Of a DNA stretch of 64,000 nt, positions 1-64,000 are shown piece by piece (the first letter of the stretch is position 1; each line of letters starts with the position of its first letter). The stretch spans positions 1-64,000 of the forward strand of contig JACPIU010000040.1 in the NCBI GenBank assembly GCA_016187935.1, read 5' to 3'. The notes beneath the pieces were generated by a model. The model saw only the letters and a list, made by a program, of their open reading frames with translations. It was not told the origin of the DNA and did not search any database. The stretch comes from Bdellovibrio sp. (lineage in GTDB: Bacteria; Bdellovibrionota; Bacteriovoracia; Bacteriovoracales; Bacteriovoracaceae). The translations under genes were made by a program, and so were the position numbers.

Positions 1-135
1 AGCAGGATGCGGAGGGATGAGAAGCAATAGGGCAAAGTGCCACATGGCCATTCAAAATTAATGAGTTAACAGCATTGACCGACAGAAGTAGTCTATAATC
101 TTGCTGGACGCGCTGCCAGCATACGACTTTTCCCA

Positions 136-975
136 TTGATAGAACAAATCATTCCGATTGCATATGCCTTTACAAGGGAAGAGAAAGCCGTTGCTGAATA
201 TTTAAACTGCGGCCGCTTGGACGAAGATTTCCCCGCTGCAGGCTGGAAACATTGTCATTTATTACCATGCTCACCAAGAGGCATCGACCCTAAGTCGAAA
301 GTAGATCTCATCCAACGGACTTTTCGCTTATTGAACCCATTCAACCACTTCCCATTTCCTTCACCTAAGCGGTTCCATATGCCTTGCAAATGGAAGGATT
401 ATGGCGAGGTTGAATCGGTGATTCATTACGTCTCATGGTGGATCAGTCAACACTACCTAGATACCGAAGGCAAAAAGGCTTTTCGTGAATATTTAACACT
501 CGCGGGGGGGATACTCATCTGCGACGAACCTCAAGATTTTGATATTTTGATCACACCGAAGACTCCCGACAAGGGGGCCTATAAGTCTATCCAGTCAGTG
601 AAGGGAACAGAAACAAGGCTCTATGTAAGTTCTGATGACAGTGGTTCGTCAATTCCTCGCCACACCAAATGTGCTAACCGCACTGAATTCGAACAACTGC
701 TGAGAGATTGGCTTGAAAATTCTGACGAAGAGACCATTTCCAACGAAGCAGAATACGGAAAGGGAGATTGGATTCGAGTGATTGACGGAGCATCAGAATA
801 TTATTTAAACGCTGACGCAAGCAGAGAAGGAATTAGAACGTATCTCACTCTGCTTGATGAACATTCGACTCTCCCCTGGTCCCTAGTCGAAAATAACAAA
901 GGAAAGATGAACAAGGTTGTTTTTGGAACTGCCAAAACACGCATAACGAGGTTCCCGCTGTATCTTGACCTTTAG
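136..975 (+). CDS. Hypothetical protein, 279 aa
   Basis: I do not recognise this protein. It has no signal peptide, no membrane segment and many aromatic and charged residues, so it is probably a soluble cytoplasmic protein. The frame is open from about position 79 and the only early start candidate is the TTG at 136; the first in-frame ATG is around residue 81, which would remove a third of the protein, so the start is uncertain. No clear ribosome binding site is visible. It stands alone on the plus strand at the left edge of the accessory region, followed by 130 bp without a gene. Coding is supported by length and ordinary composition only. Confidence 0.6.
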   Translation: MIEQIIPIAYAFTREEKAVAEYLNCGRLDEDFPAAGWKHCHLLPCSPRGIDPKSKVDLIQRTFRLLNPFNHFPFPSPKRFHMPCKWKDYGEVESVIHYVSWWISQHYLDTEGKKAFREYLTLAGGILICDEPQDFDILITPKTPDKGAYKSIQSVKGTETRLYVSSDDSGSSIPRHTKCANRTEFEQLLRDWLENSDEETISNEAEYGKGDWIRVIDGASEYYLNADASREGIRTYLTLLDEHSTLPWSLVENNKGKMNKVVFGTAKTRITRFPLYLDL

Positions 976-1107
976 ATATGCGTACAAGGTGCCACATTCT
1001 AGGCCGTACTTACGGTGCGCCTATTGCACCTTTGCTACATCTTGGAGCGTGACACTTTTTTGCTTCTGTTTTTAAGGGCCCATCTTTTTTCACTTTCAAA
1101 TACTGCA

Positions 1108-1341
1108 TCACCAGAGCCTCTCATCTTTTTTAACTTTGCAGTAGTAACAAGCGCTGACTATTCGGTTGTCGCGACTGCCATTGTACCAACGGTGCATTGA
1201 ACCTGCATCTTCACAGTTTGCTCCTTTCGCAACTTTTAAATTAAAAATTTCTCTCGCTGTCACTCGCCAACTGTACGGATGAAATATATCCCTGATTCCA
1301 AGCCACTTTAGATGCCTCAATATATTCTTGAATACATTCAT
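1108..1341 (-). CDS. Possible small Cys/His-containing protein, 77 aa
   Basis: A short minus-strand frame with an ATG at 1341 and an AAAGG-like sequence a few bases upstream. The C-terminal half carries a Cys, a His-Arg-Trp-Tyr run and a CYYC pair followed by lysines, which could be a small zinc-binding or HNH-like fold, but the match is weak. The opposite strand is also open (1015-1200). An internal AAAGGAG before a GTG in another frame leads only to an 18-codon frame, so the region may be degraded. Treat it as a tentative gene. Confidence 0.3.
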   Translation of the reverse strand: MNVFKNILRHLKWLGIRDIFHPYSWRVTAREIFNLKVAKGANCEDAGSMHRWYNGSRDNRIVSACYYCKVKKDERLW

Positions 1342-1392
1342 ATAACCTTTTTAGAACTCAAGCTAGAAGTCACCGCATGGTCAAGGGTACGT

Positions 1393-1839
1393 TTATATTA
1401 ACCATGAACCATTTGCCGGCCATGAAACGGGTAAGAATGGTCGACGAGTTTCAAACGTAACAATATTAGCTGTCATCCCTTTAATCCTCGTGGGCAGTAA
1501 TATCGACTCACGCTTCCGATATTTATCATCAAAAAAGACATCACACCAAAGGCGAGAAGAATGCTTTATATCGACATGGTATACCTGCTGACCAATATAA
1601 ATTTCAAAGTCCCATGGGGCGCGGGACTTCATGCGCTCAAAATCTAAATCCAAGGCCTCAAAAACTCTTACGCTTAAAGCTTCAGCCAAAAAACCCTTTT
1701 TCATCATCCCTTCTCTCGTGTTGCTCTTGATCAGTACTTTCGTCAGGGCAATTAGCCGGGCATCGTCCAATTGTATTGTCCAGGCTTGCCGCTCAGGAAA
1801 TATCCTCAACAAGTCGCCGATACAATCTTGAGTCATCAT
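1393..1839 (-). CDS. PD-(D/E)XK nuclease-like hypothetical protein
   Basis: A 148-residue soluble protein. I chose the ATG pair at 1839/1836 because GGGAGC lies six bases upstream; the frame is open to 1914, but that extension has no site and lies mostly inside the upstream gene. An acidic residue near position 53, Asp77 in a WDFEI stretch, and Asp90-Ile-Lys92 in a VDIKHS stretch fit the E...D...(D/E)xK arrangement of PD-(D/E)XK nucleases. That fold assignment is inference from motif spacing. It overlaps the end of the membrane protein gene at 1793-1996 by 47 bp, so the two are likely co-translated. What it cuts, if anything, cannot be told from the sequence. Confidence 0.55.
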   Translation of the reverse strand: MMTQDCIGDLLRIFPERQAWTIQLDDARLIALTKVLIKSNTREGMMKKGFLAEALSVRVFEALDLDFERMKSRAPWDFEIYIGQQVYHVDIKHSSRLWCDVFFDDKYRKRESILLPTRIKGMTANIVTFETRRPFLPVSWPANGSWLI

Positions 1840-1996
1840 AGCGAGGCTCCCGTGTTTCATTTTCGTTATAGCACAAGTCCGAAAGCAATAACCCCAGTCC
1901 GAGAATACATACAAGCACGCTTGGGATTATCGAGGCCGTGAGTAGAGGCGAAATAAAAAGAACAAGCAAACCACCTAGCGCAAAAAAAATTTGCAT
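1793..1996 (-). CDS. Small membrane protein, 67 aa
   Basis: A 67-residue protein beginning with two hydrophobic segments (about residues 2-20 and 22-40), then a short charged tail rich in Asp, Glu and Arg. It has a good ribosome binding site (GGAG six bases before the ATG at 1996). It starts only 2 bp after the stop of the 303-aa gene upstream and overlaps the PD-(D/E)XK-like gene downstream, so the three probably form one minus-strand operon (2910 to 1393). No family is recognised; the topology suggests an inner-membrane hairpin. Confidence 0.6.
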   Translation of the reverse strand: MQIFFALGGLLVLFISPLLTASIIPSVLVCILGLGLLLSDLCYNENETREPRYDDSRLYRRLVEDIS

Positions 1997-1998
1997 AG

Positions 1999-2910
1999 TT
2001 ACTCCTTCCTTATCGATTCTAGTATGCCCGACAACACACCCCGTTCGGCGGGTGATAAATCGCAGACCCAGCGGATGACGTCTTCAATCCGACGGCCCGC
2101 CAATTTTTCTTCAAAAAAATCTTGTTTACGTGTTACTTGCTTGCTTTCGAGCTGGGGGTGAAATCGCCGAATCCGCGCAAAGGCGACATCGCTGGCGAGC
2201 AAGCAGCCATCAATATCGAAAACCTGCCAGGTTCCTTTCGGGACAAAGTCGTCGAAATAAATAGAACAGTCGCCATCGAACGGCTCATCTTCGAGCATAG
2301 CAACTTGGAGTTTCCCTTCATGAACAAAAGGTGAAATCAACGAAAAGCGCTCTTTACGTTTTTTTTGCCAATGGCCTTCAACTTGTAGACCAATCCCAGC
2401 CCAGACGTTTGCATCGACACCGTATGGAGCATCATCATCATCGCGAACCTCCCAGTCGACCCCGTATTTTCCAAAACCGATAGACTCGCCTTCGGGGTCC
2501 AAGCAGATAACGCGCCCCGCGTGCATGGTGGGAAAATTCAAGCCAAAAACTAAAATTTTCGTAAGGGTGTTTTGGAAATCTTTCAGTTTCAGTTGCTGTT
2601 CATTATGTTCATAGAAACTATTTTGTATGCTCACTTCATCATTCGCATATTTTTTTTTCTTCAGCTCTTCTAGTTTTCGCCGGACGCCGTGAATCGTAGA
2701 GTACCCGTTCACGAACTTAAAAAGTTGCTTCGCACCGGGACCTTTCCAGTCACTGGCCAGTTCGCACCAGCTTTGGAAGGTTGCAGTGGAGTTGATACCA
2801 GCAGCTGCCATGGCCCTACTCATAACATCCTCAGCGAATGGAATTTGGTGAAAAAAAAGATCATTTCCAAAATTTAAACGCGCAATGTGTTGTGATAAAT
2901 CCGTCGACAT
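1999..2910 (-). CDS. Hypothetical protein, 303 aa
   Basis: A soluble protein of 303 residues with no recognised domain. I chose the ATG at 2910 because a purine-rich GAGGTGGTAGG sits immediately upstream; a GTG at 2931 would add seven residues and has no site. The middle (about residues 75-115) is lysine-rich and likely helical, and the C-terminal part has an Asp-rich region and an aromatic core. It is the first gene of a probable three-gene minus-strand operon and is divergent from the WYL regulator across a 466-bp gap, so it is a plausible target of that regulator. Function unknown. Confidence 0.6.
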   Translation of the reverse strand: MSTDLSQHIARLNFGNDLFFHQIPFAEDVMSRAMAAAGINSTATFQSWCELASDWKGPGAKQLFKFVNGYSTIHGVRRKLEELKKKKYANDEVSIQNSFYEHNEQQLKLKDFQNTLTKILVFGLNFPTMHAGRVICLDPEGESIGFGKYGVDWEVRDDDDAPYGVDANVWAGIGLQVEGHWQKKRKERFSLISPFVHEGKLQVAMLEDEPFDGDCSIYFDDFVPKGTWQVFDIDGCLLASDVAFARIRRFHPQLESKQVTRKQDFFEEKLAGRRIEDVIRWVCDLSPAERGVLSGILESIRKE

Positions 2911-3376
2911 TCCTACCACCTCGTTTTTCACATTCTATAGCATAAACAAAGCGGAATCAAGCTATTTGGAGATATTCCATATATTCAATACCTTGCCTTG
3001 TTTCTCGATACTCATAACAGGTCAATTTCAGCAATAAACACACCAGTTAAAGCTCTAGAGAGATATTAGCTTTTGCAACCAAATACTTTCTGTAAAGCAT
3101 TTTGAAGTGAACGAGCAGCCCACTCTTTCAGGAAAGTAATGTCGGTATCGAAATCGCCTTTGCTTTTTTAAAAGAAGAAGGCAATTTCGTTTTAATCGGT
3201 AAAATCTAAGCCGAAACCCAAAGATTGTGATTGAAATGCCCCTCAGCGAGGGCCGAGTGATTTTCTCGCCATTTAAAAACTACTCAAAAGCGCGTTAGAT
3301 GACCGAAGCAGAAACTTAAGTAATGCCCTCAGGTTCCCGAAAAGTAGTTGTTACTCAACACTGGGAGTGCAGAAGA
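2911..3376. other. Divergent intergenic region upstream of the WYL regulator
   Basis: About 466 bp without a convincing gene, lying between the divergent 303-aa gene and the WYL regulator. It contains one imperfect inverted repeat: 12-base arms at 3149-3160 and 3178-3189, one mismatch, 17-base AT-rich spacer. Its length and AT-rich left half fit a control region. No start with a ribosome binding site leads to a frame of useful length. Confidence 0.4.
3149..3189. repeat. Imperfect inverted repeat, possible operator or hairpin
   Basis: The arms CGAAATCGCCTT (3149-3160) and AAGGCAATTTCG (3178-3189) are complementary at 11 of 12 positions. The site lies about 190 bp before the WYL regulator start. 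It has no T-tract suited to a terminator. WYL proteins bind palindromes and often control their own promoter, so an operator role is possible but unproven. Confidence 0.35.
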
Positions 3377-4393
3377 ATGGCGCGAAAACCTTGGGAGCAT
3401 GTTGCCTGGATACTGCTTGAGATTCTCAAGTCGCCGTCGCTTTCAGTCACTCGCAAACATATCGAGAAAGAACTAAATCTGTCTCGGGCCCAATTTTATA
3501 AGGTGATCGGCCAGCTTATAAAAGGAACAGACGAGACGCCCCCATTGCTGGAAGAAATACCTGCTTTGGACGAATCAGACAAAAAGAATATTCTTTATAA
3601 GCTGAAGTGCGGGTGGAGTGAATTGGCCGGGGCCTCGCTTGAAAGCAAATTTTTTCTGGAATGCTACAAGCATGTCGGCTACCTCCTTGATACCGATTAC
3701 AACCAAGTCCAGCACGACATGGAGGACCCCAATATCAAGCCGGCCATGTTGAAAAAACTGCCAAAGAAGTTTTTTTATCTTTCTAAAACCCAGGCGCAAC
3801 CTTTCGCCAAAGCGCAAAGAGACCATCTGAACATGATCGTTCATGCACTCTTAAATGAGCAGGAGTTATTTTTATTTTATCCCAAGTACGATGAGGTAAA
3901 GTCAAAAACTCCAAGACGAGTCAAACCCCTTACCCTTTGCCAATACCGAGATGACCTCTATCTGCTCGGCATAGAGGGAGAAGAACGCGAGATTTCGAAA
4001 TCCAACGTCAAGTGCTACAAAATTTCCCGTATTGCGAATGTGATCGGCAGCAAAGAAAAATTTCAATACCCGGCCACATGGAATCCTGGAGAACGATACA
4101 AACATACGTCTGGACTTATCATCGGGCCCGAGAATAAGGCCTTGGTGCGGGTCTACGGGCCATTTATTATGATCTTGCGGGAAAAAAACTTTATGAACGC
4201 CAAGGAAACTTCTTCCGATGGTGAATCTGTCGTCTACGAGTTCACCTATACTGACACAAATGAATTTCTGGGACAGCTTGCCGTATACTGCGAGTGTGTG
4301 GAAATTCTTGCGCCAGCGGCCCTTCAGCAACAGTTCATGCAAAAATTGGCCAAAGGGCTTGCAAGAAATTCTGCAAAAAAACTTGCGGCCTAA
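3377..4393 (+). CDS. WYL-domain transcriptional regulator
   Basis: A 338-residue DNA-binding regulator. An N-terminal winged helix-turn-helix (about residues 8-60) is followed by a WYL domain (about 150-225, with the RRVKPL...YLLGIE core) and a C-terminal WCX-like region (about 255-330). WYL proteins sense ligands such as nucleic acids or nucleotides and repress or activate nearby operons; BrxR and CapW are members that control anti-phage systems. I chose the ATG at 3377, with GGGAG about ten bases upstream, over a start at 3323 that adds 18 residues. The domain order is read from the sequence; the target and the ligand are unknown. The nearest candidates are the divergent 2910-1393 operon and the genes downstream. 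Confidence 0.8.
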   Translation: MARKPWEHVAWILLEILKSPSLSVTRKHIEKELNLSRAQFYKVIGQLIKGTDETPPLLEEIPALDESDKKNILYKLKCGWSELAGASLESKFFLECYKHVGYLLDTDYNQVQHDMEDPNIKPAMLKKLPKKFFYLSKTQAQPFAKAQRDHLNMIVHALLNEQELFLFYPKYDEVKSKTPRRVKPLTLCQYRDDLYLLGIEGEEREISKSNVKCYKISRIANVIGSKEKFQYPATWNPGERYKHTSGLIIGPENKALVRVYGPFIMILREKNFMNAKETSSDGESVVYEFTYTDTNEFLGQLAVYCECVEILAPAALQQQFMQKLAKGLARNSAKKLAA

Positions 4394-4549
4394 AAAACGT
4401 TCGCCCAATCTTTTTTTCTTTCCACCCTTCCATGCATTTCTCGAAAATTAAGACGGCCAGATGGTATACTCCAAGAAAGACGCGATGCCGCTGCACGTTT
4501 GTTCGAAGACACGCGCTATCCCTTCCGTATCAAATTGGGAGGTAAATCA

Positions 4550-4813
4550 ATGAAATCTTTCAAATCAGAGAGAACTTTTAAGTTTCTCGACCCCCTAGAA
4601 CAACCGATAGCACCAGGACTTTTTGGGATTCTTGACTCATACCTGAGAATTCCAGGGACCTTCGAAAATGCCACTGTTTATTTAAATTGCGCCGTATCTG
4701 TTTGGTTGCCAAAAAAGATAGGGCCTTACACCGTTACATTCGCAAATACCCATTTTCCTAAAACGACGCTCGCGCGACAGAAGAATACCAAAAGACCGGG
4801 CCTTCAAAAATAA
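4550..4813 (+). CDS. Small hypothetical protein, 87 aa
   Basis: An 87-residue soluble protein starting at the ATG at 4550, preceded by GGGAGGT at good spacing; the upstream frame to 4499 has no site. A TATACT box in an extended TGG context near 4462-4470 could be the -10 of its promoter. It has a lysine-rich C terminus and a hydrophobic, beta-like middle. No family recognised. It is the first of a plus-strand series of small genes leading into the lipoprotein and PEGA genes. Confidence 0.55.
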   Translation: MKSFKSERTFKFLDPLEQPIAPGLFGILDSYLRIPGTFENATVYLNCAVSVWLPKKIGPYTVTFANTHFPKTTLARQKNTKRPGLQK

Positions 4814-4847
4814 AATAACAATTACCTTGCCCAGAGGAGAAAGCACC

Positions 4848-4991
4848 ATGAGGACCATGACTCTCACGATTTATCTGTGTTCCGTGCCCGTCATTCCAGC
4901 GGAATACTTATTGATCGGAACTGTGATCTCTGCCCTGGCAATAATTATCAGACTGAGGAATTATGAAACTACTGACAATTCTAATCCTTAA
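4848..4991 (+). CDS. Small membrane peptide, 47 aa
   Basis: A 47-residue frame with a strong GAGGAG eleven bases before the ATG at 4848. It contains one clear hydrophobic segment (about residues 18-35, ending in IIIRL) and a short polar tail. It overlaps the start of the next gene (4963) by 29 bp, which supports co-translation. No family recognised. Single-span peptides of this size are often accessory subunits, but nothing here shows of what. Confidence 0.5.
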   Translation: MRTMTLTIYLCSVPVIPAEYLLIGTVISALAIIIRLRNYETTDNSNP

Positions 4992-5178
4992 AAAATTACG
5001 CTTATGGCGGATCATTTCACTGGCTACACTCATTCTCATCGTGGTGCCAACCTTTTTGAAGGACGAATATGCGAGGCCAATGATCGCATTTCGCGAAGGA
5101 GTTATTCACAAGGCCTTGAAAGTAGGTAGTACGATTCAAAGCAAATTGATTGAAGTAACAACAAATGGAGGAAAGTAG
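4963..5178 (+). CDS. Small single-span membrane protein, 71 aa
   Basis: The start at 4963 has GAGG six bases upstream. It has a positively charged N terminus, a hydrophobic segment at about residues 15-30 and a soluble C-terminal helix. The N-in, C-out topology suggests an inner-membrane protein with a periplasmic tail. It overlaps the preceding peptide gene by 29 bp and ends 1 bp before the lipoprotein start at 5180, whose ribosome binding site (GGAGG) is inside this gene. It therefore belongs to the 4550-8602 operon. Function unknown. Confidence 0.55.
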   Translation: MKLLTILILKKLRLWRIISLATLILIVVPTFLKDEYARPMIAFREGVIHKALKVGSTIQSKLIEVTTNGGK

Positions 5179-5179
5179 A

Positions 5180-5764
5180 ATGAAAACCCTATTTATGATT
5201 TTAGCTGTTGTGCTCGGCGCTTCTTGCTCCACAGTTTTTCAAGAACGAGTTCTCGTTCGCTCGGACGACCTCTCCGAACGTCCTTCCTGGGCACAGGTAG
5301 GAGTAACTAATTTTGTGAAGGAAGGTCGCCTTTTTGTCGTCGGACTTGCCGAGCACGACGTCAACTCCCGTATTCCGGCCGTTGCTCGTATTGCAGACAA
5401 TAACGCCCGTTTTGAGATCTCTCGCATGATCACTAACGATCTCGCTTTCATCTTTCAAAACATGGAAGAGGGCGTGGGTGAAGGCGGCGACCTTTCTCGA
5501 ATGTATGCTTCAGAAATTTCAAAGCATATGGCCCATGGCATCCGTCAGGAGAAACGTTATTGGGAGAAGGTTCAAACTTTCAATTCCGAAGGAGAGCAAG
5601 TGGTGAAATTACGGGTGTATTCCCTCGCCTCGATCAAGGAAAGCGATATCAAGCGCGCAATTAGTGACGTAATGAACCAAGATAGCAAACTTGATCCTCG
5701 CATCAAAGAGCAGATTAACGGTCATATCTCGCGCGAAATCGAAAAACTGGGTCAGGCCCAATAA
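5180..5764 (+). CDS. LPP20-like outer-membrane lipoprotein
   Basis: A 194-residue protein with a classical lipoprotein signal: charged N terminus, hydrophobic core and an LGASC lipobox at about residues 13-17. The mature part has the RIADNNARFEIS pattern seen in LPP20/LpoB-like envelope proteins, where an N-terminal alanine-rich helix packs on a small beta sheet. I chose the ATG at 5180 because GGAGG is correctly placed; the ATG at 5165 overlaps that site. It is followed after 11 bp by the PEGA protein, whose N-terminal part is of a similar kind, so the two probably work together in the outer envelope. The exact function is not known. Confidence 0.7.
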   Translation: MKTLFMILAVVLGASCSTVFQERVLVRSDDLSERPSWAQVGVTNFVKEGRLFVVGLAEHDVNSRIPAVARIADNNARFEISRMITNDLAFIFQNMEEGVGEGGDLSRMYASEISKHMAHGIRQEKRYWEKVQTFNSEGEQVVKLRVYSLASIKESDIKRAISDVMNQDSKLDPRIKEQINGHISREIEKLGQAQ

Positions 5765-5775
5765 CGGAATTGAGG

Positions 5776-7431
5776 ATGTCCATCGTGAAAAATATCCTAT
5801 CTCTTATCTTGTTCGCTATCGCATTCTCCTGTGCCCCAAGCTCGGCACAGGAGTGGAAAGGGCGAGTTGTTAGTGAAGACGCTGTGGCCTTCTATTACGT
5901 GGGGGTGTCCGATGGAAAGATATCCCTCAAAGATGCCATGAACGAGGCCTACCTTGAGGCACTAAAAGAGGCCACCCGCCATTCTTTTGGTTTCACTCAG
6001 AGCTATGTCGAGAGTTACCTCTCAACCACAGACAGGGCCGAAATCTTTGGCCAAATGAATCTTGAGGCCCCTGCGGTTCTCTACAAGGGTGTCACGCCCT
6101 ATCGAGAGGAGATCAAAGAAAATCATGATGGAACGTATCGGGTTATCCGGCAAATCTGTTATCAAAAAAAGGCCAGAGAGGAGGAGATCATTCGACAGAT
6201 GGAAGTTCATAAAAAAACGGAGGTCACACAGAAGGTGACAAAGGGCGACGGCCCAATGGGCGAGATTACCATAAGAACGAAACCTGCCGGGGCACTCGTG
6301 ACTCTGACTAAAGCAGAAGGCGATTTTCAAGTTCAGGCGACCTCCAATGCCCTTTTCAAAATCCCCCTTGGAAAGTATCGGGCCATCTTTCATCTGCCAA
6401 ACTTCCTTCCCAAAGAAGAGACCCTACTTCTTACCCCTGCGTCCACAAGCGTTGATGTGGTGCTTGAACGCGGAAAAGGAAAAATGAAAATGAATATCCG
6501 GCCCTCAGATGCGCTGGTTTTTATAAATAACTTGCCGAGCAAAGATCGGTCGTTATCACTTGCGGTGGGAGAAGACTATCAGGTAAGAGTAGAGCATCCC
6601 GACTACTTCCCAGAAAATAGAACATTTTCTCCCTGGTTCAATGAGGAAATTGAGCTTTCCATCCAGCTTCGCCCAAGAAATGGTCGAATTACCGTGATGG
6701 GGTCACCAGCGGACGCAGAAGTGTATCTCAATGGCGTGTTCCAAGGCGTCACGCCGCTTTTTAAAAGGGAGGCCACTCCTGGAAGGGTGACAATGGAGAT
6801 CAGGAAGTCTGGCTTCAAGAATAGCACGCAAGAAGTAAACATCGAGGCCAATCGAGATATGGCCCCGATGACTTACACGTTGGAAAGATTGCCCCTCAGA
6901 AATCCCGCAAGCTCGCCCGCGTATAGCTTGCAGCATGAGGGCAAATCGCAGGACGCTTTTGATAAGGCCAGATTTAACTTCTCCTACAATCCCCTCTCAA
7001 TGGAGAACGGAAAAACCGTCTTCTATACCCTGCCGTTTGCGTTCAATGTTTTTGCTGCCAAGAGAGTCTCCTTCGGTGCCGAATGGAAATTCTACTCAGG
7101 CAAAGAAGAGATCAATGGAATTGAGTATGAGGAGGAGTATCAGGCCTTTTCTTTAAACTCACGCTTCTATATTTTTCGCACACCATATTTTTCCCTTGGC
7201 ATTGGTCTGGAATTTAACAGACGACTACTCCGCTACACGCCGACCCAAGGTGGGTATGGCATCCATGAGGCCGAAGTGAGTGAGTCGAGCTTCGGGGGAA
7301 ATCTGCAACTCAGCGTTCCGATAGGGCATGAGAAAAAAAGTGGGTGGGGCCTCGTTTCTGACTACAAGCAAATGGACTTTTCTAATCCGAATCTAAAGGT
7401 GCTTACGGTGGGGGTTTACTTTGAATTCTAA
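5776..7431 (+). CDS. PEGA-domain protein with C-terminal outer-membrane barrel
   Basis: A 551-residue exported protein. After a signal sequence (AFSC near residue 19 may be a lipobox) there is an LPP20-like domain (about 25-150). Three PEGA-type beta domains follow (about 165-230, 235-300 and 300-370), the last with the usual VYLNGxxxGxTP core. The C-terminal section (about 395-551) alternates in amphipathic strands and ends in Phe, as outer-membrane barrels do. PEGA domains usually bind surface polymers or protein partners. The start at 5776 is an ATG with TGAGG directly before it; TTG at 5770 is the alternative. It overlaps the next gene by 11 bp. A link from the periplasm to the surface is the likely role, by inference. 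Confidence 0.75.
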   Translation: MSIVKNILSLILFAIAFSCAPSSAQEWKGRVVSEDAVAFYYVGVSDGKISLKDAMNEAYLEALKEATRHSFGFTQSYVESYLSTTDRAEIFGQMNLEAPAVLYKGVTPYREEIKENHDGTYRVIRQICYQKKAREEEIIRQMEVHKKTEVTQKVTKGDGPMGEITIRTKPAGALVTLTKAEGDFQVQATSNALFKIPLGKYRAIFHLPNFLPKEETLLLTPASTSVDVVLERGKGKMKMNIRPSDALVFINNLPSKDRSLSLAVGEDYQVRVEHPDYFPENRTFSPWFNEEIELSIQLRPRNGRITVMGSPADAEVYLNGVFQGVTPLFKREATPGRVTMEIRKSGFKNSTQEVNIEANRDMAPMTYTLERLPLRNPASSPAYSLQHEGKSQDAFDKARFNFSYNPLSMENGKTVFYTLPFAFNVFAAKRVSFGAEWKFYSGKEEINGIEYEEEYQAFSLNSRFYIFRTPYFSLGIGLEFNRRLLRYTPTQGGYGIHEAEVSESSFGGNLQLSVPIGHEKKSGWGLVSDYKQMDFSNPNLKVLTVGVYFEF

Positions 7432-8602
7432 CTGGATGCTTCTTAATGCTCTATTTGCCCTTACTTGCCTCACTTACCTTTCTTGCCGGCCCAACACCGG
7501 AATGGACGAGAAATTGGCCACTGAACTCAACCGAAAACCTCCCACGAACACAGACAAGGTGGCCTCGTATGGGACCACTATCATTGATCTTCATGAGACA
7601 GTTCTTCCTTCCATGGATATTACGGATAATAACCGGGGTGGGTTCGATATTGCTACCGCCCAGTCAGGCGATCTCCATATTGCGGCGTTGTTACAAGTGG
7701 TTGACCTCGACCAAGGAGGCCTCCGCCATGTCCTATATTACTGGCATAATGTCGCTGGGACGTGGCAGGGAAAGGTCGTTTTGAGCAGCACTGAACGCTT
7801 CTATCATTACTCTATCAACTACGGTGAACGAAACCACGTGAGGATAGTTCATGGGCCGGTTGGTGCCGAGGCCGTTTATTATCTGAACCAGAACAGAATT
7901 TTGATGAAGGCCGATCCACAGACCGGACAGGTAACTTCTTTGAACGTGAAATGTAAGGCCTTCGACGCCAAATTAAATCCCATTGATCATGACACCACGA
8001 TTGCTTGCCTCGAATATGACAACACAAATGTTAGCGTGCAGCTCATTAATCAGGATGGAACAGTCAACATGATATCACTATCAGATGCCTACACCATTGG
8101 CGATGGTAACATTGAAATCGAGTTTATTAACGGCGATACCGTTGTTCTTTTTAAAGGTCGCGACACATTTACCAAGACGAATCAGCTGATCGCACTATTT
8201 CATGGTGAGACTTTCATTTTGTCTGCTGGAATAAGACTCGAAGGGACGACTAATGCCCAGATAGAAGACGGCACCCTATGGACCTGTGCCCGAGACTTCT
8301 ATGACCAACGTTTTTTTCTTGCAGTTGATTTTAGTCTCGGCAAAGTTATCAAATATCCGGTTAGCTTCGATAAAAAAATCGCGTCACCATATTCTTGCCG
8401 AGTCCATAATTTCGGCCGAGTTTACCTGCAATTCAATTCATACAATGACTACTCTGCTCGAATCAATCTGGTCGAATATGGTATGGCCCGATCGGAAATC
8501 ACGAGCTATTTGACTGAGATGATGATGGTAAAATCCGTGAGGAACAAGTTGTATGTTCTTGGCGTGGACAGGAAAAAAGCAAGGTTGTTTGCGGAGAAGT
8601 GA
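7421..8602 (+). CDS. Secreted lipoprotein of unknown function, 393 aa
   Basis: A lipoprotein with a short charged start, a hydrophobic core and an LTYLSC lipobox near residue 22. The rest is beta-rich, with repeated aromatic/Gly/Asp stretches resembling beta-propeller blades, but no named family. TTG at 7421 has GGGGGT upstream and overlaps the preceding gene by 11 bp; ATG at 7436 is the alternative start and also leaves a usable signal peptide. The overlap and common strand place it in the 4550-8602 operon with the PEGA protein, so it is probably another component of the same envelope complex. Confidence 0.65.
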   Translation: MNSNWMLLNALFALTCLTYLSCRPNTGMDEKLATELNRKPPTNTDKVASYGTTIIDLHETVLPSMDITDNNRGGFDIATAQSGDLHIAALLQVVDLDQGGLRHVLYYWHNVAGTWQGKVVLSSTERFYHYSINYGERNHVRIVHGPVGAEAVYYLNQNRILMKADPQTGQVTSLNVKCKAFDAKLNPIDHDTTIACLEYDNTNVSVQLINQDGTVNMISLSDAYTIGDGNIEIEFINGDTVVLFKGRDTFTKTNQLIALFHGETFILSAGIRLEGTTNAQIEDGTLWTCARDFYDQRFFLAVDFSLGKVIKYPVSFDKKIASPYSCRVHNFGRVYLQFNSYNDYSARINLVEYGMARSEITSYLTEMMMVKSVRNKLYVLGVDRKKARLFAEK

Positions 8603-8688
8603 GAATTTTTGGCCAAGCTAAGCCGATGCCCATTATAATGGCACAAAAATGTTGCTTCAGAGAGAGGATAGTAAAAGGAGAAATTATT

Positions 8689-9975
8689 ATGTTACACGAT
8701 TTTAAATCGACTCCATTCTCTGGAACTCTCCTGGAACTTTTAGAGCTGTGCTGGGAGCACATGCCCGATGATGCAGTTTGTAGAGATGCCCATCACTGGG
8801 TTGAGGAACAGCCGAAAATCGCCGGGAATCTCCTTCCTGTGCGGAAGTTTTCTCCGGCCCATTCCAGCCGAGGCCAAATTTGCGTTTGTGGGTCTCTTCG
8901 TTTTATCCCTACCGACAACGAACCTTTAGCTGGCCTTTACAAGCTTTGGACTCAAGGTCAGGTACCGTCCGAGCCGATTGGTGTTATGTTAAGAAAAAGA
9001 ATAATTCCAGCTTCCTGGAATTGTGACGTCATTTCAAATGATGGCCTAAGGTTTTCAGGCGTCTCATCTCCTTTTCGCGATCATGGGCTGAAGCTCGCAC
9101 ATATTTCAGATGCCGCACTTGGAATTCAAGGACAGGTTGATGGACAATCTATTACTGTGAGATTTTTGCGCAGCTTATCTCCGCTGAATGTGTTCTTATT
9201 TCCTAGTCATCGACAAGTTGTCTGTAGCGTAGTTAAGGCCAGCGATGGCAGGATGCCCACGAGAAGAGATTGGGCCGAGGATGCTTTGATTCGGGGAGTT
9301 GCCTTTGGTTGGCTACTTGATAAATTGAGCTATTCGTCTGCCACAAACTTTTTTAGTAAGTGGGCAGATTTGGCACCCGATTTAAATTGGAAACAGGTCG
9401 CGGCGGGCACAATCGTTACGGTTAAGCCTAAGTCAGGCGTGCCTATGGGAGTAAGCTCGGACGGTACGCCGAACAAAAAAATGGCCACTGGAACAAACAC
9501 AAAACCTCTGTATTCAACAGCTTGCCCTCAATATTCAAATGGAGAGGCACTTTCCTTCGATGAGGCCATTGATGTGCTTCGAAAGTGGCGCATGGGATGC
9601 CCCGCCTCCGTCCAACTTGACGGAAAATCTGAGAATAACCCAAAGCGCTGGTTCCACTTTAAGGTTGAGGGCTATTCTTCACCGCAAGACGATTTCCAGT
9701 CTAGATACGGAGTTCAATTCACAGGTTCTGACTACAACGGTATCGTGAACTTTCACGGCGACACAAAATCGGACAAGATTGATGAGTTCATCAGATATGT
9801 TGATGCTGCCGATGATTACCGAGATGTCCTTAGACCAAGTGCCACCTATGAATTTACAACAAAGCCGCAGGACAAACCAACTAGCGCGATTAAGCCGAAA
9901 TTTTCCCTCAAAGGATACAATGAAGGCGTCGACGGATTTTTTTTGTATCACGACCACTGGAAGACGAGACGATAG
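8689..9975 (+). CDS. Hypothetical protein, 428 aa
   Basis: A large soluble protein I do not recognise. The start at 8689 is well supported (AAAGGAG eight bases upstream); the frame is open to 8599 but that part has no site. It has no signal peptide or membrane segment. The N-terminal half contains several Cys and His residues (a CW...C...HHW stretch within the first 50 residues and CVC further on); the C-terminal half looks alpha/beta. It follows the envelope operon after 86 bp and precedes a 55-aa gene by 54 bp. Composition is coding-like, so the gene is probably real although its function is unknown. Confidence 0.6.
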   Translation: MLHDFKSTPFSGTLLELLELCWEHMPDDAVCRDAHHWVEEQPKIAGNLLPVRKFSPAHSSRGQICVCGSLRFIPTDNEPLAGLYKLWTQGQVPSEPIGVMLRKRIIPASWNCDVISNDGLRFSGVSSPFRDHGLKLAHISDAALGIQGQVDGQSITVRFLRSLSPLNVFLFPSHRQVVCSVVKASDGRMPTRRDWAEDALIRGVAFGWLLDKLSYSSATNFFSKWADLAPDLNWKQVAAGTIVTVKPKSGVPMGVSSDGTPNKKMATGTNTKPLYSTACPQYSNGEALSFDEAIDVLRKWRMGCPASVQLDGKSENNPKRWFHFKVEGYSSPQDDFQSRYGVQFTGSDYNGIVNFHGDTKSDKIDEFIRYVDAADDYRDVLRPSATYEFTTKPQDKPTSAIKPKFSLKGYNEGVDGFFLYHDHWKTRR

Positions 9976-10029
9976 TGTCCTTGCCGATCGTATCATTTAT
10001 CAAAATAAAAACCGAACAGGAGAAAGTTT

Positions 10030-10197
10030 GTGTGTACGTCTGATTTTTCTATAAAAATGAAACAGGCCGAGACATTAAAAGAGTTGCTAGACATCCTTAA
10101 TCAATACACAGGTAACATTACCGATGAACCCATCAGCCTGACACAAGATGAAGAAAAAATTCTTGATGACTACTATAGGAAAAGATTGGAAGGTTAA
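10030..10197 (+). CDS. Small acidic protein, 55 aa
   Basis: A 55-residue frame beginning at a GTG with AGGAGAAAG just upstream; an internal ATG at 10057 is possible. It is rich in Glu, Asp and Leu and is likely a short helical protein. It lies 54 bp after the 428-aa gene, probably in the same transcript, and its stop overlaps the end of the convergent gene by 4 bp. No family recognised. Confidence 0.45.
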   Translation: MCTSDFSIKMKQAETLKELLDILNQYTGNITDEPISLTQDEEKILDDYYRKRLEG

Positions 10198-11093
10198 AAC
10201 AGATATGAGATACCTAAGGAGTAGTCGGCCATTGGGAATTGACCTACAAAAAAGACATGGGTTTCAAAGTTAAGTAACATGGCAAAGCGACTATTTTTTC
10301 CACTTATTCCGTATCCAAAACCACCACCCAAACTAGGCCCATAGGTATCAATCAGGACTCTTTCCCCTTCCATTAGTTCGTAATTCGCTACACCAACATC
10401 TAATTTCATATAGGTACCATGTCGAAAACTATGATTAAAAAAATGGTAACCTGTGAAGGCGTAATTTGTATAAGTCGAAAAATAAACCAGGGCCCCACTT
10501 TCGAAGGAAACTTGATGAAGGGAAGTCAAGAGACCTAAGGCATTACGATTATTTTCTAGCGGCCTAATGTATTCCAAACCTAGTTGAACGGAAGACGTGG
10601 ATGTTTCAGAATCATGAGTTGAGTTTTTAATTTCATCTCTGGCATCCTCAAGGAAAATTTGACTCCCAAAACCCATTCTCACGATTAAATACCAGGTCGC
10701 GGCCGTTTCTGGCGTGGTTATGGTGTTTATATTCGTTGTTTGTTTCTCAATGTCCTCAATTTTTTTGCATTCATTACCTTTTGCGCATCTCTTTAATGCC
10801 AAGGCACTACAGTCCACGTTATTAAAATACAGTTTTTTCATTTGAATATCATAGAGATCGGTGGCACCGGCCTCGGCTGCCAAATTGCGCAAAGAGTTCT
10901 CGCATGCCGTGGCATTCATGAATATTTCTCTGCCATTAAATCCAAGATCATCTTGAACCCTGGCAACGATTTCAAATTCACCCGATATGTATTCTGACTG
11001 TTTAAGAATTTTTATCTGTCGGCCTTCAGGTTTCAATGGAATAGGCATTGCACAAGCAGTGAAGAGAAATAATAGAATTATCCTGAGACGCAT
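10194..11093 (-). CDS. Lipoprotein with outer-membrane beta-barrel-like domain
   Basis: A 299-residue exported protein. The N terminus is a lipoprotein signal with LFTAC near residue 14. A soluble domain follows (about 25-120) with four or more cysteines, including a C...C pair around CAKGNEC, which suggests disulfides in the periplasm. The C-terminal half (about 135-299) consists of amphipathic strands with aromatic girdles and ends in LF, as in small outer-membrane barrels. A barrel fused behind a lipobox is unusual; the leader could alternatively be cleaved by signal peptidase I. It is alone on the minus strand, with 284 bp of non-coding DNA upstream. Function unknown. Confidence 0.65.
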   Translation of the reverse strand: MRLRIILLFLFTACAMPIPLKPEGRQIKILKQSEYISGEFEIVARVQDDLGFNGREIFMNATACENSLRNLAAEAGATDLYDIQMKKLYFNNVDCSALALKRCAKGNECKKIEDIEKQTTNINTITTPETAATWYLIVRMGFGSQIFLEDARDEIKNSTHDSETSTSSVQLGLEYIRPLENNRNALGLLTSLHQVSFESGALVYFSTYTNYAFTGYHFFNHSFRHGTYMKLDVGVANYELMEGERVLIDTYGPSLGGGFGYGISGKNSRFAMLLNFETHVFFVGQFPMADYSLGISYLF

Positions 11094-11377
11094 AGGTTTA
11101 TATGGTAACCTGCAAGTCAGACATTCTCACTAAAAATTTGCAGGATAAGCTTGAAACGAATAAGTTAGACCTAAGCAAAAATTCGTAGCTTGTATTCCGC
11201 AGTATGGTACTTACGTTTTTGCTGCGTATTCGGTCCTTACATCTCTAGACTTGGAATGGTGATTCTATTTTGTTAATTCATCATTTCTTATATCCTTCAT
11301 CGCTCTCATATACCTCGGTAAATTATGTTCGGAGACTGTCTCACGCCATATTGGCAGAAAGGGTTGCTTAAAATTAA

Positions 11378-11779
11378 TCATTTTGAGATTGCCATCGATA
11401 AAAGATTTCCAAATTTATGAAAGGATTTTCTCGATAGGAAATCTTTTTCATAGAGAGAAAAGGACTCTTTGATTGTGTGTATAATAATCTCCTCTTCATT
11501 TATATCGACCTTGGTCACTTCGCTGAATCCGACCTTTTTATTGGCAAATTCATACGGGAGATGAACAAAGTCATTTGAAATAACAATCTTTGGATTCATT
11601 TTAACAATCGTTTTTAGTGGTAGATAAATGGAAAAAATGATCCCCACGATTGCAAGAGGTATTACTAATAATTTTTTTGGCTCCTCGCAGACCAGCACCG
11701 ATGCAACAATGTTGAATCCTAGCATCATCGCTGCCAGTTTCATCCTGCTCTTGAATATTGCTGAATAATAATAGCTCAA
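11378..11779 (-). CDS. Membrane protein with PH-like domain, 133 aa
   Basis: The start is a TTG at 11779 with GAGGTG upstream at usable spacing. Two hydrophobic segments (about residues 15-32 and 38-55) are followed by a beta-rich soluble part with strands of the type seen in bacterial PH (DUF304-like) domains. That assignment is from pattern only. It is the most downstream of three minus-strand genes; the other two encode lipoproteins, suggesting an envelope function. No catalytic residues can be picked out. Confidence 0.55.
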   Translation of the reverse strand: MSYYYSAIFKSRMKLAAMMLGFNIVASVLVCEEPKKLLVIPLAIVGIIFSIYLPLKTIVKMNPKIVISNDFVHLPYEFANKKVGFSEVTKVDINEEEIIIHTIKESFSLYEKDFLSRKSFHKFGNLLSMAISK

Positions 11780-11822
11780 TGGGACACCTCAAAACTACTC
11801 TCAGAAAAACAAAAGAACTGCC

Positions 11823-12374
11823 TCAGTGAATTAGTTTATCCTCAAACAGTTTTGATATTAAATGATTCAACATATTTACTTGCAGTTCTTTTACCTTTAC
11901 CTCATCCCTGCCGAAACCGGGCACGAGAGGGCCTAAGGCCCATACAATTTTAGTTGCTTCCTCCTTGAAAAGGTAGGTTCTATTCGCATTCGCATTTCTG
12001 CCACCTACTTTGGCTCCCAGGGCCAAACTGATAGGTGGTGTGCAAGGGAGAATAACAAGTGTAAGCAGACAATAGGGCTCGAAAAAACCACCACTTCCAA
12101 AGTTGAACTCCAGTGAAAGATCATATAATGCCATTGTTTCATTGGTCACGAATGAATACTCATCAAGCACATCAACTTTTTTAAAAAGATTTAAACTAAG
12201 AAAGTAATCCTTGAGATCACTTGCCTTCATCATGTATTTTGTCCAGGGTGAAAAAACAACCAAAGACGGTTTTTCGCTTGGGGTAAAGATTGGAATATTG
12301 ATGACGGGAAGGTCCCTGCCAACGATTGTTGTGCAGGAAATTAAGAATATGGATAGTAAACCAAACCAGCTCAT
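11823..12374 (-). CDS. Lipoprotein, 183 aa
   Basis: A short N-terminal hydrophobic stretch ends in FLISC near residue 14, a good lipobox. The mature part is about 170 residues of mixed alpha/beta, with a hydrophobic Pro/Leu/Ile stretch around residues 100-120 that could be membrane-associated, and a basic/acidic C-terminal helix. The start codon overlaps the stop of the upstream lipoprotein gene (12371-13015) by 4 bp, so the pair is translationally coupled. I do not recognise a family. Confidence 0.6.
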   Translation of the reverse strand: MSWFGLLSIFLISCTTIVGRDLPVINIPIFTPSEKPSLVVFSPWTKYMMKASDLKDYFLSLNLFKKVDVLDEYSFVTNETMALYDLSLEFNFGSGGFFEPYCLLTLVILPCTPPISLALGAKVGGRNANANRTYLFKEEATKIVWALGPLVPGFGRDEVKVKELQVNMLNHLISKLFEDKLIH

Positions 12375-13015
12375 AGACCATGGCCTTTAAAGAGTGCGCG
12401 CAATGAATGTTTTAGTAGTTCCGGGTATATATTGTTATTAATATTTGGCAACGTTGCGACAATCCATTTCTGATTATATGGTATTGATGAAACTGTGAAG
12501 GTTAGATCATCTTTGGCCTGAGATTCCGCAATGATCTGCTTGTCTTTTGAATAAAGTTTCAACGTCATTTCTGACTGATACCCTTCCCAAGTCGGAATAA
12601 GTCCCATGGTCAGGAGGGATAAAAAAAGCAATTTAGAGGCATGGTATTTTACACTGAAATATATGTCCAGGTAGTAATCAGTCTCTCTATCTGGCGCAAT
12701 GGCGCTGTTCAATTCTGCAAAGGTCCGAATATCGCCTACACCCTTTGCAAAAGAAATCTTTGATACAAGAAACGCCTCCTTCCAAACATTCTCCTTGCGA
12801 ATAGTTTCATACAAGACATTCTCATCTGAACAATGAACTTTCTCACCATCCTGTAGAATTTCAAAAACCCGCACAGCTACTGTCTTGTCACTAAAACCTA
12901 TCGGTGATACTGGACTGTCCAAACTTGCAAGGTTGCGCTTCAAGTTGTACGCACAAGAAGGCAAGAACAAGCACATAATCAATACTATCTTGATGGACAT
13001 TTGAACATTTCGCAT
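12371..13015 (-). CDS. Lipoprotein, 214 aa
   Basis: An exported protein with a lipobox (FLPSC) at about residues 17-21 after a basic N terminus. It has a possible hydrophobic segment in the middle (about 130-145) and otherwise a beta-rich periplasmic part. It is first of a coupled pair with the 183-aa lipoprotein downstream (4-bp overlap). The region upstream to 13146 is an AT-rich divergent spacer of 130 bp that must hold its promoter. Function unknown. Confidence 0.6.
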   Translation of the reverse strand: MRNVQMSIKIVLIMCLFLPSCAYNLKRNLASLDSPVSPIGFSDKTVAVRVFEILQDGEKVHCSDENVLYETIRKENVWKEAFLVSKISFAKGVGDIRTFAELNSAIAPDRETDYYLDIYFSVKYHASKLLFLSLLTMGLIPTWEGYQSEMTLKLYSKDKQIIAESQAKDDLTFTVSSIPYNQKWIVATLPNINNNIYPELLKHSLRALFKGHGL

Positions 13016-13145
13016 AAATCCAAAAAAATTTAAATTTCTCCACCATTTTAGCTTAAAACTGTTTACAATTGCTATGATAAAGAGATCATGTACCTAATCT
13101 GCCTTCCTCATCAGAGGGATAACAGGTTGAGTTGATTAACACAGT

Positions 13146-13337
13146 ATGAAGATATTTTTATTGGCTCTAATACTTATCGCATGCTTATTGGCATATCCAT
13201 TAATAATGTATTTCAAAATTAAGGAGCCTAAGAAACGTACTTGGATGGTTCGGTATGTATCTATTGGCATCGTATTCACATTGACGGCAACTTGGGCCTA
13301 CTTAAAAGTAGCTTTAGGAAATGGTCCATGGTGGTAA
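13146..13337 (+). CDS. Small two-span membrane protein, 63 aa
   Basis: A 63-residue protein with hydrophobic segments at about residues 2-22 and 38-55 and a basic loop (KEPKKRTW) between them. The upstream sequence has only a weak purine stretch before the ATG. It ends 2 bp before the next gene, whose GGTGG site lies within it. It is the first of four plus-strand genes for membrane proteins (13146-14613), a likely operon. No family recognised. Confidence 0.5.
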   Translation: MKIFLLALILIACLLAYPLIMYFKIKEPKKRTWMVRYVSIGIVFTLTATWAYLKVALGNGPWW

Positions 13338-13339
13338 AG

Positions 13340-13732
13340 ATGCATGCAAAAGCACTCTGGATAAAATTAAAGGATATAATTGTTCTGCTGTGGGGATTAT
13401 TCAGAAAACTTATTTTGGCCTGCTTTATTGTAATAGGTACTTTCCTTTTGCTCGTTTTTTTGATTTTTAGATTGAAAAATGTTGCGGGACAAAGATTAGA
13501 AGCACTCACTAATGCGGTCTTTAATAAAGCTGACAAACTTGTAACCGAATCACCTCAGCCAGGCACCATGCCAGAGTTAAAGCATGTAGTCCTTGAATCA
13601 AAGTGTGATAAGAAGGTCGCAAAAGACAAAATACCATATTTTTTCGCAGGCACTATAACTAAACGCTTCATTCGTAATTTGCATGTTGATGAAGAGTTAT
13701 CCTACGTAAACTATCAATCCACAGGTGTTTGA
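13340..13732 (+). CDS. Single-span membrane protein, 130 aa
   Basis: The start at the ATG at 13340 is chosen because GGTGG sits at good spacing; the ATG at 13328 overlaps that site. It has a basic N-terminal amphipathic stretch and a strong hydrophobic segment at about residues 22-45. The soluble C-terminal domain of about 80 residues contains two Lys-Cys-Asp-Lys-Lys-type stretches. By the positive-inside rule the C-terminal part is periplasmic. Part of the 13146-14613 operon. Function unknown. Confidence 0.5.
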   Translation: MHAKALWIKLKDIIVLLWGLFRKLILACFIVIGTFLLLVFLIFRLKNVAGQRLEALTNAVFNKADKLVTESPQPGTMPELKHVVLESKCDKKVAKDKIPYFFAGTITKRFIRNLHVDEELSYVNYQSTGV

Positions 13733-13742
13733 GGTTATTTCG

Positions 13743-13943
13743 ATGAAGGCCGACAATAAACAAATTAAGAAAAATAGAAGCGGGGTCATAAGATTGATTC
13801 TGGAAATTGTTTTGGGGATTATATTATCCTTGAGCTTATATTTTTTTTACAATAGTCAATGGTTGTCAGACTATAATTACGAACGCAGCATAAAATCACT
13901 TGATCATTTGAAGAAGGATTATGAAATCCCACCTGGGCAATAA
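13743..13943 (+). CDS. Small single-span membrane protein, 66 aa
   Basis: The ATG at 13743 has GAGG upstream; a GTG at 13725 inside the preceding gene is an alternative. A basic N terminus (KQIKKNRSG) is followed by a hydrophobic segment at about residues 16-36 and a 30-residue polar tail. The 3' end overlaps the start proposed for the next gene by 23 bp. No family recognised; one of a run of small membrane proteins. Confidence 0.45.
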   Translation: MKADNKQIKKNRSGVIRLILEIVLGIILSLSLYFFYNSQWLSDYNYERSIKSLDHLKKDYEIPPGQ

Positions 13944-14613
13944 AATAAATGGGCAAAAAAACATGAGTTTGCAGCGAAAATTAATACCTACACACTTCGA
14001 CTCCAAACGCCTTCGCGTGCAACTCGCGTTGATCCTCATGATAACAATTGGCATGGGAACTGCCTTCGGTCGTCTACTGTTATATCTTGGCCTCACTTCT
14101 CTGGTTATCCGAAACACTGTCGTATTCCCGGTGACTTATTTTATTTTCTTTGTCTGTGTGTATTTCTGGCGCAAGCGAGTTGATCGTTTTGAATCGTTAC
14201 CCGCGAAGAAAGAGCTTACTGACAAAATCCAACATCAGTCTGGTCGAAGTGATAGAGATAACCTTTCTTGGCTCGGTGACGTGGGGTTTGATTTCGGAGA
14301 GGCCACCATAATATTTGCCCTAGTTGTTATTATTATTTGTGTGATCGTTTGGATATTTGGCGAGGCCCCTGCAATCATGAGCGAAGCTTTTTTTGATATC
14401 GGATTAACTGCTAGTCTCGCAGGGGCCCTAAGGAAACGTCACAGCTCTTTTTGGTATATCGGACTTTTTCGCAAGACGATAGTTGCCTTTCTCGCATTTT
14501 ATTTCGCAAGCCTACTTCTCCTGGTTCTTGCGAATACAACCTGCCCAAATCGCCCCACTCTCACAAAAATTGTTCGTGAATGCTGGATACCGATGAGAGC
14601 AACAATCAAATAG
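13921..14613 (+). CDS. Polytopic membrane protein, 230 aa
   Basis: Four or five hydrophobic segments are visible (about residues 35-55, 60-85, 125-148 and 180-205), with a long hydrophilic loop around 90-125 that carries charged residues. The start at 13921 has AAGGA close by and overlaps the preceding gene; an ATG at 13963 (residue 15) is the alternative. It closes the plus-strand run of membrane proteins that begins at 13146. I see no transporter or channel signature. Function unknown. Confidence 0.55.
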   Translation: MKSHLGNKINGQKNMSLQRKLIPTHFDSKRLRVQLALILMITIGMGTAFGRLLLYLGLTSLVIRNTVVFPVTYFIFFVCVYFWRKRVDRFESLPAKKELTDKIQHQSGRSDRDNLSWLGDVGFDFGEATIIFALVVIIICVIVWIFGEAPAIMSEAFFDIGLTASLAGALRKRHSSFWYIGLFRKTIVAFLAFYFASLLLLVLANTTCPNRPTLTKIVRECWIPMRATIK

Positions 14614-14659
14614 GGAAATTCCATTTGAGCCAAAAACTCAAGATTTAAAAAACAATTTT

Positions 14660-15364
14660 ATGCCAACAGATTTTGACATTACCTTCAGCTACTTCCAAAT
14701 AAATGCAGTGAGACATGTTGACGTGACTTCTTGGGCCGAATGCCAAGGTTTTTTTAGGACATCAACTTATAAAGATTGGATTTATTTAATTCGCTTCAAG
14801 AACCGACTCACAAACGCCACATATACTACAGAGAGTGACCTTATGAGTAAGGCCGCGGACATATATGCATGGGGAACAGCAAGTGATTTGGGCCAACGTC
14901 TTAGAAAGGCTAGCGTTTTTCATCAAAAACTTTCGGGAAAATATGATCGTCGTGTTGACTATCTCATGTTAAAAATGATTTTTGACCTACATAGCGTTCA
15001 CCTTTTTGAATGTAAAAATAATGCCATTTCTATTGAACAATCTCGCAGAACTGCTATCTATGGTGCTACCGCCAAAGGTGCTTGCATAAGAGGTTTGATA
15101 AATTCAACGAGGGCTGCAATCGCCACAGAAATTTATGAAATGTTCAAAACAACATCTCATTATCAAAATAACCTTAATGCTATCGAACGCAAACTTTTTG
15201 ACGAATTTGTATTCAGTTTTTGGTTAGCGAAATTGAAACACCCAACGAATCCTGCCAGAACCTTTTATTACGGAGACTGCTTAGAACCAGGTTTTATACA
15301 CCGAACTTTAGCTAGGCCTGATCTCATTCCGGTTATTGAAAAGGCATTAAACGTTAAGTTCTAA
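14660..15364 (+). CDS. Hypothetical protein, possible divergent GIY-YIG fold
   Basis: A 234-residue soluble protein. DWIYLIRF (about residues 31-38), IYAWGTASDLGQRL (about 69-82) and a following H/K/Y-rich stretch loosely follow the GIY...YIG...R order of GIY-YIG nucleases, with a possible Glu further on (IEQSRR). The gap between the two strands is longer than usual, so this is only a suggestion. No ribosome binding site is obvious before the ATG at 14660. It is convergent with the DnaB-like gene across 179 bp. It could equally be an unrelated protein. Confidence 0.5.
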   Translation: MPTDFDITFSYFQINAVRHVDVTSWAECQGFFRTSTYKDWIYLIRFKNRLTNATYTTESDLMSKAADIYAWGTASDLGQRLRKASVFHQKLSGKYDRRVDYLMLKMIFDLHSVHLFECKNNAISIEQSRRTAIYGATAKGACIRGLINSTRAAIATEIYEMFKTTSHYQNNLNAIERKLFDEFVFSFWLAKLKHPTNPARTFYYGDCLEPGFIHRTLARPDLIPVIEKALNVKF

Positions 15365-15543
15365 CAAAATTGTGCGATACTCAGAGAGGACGTATTGGCC
15401 AAGACAACAACCGCACAATCGCCTTATCAAGTACCGCGATTGAATTTTAATTTTCATTTACGAGCCATCGGTGCCGTTCATCAATGAGATTGCCGAAAGA
15501 CCTCTAAAGCGGATGATTTTAGACAGGAAAAATTCGATCTTCT

Positions 15544-16281
15544 TTAAATGAGTGAAAGCAGGCTTTCAAATTTCTGAATATCGTTTCGCCATCTTAATTT
15601 AATCGTCCCTACTCTATCTCCCTGATTCTTGGCCACAATCAACTCTGCAATTTCTTGCTTGGGTGTCAAAGGATCGTAATATTCGTCTCTATACAAAAAC
15701 ATGATGATATCTGCCTCACGCCCTACTGACCAATCTTTGTATAAATCTAGGAGTTGTGGCCTTTTATTCTCTCGATCTTCAAGGTATCGACGTAACTGAG
15801 ACAACAATACAATGGGACACTTTAATTCCTTGGCGATTTGCTTCAATTCGCGCAAGGTACGAACCATTTGACTTTTATGTGGAACCTCGGGGGATGAGGA
15901 ACGCATCAATTGTAAGTTATCAATCACGATCAATCCAACATCCCCGATTCTCGTGCAATTTTCCAGAATATCGGCAGTTGTTTGAGAGATGGAATCACTG
16001 ATGAAAATTGCAGGGAGAGATGGTTCGGGGCATTCGTCCAACCTGGCAAATCGGTCAGAAACTTCGCTAGAGTCTAACTCGTAAGAAAAAAAAGCAACTC
16101 TTTTGTCTGAAGATTTTGCAACATTGTGCGCGAGATTGATACCAAAGGAGGTTTTACCCATCCCAGGGCGACTAGCAAGGATCACAAGTTGGCCTGGGTG
16201 TAATCCCTCAATGAGGCCATCAAGAATATGCCACCCAGTTTTTAATACATTCCCGTTTTTAAAGCGCGAGTGTTCCGGCAT
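15544..16281 (-). CDS. Stand-alone DnaB-type RecA-fold helicase domain
   Basis: A 245-residue protein equal to the C-terminal ATPase half of replicative helicase DnaB. Walker A RPGMGKTS is at residues 38-45, Walker B LIVIDNLQLM at 117-126, the SQLRR sensor at 161-165 and the FLYRDEYY signature at 195-202. The N-terminal primase-binding domain and linker of true DnaB (about 450-470 aa) are absent, and the usual SGSIEQDAD stretch is changed to DWSVGREAD. It may therefore be a phage- or plasmid-type helicase or a non-replicative ATPase. It is the last gene of a minus-strand run with GIY-YIG and DGQHR proteins. Motifs are seen directly; the role is inferred. Confidence 0.85.
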   Translation of the reverse strand: MPEHSRFKNGNVLKTGWHILDGLIEGLHPGQLVILASRPGMGKTSFGINLAHNVAKSSDKRVAFFSYELDSSEVSDRFARLDECPEPSLPAIFISDSISQTTADILENCTRIGDVGLIVIDNLQLMRSSSPEVPHKSQMVRTLRELKQIAKELKCPIVLLSQLRRYLEDRENKRPQLLDLYKDWSVGREADIIMFLYRDEYYDPLTPKQEIAELIVAKNQGDRVGTIKLRWRNDIQKFESLLSLI

Positions 16282-16438
16282 AAATCAATCTTCCAGTTTT
16301 TTCTGTATTAGTTTTACACCACTTGTGATGATTCGTATTAAATGGAAAATATCCATATTTTTCTTTGTGTCATCTTGATCTTCTTTATCTAGAGAACAAA
16401 ATCCTATATGTAGTTTGTGTAGAAGTGGCTTTCAATCA

Positions 16439-16825
16439 TCAGTGCCGTTCGTTCCAAGGTGGAGCATAGTAGCAAATCAAATCACGTTCATATTTCTCCG
16501 CAACTGTGCGGTTTTGGATGCAACACACAGTATAGTGGAATTTTCCATTAAGATGACTCCACCGATTTTTGAGGCGTCCAAAAAGGCTGGAGGAGCATCC
16601 AACATAGACCACATAAAAACCACTCGGAGTTTCATGCAAAAGAATGTATACACCCGTGAGATCAGGTGCTTCATCCCATCGAGTGATATGCCTGATTTGC
16701 TGTCGACGAACATTTCCAAGTGCTCGCTTGCTTGGATTCTTCCATCCAAGCCATCTCGACGCTATGGCACCAAGACGATCTTTTGCATTTAGTACTCCTG
16801 GAAGCGTTCTTCTTTCATAAGACAC
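16439..16825 (-). CDS. GIY-YIG nuclease-domain protein, 128 aa
   Basis: The N-terminal 50 residues are basic and may bind DNA. The GIY-YIG core follows: GVYIL at residues 58-62, VYVGCSSSLFGRL at 73-85, a candidate metal-binding Glu at 110 or 113 and a C-terminal PPWN. The family cuts DNA with a single metal and appears in homing, repair, restriction and defence proteins. The start is a GTG at 16825 with AAAGGAG seven bases upstream, 25 bp after the previous gene, so it is co-transcribed with the DGQHR pair. Target specificity cannot be deduced. Confidence 0.75.
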   Translation of the reverse strand: MSYERRTLPGVLNAKDRLGAIASRWLGWKNPSKRALGNVRRQQIRHITRWDEAPDLTGVYILLHETPSGFYVVYVGCSSSLFGRLKNRWSHLNGKFHYTVCCIQNRTVAEKYERDLICYYAPPWNERH

Positions 16826-16850
16826 AAAAACTCCTTTGTTCTATTGCTAT

Positions 16851-17810
16851 TTATGTATGACCTTCAGTTATGCTAGGGATGGATGCCTGAGTTAACAGAC
16901 AATATTCATCGAAAAGTTTTGTAAGTCTGAACACAATTTTATTTGCAGCAATTTCGGTCTGAAGAAAAGTGCCATCATTAAGAACTATAAAATCGATCCA
17001 CTCATTGTTATAATTCCCGTTACATTCTCTTCTGAGTTCCAAACCTTTTAACCATTCCCAGAAAATTGTTTTAAGCTTATCAGTAGATAAAGAAGCATAG
17101 AACTTTACGAGTCCCACTAAAAAAGCAGGCTGGGTCGTAATATAATCACGTTTAATTTGAAGCCCACCTGGACGTGCAAGTTGATCTATTTCTGGCCGCG
17201 TCGCCTGAAGTTGTGACAGGAATAAAGAGATGGAATCATAAGGTTGGTTCTTTAAAAGCGTTGCTAGATGGGGCAGATATAGCAAGTAAGTATTACTTGT
17301 AGAGGCAAAGTGTTCATTTGTAGTTACTACGGTTGATGAAGGATCAATCCCAACAACGATATCATCTCCCTTCATCTTTACAAGTTCAGAGATGCGCAAA
17401 TCTGACCACATATTGCCTTCACTTTGTCCAAAAGATAAGGTTACTAAAATGGATAGTTGGTTAAGCTGTGCCTCTGCCTCTCTTTTTACGGTTTCTAATA
17501 TGGCAAGAACCGAGTGCCCTTCATCAATTTTGATAGACTCTGGGCCCCCCATCAAAGTCATGCTGGAAATATCACGTTTTCGTCGATTAATGAGAAACTT
17601 CCCTGAATAGTTAGCGAGAATAGGTCCCAGTGGGGCGTTCGACCAGACCGCGTTGGCCGCAATTCTTTCAACGTCCATCTTACGATATCGAATCTTTGGC
17701 TGACGGTTCTGATTTGAAAATAAACTAACAGCATCGGCTCCATCCATCACGGTGGTGAAGGTCAGCTTTTCATCCGGTCCACTTGGAATGCCACGTATGG
17801 TGATTTTCAT
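16851..17810 (-). CDS. Degenerate DGQHR/DndB-like partner protein
   Basis: A 319-residue soluble protein. Residues 93-104 read IKIDEGHSVLAI, matching in position and surroundings the YAIDGQHRVHAL motif of the gene just upstream but with Gln and Arg lost (DEGHS, residues 96-100). The flanking features also fit: an RYRKMDVERIA helix before it and a helical remainder after it. It is probably a diverged paralogue in the ParB/Srx-like DGQHR superfamily, perhaps catalytically inactive. It starts 2 bp after the DndB-like gene, with its GGAG inside that gene, so the pair is likely translated together and may form a heteromer. The assignment is inference from motif alignment by eye. Confidence 0.55.
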   Translation of the reverse strand: MKITIRGIPSGPDEKLTFTTVMDGADAVSLFSNQNRQPKIRYRKMDVERIAANAVWSNAPLGPILANYSGKFLINRRKRDISSMTLMGGPESIKIDEGHSVLAILETVKREAEAQLNQLSILVTLSFGQSEGNMWSDLRISELVKMKGDDIVVGIDPSSTVVTTNEHFASTSNTYLLYLPHLATLLKNQPYDSISLFLSQLQATRPEIDQLARPGGLQIKRDYITTQPAFLVGLVKFYASLSTDKLKTIFWEWLKGLELRRECNGNYNNEWIDFIVLNDGTFLQTEIAANKIVFRLTKLFDEYCLLTQASIPSITEGHT

Positions 17811-17812
17811 AT

Positions 17813-18838
17813 CTACTCCAGAATTTTTTGTGTAATGATTCGCGAAATTTCATCGCGATGGGAATTCCGACGGATAACCTGGGCCTGTGGAAGTGGCAAA
17901 AGGAATGACTCCCAAATCGGGTTGATCCTGGTGCCATGATAACGACACCAATCGATTTCACCCAACCGTTGTTTTATTTTTGTGTCGGGTAAGGCATGGT
18001 CTTTCAGAATATGAAATACAGAGTTAAAGATTGCTTGTAGAAAAAAAGGGTCACAGGCCAAGGACTTCTGGCGTTCGCAGACATCACCATCCCTCACTAA
18101 CTGGTATGCCGGTATTGCTGTCGATATAAGAGATGCGGTTTTAAGGATCAGGGATTCGATAACAGAATTTATTTTTTTATTCACAAGCATCGATTTTGCG
18201 GTAACCATATAGGTATCGTAGAGTTGGGTGAGAGTAAAAAGTTGCGTTGTATTTTTTGGGACAACAGTCCTATTTTTTTCTATCTGGCCCTGAAATCCGG
18301 GAGAATTGTTGGCCATATCCCTGGCGATTCTCAATTCGTCGCTTTGACCAATGGCCGTTAAAACAGTCTTTGATACTCGTTTTGTTGTATTCATCGTGAC
18401 GAACAGGTCTTGCCGCTGCGTTAGAGACAGATTAACAAAAATCTCAATTGATAAGGAATGTCCTTCGTACAATGTGAACTCTTTAGATTTGCCGAGGGCA
18501 CGAAGAGCGTGAACCCTGTGTTGTCCGTCGATGGCGTAAATCTTTGCCGATGAAGGAATGGTAAGTCGACCAAATGGATAATTTCCCAAAGGACGAAAGC
18601 TTGCGGCCTCAGCCGCAAGGGTTATTGTCGGAAGATTGTATGTTTCGGGATTCTGAAGAAGATAATTTTCAATAGTATGAACATGCTTGCGATTTTGTGG
18701 ACGTTGAGGCGCCTGTTCGGCCGGCAGTTCATTCCAATCCACTGATTGGACGATCTGAATTACTTCCTGAAAAGATAATGCCGCGACATACTTTTCATGC
18801 GCCTGTTGCACTTTTTGTGCATAGATTTCAAAGTCCAC
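17813..18838 (-). CDS. DGQHR-domain protein, DndB-like
   Basis: A 341-residue protein with the signature YAIDGQHRVHALRAL (motif at residues 104-108) and the downstream LFVTMNTTKRVSKTV stretch (about 145-158) that marks the DndB/DGQHR family. DndB acts with phosphorothioate (Dnd) DNA modification, and DGQHR proteins also occur in 7-deazaguanine (Dpd) modification clusters. No dndC, dndD, dndE or dpdA is in this window, so this is an orphan or part of another system. The start is a GTG at 18838 with AAAGGAG seven bases upstream. Its neighbours are a 94-aa gene, a degenerate paralogue, a GIY-YIG nuclease and a DnaB-like ATPase, all on the same strand. Confidence 0.8.
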   Translation of the reverse strand: MDFEIYAQKVQQAHEKYVAALSFQEVIQIVQSVDWNELPAEQAPQRPQNRKHVHTIENYLLQNPETYNLPTITLAAEAASFRPLGNYPFGRLTIPSSAKIYAIDGQHRVHALRALGKSKEFTLYEGHSLSIEIFVNLSLTQRQDLFVTMNTTKRVSKTVLTAIGQSDELRIARDMANNSPGFQGQIEKNRTVVPKNTTQLFTLTQLYDTYMVTAKSMLVNKKINSVIESLILKTASLISTAIPAYQLVRDGDVCERQKSLACDPFFLQAIFNSVFHILKDHALPDTKIKQRLGEIDWCRYHGTRINPIWESFLLPLPQAQVIRRNSHRDEISRIITQKILE

Positions 18839-18883
18839 TTTTGACTCCTTTCTAATGAAGTTTGTTCACCTACGGCTTCAGAT

Positions 18884-19168
18884 CTAAGTCAGTAATTCGA
18901 TGCATGATGGCCGGGCCAAAATTTGGCAAAGTTGGGCATACTTTGCGTCGCTGGCAAATTGTCTATACTCACTCAATAATTTTGATTCAGTGTAATGGTT
19001 CTTCCATTCAAATTTCGGTCGCGTCTTTACTCCAGACCCGCACCTCTCTGTGCGCCACGTTAGAACCAATGCGAGAACCCTCGCGTCAGCGACACTATAG
19101 GCGAAGAATTTCTCCTCTTTAGCTACCCGTGGAATTTTGAGCGATCTTGTTGTGACCGTGCGTACCAT
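18884..19168 (-). CDS. Small basic protein heading the DGQHR operon, 94 aa
   Basis: The ATG at 19168 has AAGGAG at good spacing. It is a basic protein of 94 residues with a likely helical C-terminal half and two cysteines, and no family I recognise. It is first in the minus-strand operon 19168-15544 and lies about 50 bp from the nested palindromes at 19219-19263. A small basic first gene next to an operator is often an autoregulator, but no helix-turn-helix is clear here. Confidence 0.5.
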   Translation of the reverse strand: MVRTVTTRSLKIPRVAKEEKFFAYSVADARVLALVLTWRTERCGSGVKTRPKFEWKNHYTESKLLSEYRQFASDAKYAQLCQILARPSCIELLT

Positions 19169-19218
19169 AAGGTACTCCTTTTGTTGTTGAATCTTGACTT
19201 ATTTTATCATATATTTGC

Positions 19219-19263
19219 TATTTCTACGAGATAAATTTTTTAGTATTTCGTAGAAATACTAAA
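19219..19263. promoter_or_regulatory. Nested palindromes between divergent operons (operator)
   Basis: Two overlapping perfect inverted repeats. The first has 11-bp arms TTTAGTATTTC (19239-19249) and GAAATACTAAA (19253-19263) around a 3-base centre. The second has 11-bp arms TATTTCTACGA (19219-19229) and TCGTAGAAATA (19248-19258) separated by 18 bases. They share sequence, so as hairpins they would exclude each other; as protein sites they give half-sites on both faces. They lie between the divergent genes at 19168 (minus) and 19376 (plus), the position expected for a shared operator. Confidence 0.65.
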
Positions 19264-19375
19264 TTAAACTGCAAATACAGTATGTTACGCCGCTAAGTTT
19301 TTCTTGTTGTTTGACGAAAAGTGTTAGGGAAGCGAGGGGAAAGAAGCATGATTGCATAGAATAAAAGAGAATTTT

Positions 19376-20689
19376 ATGGACGATAAAGAAGATTATATGA
19401 AAAAAACGATCATCGATTCGCTCAAATTTGCCCTTCTTAGGCCCTATATTTTGAATAAGGGTGAGGGCCAGAGCCCCACTGACTTAGTTAGAGGGTTTGA
19501 ACAAGAATTTGAAGCTAACAAGGGTCCTTCTATATATAAGTTCCTTGGTGAAATTGGTGTGGAGGGCCTGAAATGGCGCGACAAGGAACACCTTACGGAA
19601 GCTGGCCGAAAGATTCGAGATGAGTTGAATGAGGAGTGCCTTACCATTATAAAAAAAGTTTATCCGCAGCTCAGCGAAGAGTCGATTGAGCCTAAGAAGG
19701 TCGAATACCTAGAAGCGCTTGCAAAGACGATACAAGAATCTTTTGACACCTCGTCAACTAATCAGATCAGAAGTATTGAGCTGGGAGAACTGGGTCTCCC
19801 AAAGGACCTTGAAGTGGAATTATGTCTAGCGAACAACCGGAAGTTATTTTTAGAGTTGGCTGAAATAAAGAGCGGTCTTATTAAGACCGATAAATATCAA
19901 AAAGCAGTCTTTAGCACCGAGATCAATACTATTAAGTCGAAATATCGCCAGAGCATAGATCAGCACCTAATTAATACATACTTCGATACTGAGCAAACGA
20001 AGTTTGAGGAGATGAGGTCTCGGCAAACTTTATGGTCAGTAATTCATTTTGTAATTGGTGCTGTAATTGTCATCGGTGGGTGGATTTGTCTTGGAATAAT
20101 GAATGGCCAAATTCCTGATGCAAACGCATTGCTTATGTCACTTCCATTTTTTGTTACGATTGCGTTAGTATTCTGTGTGAATGTATATTTCACGATACGA
20201 GTTCGGCTTCGGCAAATCATAAATTCATTAATCGCAATCTGTTATCATCTCTTTTCAATATGTGGGATGATGTTTGGGCAACACATTATGCCAGCGCTTT
20301 CGATCAAGATTATTAATCTTCTACTATTATTTAACTTTTTTTTCTTCATATTTTTAATTTTGCTACTAGCTGTTTGGATATTACATTTAATTGAAAAAAT
20401 GCCACTAAAAATGCGCCCACTATTGAACAGTACGAAAAAACAACACTTGCTTAGCTATATCATTACAGTTGCGATTGCAATTTTTAGTTATTTTAAATTC
20501 TCTGTCCCAGATTTAGCTTCGTTTGCAACACAAACACATTATTTTTTGACCTTTTTTTCAGTGATAAATCTTCTTCTCTGCTCGGTATTAGGTTTGTTTG
20601 GTGTTTCTATGCTTTTCAAAGTAATAAAGCGAACTCTCTGGGATCGCTATTCAAAATTCGGATTCGGTGTTCCAAAAAATTACCTCTAA
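19376..20689 (+). CDS. Multi-span membrane protein with soluble N-terminal domain, 437 aa
   Basis: The N-terminal half (about residues 1-215) is soluble, charged and mostly helical. The C-terminal half has about six hydrophobic segments (roughly 220-245, 255-278, 285-310, 315-345, 365-385 and 395-425), then a short basic tail. I chose the ATG at 19376; a TTG at 19352 would add eight residues. No family recognised. A soluble sensor joined to a membrane domain, divergent from a nuclease-containing operon and followed by a PD-(D/E)XK-like gene, resembles the layout of defence effectors that permeabilise the membrane, but this is inference from architecture alone. Confidence 0.6.
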   Translation: MDDKEDYMKKTIIDSLKFALLRPYILNKGEGQSPTDLVRGFEQEFEANKGPSIYKFLGEIGVEGLKWRDKEHLTEAGRKIRDELNEECLTIIKKVYPQLSEESIEPKKVEYLEALAKTIQESFDTSSTNQIRSIELGELGLPKDLEVELCLANNRKLFLELAEIKSGLIKTDKYQKAVFSTEINTIKSKYRQSIDQHLINTYFDTEQTKFEEMRSRQTLWSVIHFVIGAVIVIGGWICLGIMNGQIPDANALLMSLPFFVTIALVFCVNVYFTIRVRLRQIINSLIAICYHLFSICGMMFGQHIMPALSIKIINLLLLFNFFFFIFLILLLAVWILHLIEKMPLKMRPLLNSTKKQHLLSYIITVAIAIFSYFKFSVPDLASFATQTHYFLTFFSVINLLLCSVLGLFGVSMLFKVIKRTLWDRYSKFGFGVPKNYL

Positions 20690-20769
20690 ACAAAACAGAA
20701 GGCGCACCTTTGAAACGGCCAGGTCGGTGAGAGTGGCCTAGAATACCCTCTGGTGGTATACTCCATGCA

Positions 20770-21510
20770 ATGAAAGAAAATGTGCTATCAAGTCTTCTGA
20801 GAAGTCACGACCAGAGTCGGTCGCGCGAATCGATATTTCGTCTTCGCTTTCTATATGACGTGAAACTTGCTGCAGCCAAGGTTGGTTACGATCTCAAAGT
20901 ATATGATGCGGATGTTGATAATGAGGGCTCCGATGTCGTTCTATCTGAAGATGGAGACATCCTTAAAAAAATTCAGTTAAAAACAGTTCTGTTTGGTGCT
21001 AAGACAAAAGTCTTCAAAATACACAATGATATTTTGTTGCCTAATCAATTCTACGCACAAGATCTTCGTATTTCTAAAGATATCTGTGGTTCTCAAGGTT
21101 GTGTCGTTCTTCAAATTCTTCATGTGAACTCCGATCAAGTCGAAGTTGAATATCGAGTACTTGACGCCTTCATTCTTGCGGGACTGAAGTGGAAAATTTT
21201 CAGGATCACGCCCGAAGTGAAGGAGACAACTATCGAGGGACTCCTTTTATCCATGTCACATGGGTCCCCTCACGACAAATCCACAGTTCCAAAATCCTTA
21301 TTCGTAAAAGCACGCGGAACGGATCATCTTCTGGCCTTGCTTGGATTCACCCCATCAAGGGATCTCTTCACTGTTGGTGAAGCCCCAACATACACACTAT
21401 GCAAGGCAATCAAGCTAACTTACGAGGCTAAATCAGAGGCAACCGATGTCATTGCACTAAAGAACAAAGCAGCCGATTGGTATAGATTGCTGTCCGACAT
21501 GGTGAAGTGA
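20770..21510 (+). CDS. PD-(D/E)XK nuclease-like protein, 246 aa
   Basis: Residues 50-72 (DNEGSDVVL...KKIQLKT) carry the Asp55 ... Gln69-Leu70-Lys71 pattern of PD-(D/E)XK nucleases in which the acidic residue before Lys is replaced by Gln; Glu20 could be the N-terminal acidic residue. Such domains occur in restriction enzymes and in defence proteins of the DUF4365 type. The rest of the protein, about 170 residues, is not recognised. A TATACT box lies nine bases before the start codon at 20770, so the transcript may be nearly leaderless or start further upstream. It follows the membrane protein on the same strand. The fold is inferred by eye. Confidence 0.6.
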   Translation: MKENVLSSLLRSHDQSRSRESIFRLRFLYDVKLAAAKVGYDLKVYDADVDNEGSDVVLSEDGDILKKIQLKTVLFGAKTKVFKIHNDILLPNQFYAQDLRISKDICGSQGCVVLQILHVNSDQVEVEYRVLDAFILAGLKWKIFRITPEVKETTIEGLLLSMSHGSPHDKSTVPKSLFVKARGTDHLLALLGFTPSRDLFTVGEAPTYTLCKAIKLTYEAKSEATDVIALKNKAADWYRLLSDMVK

Positions 21511-21550
21511 TAAACCGCCCCTCAATTTTTAAATTAGATTGCTAAAAAAC

Positions 21551-21580
21551 GTTATCGGTTTGAATCTTCAAAACGATAAC
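21551..21580 (-). terminator. Strong hairpin with T-tract on the minus side
   Basis: Arms of 13 bases (21551-21563 and 21568-21580) match except for one position around an ATCT loop. Read on the minus strand, the stem is followed by GTTTTTT, a typical intrinsic terminator. No minus-strand gene lies to its right, so it may insulate against antisense transcription. Read on the plus strand it lies 40 bp after the nuclease-like gene but lacks a T-tract. Confidence 0.5.
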
Positions 21581-21642
21581 ACTCGCACATCGACGCAAAG
21601 CAAACGCAAAGAAAATACATTCCAACTCCTCCCCAAAAATGT

Positions 21643-21658
21643 TGGCACGATTTTTGAT
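21643..21658 (+). promoter_or_regulatory. Candidate sigma-54-like promoter for the conjugation operon
   Basis: TGGCACGATTTTTGAT matches the -24 half of sigma-54 promoters exactly (TGGCACG) and has TTGA in place of TTGC at -12, with GG and GA at the correct 10-base separation. It lies about 45 bp before the GGAGGAG-led zinc-ribbon gene that opens the plus-strand run. The -12 mismatch makes this tentative. Confidence 0.35.
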
Positions 21659-21702
21659 ACATAAACAGTGTAAGGACCCTTTCTAAAAAAAACGGAGGAG
21701 CT

Positions 21703-21903
21703 ATGGAGCGACGAATTTCTTTTGATGTCTGCCCGCGCTGTGGGGAGTACGGATTTGAACATTTGAAAATGCATTCTCACTGTGTGAACTGCCTGCATAT
21801 CATTGACCGCTGGCCTAGAGAATTTCCAATCCCAGCGTGGGCCTGCTTTGCGTATCGGCAAGTATCCAAACAATTTGATTCTCAAATAACACCAATCTTG
21901 TGA
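21703..21903 (+). CDS. Small zinc-ribbon protein, 66 aa
   Basis: Two Cys pairs (CPRCG near residue 10 and CVNCL near residue 27) form a zinc ribbon; the 30-residue C-terminal part is aromatic-rich. The ATG at 21703 has a near-ideal GGAGGAG. Such proteins often bind nucleic acid or serve as small adaptors. It is the first gene of the conjugation operon and its TGA at 21901-21903 runs into the GAGG that serves the next small gene, so the two are coupled. Confidence 0.7.
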   Translation: MERRISFDVCPRCGEYGFEHLKMHSHCVNCLHIIDRWPREFPIPAWACFAYRQVSKQFDSQITPIL

Positions 21904-21911
21904 GGTACAAA

Positions 21912-22028
21912 ATGAAATTTCCACGGCTAAAAAATTTCCTGCTTTTTAGTATTTGCCCAAAAACAGCGCGCAAGTTGCTGGACCAAAGAAGTTATGCGGC
22001 CTTTCGGGACTGGGGGCCGAAGTTATGA
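21912..22028 (+). CDS. Translationally coupled 38-aa basic peptide
   Basis: A short frame with GAGG overlapping the previous stop and an ATG at 21912, ending with a TGA at 22026-22028 that overlaps the ATG of the next gene (ATGA). It is basic, with Lys/Arg-rich ends and a short hydrophobic FLLFSI stretch. Overlap on both sides suggests it is translated, either as a real peptide or as a coupling device for the LSm-like gene. No homologue is recognised. Confidence 0.45.
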   Translation: MKFPRLKNFLLFSICPKTARKLLDQRSYAAFRDWGPKL

Positions 22029-22207
22029 GAGGAGGCGTGAACAATAACCTTGAGGTCGGAAACGAGATCAAAATCAAAACTCGCGACGGCAAAATTTATC
22101 AAGGGATTTTCATGGCCATCCACAGAGGCCATCTCTCGGCCATCGCAAGTTTAGGGATTATTTTCACGTTTCCCATTAAGTCCATCATCGACATTATCAA
22201 AATTTAG
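22025..22207 (+). CDS. LSm/Hfq-like small protein, 60 aa
   Basis: The sequence VGNEIKIKTRDGKIYQGIFM followed by an Arg/His turn and FPIKSIIDI matches the five-strand order of the LSm (Hfq-like) fold: strand, turn with DG, G before strand 3, and a final I-x-x-I strand. LSm proteins form rings that bind U-rich RNA; chromosomal Hfq is about 75-100 residues and this one lacks the usual N-terminal helix and YKHA-type motif. The start is an ATG coupled by ATGA overlap to the 38-aa gene. It ends 8 bp before the large lipoprotein gene. The fold is inferred by eye. Confidence 0.5.
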   Translation: MRGGVNNNLEVGNEIKIKTRDGKIYQGIFMAIHRGHLSAIASLGIIFTFPIKSIIDIIKI

Positions 22208-22215
22208 GGGTGTAT

Positions 22216-24102
22216 ATGAAATTTTTAATCTTTTGTTTTGTAATGCTTCTCGTGTCCTGTTCTTTCAAATCAAAGACTGATGCCCAACCAGAAAGTGCTG
22301 GCGATGGCCAGCATGAAGTTCTTGAAGCGAAGCTCAATCCAAACGCAGATAGTGATGGGGATTTTGTCAAAAATGTTGATGAATTATCCTCTGGGCGAAG
22401 TCCGATGGTGGCCAATATGCCAGAGCTAAGCATTCACTTTCTGCAAAACTATAAAATTACGGCCGATGCCAAGTCAGTTTCCTCAGGTGAAATCAAAAAG
22501 ATTGTCATTGATACAAAAATTGGTCGAAATAATCCCAACTTTAAGTATCGAGTGGGCGAACTATTTGTTTCTTCACATGCACAGAGAGTAGCGGCATCAG
22601 TAAGCCGCTTTTCTTCTCATTCCACTGGTGAAATCGAGGCGCATGATCTGTCCTGGGTAAAGTACCCGGATGTTGACCCGGCCTTTTATTCACAGCAGGT
22701 ACTATGGTATAAAAAGTATTTTGATTCGCCCGACTTTGAAATAGAAAATATAAAAATCACACTGGAAAATACGGTCAAGCTAAAGGGCAACGAGCATTAT
22801 AAAACAGTCAAGAATCTCAAACTCAATTTCTATTTTTACAACTATGAGACGCAGAACTATGAGGTGATCGGTGCCAAGGTAGTAACGCGCCATTTTGAAG
22901 CAGGCGTGGTGGAAACGTTCGAGGTTGAGTTAGACAATGTGCCCGCGCAGCTTATTGAGGATAATTATTTTAAAAAAGGTGAATTCATTATCTCAGAGGT
23001 TGCCGACTACGAGATTCCAGAATTGAATAGCACCTATGAAACTCTCGTTCGTTCAGTAAAGAGTAAGTGTCTTCCCGTCATTGTCACGACGCCTCTTTCA
23101 ACTTCCACTTCTTATGTGAGCGTGGATGGAGGGCCCAAGTCTTCGACATTCTCTCATCTTCTTTCTCACCTTTACGATAAAGGCGTCAAAATTGAAAATG
23201 ACAAGTTGGAGAAAATCAATGAATTTGAAAACAATCTCCCAAACTTTACGTACCTAAAGGAAGTTGCAGCGCTTGATAAAGTGGGCAAATGGTTTGTTTT
23301 GACAAGGCCCATGAAAGAAAATTATCTCGATCATCAGTTTACCCAAGCTGACGTGATTGTTTTGTCCTATGTCACAGGACAAAGCTTGGCGTCACAAAGC
23401 GTAGAAAAAATATATTCCTATGAGGAAAATCTTTCGACTCTTGACACTTTCACACTGACCCCACTTGGGGCCGTTTCAGAGAACAGTATCATAGAATTCC
23501 AGCTCGCCCCTATCAAAAAAATAGGTGAGGACCTTGGGAGCTTTCAAGATGCTTGGGTGAGTGCTGGCGGATCGTGTGGCCAAAATTGCGTGAGATCTGA
23601 GTTTGACTGCCGAATTAGTATCAATCTTTTCAAACCCATTGAACCGGGATTTTCGCTCTCACCCGAATTACCAGAATTCAAAAGAATGTTTTTGATCGTA
23701 GATCAGCAAGAGTTTTCTCTGTATCAACTCTGGAAAGACAAGCAAATTGAAATTCAAAATCTACACAGCAGTATCCATATAAAAATCCCGGACATAAACA
23801 AGATAAAAGAAATTGCCCCAACTGATGAGGCCAATCTCTCATTTAAGATTACAGCGTTTAAAGACACTGTATTTCATGGGGTAAAACTTAACAGCTTTAC
23901 CGGGCGCAATAGGGCCGATTGCCTACCCTTGCTCACGAACTTCGCAGGCCCTAGAGGATTTCCTATCTCTGTAGAGTCAGCAGAATTTGAAGGATGGCGA
24001 GGTGGGGTCAACTGGAATGCGATCAAGTTGGGTGAGAATAAGACATACTTCCAAGGAATGGAAGTCGCCGTCACATCCGTCATCAACAATTTTTACAACT
24101 AA
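22216..24102 (+). CDS. Large conjugation-associated lipoprotein, 628 aa
   Basis: A lipoprotein with VSCSF near residue 15. Directly after the leader comes a NPNADSDGDFVKNVDEL stretch, an Asp-rich calcium-binding loop of the thrombospondin type 3 kind. The rest is beta-rich with several cysteines (CLPVI, CGQNC, FDCR and DCLPLL), likely disulfide-bonded. It has no recognised family. The position immediately before the pilin and VirB3 genes suggests a surface or pilus-tip component of the transfer apparatus, or a mating-pair adhesin. The start is the ATG at 22216 with GGGGT upstream; GTG at 22210 is the alternative. Confidence 0.7.
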   Translation: MKFLIFCFVMLLVSCSFKSKTDAQPESAGDGQHEVLEAKLNPNADSDGDFVKNVDELSSGRSPMVANMPELSIHFLQNYKITADAKSVSSGEIKKIVIDTKIGRNNPNFKYRVGELFVSSHAQRVAASVSRFSSHSTGEIEAHDLSWVKYPDVDPAFYSQQVLWYKKYFDSPDFEIENIKITLENTVKLKGNEHYKTVKNLKLNFYFYNYETQNYEVIGAKVVTRHFEAGVVETFEVELDNVPAQLIEDNYFKKGEFIISEVADYEIPELNSTYETLVRSVKSKCLPVIVTTPLSTSTSYVSVDGGPKSSTFSHLLSHLYDKGVKIENDKLEKINEFENNLPNFTYLKEVAALDKVGKWFVLTRPMKENYLDHQFTQADVIVLSYVTGQSLASQSVEKIYSYEENLSTLDTFTLTPLGAVSENSIIEFQLAPIKKIGEDLGSFQDAWVSAGGSCGQNCVRSEFDCRISINLFKPIEPGFSLSPELPEFKRMFLIVDQQEFSLYQLWKDKQIEIQNLHSSIHIKIPDINKIKEIAPTDEANLSFKITAFKDTVFHGVKLNSFTGRNRADCLPLLTNFAGPRGFPISVESAEFEGWRGGVNWNAIKLGENKTYFQGMEVAVTSVINNFYN

Positions 24103-24119
24103 AACGACCAGGGGGCATT

Positions 24120-24434
24120 ATGCTAAAAACAAGAATTCGAAATTTTACTTTCTGGCCCATTGCCTTTCTCTTGAGCTTTCTTGGGATGGGACTTTTCAAT
24201 CCTAGAAATGCTCAGGCCTTTACTCAGCTTAAAAATGGCTTTGAAAACATCACCAAGACGTATCTTCTCCCACTTTCCGGTGCGGTGGCGGCCTGTGCGC
24301 TCGTTTTGTTCATTACCTTGTCGTATTTCAAAAAAGATGAATATCAAAAGAACGTCGGCAATATTCTGGCGCTGGCCGTTTTCGCACGAGTGGCCTTGAG
24401 TGTAATTGACGCGATCACCAGAAGTTTTAGCTAG
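24120..24434 (+). CDS. VirB2/TrbC-like pilin
   Basis: A 104-residue protein with a long signal sequence ending in NAQA-F (about residues 30-34), leaving a mature protein of about 70 residues with two hydrophobic segments (about 48-68 and 80-98). That is the size and topology of VirB2/TrbC pilins, which polymerise into the conjugative pilus. The short polar KKDEYQK loop between the segments would face the cytoplasm. The ATG has AGGGGG upstream. It is immediately followed by the VirB3-like gene, the canonical order. Sequence similarity to named pilins is too weak to call by motif, so order and topology carry the assignment. Confidence 0.75.
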   Translation: MLKTRIRNFTFWPIAFLLSFLGMGLFNPRNAQAFTQLKNGFENITKTYLLPLSGAVAACALVLFITLSYFKKDEYQKNVGNILALAVFARVALSVIDAITRSFS

Positions 24435-24443
24435 GAGCAGATG

Positions 24444-24707
24444 ATGAAACAAGCAACTTTTCCGGTATTTCTTATGAAGAAAGCACGCATCTTGGGCCCA
24501 CTTACCCGCTTCGATCTGGCAATCCTGGGCGTGGGATATTTCGCATTATCAACACTTCCTATCTCAGGAATTCTTCAGCTTATCTTGCTTGCCGGTGGCC
24601 TGCTTTTTTTTAAGTACATTCAAAAGAAGCTCCCGCCGGGATTTTTCCGCTTTCTTGCATCTTCGCGCCAAATAAAATGGGCCTACCATCTTGGGAGAAA
24701 ATCATGA
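24444..24707 (+). CDS. VirB3/TrbD-like inner-membrane protein
   Basis: An 87-residue protein with two close hydrophobic segments (about residues 22-40 and 42-58) and a basic C-terminal helix. VirB3 anchors to the VirB4 ATPase and the inner membrane. The start at 24444 has AGGAG six bases away; ATG at 24441 is three bases nearer to that site. The stop overlaps the VirB4-like start by an ATGA, as expected for a pair that acts together; in some systems the two are fused. Confidence 0.75.
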   Translation: MKQATFPVFLMKKARILGPLTRFDLAILGVGYFALSTLPISGILQLILLAGGLLFFKYIQKKLPPGFFRFLASSRQIKWAYHLGRKS

Positions 24708-26713
24708 AATGTTTAATTTTTCCGATTGCTGATGTCCAAGGAAATAAGGTTATCGCGGTCTCCGGCAATATGGGCCATTTTTATAAAGTGTTTCCTCCTG
24801 ATCTTGAGCAAATGGTCCCACTGGAATACGAGGGATTTTTTGAGCAGATTTCTGCCTGGCTTGATTGTCTTGATGATAAGGCATACTTCAAGTTCTATTC
24901 TTGGAATGGCCTTTCCTATTTGGAAACGAACTCAAAGGCAGAACTTGTCATTCCCAATGTTACCGCCATCCCCCAAAACGACGCGCTTAAAATATTTTTC
25001 CATGAAAATGAACTCTTTTCGGATATCGGCATCCACGACGATTATCTTTCTTTTCAAGGTAACTACTGGCGCATCCTCTCGGTCAAATCTTGGAGCGCCG
25101 GTGACATCAACCTCGATTTTATACCCGATGGGGTGGATTACGTTTTGGCGGTCAAAAGAAAACCCGCCGAGCAGTCCATCAAGATACTCGATCGCATCAG
25201 ACAAAAACACATAAGTACCTTCTTTAAAGGCAAACGCGATCTTGAAAGCGAAGGCTCGTATTTTGAAGCAGAAGGGCTGATGGAAGATATCGGCCAGGGC
25301 CAAGAGTCTCTTTTTTCTGTAGAACTTTTCTTTGTTTTAAAAGATCTGTCGTTGGAAAGACTCCAGAAAGCGACTTTAGAATTTCAGTCTTTGATGGCGG
25401 CCAAAGGCGTAAAGCTCTATCTCGAAGGGCAATCTCTCCTGCATCTAAAGTCAGGTCTTGGAGAGCTTTTTAATGAACTTATCCCCGGCGTGAAACCAAC
25501 GCTCTCTCTTCGGGCTCATACTGATAAGACCACTCATCTTCGCTATCTCTTGCCTTTGAGGCGTTCGGCACTCATGGATGATGGCATTGAACTGGCCGAC
25601 CAGCGTGGCATCCCCATTTTCTTCGACCCATTCTTAAAATCGCTTAAAAATAAAAATATGCTGGTCACCGGCACCACCGGCGCGGGTAAGTCGGTCTTCG
25701 TTAATAAAATTGTTCATTCAACGATTGATCACCACCCTACTGTAATTTTGGACAAGGGTGGTTCGTATAAACGCCTGGCACTTTATCACGATGGTTACGT
25801 ATTGGAGAATGGATTTAACCCGCTTCAGTTTCGTGATCCTCTTTACCTTCGGGAGTTCATTTTATCCTTGGTTGATCAGGAGACATTCGGAAAACTTGAA
25901 CAAGGCCGTCTCTTGTTTGCCATCAAGACGGCACTAAAGAACGAGCAGGTTCAAAATTTCAGTCAGCTCATCCTCACTCTCGAACCTGATTTTCCAGGTA
26001 TTCACTTTTATTTTGAAGAATGCGGAATTTTCTTCACGGACTCAAGCATTCCTGAGGTTTCAATCCTCTATGTCGATGTTGCGAACTTTCCCAAAGGGAT
26101 TGTGGCCCCGCTGATCATTTTCCTTTTGGAGTATTTTAAGCACATTGAGACAGAAGAAAAGATTTTGGTCTTTGATGAATGCTGGAGTTTTCTAAAACAG
26201 CATGGCAGCTATATCGACGAATGCTTTCGGACCTTTCGAAAAACGGGGGCCCTCCCAATTGCCATTTCCCAGGGACTTCGTGATTTCTCCATCATTGATA
26301 AAACTCTTGCAGATTCCCTTACAAATACCTCCTACTTCAAGGCCTTTTTCCCGCAAGAGTTGGACGAATCATCAGACATCACTCGTGATGACCTCGCACG
26401 CATTCAATCACTTCGTTTTTCTAAAGGCCAGTTTAGTGACTGCTACCTAAAGTCACAAGACAACAAGTATCGCAAAATCATGCGAATTTATCTTACCCCG
26501 CTTGAGCTGGAACTTTTTAATACGGAAATCTCCGACTCTGCCCCGTTCATGCAGTTTTTTAATCAAAACCGGGCCTATTTTTCAAGTAACCAAGAAACCA
26601 TTGACGCTTACATAAGGATCAAATATGGGAACTACGAAGAAAATTCTTATCCTCGCTTTATCTCTGGCCATGACACCGGCCCAGGCGAGCAGTCTCCTAC
26701 TTCCCGACAGTGA
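24704..26713 (+). CDS. VirB4/TrbE-type conjugation ATPase
   Basis: A 669-residue ATPase that powers pilus assembly and DNA transfer from the inner-membrane face. Walker A GTTGAGKS is at residues 323-330 and Walker B ILVFDE at 487-492, inside a FtsK/HerA-like domain (about 300-620). The N-terminal 300 residues match the VirB4 CagE-type domain by position. It is the most recognisable member of the operon. The start at 24704 uses GGGAGAA and an ATGA overlap with virB3; the frame extends to 24677 without a site. Its 3' end overlaps the VirB5-like gene by 89 bp in another frame. Confidence 0.9.
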   Translation: MKCLIFPIADVQGNKVIAVSGNMGHFYKVFPPDLEQMVPLEYEGFFEQISAWLDCLDDKAYFKFYSWNGLSYLETNSKAELVIPNVTAIPQNDALKIFFHENELFSDIGIHDDYLSFQGNYWRILSVKSWSAGDINLDFIPDGVDYVLAVKRKPAEQSIKILDRIRQKHISTFFKGKRDLESEGSYFEAEGLMEDIGQGQESLFSVELFFVLKDLSLERLQKATLEFQSLMAAKGVKLYLEGQSLLHLKSGLGELFNELIPGVKPTLSLRAHTDKTTHLRYLLPLRRSALMDDGIELADQRGIPIFFDPFLKSLKNKNMLVTGTTGAGKSVFVNKIVHSTIDHHPTVILDKGGSYKRLALYHDGYVLENGFNPLQFRDPLYLREFILSLVDQETFGKLEQGRLLFAIKTALKNEQVQNFSQLILTLEPDFPGIHFYFEECGIFFTDSSIPEVSILYVDVANFPKGIVAPLIIFLLEYFKHIETEEKILVFDECWSFLKQHGSYIDECFRTFRKTGALPIAISQGLRDFSIIDKTLADSLTNTSYFKAFFPQELDESSDITRDDLARIQSLRFSKGQFSDCYLKSQDNKYRKIMRIYLTPLELELFNTEISDSAPFMQFFNQNRAYFSSNQETIDAYIRIKYGNYEENSYPRFISGHDTGPGEQSPTSRQ

Positions 26714-27335
26714 TACAGCGGCGCTTATTATGTTGGTTTCCAATACTGCGTCCACTGTCACAAACACGATGAAAATCTTAGAAGTGGCAAAGAAAACCTC
26801 TGACCAGGTTGATAAGTACAATTTTATTGCCATGAGACGCTTTTTTATTGCCCGACGAATTGAGCAACACGTTCAAGATTTAATCGCGGCAAAGAAAATG
26901 AAACCCAGAGGTCTGGCCGAAATCAACCAGGTCCTTCTTCACCTGAAAATTAATCTCCAGGGGCTCAAGAGCAATATTGATTTTTTAGGCAAAGATATTT
27001 TCGAAACAGAGAACTTTGTCGATCGCTACTTTGGCAAAATTGAAAACGCCATGGTTGATGAAGGTGAGGCCAACAATCAGGAATTAAACAGTGCCAGTGA
27101 AGGCGAAATGGTTAAGCATGTGCAGAACACCGCCATGAATACGGCCCTGCAGGCCAAGATCTTATCCAAAGTGAGACGCGACAATCTCGAATACCAGGCG
27201 GTGGATATATCACTTAAAAAATCCGAGGCCATCGAAGCAGTCCGACGCGAGGAATTTTATAAAAAATGGATCGGCATTGAACCAGTAAATAATCTCATGC
27301 TTGGCACACCTCTGACGATGGGAGTCCAGTTATGA
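26625..27335 (+). CDS. VirB5/TrbJ-like periplasmic protein
   Basis: A 236-residue exported protein: a signal peptide ending in AQA-S (about residues 18-22), then an almost entirely helical, coiled-coil-prone body with many Lys, Glu and Asn. That matches VirB5/TrbJ, minor pilus components between VirB4 and VirB6. The ATG at 26625 has AAGGAT at six bases and lies 89 bp inside virB4. The end overlaps the VirB6-like start (ATGA). Position and helical character support the call more than sequence identity does. Confidence 0.65.
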   Translation: MGTTKKILILALSLAMTPAQASSLLLPDSDTAALIMLVSNTASTVTNTMKILEVAKKTSDQVDKYNFIAMRRFFIARRIEQHVQDLIAAKKMKPRGLAEINQVLLHLKINLQGLKSNIDFLGKDIFETENFVDRYFGKIENAMVDEGEANNQELNSASEGEMVKHVQNTAMNTALQAKILSKVRRDNLEYQAVDISLKKSEAIEAVRREEFYKKWIGIEPVNNLMLGTPLTMGVQL

Positions 27336-28777
27336 GCGGTACGATCAAAGGACTCCTCCTAATTCAAGGCCTGGATTTAGGCCATCTTGTTGAAACTTAT
27401 CGTCTCTTCTTCCTGGGCCTTCTTCCCTCCATGTTTGTTTTGGCGGTGCTAATTGAATTTGTAAGCGACCTCTCACCGTTTACATTGGTTAAACGCGCCT
27501 TCATTTCAGTTTTGATTTTAAGCAGTATTTCTACTTTTTATCACAGCACTATCTCTGCCTCCATAGATGCCGCCGACTCAATTTTAGATGAATCCAAGGC
27601 CAGCAATATTCTACTCATGGATATGTTCGATGGTGGTGAATATCTTGATGAATTAAACACCAAACAAGCCGGGACAAATGGTACTCATGATGACTCGGTT
27701 ATTAGTCGCGCCTACACCTTTCTGAAGTACCAGCTCTTTAATGGCTTCGTTAATGACGGACTTACGGTCGTAATCTTTTTTATCACCAAACTGTGCTTTC
27801 TAATTTTAAAGGTCGTCTATTCACTGGTGTACTATTTGGGGATTGGTTTAATCGGGATTCCCTGCATCCTCTATCTCTTCCCAGGAATGGGTGGAGTGAT
27901 GAAGGGGGCCGTCGTTAGCTTTGTCTGGTGTCTCATCGTCCCCCATGTCTTGGTTTTCATCCTGACAATCATCGGAAGCGAAATTAATCGCGGTTATACA
28001 TCCGGCCAAATCATCGGTGGCTCAATCATGGGAACGGCACTTCTGTTTATCTTAACCTTATTTATCGCCTTCACTCCGTTAATTGCCGGAATGATTTTAA
28101 GTGGAAGTGGGATGAGTGGTGCAGGCGGCATTATTGCCACTCTTGGGGCCAACTATGTGATGAGTTTGCCAAAAACTGTTTTAAATCTTGCCGCACTCAA
28201 ATTGAGCGGGGAAAAACTTGGCAATACTGGCCCAAAAATGAAGCTGGCCAGCATGGCAGCGCAAAAAACCTATAACTTTGCCAAACAATCATTTGCCCAG
28301 GCCAGTAGCGCGATGGGATCACCGGCCATGAAGTCGCAAAATCAAAGAACTTCCGCACCCAATTTTAACAGTGCAACTAGTGGGAGGCCTGGCGAGACAG
28401 GAGGCCCAGGCATGGGCCCTGTTAGTGGGCCCAATACACCCAAAGATAGAGAAACTCATGCCAACTCCACGAATCAATCGAGATCAAGTTCTTCTTTAAG
28501 CTCAGCAGGCCATGCAAAAAGCGGCGAAACAACGAAGACACAATCAGGCCAACCAGGCACGAGTCAGGGCAGAGCTGAAACGAAATTTCCGCGTTCGCCC
28601 AGTCATTTAAACCAAGCAAACCAAAATAGCAGGAGGAATTATAATGGAACGGTACCAGAATCTAGGCCAAGCAATCGCACGCATCAAACGCCCCCTAATC
28701 TGGATCGCGGTTATAGGAGTCGTCCTCCAGTTAGGCCTGCTCGTGACCAGCATCATGGTAGTCAACACACGCGATGA
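27332..28777 (+). CDS. VirB6/TrbL-like polytopic membrane protein with disordered tail
   Basis: A 481-residue protein. The first 290 residues hold six or seven hydrophobic segments (about 22-42, 55-72, 140-165, 170-190, 195-215, 225-250 and 255-275), the topology of VirB6/TrbL, the inner-membrane channel component. From about residue 310 the protein becomes low-complexity, rich in Ser, Gly, Pro, Asn, Gln and Arg, with few hydrophobic residues to the end. The last 134 bp are read in another frame as the start of the VirB8-like gene. The start overlaps the VirB5-like stop by 4 bp. The membrane part is directly visible; channel function comes from family knowledge. Confidence 0.75.
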   Translation: MSGTIKGLLLIQGLDLGHLVETYRLFFLGLLPSMFVLAVLIEFVSDLSPFTLVKRAFISVLILSSISTFYHSTISASIDAADSILDESKASNILLMDMFDGGEYLDELNTKQAGTNGTHDDSVISRAYTFLKYQLFNGFVNDGLTVVIFFITKLCFLILKVVYSLVYYLGIGLIGIPCILYLFPGMGGVMKGAVVSFVWCLIVPHVLVFILTIIGSEINRGYTSGQIIGGSIMGTALLFILTLFIAFTPLIAGMILSGSGMSGAGGIIATLGANYVMSLPKTVLNLAALKLSGEKLGNTGPKMKLASMAAQKTYNFAKQSFAQASSAMGSPAMKSQNQRTSAPNFNSATSGRPGETGGPGMGPVSGPNTPKDRETHANSTNQSRSSSSLSSAGHAKSGETTKTQSGQPGTSQGRAETKFPRSPSHLNQANQNSRRNYNGTVPESRPSNRTHQTPPNLDRGYRSRPPVRPARDQHHGSQHTR

Positions 28778-29087
28778 AATCCCCTACTCAACCGTTGAAG
28801 CATGCTACTTTGGCATGAAATCGATCATAGGTAATGCTCCAGACCCCGACTTGGTTTCGTCTCAAGTCATTAATGATCTCACCCAGCAAAAATTCAACGT
28901 CGAAGACATCACATTGGTGAAGCTGGTTGATCTCTATTTGTGTGATGTGGTGGTGCGAGATACGCGAGGATTTAGAAGCTATGCGGTTACCTTGGAGAAA
29001 AATCTAAACTTCCCGCACCTCTACCGCATCCTAGACGTGAAGGGGCAAAAGCTCGTGTCTGAATATCAGTGGGAGAAGTCTCTATGA
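28644..29087 (+). CDS. VirB8/TraE-like bitopic protein
   Basis: A 147-residue protein with a single hydrophobic segment at about residues 18-40 and a periplasmic domain of about 100 residues. The layout, short cytoplasmic N terminus plus one span plus a compact domain, is that of VirB8 or F-type TraE, assembly factors of the inner-membrane complex. It is shorter than most VirB8 proteins (about 220-240 aa). It has an excellent GGAGGAATT before its ATG although this lies 134 bp inside the VirB6-like frame. The stop overlaps the next start (ATGA). Confidence 0.6.
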   Translation: MERYQNLGQAIARIKRPLIWIAVIGVVLQLGLLVTSIMVVNTRDEIPYSTVEACYFGMKSIIGNAPDPDLVSSQVINDLTQQKFNVEDITLVKLVDLYLCDVVVRDTRGFRSYAVTLEKNLNFPHLYRILDVKGQKLVSEYQWEKSL

Positions 29088-29566
29088 TTTACTATATCTT
29101 CAAACACCAAATTTTCACGCTCTTCTTGTCACTGGCGCACCTGACGGCCGTGACCTTTGAGAGTGCCGTCTTTGATTTTGTCGGAGGCGAGGCCGCTGAC
29201 TTTAAGGTCTATGAGTTGAACAAAGGCAAGAGTCTGGTTTTTGAACCTAAGAAAAAAGATTTTAACCGGAACTTCATCACATTTTTAAAAGATAAGAAAT
29301 ATTATTTCAATCTCGTTCAAAGCGATACCCTCGCGGACAAAGACATCGAGATCAAAGATGGTGAACCGTGCAATAACCTCACACTCATCAAAGACACATC
29401 TGACTACCAGCTCTTTCGTTGTCCAAAGTCCCTTTTTTTCGTCAATAAAAAAGCAATTCCCGTCAAGGTAGGCGACCAAACTATTACGGACAAGAGCTAC
29501 ATTTCAAAAGGCCCTCCTGTTTATGTAGACGGGACGCTTATCTATTACCAAGGCCGTTCTCTATGA
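29084..29566 (+). CDS. VirB9/TrbG-like outer-membrane complex protein
   Basis: A 160-residue exported protein with an N-terminal hydrophobic leader. The VYELNKGKSLVFEP...RNFITFL...YYFNL series matches the N-terminal beta domain of VirB9/TrbG/TraK, in which a conserved Y-x-F/NL strand pair binds VirB10. The protein is shorter than VirB9 (about 260-290 aa), so the C-terminal beta-sandwich that binds VirB7 appears reduced. The start at 29084 has GGGAGAAG and overlaps the preceding stop; the end overlaps the VirB10-like start. The gene order B8-B9-B10 supports the call. Confidence 0.65.
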   Translation: MIYYIFKHQIFTLFLSLAHLTAVTFESAVFDFVGGEAADFKVYELNKGKSLVFEPKKKDFNRNFITFLKDKKYYFNLVQSDTLADKDIEIKDGEPCNNLTLIKDTSDYQLFRCPKSLFFVNKKAIPVKVGDQTITDKSYISKGPPVYVDGTLIYYQGRSL

Positions 29567-30357
29567 AGATTCTTATCCTGCTCTTTTATCCGGCCTTATG
29601 CCTCTCTGGGTTCTCAGACTTGTCTGATGCTGAACTCTATCAATACAGGCCACCCGTGCAATCCAAGAAGTTGATACGCGCAGTGATTCATACAAGGCCA
29701 AACTCAGGTGAGCTGGCGCAAATAGAGCGCGACATCTTAAAACAAGACAAGGAGACTGCCGAAATTTTGAAGGCCCAAGGCAAGACTCTTCAAGTGCGCA
29801 AAAAAGACGACAAGATTTTGGCCCTCACCAGAGTTCATGGCCAAATTTTAAATTCTATTCTTGCCATGAACACGCACCCATCAACCTTCATTGTGCGCTT
29901 GTCCCATGACAATGAACTCGTTCATGGTGGGGAACTGCGCTGCCAGGGTTACTCTTTTGAAAAAAGAATCCCGGCCAAATGTGATTTGCTCATCATGGAT
30001 GAGCATGAGTATCAGGTGGATGTCGATATTTGGGATATTGATGGGGCCCAGGGAATTATCGCCGACTATTTTTACGATGGCGAGGAGAAGGCCTTTTTGA
30101 CCTCAAGCTTTGCCTCTTTTATGCAAGGAATCGTTGATGTAGCCAAGGACAGAATCACAACGCCCTTTGGTGAGGCCACCAGAAATAATGCCAAGAACAA
30201 AGTTTTGAATGGACTCATGAGTGTTGGCGAGAACGCCCAAAAGAAAGTGGCCGAGTCGGGGGAGAAAAATCTTCAGATTGGTTACGTAAATTCCGGCAAG
30301 CAGGTCCTTGTCTTTTTTAATCAGACATTAAATCTCACACTGGAGGAAGGCCGATGA
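29563..30357 (+). CDS. VirB10/TrbI-like core-complex protein
   Basis: A 264-residue protein. The C-terminal part contains the VirB10/TrbI fold: LTRVHGQILNSILAMNTHPS (about residues 87-106), then strands through ELRCQGYSFEKR, a helical antenna-like segment and a final QVLVFFNQTL strand. VirB10 normally spans the inner membrane through an N-terminal helix and joins ATPase energy to the outer-membrane pore. Here the N terminus resembles a cleavable signal peptide (about residues 1-17) and a proline-rich linker is short. Either it is anchored differently or the leader is retained as an anchor. It overlaps both neighbours by 4 bp. Confidence 0.75.
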   Translation: MKILILLFYPALCLSGFSDLSDAELYQYRPPVQSKKLIRAVIHTRPNSGELAQIERDILKQDKETAEILKAQGKTLQVRKKDDKILALTRVHGQILNSILAMNTHPSTFIVRLSHDNELVHGGELRCQGYSFEKRIPAKCDLLIMDEHEYQVDVDIWDIDGAQGIIADYFYDGEEKAFLTSSFASFMQGIVDVAKDRITTPFGEATRNNAKNKVLNGLMSVGENAQKKVAESGEKNLQIGYVNSGKQVLVFFNQTLNLTLEEGR

Positions 30358-30899
30358 GAAAGCGAACACAAATTTTAATTTTACTCTGCCTTCTGATTTT
30401 TTCTTCATGCTCAAGCATGAAAAAAACCATTATCTACAGCGCACTTACGGGGGGCCTGGTTGGTGCCAGTGCCGGGGCCATCTTCAGTCCTGATGTTGAG
30501 AGTCGCGGTGCCAATGCCGCCATCTTTGGTCTGATTGGAGCTGGACTCGCGACACTTACGGGTTATGCCCTTTATCAAGACGACCCCAGAAACTATCCCT
30601 TAAGCAATATGCTTCTTGATTCTCCGATCAAAGAAAAACCAAATGAGTTAGAGCTTGGGCCTCCGCAATTTAAGATCAACGCCAATCTGGAAAAAAAGGA
30701 GGCCTATCCCGTGCCGGTGAAAGACCTGCCGCCCGCGCTGGAGGGCAAGGTCAACAAGCAGTATCTCATTAAGTACGAATCCAAGGAGCAGTACCTAAAA
30801 AAGGGCGGGAGAACATTTTATGTGCCGGCCTTTGATATTTATGAGCATGCCTATGGCGAAAACATGCAAACACTAGAGGGGGATGACAATGACAAGTAA
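30354..30899 (+). CDS. Conjugation lipoprotein with glycine-zipper segments
   Basis: A 181-residue lipoprotein (FSSCSS lipobox near residue 19) with two Gly/Ala-rich hydrophobic segments (about 30-50 and 58-74) of glycine-zipper type and a soluble C-terminal domain of 100 residues. VirB7/TraV lipoproteins stabilise the outer-membrane pore, and this is the only lipoprotein in the B8-B10 block, so an equivalent role is likely although it is larger and has added hydrophobic segments. The start overlaps the VirB10-like stop by 4 bp; the last 11 bp overlap the coupling-protein start. Confidence 0.65.
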   Translation: MRKRTQILILLCLLIFSSCSSMKKTIIYSALTGGLVGASAGAIFSPDVESRGANAAIFGLIGAGLATLTGYALYQDDPRNYPLSNMLLDSPIKEKPNELELGPPQFKINANLEKKEAYPVPVKDLPPALEGKVNKQYLIKYESKEQYLKKGGRTFYVPAFDIYEHAYGENMQTLEGDDNDK

Positions 30900-32400
30900 G
30901 AAGAAAAATCACGACGATGGACTTGGCGACTGGATTGTTCCTGTTATTGATTTGATGTCGATCTTGATTCAAAAAATTTTCGAGCTTTCGGTCTGGTTAG
31001 TCACCAAGCTCCTTACGGAATATGTGTTCAAAGAAAGAAGAAACGAGGAGGTCAAGAAAATCAATCGCGAGGACTTGAAGGTAAAGCATGCGACCTTAAG
31101 CGAGAATGCGCTTGGGTACTCTATCACAAAAAAACGCAACATCATGATGGGCGAGATTGACCGTAGGATGCACACCATGGTTGTCGGTGCTTCAGGTTTC
31201 GGGAAGTCAGTCGCTCTTGATGTCCTTATGTATGACGACATGAGAAATGGCAAGCCAGTCATCATGATTGATCCCAAGGGGAGCAATAAGACACTACAAA
31301 ACTTTATTAACATGTGCCGGCTGACTAAGCGTGAGTACCAAATATTCTCACATTATTATGAAGGAGACGGCAGAATTGCACTCAATCCTGCCAAAGATGG
31401 AAGTGCCACAAGTATTGCAGATCGAATTCATTATGCCTTTTTGTGGTCTGATGCCCATTATGAAACCCTTTGCTATCGTGCACTAAAGAAGGCATGTTCT
31501 CTTCTTTTAGAGAAGCAAGAGAAGATATCGCTTGAAAGCATCTGGAAAAAATTGCATGACATCTCTGATCCAAACGATAAGGAACATCTCTTTGAGAGAA
31601 AGAACATTGATGGGATTATTGCCAGGCTTGAGAACATTGTAGAGTCCGACTTTGGGCCTAAACTTAAAAGCTCCGGGGCCTCTTTTGCTGACATCTGGTC
31701 AAAAAAGAAATGCATCTATATTGGACTTCCGGTCCTTGCCCACCCGCGTATTGCCCGTGCCTTAGGTAAAATTATTTTAGGAGACCTCGCTTATGCGGTC
31801 TCTGAGAACTACAAAATTGCCACAATTGAAGGAAATGACCAATTCACCCCTGTGGGTGTTTATATTGATGAGCTATCTGCCGTCATCACGGATGAATTTA
31901 TTGAATTAGAAAACAAGTGCCGAGAGGCCAAGATGGAGCTGACACTTGCCTTTCAGTCTCCCGCAGATATCAACAAGGTCAACCCAGAACTCTGCCAGCA
32001 AATCTTCGAGAATGGTTCAAACTGGCTTATCTTTAAGCAGAGGATGGAGGCCGCGGCCAGTCTCTTCTCTCAGGCCATCGGGACAGTAAGCGGTAAGAAG
32101 AGAACCATTCGAGTTGAGGGCGAAAAAGAGTCCGAGCTTGGCAGCCAACGAGAAGTTGAAGAGATGATTACTCACAACAACATCTTCAAGAATTTAGACA
32201 TAGGCCAATGCGTTTTGCTCAGACATGCGCCCACAAAAGTCGACCTCATAAATGTAAAACACCTCGACCCTAAAACTGTTTTAAGCAACGTCAACTTTTT
32301 TGAAGAAAAGGGGCATATTACAAAAAGGCCACGAGTTCCTAATGCAAACAATGTACAGAGCAATCCTGATATCGTGGGCCATGTAACTGGGAGACATTAA
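30889..32400 (+). CDS. VirD4/TraD-type coupling ATPase (T4CP)
   Basis: A 503-residue ATPase that brings the relaxosome to the secretion channel. Walker A GASGFGKS is at residues 100-107 and Walker B VYIDE at about 324-328. A FDPKGSN-like IDPKGS motif follows strand 2, and a C-terminal half resembles the TraM-recognition part of TraD. The N-terminal 60 residues hold one amphipathic or membrane helix (about 15-45), fewer than the usual two spans. The start at 30889 has GAGGGGG at seven bases; ATG at 30883 overlaps that site. The stop codon TAA overlaps the next ATG (TAATG). Motifs are seen directly and the family is certain. Confidence 0.88.
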   Translation: MTSKKKNHDDGLGDWIVPVIDLMSILIQKIFELSVWLVTKLLTEYVFKERRNEEVKKINREDLKVKHATLSENALGYSITKKRNIMMGEIDRRMHTMVVGASGFGKSVALDVLMYDDMRNGKPVIMIDPKGSNKTLQNFINMCRLTKREYQIFSHYYEGDGRIALNPAKDGSATSIADRIHYAFLWSDAHYETLCYRALKKACSLLLEKQEKISLESIWKKLHDISDPNDKEHLFERKNIDGIIARLENIVESDFGPKLKSSGASFADIWSKKKCIYIGLPVLAHPRIARALGKIILGDLAYAVSENYKIATIEGNDQFTPVGVYIDELSAVITDEFIELENKCREAKMELTLAFQSPADINKVNPELCQQIFENGSNWLIFKQRMEAAASLFSQAIGTVSGKKRTIRVEGEKESELGSQREVEEMITHNNIFKNLDIGQCVLLRHAPTKVDLINVKHLDPKTVLSNVNFFEEKGHITKRPRVPNANNVQSNPDIVGHVTGRH

Positions 32401-33089
32401 TGCAAAACTTTAGTCCCCTTGGTACATACCTTGAAATTGTAAATACTATAGGCCGATGGAAGGTCATCCCACTTCCAGGACTCTTTGAATCGTTTTCCAA
32501 GCAGATGACCTATACGCCTTTTGCCAAGCGAGTCCAAGCACTTGAGCGAGCTGGATTAATAAGAGCGTTTACAAAAAATAGAACGAAGTATCTTGTATTG
32601 ACCCAGGAGGGAAGTCGCGTATCAAAGTACAAAAATTACTACAACGAAAATGAAGATTCGTTAAATCATGACATGATTGCGGCGAACATTCTTCGACAAC
32701 TGCTCAGGTTTGAGAACTTCCAAGAAGGCCATATGTTTGTGGATGACCGATGGGATATCGACCCAGATGCGGTGATTTTTGCAAAGCGAGGTGATGCCAA
32801 ATATACCCTTGCCATTGAAGTTGAACTTACTCAAAAGGTCCGAACGAGAGTCGTCAATAAGTTCTCCAAATACGGTTTGGGCAAAAATCTTAATCATGCT
32901 CTTTATATTTTCAACAAAGAAAGTTGCTTTGAGGCCTACAAACAAATTTTAGGAGGTATGAATGATACAACTCAAGGAAAAATTATTTTGTGCTGTGACA
33001 CAGGGCTTTCGTTCGAAAACTTTAGCTACATCGAAAGTACATGCTGGCATCGAGAAGCTCAGCACTCGTTTTTGCAAATCTTCAAATAG
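32400..33089 (+). CDS. Replication-relaxation-like winged-helix protein
   Basis: A 229-residue soluble protein. Residues 10-75 form a winged helix (FAKRVQALERAGLIRAFTK...YLVLTQEG), and the rest (about 85-229) is an alpha/beta domain with HDMIAANILRQL and DPDAVIFAKRG...AIEVELTQK stretches. The latter has a D...ExE-type nuclease-like pattern. This arrangement fits the replication-relaxation family (PF13814) found beside conjugation genes in elements without a classical relaxase. It lies directly after the coupling protein and just before the long inverted repeat, where a relaxase or its DNA-binding partner would be expected. No His-rich relaxase motif or catalytic Tyr cluster is visible. Confidence 0.6.
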   Translation: MQNFSPLGTYLEIVNTIGRWKVIPLPGLFESFSKQMTYTPFAKRVQALERAGLIRAFTKNRTKYLVLTQEGSRVSKYKNYYNENEDSLNHDMIAANILRQLLRFENFQEGHMFVDDRWDIDPDAVIFAKRGDAKYTLAIEVELTQKVRTRVVNKFSKYGLGKNLNHALYIFNKESCFEAYKQILGGMNDTTQGKIILCCDTGLSFENFSYIESTCWHREAQHSFLQIFK

Positions 33090-33097
33090 GGGTTTTT

Positions 33098-33277
33098 ATG
33101 ATTGCGAAAGACTTGCTAATGAATGCGACAATAAAATTCCCCCTGCCTGATTTGTCCTTTGAACTCCACTATTTACAAGACAGCAAAACTGACCATCCCC
33201 CCATAACGAGTTATGTGAGTATGGTCAGTTTTGAGTCAGTAAATAGTGAGATGAGGACAAATCAGGCAGGGGTCTAA
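33098..33277 (+). CDS. Small frame overlapping the long inverted repeat, 59 aa
   Basis: An ATG at 33098 with AGGGG five bases upstream opens a 59-codon frame that runs right through the 133-bp inverted repeat and ends just past its right arm. The first 13 residues precede the repeat. No family recognised. It may be a real small gene, or the site may serve another purpose and be open by chance; the repeat would block ribosomes if folded in RNA. Confidence 0.35.
   Translation: MIAKDLLMNATIKFPLPDLSFELHYLQDSKTDHPPITSYVSMVSFESVNSEMRTNQAGV
33140..33272. repeat. 133-bp inverted repeat, oriT candidate
   Basis: Outer arms CCCCTGCCTGATTTGTCC (33140-33157) and its exact complement (33255-33272), 18 bp. 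Inside are exact pairs of 9 bp (33168-33176 with 33239-33247), 13 bp (33184-33196 with 33221-33233) and 6 bp (33202-33207 with 33210-33215) around a GA centre. In all, 46 bp are exactly paired in the same nested order. It lies between the replication-relaxation-like gene and a basic accessory gene of the conjugation module. There is no T-tract and no flanking target duplication. Confidence 0.85.
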
Positions 33278-33309
33278 GAGAAATAATATTAGAGAAGGAG
33301 GTAGTAAAA

Positions 33310-33729
33310 ATGGAAGGGTTAGAAAAGAAAACGGGATCGGGATCGGAAACGGGTGCGGGGGCGGAATCGGGTTCGGGGAAGGGAGCAAAGAAAAAACGGG
33401 CCTCGGCAAAAAAATCAAGCGAGGTATGCGTCGTTAATCGAGAGAAGTCTAAATTCTTTGTAGATGTATCGGATGAAAAAGAGTCGCTTGCTTTGATTTT
33501 TTCGCTCATGGAACGGGCCAACAAGAAAGAGCATGGCCGTCCAATTTCTTTCAAGGACCTGTGCCTTTCCGGCCTGGCCAAGCTAACAGACAAAGACCTT
33601 GAACGTCTCCAGGAGACAACCTTAACCGAAATGGAAAAGGTCAACCGTGCTCTAATCGAGTTCAATCAGAAAAATTCAACGTCGCTTAGCTTAGGTGAAT
33701 TTCTAGTGAGGAAACTTGGAATTAACTAA
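33310..33729 (+). CDS. Basic accessory protein next to the inverted repeat, 139 aa
   Basis: The N-terminal 38 residues are low-complexity: Gly/Ser/Glu/Lys (GSGSETGAGAESGSGK) then a lysine run (KKKRASAKK), probably a flexible DNA-binding tail. The C-terminal 95 residues are charged and helical, with a possible small helix bundle. It has GAGAAGGAGG close to the ATG. Its place just after the inverted repeat and before SSB suggests an oriT-binding relaxosome accessory protein, comparable in role to MobC or TraY, but no ribbon-helix-helix is clear. The family is not recognised. Confidence 0.6.
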   Translation: MEGLEKKTGSGSETGAGAESGSGKGAKKKRASAKKSSEVCVVNREKSKFFVDVSDEKESLALIFSLMERANKKEHGRPISFKDLCLSGLAKLTDKDLERLQETTLTEMEKVNRALIEFNQKNSTSLSLGEFLVRKLGIN

Positions 33730-33745
33730 TCAACAGGGGGTATTT

Positions 33746-34054
33746 ATGGAAGGAAGCAATCGTGTTTTGATTCAGGGACGCCTCGGACAAAAACCAGAGC
33801 TTCGCTATACAGCGAAGCGTGAGGCCGTGTGTAGTTTCAGTGTCGCCGAAAATATTCCAGACAGTGAAGCTCCAAGATGGCACAAGGTGGTGGTTTGGGG
33901 TCGCCAAGCTGAACTGTGTTCCGCCCAACTGGACAAGGGCTCTCAGGTCTTTGCGCGCGGCCGCAATGTTGAGTGCGAGTTCAAAACGAAAGAGGGGGCA
34001 GACAAAAGATACACGGAACTGCGAGCTGACTTAATTGGGATTTCAATGGTCTAG
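33746..34054 (+). CDS. ssb: Short single-stranded-DNA-binding protein
   Basis: A 102-residue OB-fold protein of the SSB family: NRVLIQGRLGQKPELRYT, CSFSVA, RWHKVVVWGRQAELC, LDKGSQVFARGR, and a final strand near ELRADLIG. SSB coats transferred single strands. It is shorter than chromosomal SSB (about 160-180 aa) and stops after the OB fold, without the acidic DDDIPF-type tail that recruits partner proteins. I chose the ATG at 33746, with AGGGGGT upstream, over 33716, which overlaps the previous gene. It is placed in the transfer region with xis and int. Confidence 0.85.
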   Translation: MEGSNRVLIQGRLGQKPELRYTAKREAVCSFSVAENIPDSEAPRWHKVVVWGRQAELCSAQLDKGSQVFARGRNVECEFKTKEGADKRYTELRADLIGISMV

Positions 34055-34068
34055 CGAGGAGGTTTTTC

Positions 34069-34332
34069 GTGACTGAAAATTCTCTGAACATTGATTACAA
34101 CTCGTCTCTATCGCGCTATAGTGCCCTTGCCGAGTCTCACGATTCGGCAAGGCTCTTTTACAATAAGAAAATATGGCGCGTGAAAGACGTGGCAAGATTT
34201 TTAGATTGCTCAGTTGGGCATATCTATAATCTTGTCTCAGATGAGAAGATACCGAAAATCAAAAAGGGCAAGTTCGTCTATTTCATTCCAGACGACATCC
34301 TTAGCTGGGTGTTAGAAGGAGATGTAACATGA
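34069..34332 (+). CDS. Excisionase-like helix-turn-helix protein
   Basis: An 87-residue protein with a C-terminal MerR/HTH_17-type motif (WRVKDVARFLDCSVGHIYNLV, about residues 38-58, then GKFVYFIPDDILSW). These proteins act as excisionases (Xis), steering the adjacent integrase, or as repressors. The start is a GTG at 34069 with AGGAGG at eight bases. The stop overlaps the integrase ATG by 4 bp, so the two are translated together, as is usual for xis-int. The N-terminal 35 residues are unlike known Xis proteins. Confidence 0.75.
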   Translation: MTENSLNIDYNSSLSRYSALAESHDSARLFYNKKIWRVKDVARFLDCSVGHIYNLVSDEKIPKIKKGKFVYFIPDDILSWVLEGDVT

Positions 34333-35591
34333 CGAATAGTAAACAAAGATTTACTGCACTTAAAGATCACAAAGGCATCAGAAAGGACAACCTTACAGGC
34401 AAGTATGTTGCAAGAAAATGCCTCGACAAAAAGGTTTATTGCGAAACTTTTGATAAACTGTCAGAGGCGATATACTGGCGTAGGAATTACCATCCACTCC
34501 TGACTCACACAGAGCTAAGGGTGGGGGCCACGACAAAACTCTTTAATGATGAAAGCAAGGTGAATATCAGTTCACGCCCAAACGGCGTGGAACAACGTTT
34601 CACTTTCGCCGATGCCTGGAAGTTTTATCAATTGCAACACTTCCCTTCCCTTGAATCCCAAACGATTCAAGTCCGATTGAAAGAAGCAAGATATTTCTAT
34701 CCCGATCTCATGCCTATCAAAATGGTTGAAATAAATCCTGAGTTGCTCGATCACTTCATGCAAAAAAAAGTTGCTGAGGCAAAGTTAAACAATAATCCAA
34801 GGCGATTTAATTTCAATGCCGACCTGAAGGCCCTCAGAGCCTTTTTAAACTGGTATCGGGAAAACTATGACGGCCTTTTTGTTGTTCCAATCCTCAAAAG
34901 GCACCATACGATTGGCATAATCAAACCCAAACCTGTCGGCACCGTAAAAAAAATGACCATGGAACAAGTTCGTCTCTTCATAGATTCCTTTGAAATCCAA
35001 TTTTGGAGAGACTTTGCACTTCTACATTTTTTTATGGCCGGGCGAGTTCAAGAAGTAGCAGGCCTTCAAATTGAGAATATCGATTTGGAACGTGGATTAC
35101 TTAAGGTCGTTGATGTGGCCATCTGGGAGAGAAGCAAGAAGTTTGAACGATTGAAAGAGATTCCTAAGAACGGTGAGGAAAGAGTCGTCCATCTCAACAC
35201 TGGAATGTTTGAACTGCTCGCCAGACGCATCAGTGATCGCTCAAACAATCCATGCCCATTTTTTAGGCAATCGACTGGAGAAAGACTTAACTTTGTTTTT
35301 CACCTCGATGGAATGCCTCTGAGCTATCGACAGATTCAGTACCAATACAACAACGCTTTAAAAAAAGCAGGGCTATTTCCTCAGTTCCAATCCACACATA
35401 TTTTGCGAAAAGCGATGACAAATATTGTACGAAAGGAATTGGGACTAGATGCTGCTCAGGCCGCTGGTGGATGGAAATCTCGAAGTGTGGTTGAACGAAA
35501 TTACACTGATGCTCCCAATGAACTCAACAAGCAGACCGTTGATCATATTGGAAAATTAATTGGTGTAACAAGACAACTGAAGATTGTTTGA
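34329..35591 (+). CDS. int: Tyrosine recombinase (ICE integrase)
   Basis: A 420-residue site-specific recombinase. The catalytic set is visible: Arg239 in GRVQEVAGL, the H-I-L-R box at 357-360, GGWKS just after it, and the nucleophile Tyr392 in RNYTD. An N-terminal arm-binding part (about 1-80) and a core-binding SAM-like domain (about 95-200) precede it. It lies 84 bp from the 3' end of tRNA-Ala and points towards it, the standard position for an integrase that inserts its element at the tRNA 3' end. The ATG overlaps the Xis-like stop. The gene looks intact. Confidence 0.92.
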   Translation: MTNSKQRFTALKDHKGIRKDNLTGKYVARKCLDKKVYCETFDKLSEAIYWRRNYHPLLTHTELRVGATTKLFNDESKVNISSRPNGVEQRFTFADAWKFYQLQHFPSLESQTIQVRLKEARYFYPDLMPIKMVEINPELLDHFMQKKVAEAKLNNNPRRFNFNADLKALRAFLNWYRENYDGLFVVPILKRHHTIGIIKPKPVGTVKKMTMEQVRLFIDSFEIQFWRDFALLHFFMAGRVQEVAGLQIENIDLERGLLKVVDVAIWERSKKFERLKEIPKNGEERVVHLNTGMFELLARRISDRSNNPCPFFRQSTGERLNFVFHLDGMPLSYRQIQYQYNNALKKAGLFPQFQSTHILRKAMTNIVRKELGLDAAQAAGGWKSRSVVERNYTDAPNELNKQTVDHIGKLIGVTRQLKIV

Positions 35592-35644
35592 AATTTTGTG
35601 AACCGATTGGAACAGATTGGAACAAAACGATTTTTTCAAAAAAA

Positions 35645-35666
35645 AAGCCCCTGTTTCCAGGGGCTT
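35645..35666 (-). terminator. Intrinsic terminator of the tRNA-Ala gene
   Basis: A 9-bp stem AAGCCCCTG / CAGGGGCTT with loop TTTC, followed on the minus strand by a run of T residues. It lies 10 bp beyond the tRNA 3' end. Read on the plus strand it also follows the integrase gene, but without a T-tract. Confidence 0.85.
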
Positions 35667-35675
35667 AGAACTAAG

Positions 35676-35751
35676 TGGTGGACGTGACAGGGATCGAACC
35701 TGCGACCCCGAACATGCCATGCTCGTGCTCTCCCAACTGAGCTACACGCCC
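35676..35751 (-). tRNA. tRNA-Ala (anticodon GGC)
   Basis: A 76-nt cloverleaf on the minus strand: acceptor GGGCGTG pairs with CACGTCC, a D-arm GCTC/GAGC, an anticodon arm CGAGC/GTTCG holding loop ATGGCAT with anticodon GGC, a T-arm around GGTTCGATCC, and an encoded CCA. It is intact although the mobile element adjoins its 3' end, so the element restores the tRNA end on integration. Confidence 0.95.
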
Positions 35752-35773
35752 ATATTTGCGATTGAGTTGGTGA

Positions 35774-35802
35774 AGTTTAGTAAGATTGACTAAAAGTGGC
35801 AA
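35774..35802 (-). promoter_or_regulatory. Promoter of tRNA-Ala
   Basis: On the minus strand a -35 TTGCCA (35797-35802) and a -10 TAAACT (35774-35779) are separated by exactly 17 bp, 22 bp before the mature tRNA 5' end. The -35 matches five of six consensus bases. Confidence 0.6.
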
Positions 35803-35979
35803 GCTCTTTTTCCTGGGAAACTGCCTAACTGGTCAATTTAATTGCCTTTGGCCAACACCCATGGCCGAGCAATTTTTGCTCGTATTTTTTTTAAACAAAA
35901 TTCTCCATAAAATAGTTGGGCATCCGATCAGGTGAGCGGGTGACAGTATAGCTTTGGCATTCATTGATAAGGGGTGAAT

Positions 35980-36231
35980 ATGAATAAGTGGCGTGCACAA
36001 GTAATGGTGAAATGGGCGAAAGATGCTCCTAAAATGGACAACTGGGATTGGCTCAAAGAATGGAAAGAAGTGAGCTGGGCCGGTAGCACAATGGGCGACT
36101 GGGATCTGACTCTGTGGGTGGATGTGAAAGGGCCAGAAGAGCTGGAAAGTTTTGTGCATAAAAAATTGCGTTCAAAACCTTGGGTCGTTGATACTCACTC
36201 TACCTGGGTCAAAGAAGTCTGGGCAGCATAG
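35980..36231 (+). CDS. Small AsnC-like ligand-binding-fold protein, 83 aa
   Basis: An 83-residue protein with the beta-alpha-beta order of a ferredoxin-like (RAM/AsnC_trans_reg) domain: VMVKWAKD, GDWDLTLWVDVKG, EELESFVHKKLRS, and VDTHSTWVKEVW. Stand-alone AsnC-like domains dimerise and bind small ligands, with no DNA-binding part. It has AAGGGG six bases before the ATG and an intrinsic terminator 30 bp after the stop, so it is monocistronic. It is the first gene on the chromosomal side of the tRNA. The fold is inferred from pattern. Confidence 0.65.
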   Translation: MNKWRAQVMVKWAKDAPKMDNWDWLKEWKEVSWAGSTMGDWDLTLWVDVKGPEELESFVHKKLRSKPWVVDTHSTWVKEVWAA

Positions 36232-36260
36232 TCCCTCTCATTTATTAGTTTAATTAAGAA

Positions 36261-36286
36261 GAGATGTTTTCATCTCCTCTTTTTTT
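36261..36286 (+). terminator. Intrinsic terminator
   Basis: A GAGATG / CATCTC stem with a TTTT loop and a following CTCTTTTTTT tract, 30 bp after the AsnC-like gene. The convergent outer-membrane protein gene ends 12 bp further on. Confidence 0.75.
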
Positions 36287-36297
36287 GCCCAAGTGAT

Positions 36298-37617
36298 TTA
36301 GAAAAAACGGATTAGATTGAAAAACGCCTGGTTATCGCCATCCAGACTCTCAAGTCCGATCGCTGAACTGCCTTTCATGGGAGCGTCGTAAATGCGCACT
36401 CCCAAAGTTGATTGCCAGGAATCGCCCAGGCGTTGAGTGTATTTCAGGTTGTAAAAAAACTCGTGGGAACGTTCCAAGTCAAAAATAAATGAAGCAAAAA
36501 ATTCGCGACTAGCGGCATCGTTCAAGGCAAAACGGGCCCCCAGGAAGGCATCACGCTGGAAGGCCCCTTGATCAGCGCGAGTCACAGTGTCTATACCGAA
36601 ATAGGAAGTGGCCTCGGCCAGCAACATCACTTCACCGCCTCCGGCAAATCCATAGGTATATTCAGCACCCAGCGCCGCCTCTTGATGGTCAACCGGGCGC
36701 CTGAAACCGCTGACGGTATAGATCACGCGATCTTCCTTAAAATTGCGGGTTACAGCTTCGGCCTTAAAGACCATGGGGCCCACAGCATATTGAAGAGTAC
36801 CGCCAAATTCTTCTACGCTAAAGAAGTACGGAATGGTGGGCATGGAAGCGGGAATATATCCCACCAATGGAATATAAATATATGAAGACTCACCGATGAT
36901 GGGATGTAGACGATCCATATGATTTAAGTAAAAAAGAGCGATATCGGCCGTGCCCAATTTATAATCGAAGCGCGCCCCATACTGATGGCCTTGGCGATCG
37001 GCAATCTCAGTCTCGGTATTAGAGTCCACAAACACGGGTGTACGGATGTCAAAGCCGATTCCCAAGCGCGAACTTGCGCCGGGAAAATGAGGGCGTTCGT
37101 AGCGAGGCCAGTAATAAAGCGCTACCTCACCTCCAAAAAGCGGGCCGGAAAGCTCAATAGTCAACTCTCCTACTTTATCTAAATTTTCTAGGTTGGAATC
37201 ATAATTGCGCGAATTAATGACATCCGCCGGGTGAAAGGCCTCGGTGGCCGACCAGTTAAAAATTTTGTACCCCATCAAGAATTTGTAAGGATTTTCCGCC
37301 CCCAACTCTTGAGACAGATACGCATCTTCCAAAATCAAGATATCACGGGTGGGATCATGCTTATCCAATCGTCCCAAGGCGCGCGCCTTCACTTGGGTGC
37401 CTTCATTTTTGTACAAACTCTCCAGGCGGGAGAGTACCCCTAGCCCATGCTCATGAGTGCTGGAGACACCGTCATTTTCAAACTCACGAACTTCAAGCCC
37501 CACTTCACCTTTACTGTCCCACAGGGCGCTATTCCAGATGGTTTTCGGACCGCCGCTCTCTTCTTCCTGGGCCCATAGTTTGGAAATGAATAAAACCAAT
37601 ACGACCAATCTGCGCAC
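36298..37617 (-). CDS. Outer-membrane beta-barrel protein, 439 aa
   Basis: An exported protein with a 16-residue signal peptide (LWA-Q) and about 400 residues of alternating amphipathic strands with many Tyr/Phe/Gly, ending in Phe, as outer-membrane barrels do. The FNWSATEAFHPADVINSRNYDS stretch is of a type seen in large barrel proteins linked to RND exporters. It lies 9 bp after a lipoprotein-sorting-like gene on the same strand, a known pairing. The start is a GTG at 37617 with AGGGG upstream. The substrate is unknown; lipid or hydrophobic compound transport is the likely role. Confidence 0.75.
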   Translation of the reverse strand: MRRLVVLVLFISKLWAQEEESGGPKTIWNSALWDSKGEVGLEVREFENDGVSSTHEHGLGVLSRLESLYKNEGTQVKARALGRLDKHDPTRDILILEDAYLSQELGAENPYKFLMGYKIFNWSATEAFHPADVINSRNYDSNLENLDKVGELTIELSGPLFGGEVALYYWPRYERPHFPGASSRLGIGFDIRTPVFVDSNTETEIADRQGHQYGARFDYKLGTADIALFYLNHMDRLHPIIGESSYIYIPLVGYIPASMPTIPYFFSVEEFGGTLQYAVGPMVFKAEAVTRNFKEDRVIYTVSGFRRPVDHQEAALGAEYTYGFAGGGEVMLLAEATSYFGIDTVTRADQGAFQRDAFLGARFALNDAASREFFASFIFDLERSHEFFYNLKYTQRLGDSWQSTLGVRIYDAPMKGSSAIGLESLDGDNQAFFNLIRFF

Positions 37618-37626
37618 AAGTCGCCC

Positions 37627-38406
37627 CTACTCGAGACTTTTGGTATCAAAATCTTTTTGGGAAAACTTCACGCCCAATTTTCTTTTCTCCCAGGTAAAAA
37701 TACTTTGTTTTTGTGTTTGGATATTCTTGATATGAATTTTAGAGGCCATCCAAAATTTTTTGTTCCCTACTGGGAACTCCTGATGGCCCGAAAACATGGC
37801 GGTTTTGAGCAGTTCGGCACGACGGTCATAGTAGTCCACCTTAAGAGGATTATTATATTTTTTTGAGAGATAAATAGTCTGCTTGGAGTATCCGCTGTCC
37901 TTTTTGGGAATGCGCTCTAATACCCAACAATCTTCGCCATCAACTTTATCATCACGCAACCATTTGTAGTTATATTTTTCCACTTCCTGGCTGCCCAAAT
38001 CTTCGTAGCTAAACTCGGAACCCATGAACGAGGAAGATTTATTACTGGAAGAAATCCTTTTCACTCGTCGAAGCGAAGGCAGAAAAAGCCATTGGTCATC
38101 ATCGGTATCGGGGTGATTCCAGGTGAGCATCTTGGTTCCCTTGACATCCTTAGGCGTTAGAAAAATCGAAAGGGAACGGGTCCCATCCCCTGTCACTTCC
38201 AAAACCTTTCCCTGCATTTCTCGCACCGTTTCCACACCATGGGCGTCAATCAAGATCATTTTCATGTCGCTCTCATCACCTATATATCCTCGCGTCCTCT
38301 CACGCGAATCTTGAGCGATTTTTAGCCCTTTCTCCTCGGGAGTTTCGGCCAAACTCAGGTTGATAAAGGCCATCAATACCAAAAAAGAAAATACTAATTT
38401 GCCCAT
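37627..38406 (-). CDS. Outer-membrane lipoprotein-sorting-like periplasmic protein
   Basis: A 259-residue protein with a clean signal peptide (SLA-E near residue 20). The GDGTRSLSIFLTPKDVKGTK and DDDQWLFLPSLRRVKRISSSNKSSSFMGSEFSYEDL stretches identify the LolA/LolB-like family annotated as outer membrane lipoprotein-sorting protein (PF17131). Its members occur with MMPL/RND exporters and barrel proteins and are thought to carry hydrophobic cargo across the periplasm. It is upstream of the barrel gene on the same strand with a 9-bp gap. No RND pump is in the window. Confidence 0.85.
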   Translation of the reverse strand: MGKLVFSFLVLMAFINLSLAETPEEKGLKIAQDSRERTRGYIGDESDMKMILIDAHGVETVREMQGKVLEVTGDGTRSLSIFLTPKDVKGTKMLTWNHPDTDDDQWLFLPSLRRVKRISSSNKSSSFMGSEFSYEDLGSQEVEKYNYKWLRDDKVDGEDCWVLERIPKKDSGYSKQTIYLSKKYNNPLKVDYYDRRAELLKTAMFSGHQEFPVGNKKFWMASKIHIKNIQTQKQSIFTWEKRKLGVKFSQKDFDTKSLE

Positions 38407-38498
38407 AGCTACCGTCCCCTCATCTTGATTGCGATATAAATTTTCCGTGTCTCTGAAATGATGGTATATTGTTACATAGAAAAAAGGGAAGAACTACT

Positions 38499-39872
38499 AT
38501 GAAAGTTTACATTAATCGCATTTTGAATTTAAAAAAAATCAAGGCCCTGGGTTTTGACGTGGATTACACCTTGGTCCGATACAACACCAAGGTCTTTGAA
38601 GAATTCACTTACCATGCCGTAAAAGAAAAACTGGTGATGGTTAAAAAATATCCCGAAAAGGTTTTGAGTCTACCCTTCGATTATGCCCGGGCGATCCAAG
38701 GGTTGGTGATTGATAAAAAGCATGGCAATATTTTAAAACTATCCCGTTTTGGTAAAGTCAAGCAGGCTTACCATGGGACTCATCACATGGAATTCGGCGA
38801 GATGCAGCGAATTTACCAGCAACAGGTCATTGATTTAGGCAGTCCAGAGATTCAAAGTCTGGACACCAATTTTTCCATCGCCAATGGGGTCCTTTACGCT
38901 GAACTGGTGGCACTCAAGGATCAGGGGGCGGCCATTCCCAGCTATGAAACCGTCGCTCATGATGTCAAGGAAATGATCGACGTGGTCCATCGCGACGGGA
39001 CTCTCAAAACTGAAGTCAAAAATAATCTTAAAAAATATATTATCGTAGACCCCAACCTAGCGCTCTTGCTGGAGCGCTACAAGGCCTATGATAAAAAATT
39101 AATTATCATCACCAACTCCGATTTTTCCTATTGTAAGACGCTGCTCGATTACAGCATTACTCCTTACTTAAAAGAGCACAAAGATTGGCAAGAGTTGTTT
39201 GATGTCGTGGTCACCTTCTCCATGAAGCCACGTTTTTTCATTGAAAGAAATCATTTCTTGAAAGTCGATCCCGAGACCAGTCTGATGAGCAACTATGATG
39301 GCAAAGTGGATGCGGGCATCTTCCAAGGAGGAAACTCTTATCGTTTACAAAAAGATTTAGGCATTGATGGTGAAGAAATTCTCTATCTGGGTGATCATAT
39401 TTACGGTGACGTCGTGAGTATCAAAAAAACCTGTAACTGGCGAACCGCCCTGGTGATGGAACCACTGGCGGAAGAACTTGAAAGCTTGAAGAAGTCCCTG
39501 CCAATCAGCCAAGAACTTTCCCGTTTGATGATTGAGAAAGAAAAAATAGAAACTGAAATCATTAGCTTCTATACCCAAGAGCATGAGCATGGGCGGAAAC
39601 TCAAGCGGGATGTCTTAAATGGCCTCTACCAAAAAGTTGAAGAGATCAACCACAACATGTCGGAAAAGGTTGTGCAATACCAAACTCACTTCAACTCCTA
39701 CTGGGGGGAACTGATGCGCGCAGGACTGGAGGAAAGTCGATTTGCCGGACAAATGGAAAAGTACGCTTGTATCTACATGGAAAAAATTACGGACCTCCTG
39801 CAATGCTCTCCTCGCACCTATTTTCGCCCCAATAGGCGAATCCTCCCGCATGAAAGAGACTTCTTAACTTAA
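38499..39872 (+). CDS. HAD-family 5'-nucleotidase (cN-II-like)
   Basis: A 457-residue cytosolic enzyme of the HAD superfamily, 5'-nucleotidase (GMP/IMP) type. HAD motif I FDVDYT is at residues 19-24 with Asp20 and Asp22 as nucleophile and acid/base; a Thr/Ser-containing motif (IIITNSD) and the late LGDHIYGDV (motif IV) are also present. The length fits the family (about 450-550 aa). It dephosphorylates purine nucleoside monophosphates. The start at 38499 has GGGAAGAAC at nine bases; a TATATT -10 box lies just upstream around 38463. It is monocistronic and convergent with the deacetylase gene (9-bp overlap). Confidence 0.85.
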   Translation: MKVYINRILNLKKIKALGFDVDYTLVRYNTKVFEEFTYHAVKEKLVMVKKYPEKVLSLPFDYARAIQGLVIDKKHGNILKLSRFGKVKQAYHGTHHMEFGEMQRIYQQQVIDLGSPEIQSLDTNFSIANGVLYAELVALKDQGAAIPSYETVAHDVKEMIDVVHRDGTLKTEVKNNLKKYIIVDPNLALLLERYKAYDKKLIIITNSDFSYCKTLLDYSITPYLKEHKDWQELFDVVVTFSMKPRFFIERNHFLKVDPETSLMSNYDGKVDAGIFQGGNSYRLQKDLGIDGEEILYLGDHIYGDVVSIKKTCNWRTALVMEPLAEELESLKKSLPISQELSRLMIEKEKIETEIISFYTQEHEHGRKLKRDVLNGLYQKVEEINHNMSEKVVQYQTHFNSYWGELMRAGLEESRFAGQMEKYACIYMEKITDLLQCSPRTYFRPNRRILPHERDFLT

Positions 39873-40877
39873 GAGCCAGTCGAGGAACTGTTCATAGATG
39901 GGCACAATCGCCGGGCCATAGCCTCCTCCCATAACATAGGCCACGGGAATCTTCCGATCACGCAAAAAGTTGAAAAGCAATTGATCACGCGCCAGCATTT
40001 GCGCTTTGGTGAGCTTGAGGTGCCTCGTACTTTGCAAAATATCACCTTCATAGGGGTCGGCCCCAAGAACCACCACGGCCACATTAGGCGTGGCCTGTTG
40101 ACGCTCAAACTTTTCCAGCCCCGCTTTTAACAATTCCAGATAGCGATGGGATTCTTGAAAGGACACCGGAACATCCATGCTACTCGGGACGATATGAGGT
40201 CGGGCACCGTCTTGATCAGGCACACCCAACGGCCAGCCATTTTGCATATGGATGCTAAAACTTTTAATCCAGGGAAAAATCTGGGAAAAAAAAGCGGTCC
40301 CATCACCCATATGAGCATCCACATCGATCACCCATGCTTGGGAAAGTGAATACCTTTCCCGTACCCGCGCCAGTGCCACGACGATATCGTGAAAAAGACA
40401 AAAACCGCCGGGTGCATTAGGGCGGGCGTGATGCATTCCTCCGCCTAAAAAAAATGACCAGGCAAATAACTCCGGTTTGTGCAACTTTTCTCGTACAACA
40501 TACTCGACTGCTTTATAGGTCCCATAACCTTCGGCCAAGAGGTCCTGAAATAGTTCCGCAAGTGGGGTTCGGGCCATGGAAGGATCATAGCGCACGGTTG
40601 GACCGCCATCAGGGCGCAAACACTCATAGCACTCAAGCAGGGATTGTTCCAGGCCTTGGCGACTTTGAAAAAGTTTATCGACATAAGCTTTATCGTGAAC
40701 TCGCTCCAAATCTTTCCGACTTAATGTTTCAGTATCATCGGTCAGTTCAATCAGACGTTGTGGACCGAATTTTTGCAATACATGCTCACGCACTTTTTCG
40801 ATACGCAAAGAAAGTAAGGGAATCTTAATGCCAAAATCCTGAAGATCGCGCTGGGCCTTGGCGTGGTAAAAAATCAC
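39864..40877 (-). CDS. Histone-deacetylase-family amidohydrolase
   Basis: A 337-residue zinc hydrolase of the HDAC/acetylpolyamine amidohydrolase superfamily. Visible motifs are GGGMHHARPNAPGGFCLFHD (the catalytic His pair), VIDVDAHMGDGT (zinc ligands Asp and His), a third ligand in GADPYEGD, and a C-terminal MGGGYG. In bacteria these remove acetyl groups from small amines, acetoin-related compounds or proteins; substrate unknown. I chose the GTG at 40877 because GGAG lies five bases upstream and the resulting protein begins at the normal family start; a longer frame to 40934 is open. Its 3' end overlaps the nucleotidase gene by 9 bp. Confidence 0.9.
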   Translation of the reverse strand: MIFYHAKAQRDLQDFGIKIPLLSLRIEKVREHVLQKFGPQRLIELTDDTETLSRKDLERVHDKAYVDKLFQSRQGLEQSLLECYECLRPDGGPTVRYDPSMARTPLAELFQDLLAEGYGTYKAVEYVVREKLHKPELFAWSFFLGGGMHHARPNAPGGFCLFHDIVVALARVRERYSLSQAWVIDVDAHMGDGTAFFSQIFPWIKSFSIHMQNGWPLGVPDQDGARPHIVPSSMDVPVSFQESHRYLELLKAGLEKFERQQATPNVAVVVLGADPYEGDILQSTRHLKLTKAQMLARDQLLFNFLRDRKIPVAYVMGGGYGPAIVPIYEQFLDWLLS

Positions 40878-40912
40878 AGATACTCCGAGAAGCCGTGGTA
40901 TAATTTTGCACA

Positions 40913-41959
40913 ATGCGATTGTACAGTTGGTCACTTGTTTTTTCTATTTTTACTTTTGCGATGCCTTTTGGACAAGGGGCGGTGCCAACCACCTCTGTCC
41001 GTGACGAGTTGGGTCGCTATACTTTATTGCGTGATCGCACCATTTTGGAACGTCCTGATCATTTGTCTATTATGAGTGCCAAGGCGCATGTCTCCTCGGG
41101 TACAAAATCCCTGGTGAGTGAAATGAGTGAGGCCACCGAACAATCCGATCCTATCCAAAAAAATCTTCAGGTTTTGGCTCTCCTCAATCGCTATCTCAAT
41201 ACTGAACGCTATGTTGATCTCGATCTCAAGGCCAATATTCCACTGCCCTATGTGAACATCCAAGGTTATCAATTTTTACCCCACCTCTTCTATAATTTTA
41301 ATCTCGGGGCCCAACTATCCATTTCCAACTTCGGGGACGTGTCCAATCCACGGGCACAAACTTATCTGAAAAAAGAAAAGGCCTTAGGTCTGGCATCAGA
41401 GTTTCGGCATGATAAATATGCTGGGTATTTTCGCTTCTACCAATTAACCAGAAGTGACCTTAAATCCACCTTAACCTATGCTGATATTGTGACCAATCAA
41501 TCACTGATTAAATTTGATAGTCTCAACATTGAGGGCCAGGTTTATGCCCTTGATTTTGCCAATACCTGGACATTTAAGCACAACCTAATCACCACCGAAA
41601 TTCGTGAATTTGCTCCGATCAAGGATGATGTGGAAACAGCTTATGGTTTTCGCCCCCTCTTGCACCTTAACTATCGAAGTCAGCGGTCCTTTTGGTATTA
41701 TGGCGGTGGATTGCACTATCGACGCTTCTACTCGCTGGGAGATGGGATCTATGTGGAAGCGGGAGTTAAGCGAGAAGGTTCGCCCAGTCTAGCCTTTAGC
41801 ACCCGCATCTCCAATGAATCGGTGAATCTCGCACCCGAGCTGAACTGGGGCATCCTTCATTTCCGTTACGGCATGCGTTTGCAGTATCGCAACCCCGTCA
41901 ATGAAATGTGGGTCCCGGCGACCCACTTTCTCATCTTGGAATTCCAATACCCTGGCTAA
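40913..41959 (+). CDS. Exported beta-rich (outer-membrane-like) protein, 348 aa
   Basis: A signal peptide (FGQGA-V near residue 23) and a body of repeated amphipathic strands with Tyr, Phe and Gly, many of 9-11 residues, such as YRSQRSFWYYGGGLHYRRFYSL and LNWGILHFRYGMRLQYRNP. The C terminus is LEFQYPG, which is not a classical barrel end. No family recognised. A TATAAT box (40901-40906) lies just before the ATG at 40913, which argues for a start slightly downstream or a nearly leaderless mRNA. It is divergent from the deacetylase gene. Probably an outer-membrane barrel, by composition. Confidence 0.65.
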   Translation: MRLYSWSLVFSIFTFAMPFGQGAVPTTSVRDELGRYTLLRDRTILERPDHLSIMSAKAHVSSGTKSLVSEMSEATEQSDPIQKNLQVLALLNRYLNTERYVDLDLKANIPLPYVNIQGYQFLPHLFYNFNLGAQLSISNFGDVSNPRAQTYLKKEKALGLASEFRHDKYAGYFRFYQLTRSDLKSTLTYADIVTNQSLIKFDSLNIEGQVYALDFANTWTFKHNLITTEIREFAPIKDDVETAYGFRPLLHLNYRSQRSFWYYGGGLHYRRFYSLGDGIYVEAGVKREGSPSLAFSTRISNESVNLAPELNWGILHFRYGMRLQYRNPVNEMWVPATHFLILEFQYPG

Positions 41960-42041
41960 AGCCCTGTAAATTTTACCAAGTCTTCGAGAAAAATGCTTTT
42001 TCGGTATATCGTGCAGAGGTTTGTCTCAGTTGGGGGAGCCT

Positions 42042-43097
42042 ATGAGATCTCTATTAAAATTGGCCGTTTTATGCATGCAAATCGTCTTAACTCCAACCGC
42101 CATTGCCATTGAGATGCGACTAGATCAAGGCGGTAGTATGAGCAATATCCCGGTTCACAATCAAGGTAATTTGGGCACTTGCTATGCCCATGCCGCTTCC
42201 CAAGCGACAGATGCCTATATTCATACTTTCACCAAGGGAAATGAAGATTGGCATACCTCGACCACCATGTTGGGAACGGAGTATCGTGACAACTTCCTCA
42301 CCCATATTTTGGGTCGAAACGGCGATATCGAAGGTGGATATGTTTGCACGTCTTTTCGACGCTCAATCAAAAAACACGGTGCCTGTGATGAAAGCACCAT
42401 CGAAGGAATGCTGGATCGAATGTACCCAACCTATTCAAGTCCAAATCGAGTGGCCAAACTTTTTCGTGATTTAACTTCGCGCTTTGTTCAAACGCGCTAC
42501 GCCGCCCGAAGCAGCGGCGATACCGCCTATTTGCAAGGCGCCTTGGAACTTATCAAAACTCTCGCTCAGGCCGGGGCTTTACCAGCGGAACTTCCCAGCA
42601 CAGATGAAATCGCCCAAGACTTGCACTCACGCACCAATCTGCAATTTGCTCGCAAATTTTTTGGCCATCTCTGTAACCATACACCGCGAGTTCGTATCGA
42701 TAACGTCAAGTGCAGAAACCATCATCTGTGGCTGCGAGGAAAGCGCGGCCTGGAACAGTTGATAAAAAAAGTGAGCACCAACTTAAAGCTAAAAAAGGCC
42801 CAACCGGTCATGATCAGTTACTGTGGTCAAGTGCTGGAAAAAGGGCGCAAGTATCGCGGCCTCGGCAACACGCTTCTTGATCCCTTTAAAACGGCTTCTT
42901 GCGGCTATCACGCCTCGGTCATTATTGGTTTGCGGGTACAAAATAAAATCCCTCAGTTTCTGGTACGCAATTCCTGGGGCGAAGGCTGTGACGGGTATTC
43001 TCGTGACTGGGAATGCGACAAAGGCAATTTATGGCTCGATGCCGAGGTCCTGGCAAAAAATATGACCGATTATCATCTCTTACAAACCAAGCGCTGA
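42042..43097 (+). CDS. Secreted papain-like (C1A) cysteine protease
   Basis: A 351-residue protein with a signal peptide (about residues 1-22). The catalytic set of C1A peptidases is present: Gln41 and Cys47 in NQGNLGTCYAHAAS, a His in GYHASVIIGL (about residue 290), and Asn in VRNSWGEGC (about residue 311). There is little or no propeptide, which is unusual for C1A. Several extra cysteines may form disulfides. The start at 42042 has GGGGGAGC at good spacing. A secreted protease suits a predatory or scavenging lifestyle. Its 3' end overlaps the convergent glycosyltransferase gene by 18 bp. Confidence 0.85.
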   Translation: MRSLLKLAVLCMQIVLTPTAIAIEMRLDQGGSMSNIPVHNQGNLGTCYAHAASQATDAYIHTFTKGNEDWHTSTTMLGTEYRDNFLTHILGRNGDIEGGYVCTSFRRSIKKHGACDESTIEGMLDRMYPTYSSPNRVAKLFRDLTSRFVQTRYAARSSGDTAYLQGALELIKTLAQAGALPAELPSTDEIAQDLHSRTNLQFARKFFGHLCNHTPRVRIDNVKCRNHHLWLRGKRGLEQLIKKVSTNLKLKKAQPVMISYCGQVLEKGRKYRGLGNTLLDPFKTASCGYHASVIIGLRVQNKIPQFLVRNSWGEGCDGYSRDWECDKGNLWLDAEVLAKNMTDYHLLQTKR

Positions 43098-43955
43098 TCG
43101 CATCTCAATCGCCCAAGCTTTGATAGAAGAAATTTCTTCATCAGGAGGGTGGCATCTCTTTTTAATCCCATTGAGCAAGACATCACTCTTGGTAATGACA
43201 TTATTCAAGAGGGCCAATTTCTTTTCCAGAGACAAGTTCGGTCGCAAAGAATAGAGACGCGCTTGGGACTTGATTCGCCAATAATCCATGGAATGGTAGG
43301 CATGACTGAGCTGTCCCTCATGCCCACCGTATTTTTTTAAAACAGGCCGCTCAACAAAACCAACTTCATAAAGGGAGGTCAACTTAAGCCAAAGATCATA
43401 GTCTTCGCACACAGGATAATCGCAATCAAACTCCCCCAGTTCCAGAAAGACTGATTTTTTTATCAACGCGGCAGAGGGGCTGATGATGCATAATTGCAGC
43501 GAACGCTCGAACTGATCGCCACCACCTTTCTTATGAATTTTTTTTTGATTTATAAAATGGCCATCGCGAATCCAGATTTCTTCACCGTGAATCAGAGGCC
43601 AAAAAGGATTTTCTGCCCATTTTTCTTTCTGCCACTGTAATTTTTGCGGTAGCCATTCATCGTCCGAATCCAAGAGGGCCAACCACTCTCCGAAGGCCGC
43701 GTGAGCGGCGACATTGCGAGCGTGGGACACTCCCCGATTCTCGCGCAGACGAATAAGACGGCAATCCACCTTGGTGGTATTTTGGGCAAAACACTCGCTC
43801 ACCACCGCACAGGTGTGATCAGTAGAGGCATCATCCACCACGACCAGTTCGTCGGGTAAACAAGTTTGGGTAAGCACAGAACGAATGCTCCGCTTGATCA
43901 TCTCTGGGCGATTGAATACAGGGATGATGGCGCTAACTCTCAGACGGCGCTCCAT
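43080..43955 (-). CDS. Family 2 glycosyltransferase
   Basis: A 291-residue GT-A fold enzyme. VSAIIPVFNRPEMIKRSI (N-terminal nucleotide-binding strand), VVDDASTDHT (first Asp motif) and ALLDSDDEW (the DXD metal site at about residue 95) identify family 2. A second half contains the ED-containing PVCEDYDLWLKL motif. It transfers a sugar from a nucleotide donor to an envelope or capsule acceptor; specificity cannot be told. It overlaps the upstream aldo/keto reductase gene by 16 bp, so they are co-transcribed. Confidence 0.88.
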   Translation of the reverse strand: MERRLRVSAIIPVFNRPEMIKRSIRSVLTQTCLPDELVVVDDASTDHTCAVVSECFAQNTTKVDCRLIRLRENRGVSHARNVAAHAAFGEWLALLDSDDEWLPQKLQWQKEKWAENPFWPLIHGEEIWIRDGHFINQKKIHKKGGGDQFERSLQLCIISPSAALIKKSVFLELGEFDCDYPVCEDYDLWLKLTSLYEVGFVERPVLKKYGGHEGQLSHAYHSMDYWRIKSQARLYSLRPNLSLEKKLALLNNVITKSDVLLNGIKKRCHPPDEEISSIKAWAIEMRSALGL

Positions 43956-44911
43956 CCGGCCATAACAGCGTCCAGATCACTTTTAATTTGCCGCCACGTT
44001 TCGCCGGTGGGGTAAGTTCGCATGCCCTCAAGCAGCGTTTGGAGTTGCGCCTTAGATTTTGGCCCGACTAAAACTAAATCGACATTTTCAAAGGAAAAAT
44101 TAAAGGCCAGAGCGAATTGTAAGGGCGAAATTTTATACTCATTGAAAATAGCTTGAAGCTGTTGCATCTTGGACAACTTTTTTTCCACCACATCCCAACG
44201 CCACCAAGGTGCACGAGAGCGACTGTCATCGGCATGAAATTGATTCTTGCGTTTAACCGTACCGGTAATAATCCCTTTATCCAGCGTTCCCCAGCTCATA
44301 AAAGAAATATCGTGCGCCGTGAGCATTTTCTCCACACCTCCATGCGCCTCTGTATTCCAAAGGTTGAGTTCAGATTGCACCGCCTCGATTTTGGCCACTC
44401 GAATGGCCAGAGTTAAGTCCTCGGCAGTGGTATTACACAGGCCTAAGTGGCGGATCTTTCCTTCGTGCTGGGCCTGACTCAAGATTTCTAAAGGCCTGCG
44501 AATATCAACCTGAGGATCAGGCCAGTGCACCATATAGAGATCGATATATTCCGTTTGTAAATCACGCAACGTTTGCTCCAGCATGGTCTTGGCAACCTTA
44601 GGATCGTTGGTGAGATTAACTCGCTTGTTGTCATGCCATGTAATACCTGACTTACTCACAAAAAATATTTCTTCGCGTAAAGCTTTTAGACCTTCGCCAA
44701 GACGCTTTTCGGAAAGTCCAAAACCATAAATCGGTGCCGTATCGAAGAGACGCACTCCCGATTCGTAGGCAGCGCGAATCAGGTCTTGGGCCTCGGCGTC
44801 ACTGATGGGACCGAAACCATAACCCCCTCCCTCGCCTGAAAGGGCACCCCCTCCGAATCCCAAAGGTAACGGACTAAATTGCGAAAAAAGTCTTTTCCCT
44901 TTCGTTGCCAT
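43940..44911 (-). CDS. Aldo/keto reductase
   Basis: A 323-residue NADPH-dependent reductase of the AKR superfamily. LPLGFGGGALSG at the start, the GVRLFDTAPIYGFGLSEKRLG catalytic Asp/Tyr region, a Lys in FVSKSG and the His in LYMVHWPDP complete the tetrad. The C-terminal NADP-binding LVGPKSKAQL is also present. The fold is a TIM barrel in the cytoplasm. The first gene of a pair with the glycosyltransferase, so it may make or modify a sugar precursor. Position 44911 is an ATG with a weak upstream site. It is divergent from the nucleosidase gene, 16 bp apart. Confidence 0.88.
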   Translation of the reverse strand: MATKGKRLFSQFSPLPLGFGGGALSGEGGGYGFGPISDAEAQDLIRAAYESGVRLFDTAPIYGFGLSEKRLGEGLKALREEIFFVSKSGITWHDNKRVNLTNDPKVAKTMLEQTLRDLQTEYIDLYMVHWPDPQVDIRRPLEILSQAQHEGKIRHLGLCNTTAEDLTLAIRVAKIEAVQSELNLWNTEAHGGVEKMLTAHDISFMSWGTLDKGIITGTVKRKNQFHADDSRSRAPWWRWDVVEKKLSKMQQLQAIFNEYKISPLQFALAFNFSFENVDLVLVGPKSKAQLQTLLEGMRTYPTGETWRQIKSDLDAVMAGWSAV

Positions 44912-44927
44912 ATTCTATCCTTTTAGC

Positions 44928-45578
44928 ATGATGAATAGTTCAAGAACTATCGGCCGGCCCTTACTGGTGTTTGCCCACAAGGGAGAGGCGCAAGCATTTC
45001 TGGCGCATTTTAAGGCCTCCCCTCTGAGTCTGCCAAGTCTCAGCCAGATCCAGCTTTTTGAGTGCCAGCAGCTGCTTATTCTGCTCACTGGTGAAGGCCG
45101 CATTGGTGCCTCTCAAAAGCTCAGCGATGTACTTAACACTCTTTCAAAAGACATCGCCAAGGTTATCAATCTGGGTGTAGCGGGGGCACTCAACCAGGAG
45201 CTGTCGGTGGGAACTGTAGTTTTAGTCGACCATATTTACGCTTTTGACGGGCCGATTGTTCAATGTTCTCCCATGAAATGCTCCGGACCGCTTGTCCCCT
45301 GTACAACTGCCGACCTTTTCACTTCAGATAAGCGCGTGCTCGGGGCCAGCGAGTCACTTGAATTGGCCAAATTGGCCCCGATAGTTGATCGCGAGGCCCA
45401 TGGTTTGGCCCAGACCACCCATTTATATAATTTGCCGTTTACCTCTCTTAAAGTGATTTCGGACCTTCCCTGGCAAGCACCAGATAACTTAGACGACGGC
45501 AAATACCAAAAAGAAGTTCAAAAAAAGGCCACAGAGTGGAGCACGCTGCTACTCAAGACCTTTAACCGATTATCCTAG
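44928..45578 (+). CDS. Nucleoside phosphorylase/nucleosidase-family protein
   Basis: A 216-residue protein of the PNP/MTAN superfamily. INLGVAGALNQELSVGTVVLVDHI (about residues 76-99) is the phosphorylase-family core and VDREAHGLAQ (about 152-161) is in the place of the VxMES motif that holds the ribose, though it has Arg-Glu-Ala-His rather than the usual residues. The substrate is therefore uncertain: MTA/SAH nucleosidase and futalosine hydrolase are of similar size. It lies divergent to the aldo/keto reductase. An intergenic gap of 125 bp follows. Confidence 0.75.
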   Translation: MMNSSRTIGRPLLVFAHKGEAQAFLAHFKASPLSLPSLSQIQLFECQQLLILLTGEGRIGASQKLSDVLNTLSKDIAKVINLGVAGALNQELSVGTVVLVDHIYAFDGPIVQCSPMKCSGPLVPCTTADLFTSDKRVLGASESLELAKLAPIVDREAHGLAQTTHLYNLPFTSLKVISDLPWQAPDNLDDGKYQKEVQKKATEWSTLLLKTFNRLS

Positions 45579-45703
45579 TCTGCCATTTCCCAGTTAGGCG
45601 CAAGATTTGCACAGAACAAGGCGTCCGACGCGTAGGACTTTAGACTCGCCGGCGATCACCGTAAAGCTTTGAAACATACAAATGCAACACCAAGGATGGT
45701 GCT

Positions 45704-46561
45704 ATGGAAAGCAAGATTAAAACATGGACGTTTTACTATTGTTCAACTCTTCTCGCCTTTATTTTTTGTGTCAATGTTTTCGCCTACGATACCGGCCCCA
45801 CCGGTGATTTTCGCTTGATCACATACAACGTTAAAGGGCTTCCGGTTCCCTTTCGATTGAAACATAAGGAGCTGCCCCTGATCGCCAAGTCGATCCGCAG
45901 TTTCTCGGCGGATGTCATTTGCTTTCAAGAAACCTTCACCAAGCGTGCCCATGTATTAAAAGAAATGCCCGAGTATCGCTATGTGGTCGAAGGCCCACAC
46001 AAAAAAGGCAAAGTTATCAACTCCGGTTTGATAATTGCTTCCAAATATCCGATTACCCGCATTGCCACTCACGTTTATAAAAAATGCACCGGTGCAGATT
46101 GTTTTGCCAGCAAAGGCATTGTCGTGGCCACCATCAAGCACCCTACTTTGGGTGAGATTGATATCTTTAACACCCATATGAATGCGGGCAAAAATAAAAA
46201 GGTTAAATGGTCACAGTGGGGGCAGTTGTTACAGTTTGTGAAATCCCATATTAGTCCGGATAGACCGGCGATTTTCGCAGGAGATTTTAATACCGATAGA
46301 GGCTCTCAATATCTTGACTATATCTACTCCGAAGGAACTTTGAAAGATACTCATTTGGACTATGTCGCACATCATCCCGAGTTGTCGGAGAAGGAAAAAC
46401 TTGGAAATACTTTTCCGGGAAGAAAAATTGATTATGTCTTTACTCTGGGTGAAACCGAAACTGATACCCAATTGTCCAAGATTCTTTATGATGGTTCCCA
46501 TGACAATAATCTTTTTTCCGATCACTATGCTCTTATGGTGGATTTAAATTTCAAAAATTAG
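45704..46561 (+). CDS. Secreted endonuclease/exonuclease/phosphatase-family enzyme
   Basis: A 285-residue exported protein: signal peptide (about residues 1-27, VFA-Y) then an EEP fold. LITYNVKG, ICFQETF, FNTHMNAG, FAGDFNTDRGS and FSDHYALMVDL give the Asn/Glu/His/Asp/His catalytic set in order. This superfamily includes DNase I, sphingomyelinase C and inositol phosphatases; the NVKGLP opening and overall layout resemble bacterial sphingomyelinase-like phosphodiesterases. The start has AAGGATG upstream. The 3' end overlaps the convergent FecR gene by 4 bp. A second EEP protein is encoded at 49576-50412. Confidence 0.85.
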   Translation: MESKIKTWTFYYCSTLLAFIFCVNVFAYDTGPTGDFRLITYNVKGLPVPFRLKHKELPLIAKSIRSFSADVICFQETFTKRAHVLKEMPEYRYVVEGPHKKGKVINSGLIIASKYPITRIATHVYKKCTGADCFASKGIVVATIKHPTLGEIDIFNTHMNAGKNKKVKWSQWGQLLQFVKSHISPDRPAIFAGDFNTDRGSQYLDYIYSEGTLKDTHLDYVAHHPELSEKEKLGNTFPGRKIDYVFTLGETETDTQLSKILYDGSHDNNLFSDHYALMVDLNFKN

Positions 46562-47529
46562 CGCCTTTTACGTTGTCCCTGTCCTCTTAACGGACGATTT
46601 CCCTGGACACCAGGACGATGCTGCTGGCCATTGCCAATACGATCCTTGCGCCGCTCTTGTCGCTGCTGCCGTCGCCCTTCCATCATGCCACGGCGGTTTT
46701 GCTTCAGTTCACTCGGACGCTCTTTCCATTGCCTGCGCTCTAAGAGATGATTCAGCCTTTCTTGGGGACGCCGTCTCTCGGTTCGCCGTGCTTGCCACTG
46801 GTTAAAGCGTGCCGCCACCGGACGTCTTTGACGATTGCGTAAAGTATTGGCCTGACCCAAAAATTCTTGACGGGCCTGACGTCTTAGATTACGAAAATCG
46901 GAACCACCATCTTCCCCACTGTTCCAACGCAAACGCTTGGCCCATTCAAAATTAGCAGGTCGGGTGATTTTCTTCCCTTGCTCCACCACCATGGACTCTC
47001 CCGCCTTGATGGAATCCGAATCATCCATGGCCACATCATAGACCTCGACCTCACCGGATTTTACCGAAGTATAAAAATCACCATTGTCATCATCAATCCC
47101 CGCAAATAATTCAGTTCCACGCACACCCAGGGCAACACTTTTAGTATTTTTAATGTTCAAGCTGGGGGCATCGGAAAATTTTTGCGCCACTTCAACGAAA
47201 ATGGAACCCATTTTCAAGACCATGCTAGACGCGCCCACATACGTATCCTCATTTTCTTCTTTGATCAGGTCCTCAATCAATAATTCACTGCCGGCCTCAA
47301 TTTTCACAATCGACCGATCCTCCAATTCAATAATCGCCAGTCCGCCCTCTTTGACCTGGATGCTTTCTCCTACAGCTGTCACACTCTCCTTGCTGGCCAC
47401 TTCCTCCTGCCCATCAGGGGATAAAATCACCACGGGAGGTCTGACATGACGAAAAAAAGCATCTTGAGCAAATATCACGGACATATTGAGCAATATCAAA
47501 TGCAAAAAAACGAAGATAATGCATTTCAT
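46558..47529 (-). CDS. FecR-domain periplasmic protein with Arg/Gln-rich tail
   Basis: A 323-residue exported protein. After the signal peptide (IFA-Q) there is a FecR domain (about residues 35-190; GESIQVKEGGLAIIELEDRS and NTKSVALGVRGTEL are characteristic), which usually binds polysaccharide or regulates signalling. From about residue 205 the protein is extremely rich in Arg, Gln, Glu and Asn to the end, a long basic low-complexity tail. I chose the ATG at 47529, with AAGGAGCGG upstream, over 47610. The tail could bind nucleic acid or anionic surface polymers; this is inference. It is divergent from the gene at 47605 with a shared AT-rich control region. Confidence 0.75.
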   Translation of the reverse strand: MKCIIFVFLHLILLNMSVIFAQDAFFRHVRPPVVILSPDGQEEVASKESVTAVGESIQVKEGGLAIIELEDRSIVKIEAGSELLIEDLIKEENEDTYVGASSMVLKMGSIFVEVAQKFSDAPSLNIKNTKSVALGVRGTELFAGIDDDNGDFYTSVKSGEVEVYDVAMDDSDSIKAGESMVVEQGKKITRPANFEWAKRLRWNSGEDGGSDFRNLRRQARQEFLGQANTLRNRQRRPVAARFNQWQARRTERRRPQERLNHLLERRQWKERPSELKQNRRGMMEGRRQQRQERRKDRIGNGQQHRPGVQGNRPLRGQGQRKRR

Positions 47530-47565
47530 GAGCGCCGCTCCTTGGCCAAATAAACTATTTCCCTT

Positions 47566-47582
47566 ATAATTTATAGTATACT
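47566..47582. promoter_or_regulatory. Divergent promoter region
   Basis: An AT-rich stretch of TATAAT/TATACT-type boxes between the FecR gene (minus) and the START-like gene (plus). On the plus strand TATACT at 47577-47582 lies 22 bp before the ATG, a reasonable -10. On the minus strand the same region reads CTATAAATTATAAG. No good -35 is seen for either. Confidence 0.4.
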
Positions 47583-47604
47583 GAACTTTTTGTCTGGAGT
47601 TTAT

Positions 47605-48132
47605 ATGCATCTTGAAAGCAAAGAAATAATTAATCGTCCCTTAGAAGAAGTATACCAGTTAGTCCGTGATGATTTGGCCAAACTTGTTCCCTATATGCCG
47701 AACGTTTCCAAAATCGAAGTAAAAAAACACGCCCCAAAAGATACCAACACGATCGAAGTGATCAACCATTGGTATGCGCGCGCTGATATTCCCGCCATGT
47801 TGACAAAATTTATTAAACCCGAACTTTTTTCTTGGAAAGACTTTGCTCTATGGCACAATGACAAACATTGCGTCGAATATCAGTTGGAATCTTTTCTGGC
47901 CAACGATCTCTTCGATGCCAAAGGATTAAATTCCTTTACCGCCGTGGGCACTGACAAAACCGAATTAAAAATTTCCTGCGACATTAAACTCTATCCCGAG
48001 AAAGTGCCCGGTGTGCCTAAGCTTCTGGCGCGCACCATTCTCCCTGGTATCGAGGCGATTCTTGAGAAAGTTCTGGGTCCCAACCTGACCAGCTTGGGCA
48101 AAGGCCTGAACGAATATTTTAAAAATAAATAA
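47605..48132 (+). CDS. START/SRPBCC-like protein, 175 aa
   Basis: A 175-residue cytoplasmic protein with a helix-grip pattern: a first strand ESKEIINRPLEEVYQLVRD with a helix, beta strands in the middle (IEVINHWYARAD, HCVEYQLES, TELKISCDI) and a long C-terminal helix (about residues 143-168). It resembles SRPBCC/START domain proteins of about 160-180 aa that bind lipids or other hydrophobic ligands. The start at 47605 has TGGAG. It is a single gene, convergent with the M48-like protease. Confidence 0.6.
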   Translation: MHLESKEIINRPLEEVYQLVRDDLAKLVPYMPNVSKIEVKKHAPKDTNTIEVINHWYARADIPAMLTKFIKPELFSWKDFALWHNDKHCVEYQLESFLANDLFDAKGLNSFTAVGTDKTELKISCDIKLYPEKVPGVPKLLARTILPGIEAILEKVLGPNLTSLGKGLNEYFKNK

Positions 48133-48138
48133 ACTTCG

Positions 48139-49401
48139 CTACGGTCGCAAAACAACCGTCAAGACTTGCGAGAAACGCCCGACAGGACGACCGTTTTGGT
48201 CGAGCCCCAAAATACGGATCTGATAACTTCCCCAACCCGGCAATTGCTTGATGGGAAGTAAGTTATAAGTTCCGAAAGTACTGCGGTACGCTTCGTATCC
48301 CAGACTGTTGGCCGGATCGGGACGGTCGCTATTGGGATTGCCAAAAACCTGATTGGGTTTGGATACCTCAATTAAAAAACCTTGCGCTCCACTTACATTG
48401 CGCACGTCAATGATGATAGGAATGAGTACATCGGGCCTTGGCGAGGTAATGGTGCTCTGCCCACCAACGGTGGGAGACACGGGTCGATCGGCCGTTGGCG
48501 GATTGGTGCCACCATCGGATTCTTTATACCAACACAGTGGTCGAGCGGCGAATTCTTGGCCGTTGGATTTCAAACATACGCCCAACCGGGGATCGCTCTG
48601 ACCGATTTCAATTTCTTCGTCAACCGGACAAACTGAAGCAGAAAAATAAGTATCCACGCGACATTGGGGACGGGGATGGGCCTCAAAGGTCGATGAAACC
48701 ACGCTGGGATCACGTCCCTCAAGAGTCGGTACCTGCGCCTGCGCCAGGGCAGCAAAGATGGCCCCCGAAGCCAAACCGGCCACAGCACTTCGCATACACA
48801 CCAATTGATCAATTCTCTGAGTGAACTGTTGCTCACAGCGTGTCCTGGCCTCATTGGGCACGACTCGATTTTTGATAATCGCCTCATTGTCATCTTCTAA
48901 AAAGACGTGCCGCATGCATTTCAAATTGGCAAAATAATCGGCCTGGCCTTCGGTTGAGGCCCATTGTCCCTGAGCGGTGGAGTAACGAGGCACACCTCCA
49001 ATGTGATGGCCGATCTCGTGGCACAAAACCAGGGCCAGAGCATCCACCGTCATGGCGTAATGGCGGGCCAAACCACCGAGCATCCGCACTACAAAATTGG
49101 AACCTTCTCTCTGAGCATAGGCATTGACTTCGCTGTTGGCCCACTCCGCCCTGATTTGCAAAGTTCCCCCATAATTGGCCACGCGTGGCCGGTACAAGGC
49201 CTGGACTTTGGCAATTACTTTATTGAAATCATCTTCCGTCACTCCATTGCTAATGGATTCGGACCCCATCGGGATTTTCATGGAGTTAGGGGGAAGAAAA
49301 CCTCGACATAACGAAACGACCTCGGGCCCCCCTTCAATAATGGGGGAAAAGATCAGGGATAGTAGCAGAATAACGAGCTTAAATTGCTGAACGCCTTCCA
49401 T
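48139..49401 (-). CDS. Secreted M48-like zinc metalloprotease
   Basis: A 420-residue exported protein. A signal peptide (about residues 1-22) precedes a peptidase domain with LALVLCHEIGHHIGG (HEXXH) and, about 25 residues later, EGQADYFANLKCM, the downstream Glu ligand of M48-type metallopeptidases. The remaining 200 residues hold a Cys-containing linker and a C-terminal beta-sandwich (about 310-420) that may bind substrate. It has no membrane segments, unlike HtpX. The start is the ATG at 49401 with GGAG; GTG at 49410 is possible. It is one of several secreted hydrolases in this part of the chromosome. Confidence 0.8.
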   Translation of the reverse strand: MEGVQQFKLVILLLSLIFSPIIEGGPEVVSLCRGFLPPNSMKIPMGSESISNGVTEDDFNKVIAKVQALYRPRVANYGGTLQIRAEWANSEVNAYAQREGSNFVVRMLGGLARHYAMTVDALALVLCHEIGHHIGGVPRYSTAQGQWASTEGQADYFANLKCMRHVFLEDDNEAIIKNRVVPNEARTRCEQQFTQRIDQLVCMRSAVAGLASGAIFAALAQAQVPTLEGRDPSVVSSTFEAHPRPQCRVDTYFSASVCPVDEEIEIGQSDPRLGVCLKSNGQEFAARPLCWYKESDGGTNPPTADRPVSPTVGGQSTITSPRPDVLIPIIIDVRNVSGAQGFLIEVSKPNQVFGNPNSDRPDPANSLGYEAYRSTFGTYNLLPIKQLPGWGSYQIRILGLDQNGRPVGRFSQVLTVVLRP

Positions 49402-49575
49402 GGCACACACTCCGAAATAGGGATATACACTTCTTCGGAAAGGCCGATGGAAATTGAAGTTTGGGCCTTTTTATTTACTTAAAAAGGCAAAATTGTCCTG
49501 TAAAAAATTCACGCTTTTCCCCTAAGTCTTTAAAAGCCCTCTATAATGTTCGGCAGACTTTAGCAGGAGCTTTGC

Positions 49576-50412
49576 ATGACAAGAGCAGTTTTGTTGTCCT
49601 TTGTACTTTGCTACTTTTTACAATTCACTCTTCAAACCGCCCAAGCTCAAATCCCGGTTTATCGAAAGCTTGAGCTGATGGGACAAGGACAAAACAGACC
49701 GTTACTCGACTCTCAAAAAATTAATATCTTAGTGTGGAATATTCATAAATCCGAAGACGTTCAATGGTTTACCGATATAAAAAATCTTATTTCAAACAGA
49801 GATTTTGTTCTCTTTCAAGAAGCTGTTTATCCCCAGGAGATTGTGGATTTTTTTAAAGAACTCGGCCCCTTTGAATGGGCCATGGCCTCCAGCTTCCGAT
49901 TGATTAATAAAGATTTTAGCCGAACAGGTGTGACCACCGCCGCTAAATTTAAATCGGCCAATCAAGACGTTCTCACCACAATTTATACTGAACCCATAGT
50001 GGGCACTCCCAAAGTTTCTCTCTATACCACTTACCCCACTAACAAACGGGGGAAAAAATCTGCAACAACTTTATTGGTGGCCAATATTCATGCCATCAAT
50101 TTTGTCAGCGATCTCACCTTCTTTCTGGAATTGCTACGAATTGAAAAACGCCTGATCGCCCACAAAGGTCCCATCATTTTGGGGGGAGATTTTAATACCT
50201 GGAGTTCAACACGCTTAAACCTGTTGAATAAATTGGCCAAACGCCAGAATCTCACAGCAGTACCCTTTTCCGATAGCGAAAGAAGAATCACCCTGGGACA
50301 TCCCTTGGATCATGTCTTTTACCGTGAACTCACCTTGCTTAAGAAAGAAGATTTGAGTTACATCACTTCTTCAGATCACATCCCATTGTCAGTACAATTC
50401 CAACTCAATTAG
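49576..50412 (+). CDS. Secreted endonuclease/exonuclease/phosphatase-family enzyme 2
   Basis: A 278-residue exported EEP-fold protein with a signal peptide (AQA-Q near residue 23). NILVWNIHKS, VLFQEA, ANIHAINF, GGDFNTWS and TSSDHIPLSVQF carry the Asn/Glu/His/Asp/His catalytic residues. It is a distant relative of the EEP protein at 45704, so the two may come from an old duplication or separate acquisition; the sequences diverge outside motifs. It has AGGAG eight bases before the ATG. The 3' end overlaps the convergent astacin gene by 8 bp. Substrate could be nucleic acid or phospholipid. Confidence 0.82.
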   Translation: MTRAVLLSFVLCYFLQFTLQTAQAQIPVYRKLELMGQGQNRPLLDSQKINILVWNIHKSEDVQWFTDIKNLISNRDFVLFQEAVYPQEIVDFFKELGPFEWAMASSFRLINKDFSRTGVTTAAKFKSANQDVLTTIYTEPIVGTPKVSLYTTYPTNKRGKKSATTLLVANIHAINFVSDLTFFLELLRIEKRLIAHKGPIILGGDFNTWSSTRLNLLNKLAKRQNLTAVPFSDSERRITLGHPLDHVFYRELTLLKKEDLSYITSSDHIPLSVQFQLN

Positions 50413-51169
50413 CGGGATACATTTGCTTTAGGGCCTCGAAGTCGCCTCTCGACAGGCCCCGACGCTGTGCCTGAAAGGTACTGCCATCACGCTTCGTCAT
50501 GGTGGGTTTGTCCGGGTCTCGGGCAAAACTATTGTACGATGGATAGAGCATAATAGAGTCAAAATCAAACGATCCGTATTTTCTGGCAAAAGGCGCGGCG
50601 AAAAAATTAAACCAGGCCTTTAGTTGAATATTACACCACTTCACTTTAATCCACTTGCGTCGATCAGGGCGGCTCTGCTCATGGTAGTACCCTAATGCGT
50701 GGAGAATTTCGTGAATCAAACTTCCCGTGCCACACCAAGCGGGAACATTGATGTTTTGTTTGCCGCCCATACGACCGACAAAAGAACTGCAATCCGATGT
50801 GCCGTTCTCTTTGAAATAAACATAATCGGATTCGGTGGTTCGAGGAACCATGCGAATAGAGGTCTGGCCATTGAAATAGGCAATGGCCGCTTCAACTCTT
50901 GCGCGATCGGGAATGGATTCATCAATTAGGTAGGGAACAATGCCATTGTGCCAACGTCCAGAGCGACGGGCAGTGGCCTTCGTGCCTTTTTTTAAGGCCG
51001 GTTGGACTAAGATATCACCTTCAGTAATATAGTAATCAGCACGCGCCTCATAAAAGGTCTTCTGTACACCCTCGGTGGTGATAATAGGTCCAAATTTCAC
51101 TTCTGCGGCAACATTGAGACTTACAAGCGACAAGATACACAACCACAGACAAGAGTTCGTTCTTTTCAT
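50405..51169 (-). CDS. Secreted astacin-family (M12A) metalloprotease
   Basis: A 254-residue exported protease with a signal peptide (AA-E near residue 22) and a propeptide-like part (about 25-65). The catalytic domain holds HEILHALGYYHEQSRPDR, the full astacin zinc signature, and SIMLYPSYNSF as a variant of the SxMHY Met-turn (His replaced by Leu). Two pairs of Cys (CSSFVG and WCGTG) fit the astacin disulfides. Astacins in bacteria are secreted proteases; in predators they probably digest prey protein. The start at 51169 has TGGAG at about eight bases. It ends 8 bp into the EEP gene. Confidence 0.9.
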   Translation of the reverse strand: MKRTNSCLWLCILSLVSLNVAAEVKFGPIITTEGVQKTFYEARADYYITEGDILVQPALKKGTKATARRSGRWHNGIVPYLIDESIPDRARVEAAIAYFNGQTSIRMVPRTTESDYVYFKENGTSDCSSFVGRMGGKQNINVPAWCGTGSLIHEILHALGYYHEQSRPDRRKWIKVKWCNIQLKAWFNFFAAPFARKYGSFDFDSIMLYPSYNSFARDPDKPTMTKRDGSTFQAQRRGLSRGDFEALKQMYPAN

Positions 51170-51199
51170 AAAAACTCCAGTAATAAGTGATCTAATACA

Positions 51200-51547
51200 T
51201 TAACGAGAAGATGACGTGCCTATGGGAAATCTTTTCGTAGGTCCAAAAAAACGCTTAAAAATCCCTTTCTTGGAATACTCACTCTGACAAGTCTGGCGAG
51301 TGTCATCGTGAATTTCTATTTTATCAGCACAGCCAATACAAATCCATTGGGCGGTCGTGGCGGGATTGCGGTGTTTATATTGTTCCACATCCGGCATGAT
51401 CATCTCGCAAACCTCACAAAAATCTCTCGCTTGCTGATGAACAACCGCTTTCGTTACAACTTCCTTGGCCGGTCTCTTCGGCCTTTCATTTTCAATGGTG
51501 GCAGGTTTAATGCCCGCCTTGATCAGAGCATCTTTCATTGACCCCAT
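51200..51547 (-). CDS. Small zinc-ribbon-like protein, 115 aa
   Basis: A 115-residue cytoplasmic protein with CEVCEMI and CIGCAD pairs (about residues 44 and 70), a probable zinc ribbon; the flanks are basic and disordered. I chose the ATG at 51547, preceded by GAGGAAG; the longer frame to 51607 has no site. The same strand and only 30 bp from the astacin start, but a transcriptional link is not certain. No family recognised. Confidence 0.5.
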   Translation of the reverse strand: MGSMKDALIKAGIKPATIENERPKRPAKEVVTKAVVHQQARDFCEVCEMIMPDVEQYKHRNPATTAQWICIGCADKIEIHDDTRQTCQSEYSKKGIFKRFFGPTKRFPIGTSSSR

Positions 51548-51900
51548 ACACTTCCTCGCGTTTTCGCAAAAAAACATATTTTTGCCGGACCAATCCAAGA
51601 GTGTCAATAACCTTTAGCGAGGGCGTTTTCGATCATCGCGAAGAGGGCCGATAATAGTTTTGCCTTGGATTCAACTATTAAAAAACAGCTTGAATATTTT
51701 TCCAAAGATCAGGGTCAAAATGGCTCCAATTTTCTATTGTGGATTCTTTCTCAGGGCCAATTTAGGAATATTTTGCCAACACAATGCATTATTAATTGAC
51801 AGCTTCTAAGTACTTGATGCAGAAGGTCTCGATGATCTTTTTGGCCTATGAATTGCTTACAGGGCCTGCGTAAATCGAACCATCTTGTAAGGGAGTGAGT
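51548..51900. other. Intergenic region before the Cys-rich gene
   Basis: About 353 bp that hold no convincing gene. The last part, from about 51880, has GGGAGTGAGT as the binding site for the next gene. No inverted repeats stand out. The region must contain the promoters for both divergent neighbours. Confidence 0.4.
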
Positions 51901-53736
51901 ATGGCGTTCTTAAACCAAAAGGCGCTTAGATGCGCTGGAATAGTTGTCGTGAGTGTGTGCACTGTCGTCAGCGGCTTAGTCTACGCCGATAACTTGACGA
52001 GCTTTTATGAATTTCTCTTTCAAGGCCAGCGTGAAGAAAGCGCTCAGTTGGCCAATCAACAAACCGAAACTCGTTATCGCTCCGAAGATGTCCCAGATAC
52101 TTGCTACCGCCAGATTCCTTATACTGAAAATGTCTGTCGCATGGTGACCCGCCATCGCGAAGAGTGCCATACCGAACCTGGTTACGAAGATTGCCGTATG
52201 CAAGATGAACAACAGTGCCGCGATGTCGTTCGCTACCGTCAGGAATGTACACCTGGGCCGGTTCGTCGCGTGTGCCACCCTGGACCAGATCAGCAAGTTT
52301 GCCAACCAGGCCCCGGCCGTCAAGTGTGCGAACGGACTCCTGATCGTCAAGAGTGCCGACCAGGTCCCAGTCGCCAGGAATGTCATGCCGGGCCAACAAG
52401 ACAAGAATGTACCACCGGCCCGGGACGTCAAGAGTGCCATGCCGGGCCTTCAAGGCAGGAATGTACTAATGGTCCTTCTCATCAAGAATGTCATCCCGGA
52501 CCAACCAGACAAGAATGCCATGCGGGACCGTCCACTCAAGTCTGTTCGCCCGCTCGCACTGAAGAGCGCTGTGAAGATCGCAAAGTTCCTGTATGCCAAG
52601 TGGTGGCAGGACGCCGTATTTGTCGCCAAGAGACACAACGTGTTTGCGAAAATGTCTCTGTTCCTGGCGAATGTCGTAATGTGCCTGGCCCCCAAGTGTG
52701 TAGAACAGTCCCAGGCGAACAAATTTGCCGAACGGTTCCTGGGCCGCAAATGTGCCGTACAGTACCTGGACAACAAGTTTGTACCAATATTCCAGGAGAA
52801 AGAACCTGTCATAACGTTCCCGGCGAACGCGTCTGTCGCACAGTTCCCGGCGAACAGATTTGCCATACGATTCCCGGACAGAACGTCTGCCATCAGGTGC
52901 CTGGACCAAATATTTGCCATACCGTTCCTGGGCCTCAAATTTGTCGTGAAGAGCAAGGGCCGCCAGTATGCCGTCAGATCGCCTACAATGATCGTGAATG
53001 CCAAAACGTTCCACGTCGAATTTGTCAGTGGATTCCGCCTCGACCGGTTTGTGCCCAAATCCCGTATGAAGAGCGGGTATGCCAAGATGAAACTCGCTAC
53101 CGAAGTGAACCTTACGCCTGTACTCGCACGGTGCAAGTGCCCTACAGCGTAGTGGTGAAACGCTACGAAGCTAAAGTGGCGGTACAATTTGAAAGTGCTC
53201 GGGAGCAAAATGCCAAGGCGCGATTTAAGCTTGATCTCTCCGAGGGTGGTGAGCTTGATCTTGCCGCCCAAAGCTTGTCGCCTGAACACCTATGGGTGGC
53301 CACTCGACAACTGGCCCGTTCAACTCAAGGGGAAGTGGATTTGATTGAAGCTCTCTTCCACGTGGATGTCCTGCCAATGTCCATTCTCACGGCCGTTTCC
53401 ACGCCGATTAACGATCTCAAATTGCGCAAGAGATATTTAAGTTTCACTATTGGGCAAGTTTCTCGCCCAGATCTCTTAAGATTGCGTTTGAAGGTGGAGC
53501 GCAAAGGCAAAGTGGAATTGGATAAAATTTTAAATGCCAACGATCTGCAACTGACACGTGATGGTGCCAGCACTGTAGTCAAAATCAATACTGACAAACT
53601 CGGCTTCACCTTTGCTTGGGCCCATGCTTATATTATTAGTCTTGATTTACGAGTTGAGTTCACTGGCAAGGTATTGAATAAACCAGTACCACCGACCAAA
53701 CAAGAATTTCTAGTCAAGAAAACTCGTCTTCTCTAA
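51901..53736 (+). CDS. Exported Cys-rich repeat protein with two blocks of 11 nonapeptides
   Basis: A 611-residue exported protein (signal peptide about 1-28, ending VYA-D). From residue 116 to 214 there are eleven 9-residue units of the form C-x-x-G-P-x-R-Q-x, and from 258 to 356 eleven more of the form C-x-x-V-P-G-x-x-x. Each unit carries one Cys. Short Cys-containing spacers join and flank the blocks, and TRYRSE occurs on both sides of the array. About 38 Cys lie in this region. The C-terminal 220 residues are an ordinary alpha/beta domain without Cys. A disulfide-linked stalk or cross-linked coat is the natural inference. The ATG is preceded by GGGAGTGAG. No family recognised. Confidence 0.8.
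   Translation: MAFLNQKALRCAGIVVVSVCTVVSGLVYADNLTSFYEFLFQGQREESAQLANQQTETRYRSEDVPDTCYRQIPYTENVCRMVTRHREECHTEPGYEDCRMQDEQQCRDVVRYRQECTPGPVRRVCHPGPDQQVCQPGPGRQVCERTPDRQECRPGPSRQECHAGPTRQECTTGPGRQECHAGPSRQECTNGPSHQECHPGPTRQECHAGPSTQVCSPARTEERCEDRKVPVCQVVAGRRICRQETQRVCENVSVPGECRNVPGPQVCRTVPGEQICRTVPGPQMCRTVPGQQVCTNIPGERTCHNVPGERVCRTVPGEQICHTIPGQNVCHQVPGPNICHTVPGPQICREEQGPPVCRQIAYNDRECQNVPRRICQWIPPRPVCAQIPYEERVCQDETRYRSEPYACTRTVQVPYSVVVKRYEAKVAVQFESAREQNAKARFKLDLSEGGELDLAAQSLSPEHLWVATRQLARSTQGEVDLIEALFHVDVLPMSILTAVSTPINDLKLRKRYLSFTIGQVSRPDLLRLRLKVERKGKVELDKILNANDLQLTRDGASTVVKINTDKLGFTFAWAHAYIISLDLRVEFTGKVLNKPVPPTKQEFLVKKTRLL
52246..52542 (+). repeat. Coding repeat block A, 11 x 27 bp
   Basis: Eleven exact-length 27-bp units inside the Cys-rich gene, each encoding C-x-x-G-P-x-R-Q-x with small changes. 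The period is a multiple of three and the codons vary, so the amino-acid pattern is what is conserved. It keeps two other frames and the opposite strand open. Confidence 0.9.
52672..52968 (+). repeat. Coding repeat block B, 11 x 27 bp
   Basis: Eleven more 27-bp units, encoding C-x-x-V-P-G-x-x-x. The same number of units and the same period as block A, separated from it by 129 bp that also encode Cys-containing stretches. Block B units resemble each other more than those of block A, which suggests separate amplification. Confidence 0.9.
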
Positions 53737-53762
53737 GATCAAGGCCAAAAAAAAGTCCGCTC

Positions 53763-53794
53763 GAAGGCCCTCAATTTGAGGGCCTTCTTATTTT
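53763..53794 (+). terminator. Intrinsic terminator
   Basis: A 10-bp stem GAAGGCCCTC / GAGGGCCTTC with loop AATTT, then TTATTTT. It lies 27 bp after the Cys-rich gene and can stop transcription on the plus strand; a T-rich side on the minus strand is absent. Confidence 0.85.
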
Positions 53795-53918
53795 GCACCT
53801 TACCTAACCCTGCGAAACTGTGAATGCATGTCAGGAAAAGATGTTTTTTGCCTGATGCCGAATGATAAAAAAGACGTATAATAATTAAGGCCCGAGTCGC
53901 TTGATCCAAGGAGGGATT

Positions 53919-54197
53919 ATGACCAAATCGTTTTTTCTCATAACATTTCTCGTCTTTTCGGCCTTCTCTATTGTTCAATCTCATGCCTTAGATCAACAAC
54001 GCGATGAAGAAATCGGCGATTTGCTTGCTCGTTCCAAGGCCACCAGAGCAGAGATTGCCAAAACCACTCCCCAAAGAGAAATTGCAGCTGTGGATGAACA
54101 GGATGTCGTGCGCTTCAAGGAATTTCAAAAAATGGTCGAGGAAGATGACGATAGTCCGGTTTTCGGCGAGATCGACAAAGTTATCGCAAACGAGTAA
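53919..54197 (+). CDS. Small exported protein, 92 aa
   Basis: A signal peptide (about residues 1-22, SHA-L) and a 70-residue acidic, helical mature part with DEE and EEDDD runs. GGAGGGATT precedes the ATG at 53919; the frame is open to 53901. It is a single gene between the terminator at 53794 and the next gene. No family recognised. Its acidity could complement the basic envelope proteins in this region, but that is speculation. Confidence 0.55.
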   Translation: MTKSFFLITFLVFSAFSIVQSHALDQQRDEEIGDLLARSKATRAEIAKTTPQREIAAVDEQDVVRFKEFQKMVEEDDDSPVFGEIDKVIANE

Positions 54198-54250
54198 TAA
54201 TCCTCCTTTCGCGCCGATTTTTTAATCTCCACCGAAAAGAGGGTTCACCC

Positions 54251-54457
54251 ATGGCAATGTGTAAATTTTGTAGCAAGGAAATCACCTGGTATAAGGAGGG
54301 ACGCAAAAATATCCCTCTCAATCCGGATGGAGGCACCCACTCCTGTGAAGAAATGAAGAGAAGCTTAAGCAGTGTGCGCACGATTGGCCGCGAATCTCTC
54401 ACTCCTGAAGAAATTGCGCGCTATGAAAAGCAGATCAATACTCCCAAGAAAAAGTAA
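54251..54457 (+). CDS. Small zinc-binding-like protein, 68 aa
   Basis: A 68-residue protein with CKFC at residues 4-7 and a later H-S-C (residues 30-32), enough for a small zinc knuckle. The centre has NIPLNPDGGTHSC, and the C-terminal half is a charged helix ending in lysines. It starts 53 bp after the previous gene; GAGGG lies about eight bases before the ATG. No family recognised beyond general similarity to small zinc-ribbon proteins of predatory deltaproteobacteria-like genomes. Confidence 0.5.
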   Translation: MAMCKFCSKEITWYKEGRKNIPLNPDGGTHSCEEMKRSLSSVRTIGRESLTPEEIARYEKQINTPKKK

Positions 54458-54569
54458 GAAAAGACTCGCTGTTCATTTTTGAAAAAATGCCCGAATTGTG
54501 TCACACAATTCTTGCAAAATTTCGTTCATTTCTTCATGCTTAATTGGCCATTTAACAAAAGGTATTTCT

Positions 54570-55868
54570 ATGAATGATTTTCTGAGACGCACCCTCATGC
54601 GAAAGGTTACCTTCTTATCTGTTGCCCTGTTAGTTCTAGGCCTTTTTGCCTGCCAGCACGGACTAGGCCAAAAGTCCCAGGTAAGCTCACTTCCACAAAA
54701 CCAACCCCAATGGTTCGATGCTCCTTACGTGGTTTTGGTTTCCATTGATGGAATGAGACACGATTATGTTGAACGCTATAAGGCCTCCCATCTTCTCGAA
54801 TTAAAAAAATCGGGACTATCCGCCCAGGCCTTTACGCCGGTCTTTCCCTCAATCACCTTTCCCAATCATTACAGCATTATTACCGGGCTCTATCCCAAGA
54901 ATCATCGTCTCATTGCCAATGATTTTTATGATCGAACATCACAGGAACGTTATCAAATCAAGGATCGCTCCAAGGTGCAAGACGGCAAATGGTATAGTGG
55001 CCTTCCTCTTTGGCTGCTGGCCAATCGGCAGGGTATGTTATCCGCCAGTTACTTCTGGGTAGGCTCCGATGCCAATATTCATGGCGAATTTCCTAACTAT
55101 TACAAAGTTTACGACACCCAAGTTCCCCATGATGTAAGGGTGGCACAAATATTAGAATGGTTGCGGCTGCCCCAAAAACACCGCCCCCATTTTCTGACTC
55201 TGTACTATAGTGTGGTGGATTCGGCCGGGCACGAGTTCGGGCCTGAATCGAAAGAAGTTGCCACGGCAGTTGCGGAAGTTAATCGTTCTATTGGCGAATT
55301 AATCCAGGGACTGTCTGCCTTGGAAAAAGAGGGCGTCGCCACCAATCTCATCATCGTCTCTGATCACGGAATGCAAAAAATCCAGGCCAAAAAGCTTGTC
55401 GCCATTCCCAAACAACTGATGACAGACGATTTCATCATCACTGGCCGCGGTGCATTTACCATGATCTATACTAAGTCTCCTGAGAAAACACAGGAGGCCA
55501 TCGCCCTTCTTAAAGGGGTACCCTACGTAAAGGCCTACAAACGCCAGGAGGCCCCCAAAAACTGGCATATGGACAGTGAATTAGTCGGTGATGTTATTGT
55601 TGTGGCCCAACCGGGCGCCTATCTGACGGCCTCAATCGGAAAAGATAGAAAGCAATCCGCTGGGGGTACCCATGGTTACGATCCAGCAGTGTCAAAGGAG
55701 ATGGGGGGTATTTTTATTGCCCGAGGGCCTCAGATTAAGAACGGAAAATTAGGTGCCTTTCCCAATATCAATCTCTACCCATTTGTGGCCGCTTTACTCG
55801 GTCTTAAACAAACCGAGAAGATTGATGGGAAGATTGGAATACTCGAACCTTATCTGATTAAAAAATAA
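54570..55868 (+). CDS. Lipoprotein alkaline-phosphatase-superfamily phosphodiesterase
   Basis: A 432-residue protein with a lipoprotein signal (LGLFAC at about residues 22-27). VVLVSIDGMRHDYV, then FPSITFPNHYSIITGLYPKNH with the nucleophile Thr/Ser, and later DSAGHEFGPES, IIVSDHGM and GTHGYDP supply the metal ligands of the nucleotide pyrophosphatase/phosphodiesterase (NPP) family. It hydrolyses phosphodiester bonds in nucleotides or lysophospholipids outside the cell. The start at 54570 has AAAGGT. It is one more secreted hydrolase here; location at the outer membrane is inferred from the lipobox. Confidence 0.88.
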   Translation: MNDFLRRTLMRKVTFLSVALLVLGLFACQHGLGQKSQVSSLPQNQPQWFDAPYVVLVSIDGMRHDYVERYKASHLLELKKSGLSAQAFTPVFPSITFPNHYSIITGLYPKNHRLIANDFYDRTSQERYQIKDRSKVQDGKWYSGLPLWLLANRQGMLSASYFWVGSDANIHGEFPNYYKVYDTQVPHDVRVAQILEWLRLPQKHRPHFLTLYYSVVDSAGHEFGPESKEVATAVAEVNRSIGELIQGLSALEKEGVATNLIIVSDHGMQKIQAKKLVAIPKQLMTDDFIITGRGAFTMIYTKSPEKTQEAIALLKGVPYVKAYKRQEAPKNWHMDSELVGDVIVVAQPGAYLTASIGKDRKQSAGGTHGYDPAVSKEMGGIFIARGPQIKNGKLGAFPNINLYPFVAALLGLKQTEKIDGKIGILEPYLIKK

Positions 55869-55889
55869 AGCTGATAATTAACAAGTTAT

Positions 55890-56087
55890 TTAACCGGCCT
55901 TTTTTATATCTCGCATTTTCGGACGGTTACTGGCCTTGGTGATGAGTTTCTCCAATTCATTCACAATTTGCTCTGGTGGCAACTTTTCAAAATCACTTTC
56001 AACTAATTCGCCCAGCGCGTCTAGTAGCTGTTTTTCTTGATCTTCTTCTTGTTCATTGAGCCAATGCAGGAACTTTTTGAGGCCCAT
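55890..56087 (-). CDS. Small acidic helical protein, 65 aa
   Basis: A 65-residue cytoplasmic protein, almost all helix, with runs such as EQEEDQEKQ and leucine at helical spacing. GGGGAG lies eight bases before the ATG at 56087. Convergent with the phosphodiesterase gene, 21 bp away. No family recognised. Confidence 0.5.
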   Translation of the reverse strand: MGLKKFLHWLNEQEEDQEKQLLDALGELVESDFEKLPPEQIVNELEKLITKASNRPKMRDIKKAG

Positions 56088-56254
56088 TTTTTACTCCCCA
56101 GCACGTCGATGACCTAGTTTATATGGCCCAAAGGTAAGATGGAGGCCCCCAAAATTTTTCCCTTAAAAAATCATCTTGACGAGGTTGTAGACGAATTGGG
56201 CCAATACCATTATATTGCCGCCCACATTACACACCGTACTTTAAGGAGAAGACA

Positions 56255-56698
56255 ATGAAACACGCTCTCATTTGGGCCTTAAGTTTGGCCTTTGCCGTTT
56301 CCACATTTGCTGCTGAGACAGTAACTCTCGAAACAGAAATCTGTGGCAACATTGCCGGGATTCAACACTGGACTTTTGAAAGGAGTGGCAATGTCACTAA
56401 CGATGTTCCTGATTATCAAGGCTACGTCAGCGTGACTTTTTTACCGACCGTCATCGAAGGACGTAGGGTACAAACGACTCAGAGATTTAGCGTAAAAAAT
56501 CTTGTATGGGATAAATCATTCAAAAATGTTCTCTTCCAAGGTCAAGAAGGTGTGACTGTTTGTGGAAAGAACAGTGTTTTGGGTACCAGACTGAGCAAAG
56601 CATGCGGGTTGAAATTCTCAGTCCGTGACGTTGTTCAAAGCCAAGAATGCAACAATGCCGATGCCACCGTTTTGGAAGGCACCTTTTTTGTTAAGTAA
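56255..56698 (+). CDS. Small exported protein, 147 aa
   Basis: A signal peptide (TFA-A near residue 19) and a beta-rich mature domain of about 125 residues with four cysteines (EICGNI, TVCGKN, KACGLK and QECNN), likely in two disulfides. No family recognised. AAGGAG stands nine bases before the ATG. A strong hairpin terminator follows 46 bp after the stop. Probably a secreted periplasmic or surface protein. Confidence 0.6.
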   Translation: MKHALIWALSLAFAVSTFAAETVTLETEICGNIAGIQHWTFERSGNVTNDVPDYQGYVSVTFLPTVIEGRRVQTTQRFSVKNLVWDKSFKNVLFQGQEGVTVCGKNSVLGTRLSKACGLKFSVRDVVQSQECNNADATVLEGTFFVK

Positions 56699-56743
56699 CC
56701 AAAGTTCGTGATTAAATAATCAGACTTAAAAAACAAACGATAG

Positions 56744-56772
56744 AAGGGCCACTGCCAGTGGCCTTTCTTATT
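56744..56772. terminator. Bidirectional intrinsic terminator
   Basis: A 9-bp stem (56744-56752 with 56758-56766, one G-T pair), loop TGCCA, then TTTCTTATT on the plus side. It lies between two convergent genes (56698 and 56768) and overlaps the end of the SGNH gene by five bases. Confidence 0.7.
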
Positions 56773-57505
56773 CCTGCTCTAGCTTTTTGGAAACGCTCTC
56801 GTAAATATATCGCGCCCAGCGTGCCGCCTTGATCTTGCCCTCAGAACAAGAATCAAAATGCACTCCATCAGTCGAACAAGGATACTCCATACCGCCGGGG
56901 ACTTGATCAGCACGGCTGGAAATGAAAGTACAATATTGGGCCGTATCTGACATGGCATGCGAGAGCATTTTATAAAGTCGATCTTGCTTTTCGACCGGCT
57001 TCTTTTTGAAATCCCCATCCGGTGGCCCCACCCAAAAGCAGCGCACATTGGCGTCACGAGCGGCCTCGATCATTTTTACTACCGTGGCCTTCTGACTGTT
57101 ATAAGTGGCATCCGTTTCGATGGAATTAATCTGATTGGCACCCAAACCAATCACCACAACATCAGGGGGCGTGGGAGTGATAAATTCATGACTGATATTT
57201 TTTAACAGGGCGATAAAAGAAGGAGTCTTCATCACACTTGCCCGCATGGCCTTGCCACTGGGGTGGACCTCGAAATGCCCGCATTTAGTGGTGGCCCAAG
57301 CGGCACTGGAAAACCAACCGAGGGGTGACGAGCCACATGAACCATAGGTAGCGACGGTATTCCCGTCATAACTGAAATGGGCGTGTATCATGGTGCCATA
57401 TGATTGAGCGGTATGACTGTCACCAACGATTAAGATGCGCTTCTTGTCCTCACGGCCAAAAGCAGACGTGATCAGAACAATGAATAAAACGAGCAAGACC
57501 TTCAT
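56768..57505 (-). CDS. SGNH-hydrolase-like exported protein
   Basis: A 245-residue exported protein with a signal peptide (AFG-R near residue 19). RILIVGDSHTAQSYG is block I with the nucleophile Ser, VVIGLGANQIN is block III with its Asn, and DGVHFDSC is block V with Asp and His, so the SGNH/GDSL catalytic set is complete. SGNH hydrolases deacylate sugars, lipids or peptidoglycan; substrate unknown. I chose the ATG at 57505 because it puts the signal peptide first; a TTG at 57541 is open. Monocistronic and 53 bp from the folA stop on the same strand, so they may be read together. Confidence 0.8.
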   Translation of the reverse strand: MKVLLVLFIVLITSAFGREDKKRILIVGDSHTAQSYGTMIHAHFSYDGNTVATYGSCGSSPLGWFSSAAWATTKCGHFEVHPSGKAMRASVMKTPSFIALLKNISHEFITPTPPDVVVIGLGANQINSIETDATYNSQKATVVKMIEAARDANVRCFWVGPPDGDFKKKPVEKQDRLYKMLSHAMSDTAQYCTFISSRADQVPGGMEYPCSTDGVHFDSCSEGKIKAARWARYIYESVSKKLEQE

Positions 57506-57558
57506 ACCCGGCACTGTATAGGAAACTGACCGGGGATTCAATTATGGGCGAACTTTTT

Positions 57559-58071
57559 TCAGGTTTTCTTTTCGTACAGGCGGAAAATGAAACTTTGACA
57601 AAGGCCATGGGCGGGATAGGCCTGTTCTTCCAAGATGTTATATTGCAAGAAATCGACGGGTGGAAAGAAAGCATCCGCTTCGCCATCATAATCGATATGA
57701 CTGATATAAAGTCGGTGGCACATCGGCAGCATCATGGAGTAGATCTGAGCACCACCACAAACCAATAATTCCTGCACATTATTCCTGCGGGCGAACATCA
57801 TGGCCTCAAGGGAATTGGAGAAGGCATGGACATTGATATCGGAATCAAGAGGAAACTGCTGCAGAAATTTCTCATCACGAGTCAGGACCAACATCTTTCG
57901 CCCTGGCAAAGGTTTGCCGATGGAATCAAAGGTTTTTCGCCCCATCAGGAGGTGGTGACCCATGGTCAGTTTTTTAAACAGCTTCAGATCTTCGGGAATG
58001 TGCCACAACAACTGGTTGTTCTTCCCAATTTGATTGTGTTTGCCTATGGCCGCAATAATTGAAATCTTCAT
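57559..58071 (-). CDS. folA: Dihydrofolate reductase
   Basis: A 170-residue enzyme reducing dihydrofolate to tetrahydrofolate with [57 protein letters not shown] and a [11 protein letters not shown] nucleotide-binding segment are all standard and in place; the catalytic acid is in the IPEDL region. The length is that of a normal chromosomal FolA (about 160-170 aa). The ATG at 58071 overlaps the thyA stop (ATGA), giving the coupled thyA-folA pair that recycles the dihydrofolate made by ThyA. Confidence 0.96.
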
Positions 58072-58862
58072 ATCGCTATTGGCGCCTTGATAGTGGGGTG
58101 GCACTGATATCCGACCACCTCGAAATCTTCAAATTTAAAATCAAAAAGATTTTTCACATTCGAATTTATTTTCATGCTGGGTAATGGATAGGGCGCCCGT
58201 GCAAGTTGCAGCTTGGCCTGCTCAATATGATTTTGATAGAGATGAGCATCGCCGAGAGTATGAATAAATTCTCCCGGGCCTAAATCACATACCTGCGCCA
58301 CCATCATGGTGAGCAAAGCATAGGAAGCAATATTAAAGGGCACGCCTAAAAAAACATCAGCAGAACGCTGATAGAGCTGACAGGAAAGCTTCCCTTTCGA
58401 AACATTAAATTGCATAAAAGCATGGCATGGAGGGAGAGCCATTTTGCCAAGCTCACCGACATTCCAGGCACTCACGATCAAACGACGGGAATCGGGATTT
58501 TTTTTTATTTGTTGAATCACATCACTCATCTGATCAATGGTGGAACCATCGGGCGCTTTCCAACGTCGCCATTGGGCCCCATAAATAGGTCCCAAATCAC
58601 CGTCCTCCCTCGCCCATTCATCCCAGATAGTCACATTATTTTCCTGAAGGTAGCGCACATTGGTGTCGCCCTGAAGGAACCACAAAAGTTCATGGATGAT
58701 GGAACGTAAATGCAATTTTTTGGTGGTAACAAGAGGAAAACCATGGGCCAGATCATAGCGCGCCTGATGGCCAAAAACGGCAAGTGTTCCGGTCCCAGTC
58801 CGATCACTTTTGGGCACACCATTTTTTAAGACATGTTGCATGAGATCTAAATAAGGTTTCAA
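58068..58862 (-). CDS. thyA: Thymidylate synthase
   Basis: A 264-residue enzyme that methylates dUMP to dTMP using methylenetetrahydrofolate. [21 protein letters not shown], the [22 protein letters not shown] phosphate-binding stretch, the catalytic Cys in [12 protein letters not shown] and [19 protein letters not shown] are all present. I chose the TTG at 58862, with AAGGAG seven bases upstream, because it gives exactly the length and N terminus ([11 protein letters not shown]) of E. coli ThyA; the frame is open to 58916. It is the first gene of the pair with folA. Confidence 0.96.
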
Positions 58863-58962
58863 AATATCTCCTTGGACACATGGGTACACTATCCTATCGC
58901 TTGAAGCACTAAACAATCAATGCGAGAATTATACAAAAGATTCTTCCATCTGAGGAGGCCTT

Positions 58963-60150
58963 GTGCCCGCTGTTATTACCGGTTTAGAACGTCTCGCTAA
59001 CGATGCAGTTTTGCAAAAGTTACTGAAGGGAAACGTGGGCCTTCTATGCCATAGTGCTTCTATTGATCGAAATTACACCCTATCTTTCTTTCATTTGCAA
59101 AAATTTCTGGGGGCCCGTTTAAAAAAGTTGTTCGGTCCACAGCATGGCTTTGTCACCGACGTGCAAGACAACATGATTGAATCGCAAGATTATATTCACC
59201 CCTTCTTTAAGCTTCCCGTCTACAGTCTATATTCCCAGACGCGCATTCCTACCGATCAGATGCTGACAGACCTAAACACCATTGTGGTGGATCTCCAAGA
59301 CGTCGGCACACGAGTCTATACCTATATTCATACCCTCACGCTTTTGATGGAAAAATGCCGTGAGAAAAATATCAAAGTGGTTATTCTTGACAGACCCAAC
59401 CCAGCTGGTGGTGTCTTAGTTGAAGGCAATATTCTCCAAAGTGGTTTTGAAAGTTTTGTCGGCCGTCACCCCATCCCCCAACGCCATGGATTGACCATCG
59501 GTGAAGTGGCCCGTCTGGCCAATCGCTTTTTCGGGTGCGACTGTGATTTGGAAGTCGTGACAATGTCAGGTTGGAAGCGCTCAATGTTTTTTACTGACAC
59601 AGGCCTTCCTTTCGTCTTACCTTCACCGAATCTTTCTTCCCCTGAGAGCACTTACGTATACCCGGGAACAGTCTTGTTTGAAGGAACCAATATCAGTGAG
59701 GGCCGCGGAACGACACGCGCCCTGGAAATGATTGGGCATCCCAAAATTGAGCCCTTTAGTTTCTGCCAAAAACTCCAAACCAAAATGGAGGAATGGAATT
59801 TGGAAGGTGTAAGCATACGACCCCTGGTCTTTCGACCCACCTTTCATAAATATCAGGATATTTCCTGCGGCGGCCTTCAGATTCATCCGACCAGACCACT
59901 AAACTTCTACTCATGGCGTTTTGGACAAATGCTGGTCAGGGCCTTTAAAGAAGAATTAGGCCCGGATTTTGAATGGATCAAAAAACCTTACGAATACGAA
60001 TTTAATCGATTGGCCATTGATTTGATCAATGGTAGCGACAAAATCAGACACTGGTGCGAGACAGATGGACAATTGAGTACCCTCCTCAGGCTTGAAGCAG
60101 AAGGTATGGATAAATACCTGAGTATGCGAGAAAGTATTCTTCTTTATTAA
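58963..60150 (+). CDS. NamZ-type exo-beta-N-acetylmuramidase (DUF1343)
   Basis: A 395-residue protein of the DUF1343 family, whose NamZ members release N-acetylmuramic acid from peptidoglycan fragments. LKKLFGPQHGF, SQDYIHPFFKLPVYSLYSQTRIP, VVDLQDVGTRVYTYIHTL, VVILDRPNPAGG and RHPIPQRHGLTIGE are all characteristic. There is no signal peptide, so it seems to act in the cytoplasm, on imported fragments; many homologues are exported. The start is a GTG at 58963 with GAGGAGG. In a predator it could recycle muropeptides from prey wall. Divergent from thyA. Confidence 0.88.
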   Translation: MPAVITGLERLANDAVLQKLLKGNVGLLCHSASIDRNYTLSFFHLQKFLGARLKKLFGPQHGFVTDVQDNMIESQDYIHPFFKLPVYSLYSQTRIPTDQMLTDLNTIVVDLQDVGTRVYTYIHTLTLLMEKCREKNIKVVILDRPNPAGGVLVEGNILQSGFESFVGRHPIPQRHGLTIGEVARLANRFFGCDCDLEVVTMSGWKRSMFFTDTGLPFVLPSPNLSSPESTYVYPGTVLFEGTNISEGRGTTRALEMIGHPKIEPFSFCQKLQTKMEEWNLEGVSIRPLVFRPTFHKYQDISCGGLQIHPTRPLNFYSWRFGQMLVRAFKEELGPDFEWIKKPYEYEFNRLAIDLINGSDKIRHWCETDGQLSTLLRLEAEGMDKYLSMRESILLY

Positions 60151-60209
60151 TGATGTTTCTACGAATCTATTCTGGTGTTAAAATTTTTGCTAGCGCTGGA
60201 GGGACATAA

Positions 60210-61247
60210 ATGACACAAGCAGGACCTGTGTTAATCTTGGATGATGATCCCGATATCATCAATTTTTTGACCCATGAATTTAAGAAACACAAGATCACGG
60301 TGGATCCGGCCAATGATATTGATCAGGCCTTGATCTTGTTACAAAAACGGTCTTATTTATGTGCCATCGTTGATATTGTTTTGGGACCCAATAAAACGTC
60401 GGAAAAAATCATTCAATTTTTAAAAGAAGGCAGCATCGAAAGTGCCCGCAAAACTCCTCTCATTATCACCAGTGCCTTTATGAATCCCCAGTATGCCAAG
60501 AAAATTGAAGAGAGAGGAATCAATGTCTACAAGGCCGTTCCAAAGCCTTTTCGTCCCGGCCAAATTTCAAAAATTATTCAACAGCTTCATGCCGATCTGA
60601 AGAGTGGTCTTTTTACTCCCATAGATCCCAAAGTCCTAAGCGAGACATCCCCTTCTTCCTCGCACGATATAAAGGGAATTGATGACCGCTTGGTGCATGT
60701 GGAAGAAGTTCGAGAACAGCATAAGGTCAACATTGCTGTCATGGCCCAAGATGATCTCAATTATAAAAACGAAGAAGGCGAAAGTTCTCTTATGATTTTT
60801 TGCCTTAAAACCAAGGCCGAACTAGTTGAAAAATTACTCGTTCTTGGGGCCAACCCAAACCACCTGGCGCAATCCGGACAAACCGCCGTTCATTATGCTG
60901 TTTTGGGTGGCAACAAGGAAATACTGACAATGCTGATTGGGGCCGGTGCCAATATCAATGTTGTTGATAACAACCAACATGATCCTTTATTCCTTGCCAT
61001 AAAAAAGAATGATTACATCATGGCCGATATTTTAATAAGTCATGGTGCCAAACTCGACAATAAGGTGGAAGGAAACTCCTATCTCTTTTGGGCCATGCAA
61101 CTGGGACAATTATCCATATTCAACCGCCTGCTTGCAGCGGGTGCTGATCCCAAAGTCCGAAACGTCGCAGGCAAAGATTTAAAACAAATTGCCCGGGAAG
61201 GAAACAAAAAACACTTCATGCGTGTACTGGGAACTCTCGATATCTAA
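60210..61247 (+). CDS. Response-regulator receiver fused to ankyrin repeats
   Basis: A 345-residue protein. The first 125 residues are a CheY-like receiver: ILDDDPD with the acidic pair, phospho-acceptor Asp in AIVDIVLG (about residue 55) and a Lys in AVPKPF (about residue 111). A linker (130-180) leads to about five ankyrin repeats (about 185-335), for example GQTAVHYAVLGGNKEIL and HDPLFLAIKKNDYIMADILISHGA. Ankyrin repeats bind other proteins, so phosphorylation may switch a protein-protein contact rather than DNA binding. A receiver-ankyrin fusion is uncommon in bacteria. It has TGGAGGG nine bases before the ATG. Convergent with the cNMP-binding gene. Confidence 0.85.
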   Translation: MTQAGPVLILDDDPDIINFLTHEFKKHKITVDPANDIDQALILLQKRSYLCAIVDIVLGPNKTSEKIIQFLKEGSIESARKTPLIITSAFMNPQYAKKIEERGINVYKAVPKPFRPGQISKIIQQLHADLKSGLFTPIDPKVLSETSPSSSHDIKGIDDRLVHVEEVREQHKVNIAVMAQDDLNYKNEEGESSLMIFCLKTKAELVEKLLVLGANPNHLAQSGQTAVHYAVLGGNKEILTMLIGAGANINVVDNNQHDPLFLAIKKNDYIMADILISHGAKLDNKVEGNSYLFWAMQLGQLSIFNRLLAAGADPKVRNVAGKDLKQIAREGNKKHFMRVLGTLDI

Positions 61248-61275
61248 GAACTGATTTCCTGGTAGAAATGGTCTA

Positions 61276-61623
61276 CTAGATTCGGATACGGGAATTAGCG
61301 CGACGAAGTCTTTCAAGCAAGGTATGAACGAGCGCCCGATACCAAAGCGGCAATTCCTCAAAAAACTTTTCAAACTTGGCGCTAGGAATGGCCACCAATT
61401 CGCAATCGCTAATGGCCTTGACAGAAGCACAGCGCGGTTGTTTATCAAGAAAGGACATCTCGCCCACCACCTCCCCGGCATAGATGGTTCCTATCTGTTT
61501 TTCAGTATCTGCAATTTTTTTTAGAACCGACATACTGCCTTTTTGCAAATACCACATCTGGGTGCTTTCCTCACCTTCTCGCACCAGATAATCTCCTTTG
61601 GCAATGATGACTGCATCGCTCAT
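61276..61623 (-). CDS. Stand-alone cyclic-nucleotide-binding domain protein
   Basis: A 115-residue protein made of a single cNMP-binding beta-barrel: YLVREGEESTQMWYLQKGSMSVLKK, then GEVVGEMSFLDKQPRCASVKAISDCELVAI with the GExxxx(L)xxxPRxA phosphate-binding cassette, and a C-terminal helix. It lacks the DNA-binding domain of CRP proteins. Such domains regulate partners when cAMP or cGMP binds; here the Arg of PRCAS is present, so binding is plausible. It lies beside the receiver-ankyrin gene (convergent, 28 bp apart), which suggests both belong to the same signalling set. A TATAAT box lies about 25 bp upstream. Confidence 0.85.
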   Translation of the reverse strand: MSDAVIIAKGDYLVREGEESTQMWYLQKGSMSVLKKIADTEKQIGTIYAGEVVGEMSFLDKQPRCASVKAISDCELVAIPSAKFEKFFEELPLWYRALVHTLLERLRRANSRIRI

Positions 61624-61648
61624 AATTTCTTACCTCATCTTAGTGTCT

Positions 61649-61654
61649 ATTATA
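61649..61654 (-). promoter_or_regulatory. -10 box of the cNMP-binding gene
   Basis: TATAAT in perfect consensus on the minus strand, 25 bp before the ATG at 61623. No good -35 is visible, so an activator may help. Confidence 0.45.
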
Positions 61655-61718
61655 CTCATAATACTTAATAAATAATCCCGGTACAATTGGCCGCGAAACT
61701 TAGTCTTTTACTCCGCCA

Positions 61719-63125
61719 TCAGTGAAAACCAAAAAGCTTCTTCTCTTTCATAATTTTGATAACTACTGGAGGAAGCATAGTTTCCAAACCAGGTTCGCCA
61801 TTTTCAATCATTTTTAAAACAGTGCGCGACCAAATTTTTAGATAATCTTTGTTATAATTTTCGATATCCACAAAAGCGCCCATTTCGAGGAGATAACTTA
61901 ACAGGCCTCGCACCTTCTCAGACACACGGCAGTTTTTTACGGTAATTAGCTGTCCCGTTTTCTCATCCTCAATTGGATAGACATAGATACGCCCCTTCTG
62001 GCCCAAGGTCTGTCCAATAGCGGCCAGCGGCCCTTGAGGATGTCCCAGATGTTTATCCACGTCGAGAAAGGCCTCAACACTGTAGACGCTCAGGATATAG
62101 GCCACCTTCTTTTTACACATGGGTTCTAGATAATTATTAAGTGACCATAGGGTTTCATGATTGGAAATGAGTACCTTTTGCCCAAGTGCCGCAAGCAGGT
62201 CCACCCGTGCCAGAAAATCAGAATCATCAACGGCACCGCGCTTTAACAGCTCATGCATGCTGATCTCACACAAGCACAAAATATGTTTTTGTTCACTGTC
62301 AGGCAGGTCACGCTTAAAAGCGGCCAATCCCTTTTCTATCATATCCAGATTGAGCAAGGTGGGAGGTCGGAAACTCCCGCGTAAAACGATAACATTTTTA
62401 TTATAGAGAGCATCACCTGGTCGATGTACTTGCCCATTCTCATCAAAAATAATCCCTGGGGAAAAATTTCTTTTAATCAAACCAAAGTTGAGCAAACGAG
62501 AATCAATTCCTTGGAAGGCGGGACCAAGAACTTTTATCGTCTCGATAGAGATGCGTTCAACGGTTAAGTTATCCAGCAGTGATTGTAAAAAAATATCCAG
62601 ATTGTCTAAAAGAAAATAGCAGCCATAAAGCAAATTGACTCCGATAAACCCGAGGGACTCTTGCTGTAATGTGGCCTGATTGTCTAACATTCGTACATGT
62701 AGAATCACATCGCTATGAGGCCCACCGGGACGGTGCTGAAAGCGCAACCCCATCACACCATACCCTGGACTGGCGTGTCCGCGAGTCGCAACCGTATTGG
62801 CAAAAGCAAAAAAGCGGGTATTGGCCGGTCGTGTACCTACCAGACGAGTCAATAAAATGGAGAATTCCCGATCGAGCATTTTTGACAAACGGCCTTCACA
62901 GACATATCGCCCGGATTCTTCTTTCCCATAGATAGCATCACTCATGGCCATATCGTAGGCGGAGATAGTTTTTGCGATTGTCCGGGCGGCGCCTCCGGCT
63001 TGAAAAAAATGGCGGGCCACTTCTTGACCTGCCCCAATCTCGGCAAAAGCACCGTAAATGCTATCGTCCTGATTAATTTGCATGGCCTTCTGTTTGGCGC
63101 TTAAAATTTGGATGTAATTCCCCAT
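61719..63125 (-). CDS. Conserved hypothetical protein, 468 aa
   Basis: A 468-residue soluble protein. The AFAEIGAGQEVARHFFQAGGAARTIAKTISAYDMAMSDAIYG opening is characteristic of a conserved family of unknown function, found in several phyla under inconsistent annotations. There is a CVCEG-like YVCEG, a large alpha/beta domain and no membrane segment. I do not assign a reaction. The ATG at 63125 has a weak site. It is alone on the minus strand between the cNMP-binding gene and the thioredoxin-like ferredoxin gene. Its length and conservation make it a housekeeping-type protein. Confidence 0.7.
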   Translation of the reverse strand: MGNYIQILSAKQKAMQINQDDSIYGAFAEIGAGQEVARHFFQAGGAARTIAKTISAYDMAMSDAIYGKEESGRYVCEGRLSKMLDREFSILLTRLVGTRPANTRFFAFANTVATRGHASPGYGVMGLRFQHRPGGPHSDVILHVRMLDNQATLQQESLGFIGVNLLYGCYFLLDNLDIFLQSLLDNLTVERISIETIKVLGPAFQGIDSRLLNFGLIKRNFSPGIIFDENGQVHRPGDALYNKNVIVLRGSFRPPTLLNLDMIEKGLAAFKRDLPDSEQKHILCLCEISMHELLKRGAVDDSDFLARVDLLAALGQKVLISNHETLWSLNNYLEPMCKKKVAYILSVYSVEAFLDVDKHLGHPQGPLAAIGQTLGQKGRIYVYPIEDEKTGQLITVKNCRVSEKVRGLLSYLLEMGAFVDIENYNKDYLKIWSRTVLKMIENGEPGLETMLPPVVIKIMKEKKLFGFH

Positions 63126-63233
63126 AGATATTTCTACTCACTTGTAAGCAGTTTAAAGAATGTCTAACCTGGGGCCCGTTCTCCTGAATAAACTAAATGC
63201 TATTCTAGGTACAAATATACAGGGTTGTAGCGA

Positions 63234-63557
63234 ATGGCGACAAGTAATGGCAACAAAAAGAATCTCAATTTACCAAGGGTGCATTGTTTTATCTGCAATC
63301 AGTGCGGTTATCAAATGGAAGATGGGGAAAAAAATCATGTCGAGGGTAAGAATTTCGGCCTCATCTTGAAAAAAATTTGTCAACATCGTTTCCCCAAAGG
63401 CCATGTCCTTGTTTATCAGACTAGTTGTCTCGGTTTTTGCAAAGAAGGCATCAGTTCTGTTATTTATCCACAGCAAATTATCAATACGTCCTTAAGGGGT
63501 GGGCAAGAATCTCAGATGGCCGATCTTATCGCTCAGTTGCTTCAATCTATGGATTAA
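63234..63557 (+). CDS. Thioredoxin-like [2Fe-2S] ferredoxin
   Basis: A 107-residue protein with HCFICNQCGYQ (three Cys near residues 18-24) and a later TSCLGFCKEGISSVIYPQ pair (about 64-82), the four-ligand pattern of thioredoxin-fold [2Fe-2S] ferredoxins (NuoE/Aquifex Fd-like). It carries electrons in the cytoplasm; the partner is unknown. The pattern here has one extra Cys (CFIC...C), so which three or four ligate the cluster is uncertain. The start at 63234 is the first ATG after a weak purine stretch. Confidence 0.75.
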   Translation: MATSNGNKKNLNLPRVHCFICNQCGYQMEDGEKNHVEGKNFGLILKKICQHRFPKGHVLVYQTSCLGFCKEGISSVIYPQQIINTSLRGGQESQMADLIAQLLQSMD

Positions 63558-63644
63558 TCACACACGTTGTAATTGGCCTTGCTCAAGACTTTTCACTGTT
63601 TAGTCGAAAAGAAATCAAAGATCACTTTTAATTAGAATATAAGT

Positions 63645-64000
63645 ATGTCAGAAGTTCCTAAGGAAAAGACATCCACAAAGACCCTTGAAATCAAGGATGT
63701 TCCATCTGCCGAAGAACTCAAGGACGCCCGTCCGGTGGAATCCACTGATCCGATCATAAAAACCAATCGCCAGGATGAAGAAAAAAAACAGAAGCATACA
63801 AAAATTTTGCTGCATGCTCGTGACGTCATTGAAAAAAGCAGCAAAGAAGATGAGGGCATTGAATTCACTGCCGCCACTACTGTATTTACCATGACTGATG
63901 CTATGAAGGCCCAACTCTCCACCACCACACCAGGTGATGCAACTCGCGCCATCACAGTTCCCAAGGTCTCCCTGAACCCCGACCAAGCGGAGTTGATAAA
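63645..64000 (+). CDS. Partial hydrophilic protein, cut by window end
   Basis: A frame from the ATG at 63645 that stays open to the end of the window (118 codons visible). It begins with a charged, disordered region (SEVPKEKTSTKTLEIKD, then Lys/Glu/Asp-rich) and continues with a Thr-rich part. No domain can be named from what is visible. The weak upstream site leaves the start uncertain. Confidence 0.55.
   Translation, partial: MSEVPKEKTSTKTLEIKDVPSAEELKDARPVESTDPIIKTNRQDEEKKQKHTKILLHARDVIEKSSKEDEGIEFTAATTVFTMTDAMKAQLSTTTPGDATRAITVPKVSLNPDQAELI

Follow-up and report, generated by a model that had tools for sequence, protein, structure and literature searches.

The window, namely the whole 64,000-nt stretch of DNA that was analysed, carries on its minus strand five consecutive genes which appear to constitute a small, undescribed anti-invader operon on a conjugative DNA element of a Bdellovibrio-kind bacterium (Table 1). 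An earlier note had described a five-gene run at 15544-19168, and all five open reading frames were found there; from the identities it proposed, the DndB-like protein, the GIY-YIG nuclease and the DnaB-derived ATPase were borne out, and the degenerate DGQHR partner is only likely. The five frames are intact, with clear AGGAG-type ribosome sites for genes 1, 2 and 4. Genes 1 to 4 are tightly packed, no gap exceeding 45 nt (45, 2 and 25 nt), and gene 5 follows only after 157 nt, being the least certain member of the operon and one that may have its own promoter.

Table 1. Features of the operon and of the surrounding element in the window.
Feature	Position	Strand	Basis or description
Gene 5, 245-aa DnaB-derived ATPase domain	15544..16281	-	PF03796 match
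Gene 4, 128-aa GIY-YIG nuclease	16439..16825	-	PADLOC, HMM, alignment; GVY, YVG, Arg, Glu, Asn catalytic positions
Gene 3, 319-aa diverged, probably DndB-like partner	16851..17810	-	Weak homology to DndB; DGQHR replaced by DEGHS
Gene 2, 341-aa DGQHR protein (DndB-like, ParB/Srx superfamily)	17813..18838	-	Family match; DGQHR, FxxxN and QR motifs intact
Gene 1, basic 94-aa protein, candidate DNA-binding or regulatory	18884..19168	-	ORF call; pI 9.8
Putative operator, palindrome preceding the operon	19213..19264	.	21-nt inverted repeat, 18/21 paired, 10-nt spacer
Conserved transfer block of conjugative element	22210..33089	+	VirB4/TraC- and TraD-like ATPases among others
Tyrosine recombinase beside tRNA-Ala	34329..35591	+	Likely right end of element
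tRNA-Ala	35676-35751	-	

Gene 2 belongs to the DGQHR domain family, as it matched PF14072 (E = 2.3e-42, 145.7 bits; cut-off 29.1) and TIGR03187 (118.7 bits; curated cut-off 58.85), and the DGQHR motif is invariant. Its scores lie below the cut-offs of the DndB equivalog TIGR03233 (89.3 bits vs 328), of the DpdB equivalog (27.5 vs 300) and of GmrSD_N (DUF262; 14.8 vs 33.2). The protein occupies a long tree branch of unsure position, its nearest sequences being true DndB proteins, and a close-relative scan of viral contigs recovered no close relatives.

The adjacent gene 3 had no family match in the profile libraries. Its signs of homology to DndB are weak and consistent: it was related to gene 2 by BLASTP (E = 5e-4), scored 7.1 bits in an HMM comparison (best of 300 shuffles, 3.0) and reached an hhalign score of 25.8 (best of 40 shuffles, 20.0), the alignment being colinear from DEGHS/DGQHR through the (K/R)RDYI region; since the probability given by hhalign itself is only 5%, its status as a diverged DndB paralog is suggestive and unproved. 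No relatives of gene 3 were found among 97 related genomes, phages, plasmids and two contig collections, the scans of viral and genome contigs detecting close relatives only. Gene 1 yielded no relatives and no convincing family in four libraries. Single-sequence AlphaFold models were too poor for fold searches with gene 1 (all-helical, low confidence, pLDDT 52) and unusable with gene 3 (pLDDT 34).

Gene 4 lies below detection by Pfam PF01541 (no match), and it matched PADLOC PDC-S14 (E = 4e-7) and scored 14.3 bits with an HMM of five GIY-YIG proteins linked to DGQHR genes elsewhere (the best of 500 shuffles reached 7.1). In an alignment with those five proteins, the catalytic residues Tyr, Tyr, Arg, Glu and Asn are all in place (GVY/YVG/R/E/N). 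The ORF at 14660-15364 was also considered as a second GIY-YIG protein, which was unsupported (0.5 bits).

Gene 5 carries a DnaB C-terminal ATPase domain (PF03796, E = 4.7e-58, 197 bits; cut-off 27) and falls under the cut-off of the DnaB replicative helicase family TIGR00665 (209.6 vs 385.25 bits). It is devoid of the DnaB N-terminal domain and linker, with an internal deletion of about 23 residues; Walker A, Walker B and the catalytic Glu are retained, the RESG.IEQDAD motif is altered, and the putative arginine finger has changed from Arg to Gln. Its identity is mostly 40-48% to chromosomal DnaB proteins of the bacterium's family and at most 39% to phage helicases. A match to a known phage replication cluster, which the earlier note had named as grounds for abandoning its reading, is not indicated and was rejected: no phage genes were recognised nearby, and the similarity to DnaB is not phage-specific, the ATPase being equally near to chromosomal DnaB.

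The location of the operon in an integrative conjugative element (ICE), claimed earlier, is supported, with the transfer block and the recombinase listed in Table 1; a second attachment site, i.e., a second copy of the tRNA 3' end, was not found. Related conjugative elements carry restriction genes in their cargo upstream of the transfer genes: a restriction-modification pair of an Eco57I-type methylase with a BsuBI/PstI nuclease, a type IIG enzyme and a protein with GmrSD_N.

The palindrome upstream of the operon is built from two 15-nt palindromes, TATTTCTACGA(A/G)ATA, and includes TACG-N20-CGTA; an equally good 21-nt repeat occurred in 0/300 Markov-resampled copies of the region. Salmonella DndB binds TACG-N10-CGTA (PMC4507180), so that the half-sites are common to both, whereas the spacing is 20 in the window and 10 in Salmonella; the TACG/CGTA motif is absent at the true dndB of the related genome G038. 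Through this palindrome, the operon is probably repressed by the DndB-like protein or by the small basic protein.

The absence of modification enzymes that had been claimed also holds: none was seen in the window, whose ORFs also showed no evident DpdA transglycosylase, no modification-gene fragments were found, and DndC (TIGR03183, detected in the control genome G038) and DUF4007 (PF13182, the SspB-like Ssp marker, detected in the control genome G270) are missing from the 99.25% complete genome of this bacterium. The operon could be what is left of a phosphorothioation cluster of Dnd or Ssp type, the modification genes having been lost and the rest being regulators or decaying parts. The closeness of gene 2 to true DndB proteins, the resemblance of the putative operator to the DndB site, and the loss of the DGQHR motif in the partner and of conserved DnaB residues in the ATPase would fit such an origin; conversely, all frames are intact (three with good ribosome sites), the GIY-YIG catalytic residues are retained, neither DndC, DUF4007 nor fragments of modification genes were found, and another genome of the phylum, G330, also has the DGQHR/GIY-YIG pair without modification genes. 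We regard this origin as unlikely.

The DGQHR/GIY-YIG pair was present at 3 of the 10 DGQHR loci of the phylum, for which the chance is about 2e-7 to 3e-5, given 2-10 GIY-YIG genes per genome. In the window the two genes are close and not adjacent, because gene 3 sits between them. In G330 they are neighbours with a 22-nt overlap, near relaxase- and integrase-like genes, and in G113 they are neighbours accompanied by a PAPS-reductase-type gene. Further pairs, in unrelated bacteria, were located on plasmids of Roseobacter and Rhizobium: on Roseobacter litoralis pROLI83 (with cysteine desulfurase, DUF4007, ATPase and PAPS reductase genes), in Rhizobium sp. NXC14 (adjoining dndBCDE) and in Rhizobium sp. 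K1/93, in a defence island of SIR2, PIN and FtsK-type genes. Outside the window, the recurring pairs mostly consist of overlapping genes, and their neighbours are usually Ssp-like or Dnd phosphorothioation genes or a defence island. A plasmid search found both genes of the pair in the same five records, and plasmid searches with the GIY-YIG proteins of the window, G330 and G113 as queries returned no matches. Among DGQHR loci drawn by DNA pattern, many of them short, a motif search found a GIY-YIG neighbour at 0/56 viral and 0/28 genome-contig loci; only a minority of DGQHR genes are therefore paired in this way. An alignment of eight DGQHR sequences proved too diverse to be used in scans, and a scan with a three-sequence alignment gave no matches.

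The whole five-gene set did not turn up in any other place among the related genomes, phages, plasmids and contig collections in which gene 3 was sought, and the operon genes other than the pair seem unique to this genome. The search for DndB-like genes next to a GIY-YIG domain and a truncated DnaB, proposed in the earlier note, did recover the DGQHR/GIY-YIG combination, including one in a defence island, and no second stand-alone DnaB-like gene beside any DGQHR gene; the idea of five genes as one recurring system is not supported, only the pair being recurrent. The failure to find the full set again, together with the 157 nt that separate the DnaB-like gene, would agree with a chance assembly in the cargo region, in which the DGQHR regulator, the GIY-YIG gene and the DnaB-like gene each have their own origin; this we find improbable, considering the packing of genes 1 to 4 and the repetition of the pairing in diverged lineages.

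GmrSD, SspE and DndI consist of a DGQQR NTPase domain (DUF262/GmrSD_N) plus an HNH nuclease domain; DndI and SspE work with phosphorothioation, and GmrSD targets modified DNA without self-modification. The window operon resembles them in linking a ParB/Srx-superfamily NTPase with a DGQ(Q/H)R motif to a DNA nuclease, but its NTPase is of the DndB/DGQHR family, its nuclease is a GIY-YIG protein encoded by its own gene (none of the five proteins matched an HNH family), and a second, degenerate DGQHR-like protein is added. In DndI, a DGQQR NTPase, the ATPase controls the nuclease part and is required for phage defence (PMC11662687). DndB, the Dnd phosphorothioation regulator, shares PF14072, the DGQHR motif and a candidate operator with the window, which differs by its lack of dndC and by the score of gene 2 below the DndB equivalog cut-off; DndB itself has been described as a repressor, not as a sensor that serves a nuclease (PMC4507180). 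The Ssp-like and Dnd loci of pROLI83 and NXC14 likewise couple GIY-YIG and DGQHR genes, but in that order, with phosphorothioation genes and without a degenerate partner or a DnaB-like gene. In the sections considered here of a survey centred on the DndD/DndE core (PMC10853773), URI (GIY-YIG) nucleases that border Dnd loci are proposed as stand-alone back-up effectors, so that a nuclease of this kind lies close to a Dnd-type locus there too; neither a DGQHR/GIY-YIG pair nor one lacking modification genes is described. CMoRE/PD-T4-3, a type IV enzyme used in modification-dependent restriction, has a GIY-YIG nuclease too (PMC12923530); however, it is a single protein with its own C-terminal sensing domain and a GIYxY motif, whereas gene 4, with GVYILL and 128 aa, has neither feature.

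Stand-alone DndB-like genes on IncN, IncL/M and Pseudomonas conjugative plasmids share with gene 2 a conjugative element and the absence of nearby modification genes. Similarly to these or to Osa, the DGQHR protein could be a maintenance or inter-element conflict factor that aids establishment of the element or blocks rival transfer, with the nuclease in support. Such genes are common on conjugative plasmids (280/338 plasmid records typed conjugative), frequently with antirestriction, umuD or radC genes close by, and Osa, which carries a ParB/Srx domain (PMC4619093), inhibits the transfer of rival plasmids via the coupling protein (PMC5696584). However, the proteins of these plasmids exceed gene 2 in length (mostly 425-560 aa) and form a separate tree group, the examined examples showed no GIY-YIG gene next to them, and the GIY-YIG pairing points towards phosphorothioation and defence loci; a maintenance or conflict role is, in our view, rather unlikely, with some weight.

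We tentatively prefer, with confidence a little short of even, to read the locus as a cargo anti-invader operon of the ICE, having as its core a DGQHR/GIY-YIG two-gene restriction device. Two observations make a defence role plausible: elsewhere this core is found next to phosphorothioation genes or within a defence island, and related elements carry restriction systems at the corresponding place in their cargo. The phage/plasmid control proposed earlier survives to this extent, and not for five genes as one recurring set. The reading also draws on the pairing being more frequent than chance in the phylum, on the control of the nuclease part by the ATPase in DndI, and on the DndB-type half-sites of the palindrome. 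Weighing against it are the position of gene 3 between the two genes in the window, the small share of DGQHR loci with the pairing, the unsure tree position of gene 2, the description of DndB as a repressor, and the different half-site spacing together with the missing motif at the dndB of G038. In the proposed mechanism, gene 2 would encode an NTPase of the ParB/Srx superfamily that binds DNA and senses the state of incoming molecules, and its nucleotide cycle would license the GIY-YIG nuclease, a protein of its own, to nick or cut them, following the logic of GmrSD, SspE and DndI, yet split over two proteins and with a different nuclease. The degenerate paralog would probably form a heterodimer with the active DGQHR protein and serve as its regulatory subunit. 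Since the host shows no phosphorothioation genes, the action is most likely that of a type IV enzyme, in which modified or otherwise foreign DNA would be cut and modified self would not be spared. The DnaB-derived ATPase may be an accessory against invader replication, or a neighbour outside the system. What the sequence shows is the genes with their motifs, the recurring pair and the character of its neighbours, whereas NTP hydrolysis, control of the nuclease, sensing of modification, the heterodimer, repression and defence are inferred. A bolder version makes all five genes parts of a single machine of a new kind: a heterodimer of an active and an inactive DndB-type protein would recognise invading DNA and direct the GIY-YIG nuclease to it, and the ATPase, devoid of its N-terminal domain, would stop or poison the DnaB-dependent replication of the invader. 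This version seems very doubtful.

Mobile elements commonly encode DndB-like DGQHR proteins in the absence of modification genes, and the recurring GIY-YIG coupling leads to the hypothesis that DGQHR proteins, like DUF262 proteins, may be NTP-driven sensors controlling a nuclease. If true, the GmrSD/SspE/DndI group would gain a nuclease type and a split architecture, and unassigned hypothetical genes that adjoin DGQHR genes in Rhizobium and Roseobacter would be accounted for.

Five open reading frames occupy the minus strand at 19168-15544, as the earlier note had described. Gene 1 encodes a 94-aa basic protein for which no relatives were found, and gene 2 the expected DndB-family DGQHR protein (PF14072, E 2.3e-42; TIGR03187 above cut-off), scoring far under the equivalog cut-offs of both DndB and DpdB; a published analysis ties DGQHR proteins to DUF262/GmrSD_N and the ParB/Srx fold (PMC4619093). 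Gene 3, the claimed degenerate partner, received no family assignment. It matches gene 2 in BLASTP (E 5e-4), scores above all 300 shuffles with an HMM from 24 relatives, and in hhalign its DEGHS is matched to DGQHR and its QIKRDYI to the conserved LRRDYI region, with a score higher than 40 shuffles; however, the hhalign probability stays at 5%, and we therefore regard gene 3 as a likely but unproved degenerate paralog of the DGQHR protein. Despite no Pfam detection, the GIY-YIG domain of gene 4 held up: it can be aligned at the GVY, YVG, Arg, Glu and Asn positions with five other GIY-YIG proteins neighbouring DGQHR genes, and an HMM of these five gave it twice the score of the best shuffle. 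Gene 5 is indeed a stand-alone DnaB C-terminal domain, devoid of N-terminal domain and linker. Walker A, Walker B and the catalytic Glu are retained, but about 23 residues are missing, and both the RESG.IEQDAD motif, constant elsewhere, and the KNR arginine-finger position are altered (residue roles as generally assigned in DnaB); thus, it is probably an ATPase and perhaps not a helicase. The window showed no modification enzymes, as claimed; DndC and DUF4007 were not found in the own genome, and both were detected in control genomes.

The DGQHR family exceeds the cut-off in 10 of 369 genomes of the phylum, and a small GIY-YIG gene accompanies it in three of these ten loci (the window and two other genomes, G330 and G113). 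Both genes overlap by 22 nt in G330, with relaxase- and integrase-like genes close by, and the order in G113 is PAPS-reductase-type gene, GIY-YIG, DGQHR. Each of the ten genomes holds 1-3 Pfam-detectable GIY-YIG places, about half of UvrC length; under our own assumptions of 2 to 10 GIY-YIG genes per genome, the chance of three pairs in ten is ~2e-7 to 3e-5. On the Roseobacter plasmid pROLI83, the GIY-YIG gene lies between PAPS reductase and DGQHR in a cysteine desulfurase/DUF4007/ATPase/PAPS reductase cluster, and plasmid searches with either protein of this pair returned the identical five records. Each of the two Rhizobium plasmids examined shows a 1-nt overlap between the genes, the pair of sp. 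NXC14 lying beside dndBCDE and that of sp. K1/93 among SIR2, PIN and FtsK-type genes. The GIY-YIG gene is annotated only as hypothetical in the three plasmid loci tabulated. Given this recurrence, and yet no GIY-YIG neighbour among the DGQHR loci selected with a DNA pattern (56 viral, 28 genomic), the association is real, though a minority one. A common origin of the GIY-linked DGQHR proteins is possible in the tree, where the window protein forms a long branch of unsure placement. Text searches of open-access papers found none naming such a pair, which is apparently an undescribed, recurring two-gene unit. Co-occurrence was thus found for the pair, whereas the five-gene set is so far unique to this genome, and its status as one system is unproved.

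Coordinates of features in the window element and in related loci
Feature	Locus	Position	Remark
VirB4/TraC-like ATPase	window	24677-26713	
TraD-like ATPase	window	30883-32400	
Tyrosine recombinase	window	34329-35591	
tRNA-Ala	window	35676-35751	element ends beside it
21-nt inverted repeat from two TATTTCTACGA(A/G)ATA palindromes	window	19213-19264	upstream of gene 1
Restriction-modification/other defence-like genes	L316	1862-6381	upstream of transfer block
Restriction-modification/other defence-like genes	L315	1592-6302	upstream of transfer block
Restriction-modification/other defence-like genes	L314	2858-7123	upstream of transfer block
Overlapping GIY-YIG and DGQHR genes	L306	7483-9242	Rhizobium/Roseobacter plasmids
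Overlapping GIY-YIG and DGQHR genes	L307	7411-9287	Rhizobium/Roseobacter plasmids
Overlapping GIY-YIG and DGQHR genes	L297	4462-6242	Rhizobium/Roseobacter plasmids
DGQHR gene, then ~320-aa protein gene	L039	9135-11201	second two-gene arrangement
DGQHR gene, then ~320-aa protein gene	L042	8038-9833	second two-gene arrangement

The window spans the initial 64 kb of a 137-kb contig from a 4.4-Mb genome (99.25% complete) that presumably belongs to the Bdellovibrionota, and no left end of the element was recognised within the contig. Gene order in block 22210-33089 is conserved across related genomes; in the related elements examined this transfer block is conserved and the region upstream variable. 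There, G030 has an Eco57I-type methylase paired with a BsuBI/PstI nuclease, plus a GmrSD_N protein and one with a RelA/SpoT domain; G014 has a type IIG-like system; and G035 has a ThiF and JAB-domain protein as well as an M78-peptidase protein with defence-profile matches. Such genes suggest a defence cargo region in this element family, and since the five-gene module sits in the corresponding region, ~3 kb upstream of the block, a defence role is favoured, not proved. Elsewhere in the window, a WYL/WCX-domain regulator, of a kind often tied to defence loci, is encoded at 3323-4393 (+). ORFs at 20770-21510 (+) and 1393-1914 (-) lack family matches and display, by eye, PD-(D/E)XK-like motifs (GSDVVL...KIQLK and WDFEI...VDIK, respectively), being possible further nuclease cargo. 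A convergent 234-aa ORF (14660-15364, +), GIY-YIG-like by eye (IYLIR ... AWGTASDLGQRLRK), reached only 0.5 bits against the HMM of DGQHR-linked GIY-YIG proteins. Outside the element, a 613-aa protein (51895-53736, +) contains many Cys-containing repeats (C-R/H-x-V/G-P-G pattern).

The inverted repeat was matched by 0 of 300 Markov-resampled sequences and contains TACG-N20-CGTA, whereas Salmonella DndB, a repressor of its own operon, binds TACG-N10-CGTA (PMC4507180). Several TACG/CGTA half-sites occur in true dndB promoters of Salmonella Infantis, Pseudoalteromonas and Priestia, no such pair occurs in that of G038, and N20 pairs were found in 6 of the 1586 upstream regions used as background. 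Repression of the operon by gene 2 through this repeat is plausible; gene 1 is an equally good candidate for the repressor.

Should the device tell DNAs apart, a GmrSD-like attack on modified or foreign DNA is more likely than a DndI-like sparing of phosphorothioated self DNA. DndI bears a DGQQR NTPase domain whose ATPase activity is required for phage defence and controls DNA binding by the nuclease part (PMC11662687); by analogy, NTP-driven sensing would fall to the DGQHR protein and cutting to the GIY-YIG protein, the core working like a split version of GmrSD, SspE or DndI. Gene 3 might complete a heterodimer, DndB being a homodimer (PMC4507180). In the parts consulted of a survey of Dnd loci, GIY-YIG (URI) nucleases at locus edges are proposed to have suicide back-up roles, and the DGQHR/GIY-YIG pair is not described (PMC10853773).

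Other DGQHR arrangements were also observed. Stand-alone, longer DndB-like genes occur on IncN, IncL/M, Pseudomonas, Aeromonas and Vibrio plasmids (L003, L004, L293, L294, L296), in many cases with umuD, ardR, antirestriction or radC genes nearby. In the arrangement of L039 and L042, from the phylum, the ~320-aa protein gene comes directly after the DGQHR gene; the two second proteins are mutually alike by eye and unlike gene 3. In L044 (G113 contig 81), possibly a Dpd-like locus, queuosine/preQ0-type genes adjoin a DGQHR-related 411-aa protein with DSAHR replacing DGQHR. L007 (G038 contig 66) combines a true dnd cluster, with genes for cysteine desulfurase, DndB, DndC, DndD and DndE, and an adjoining second group that encodes an SF2 helicase, an ABC-type ATPase and a possibly DndI-like DGQQR protein.
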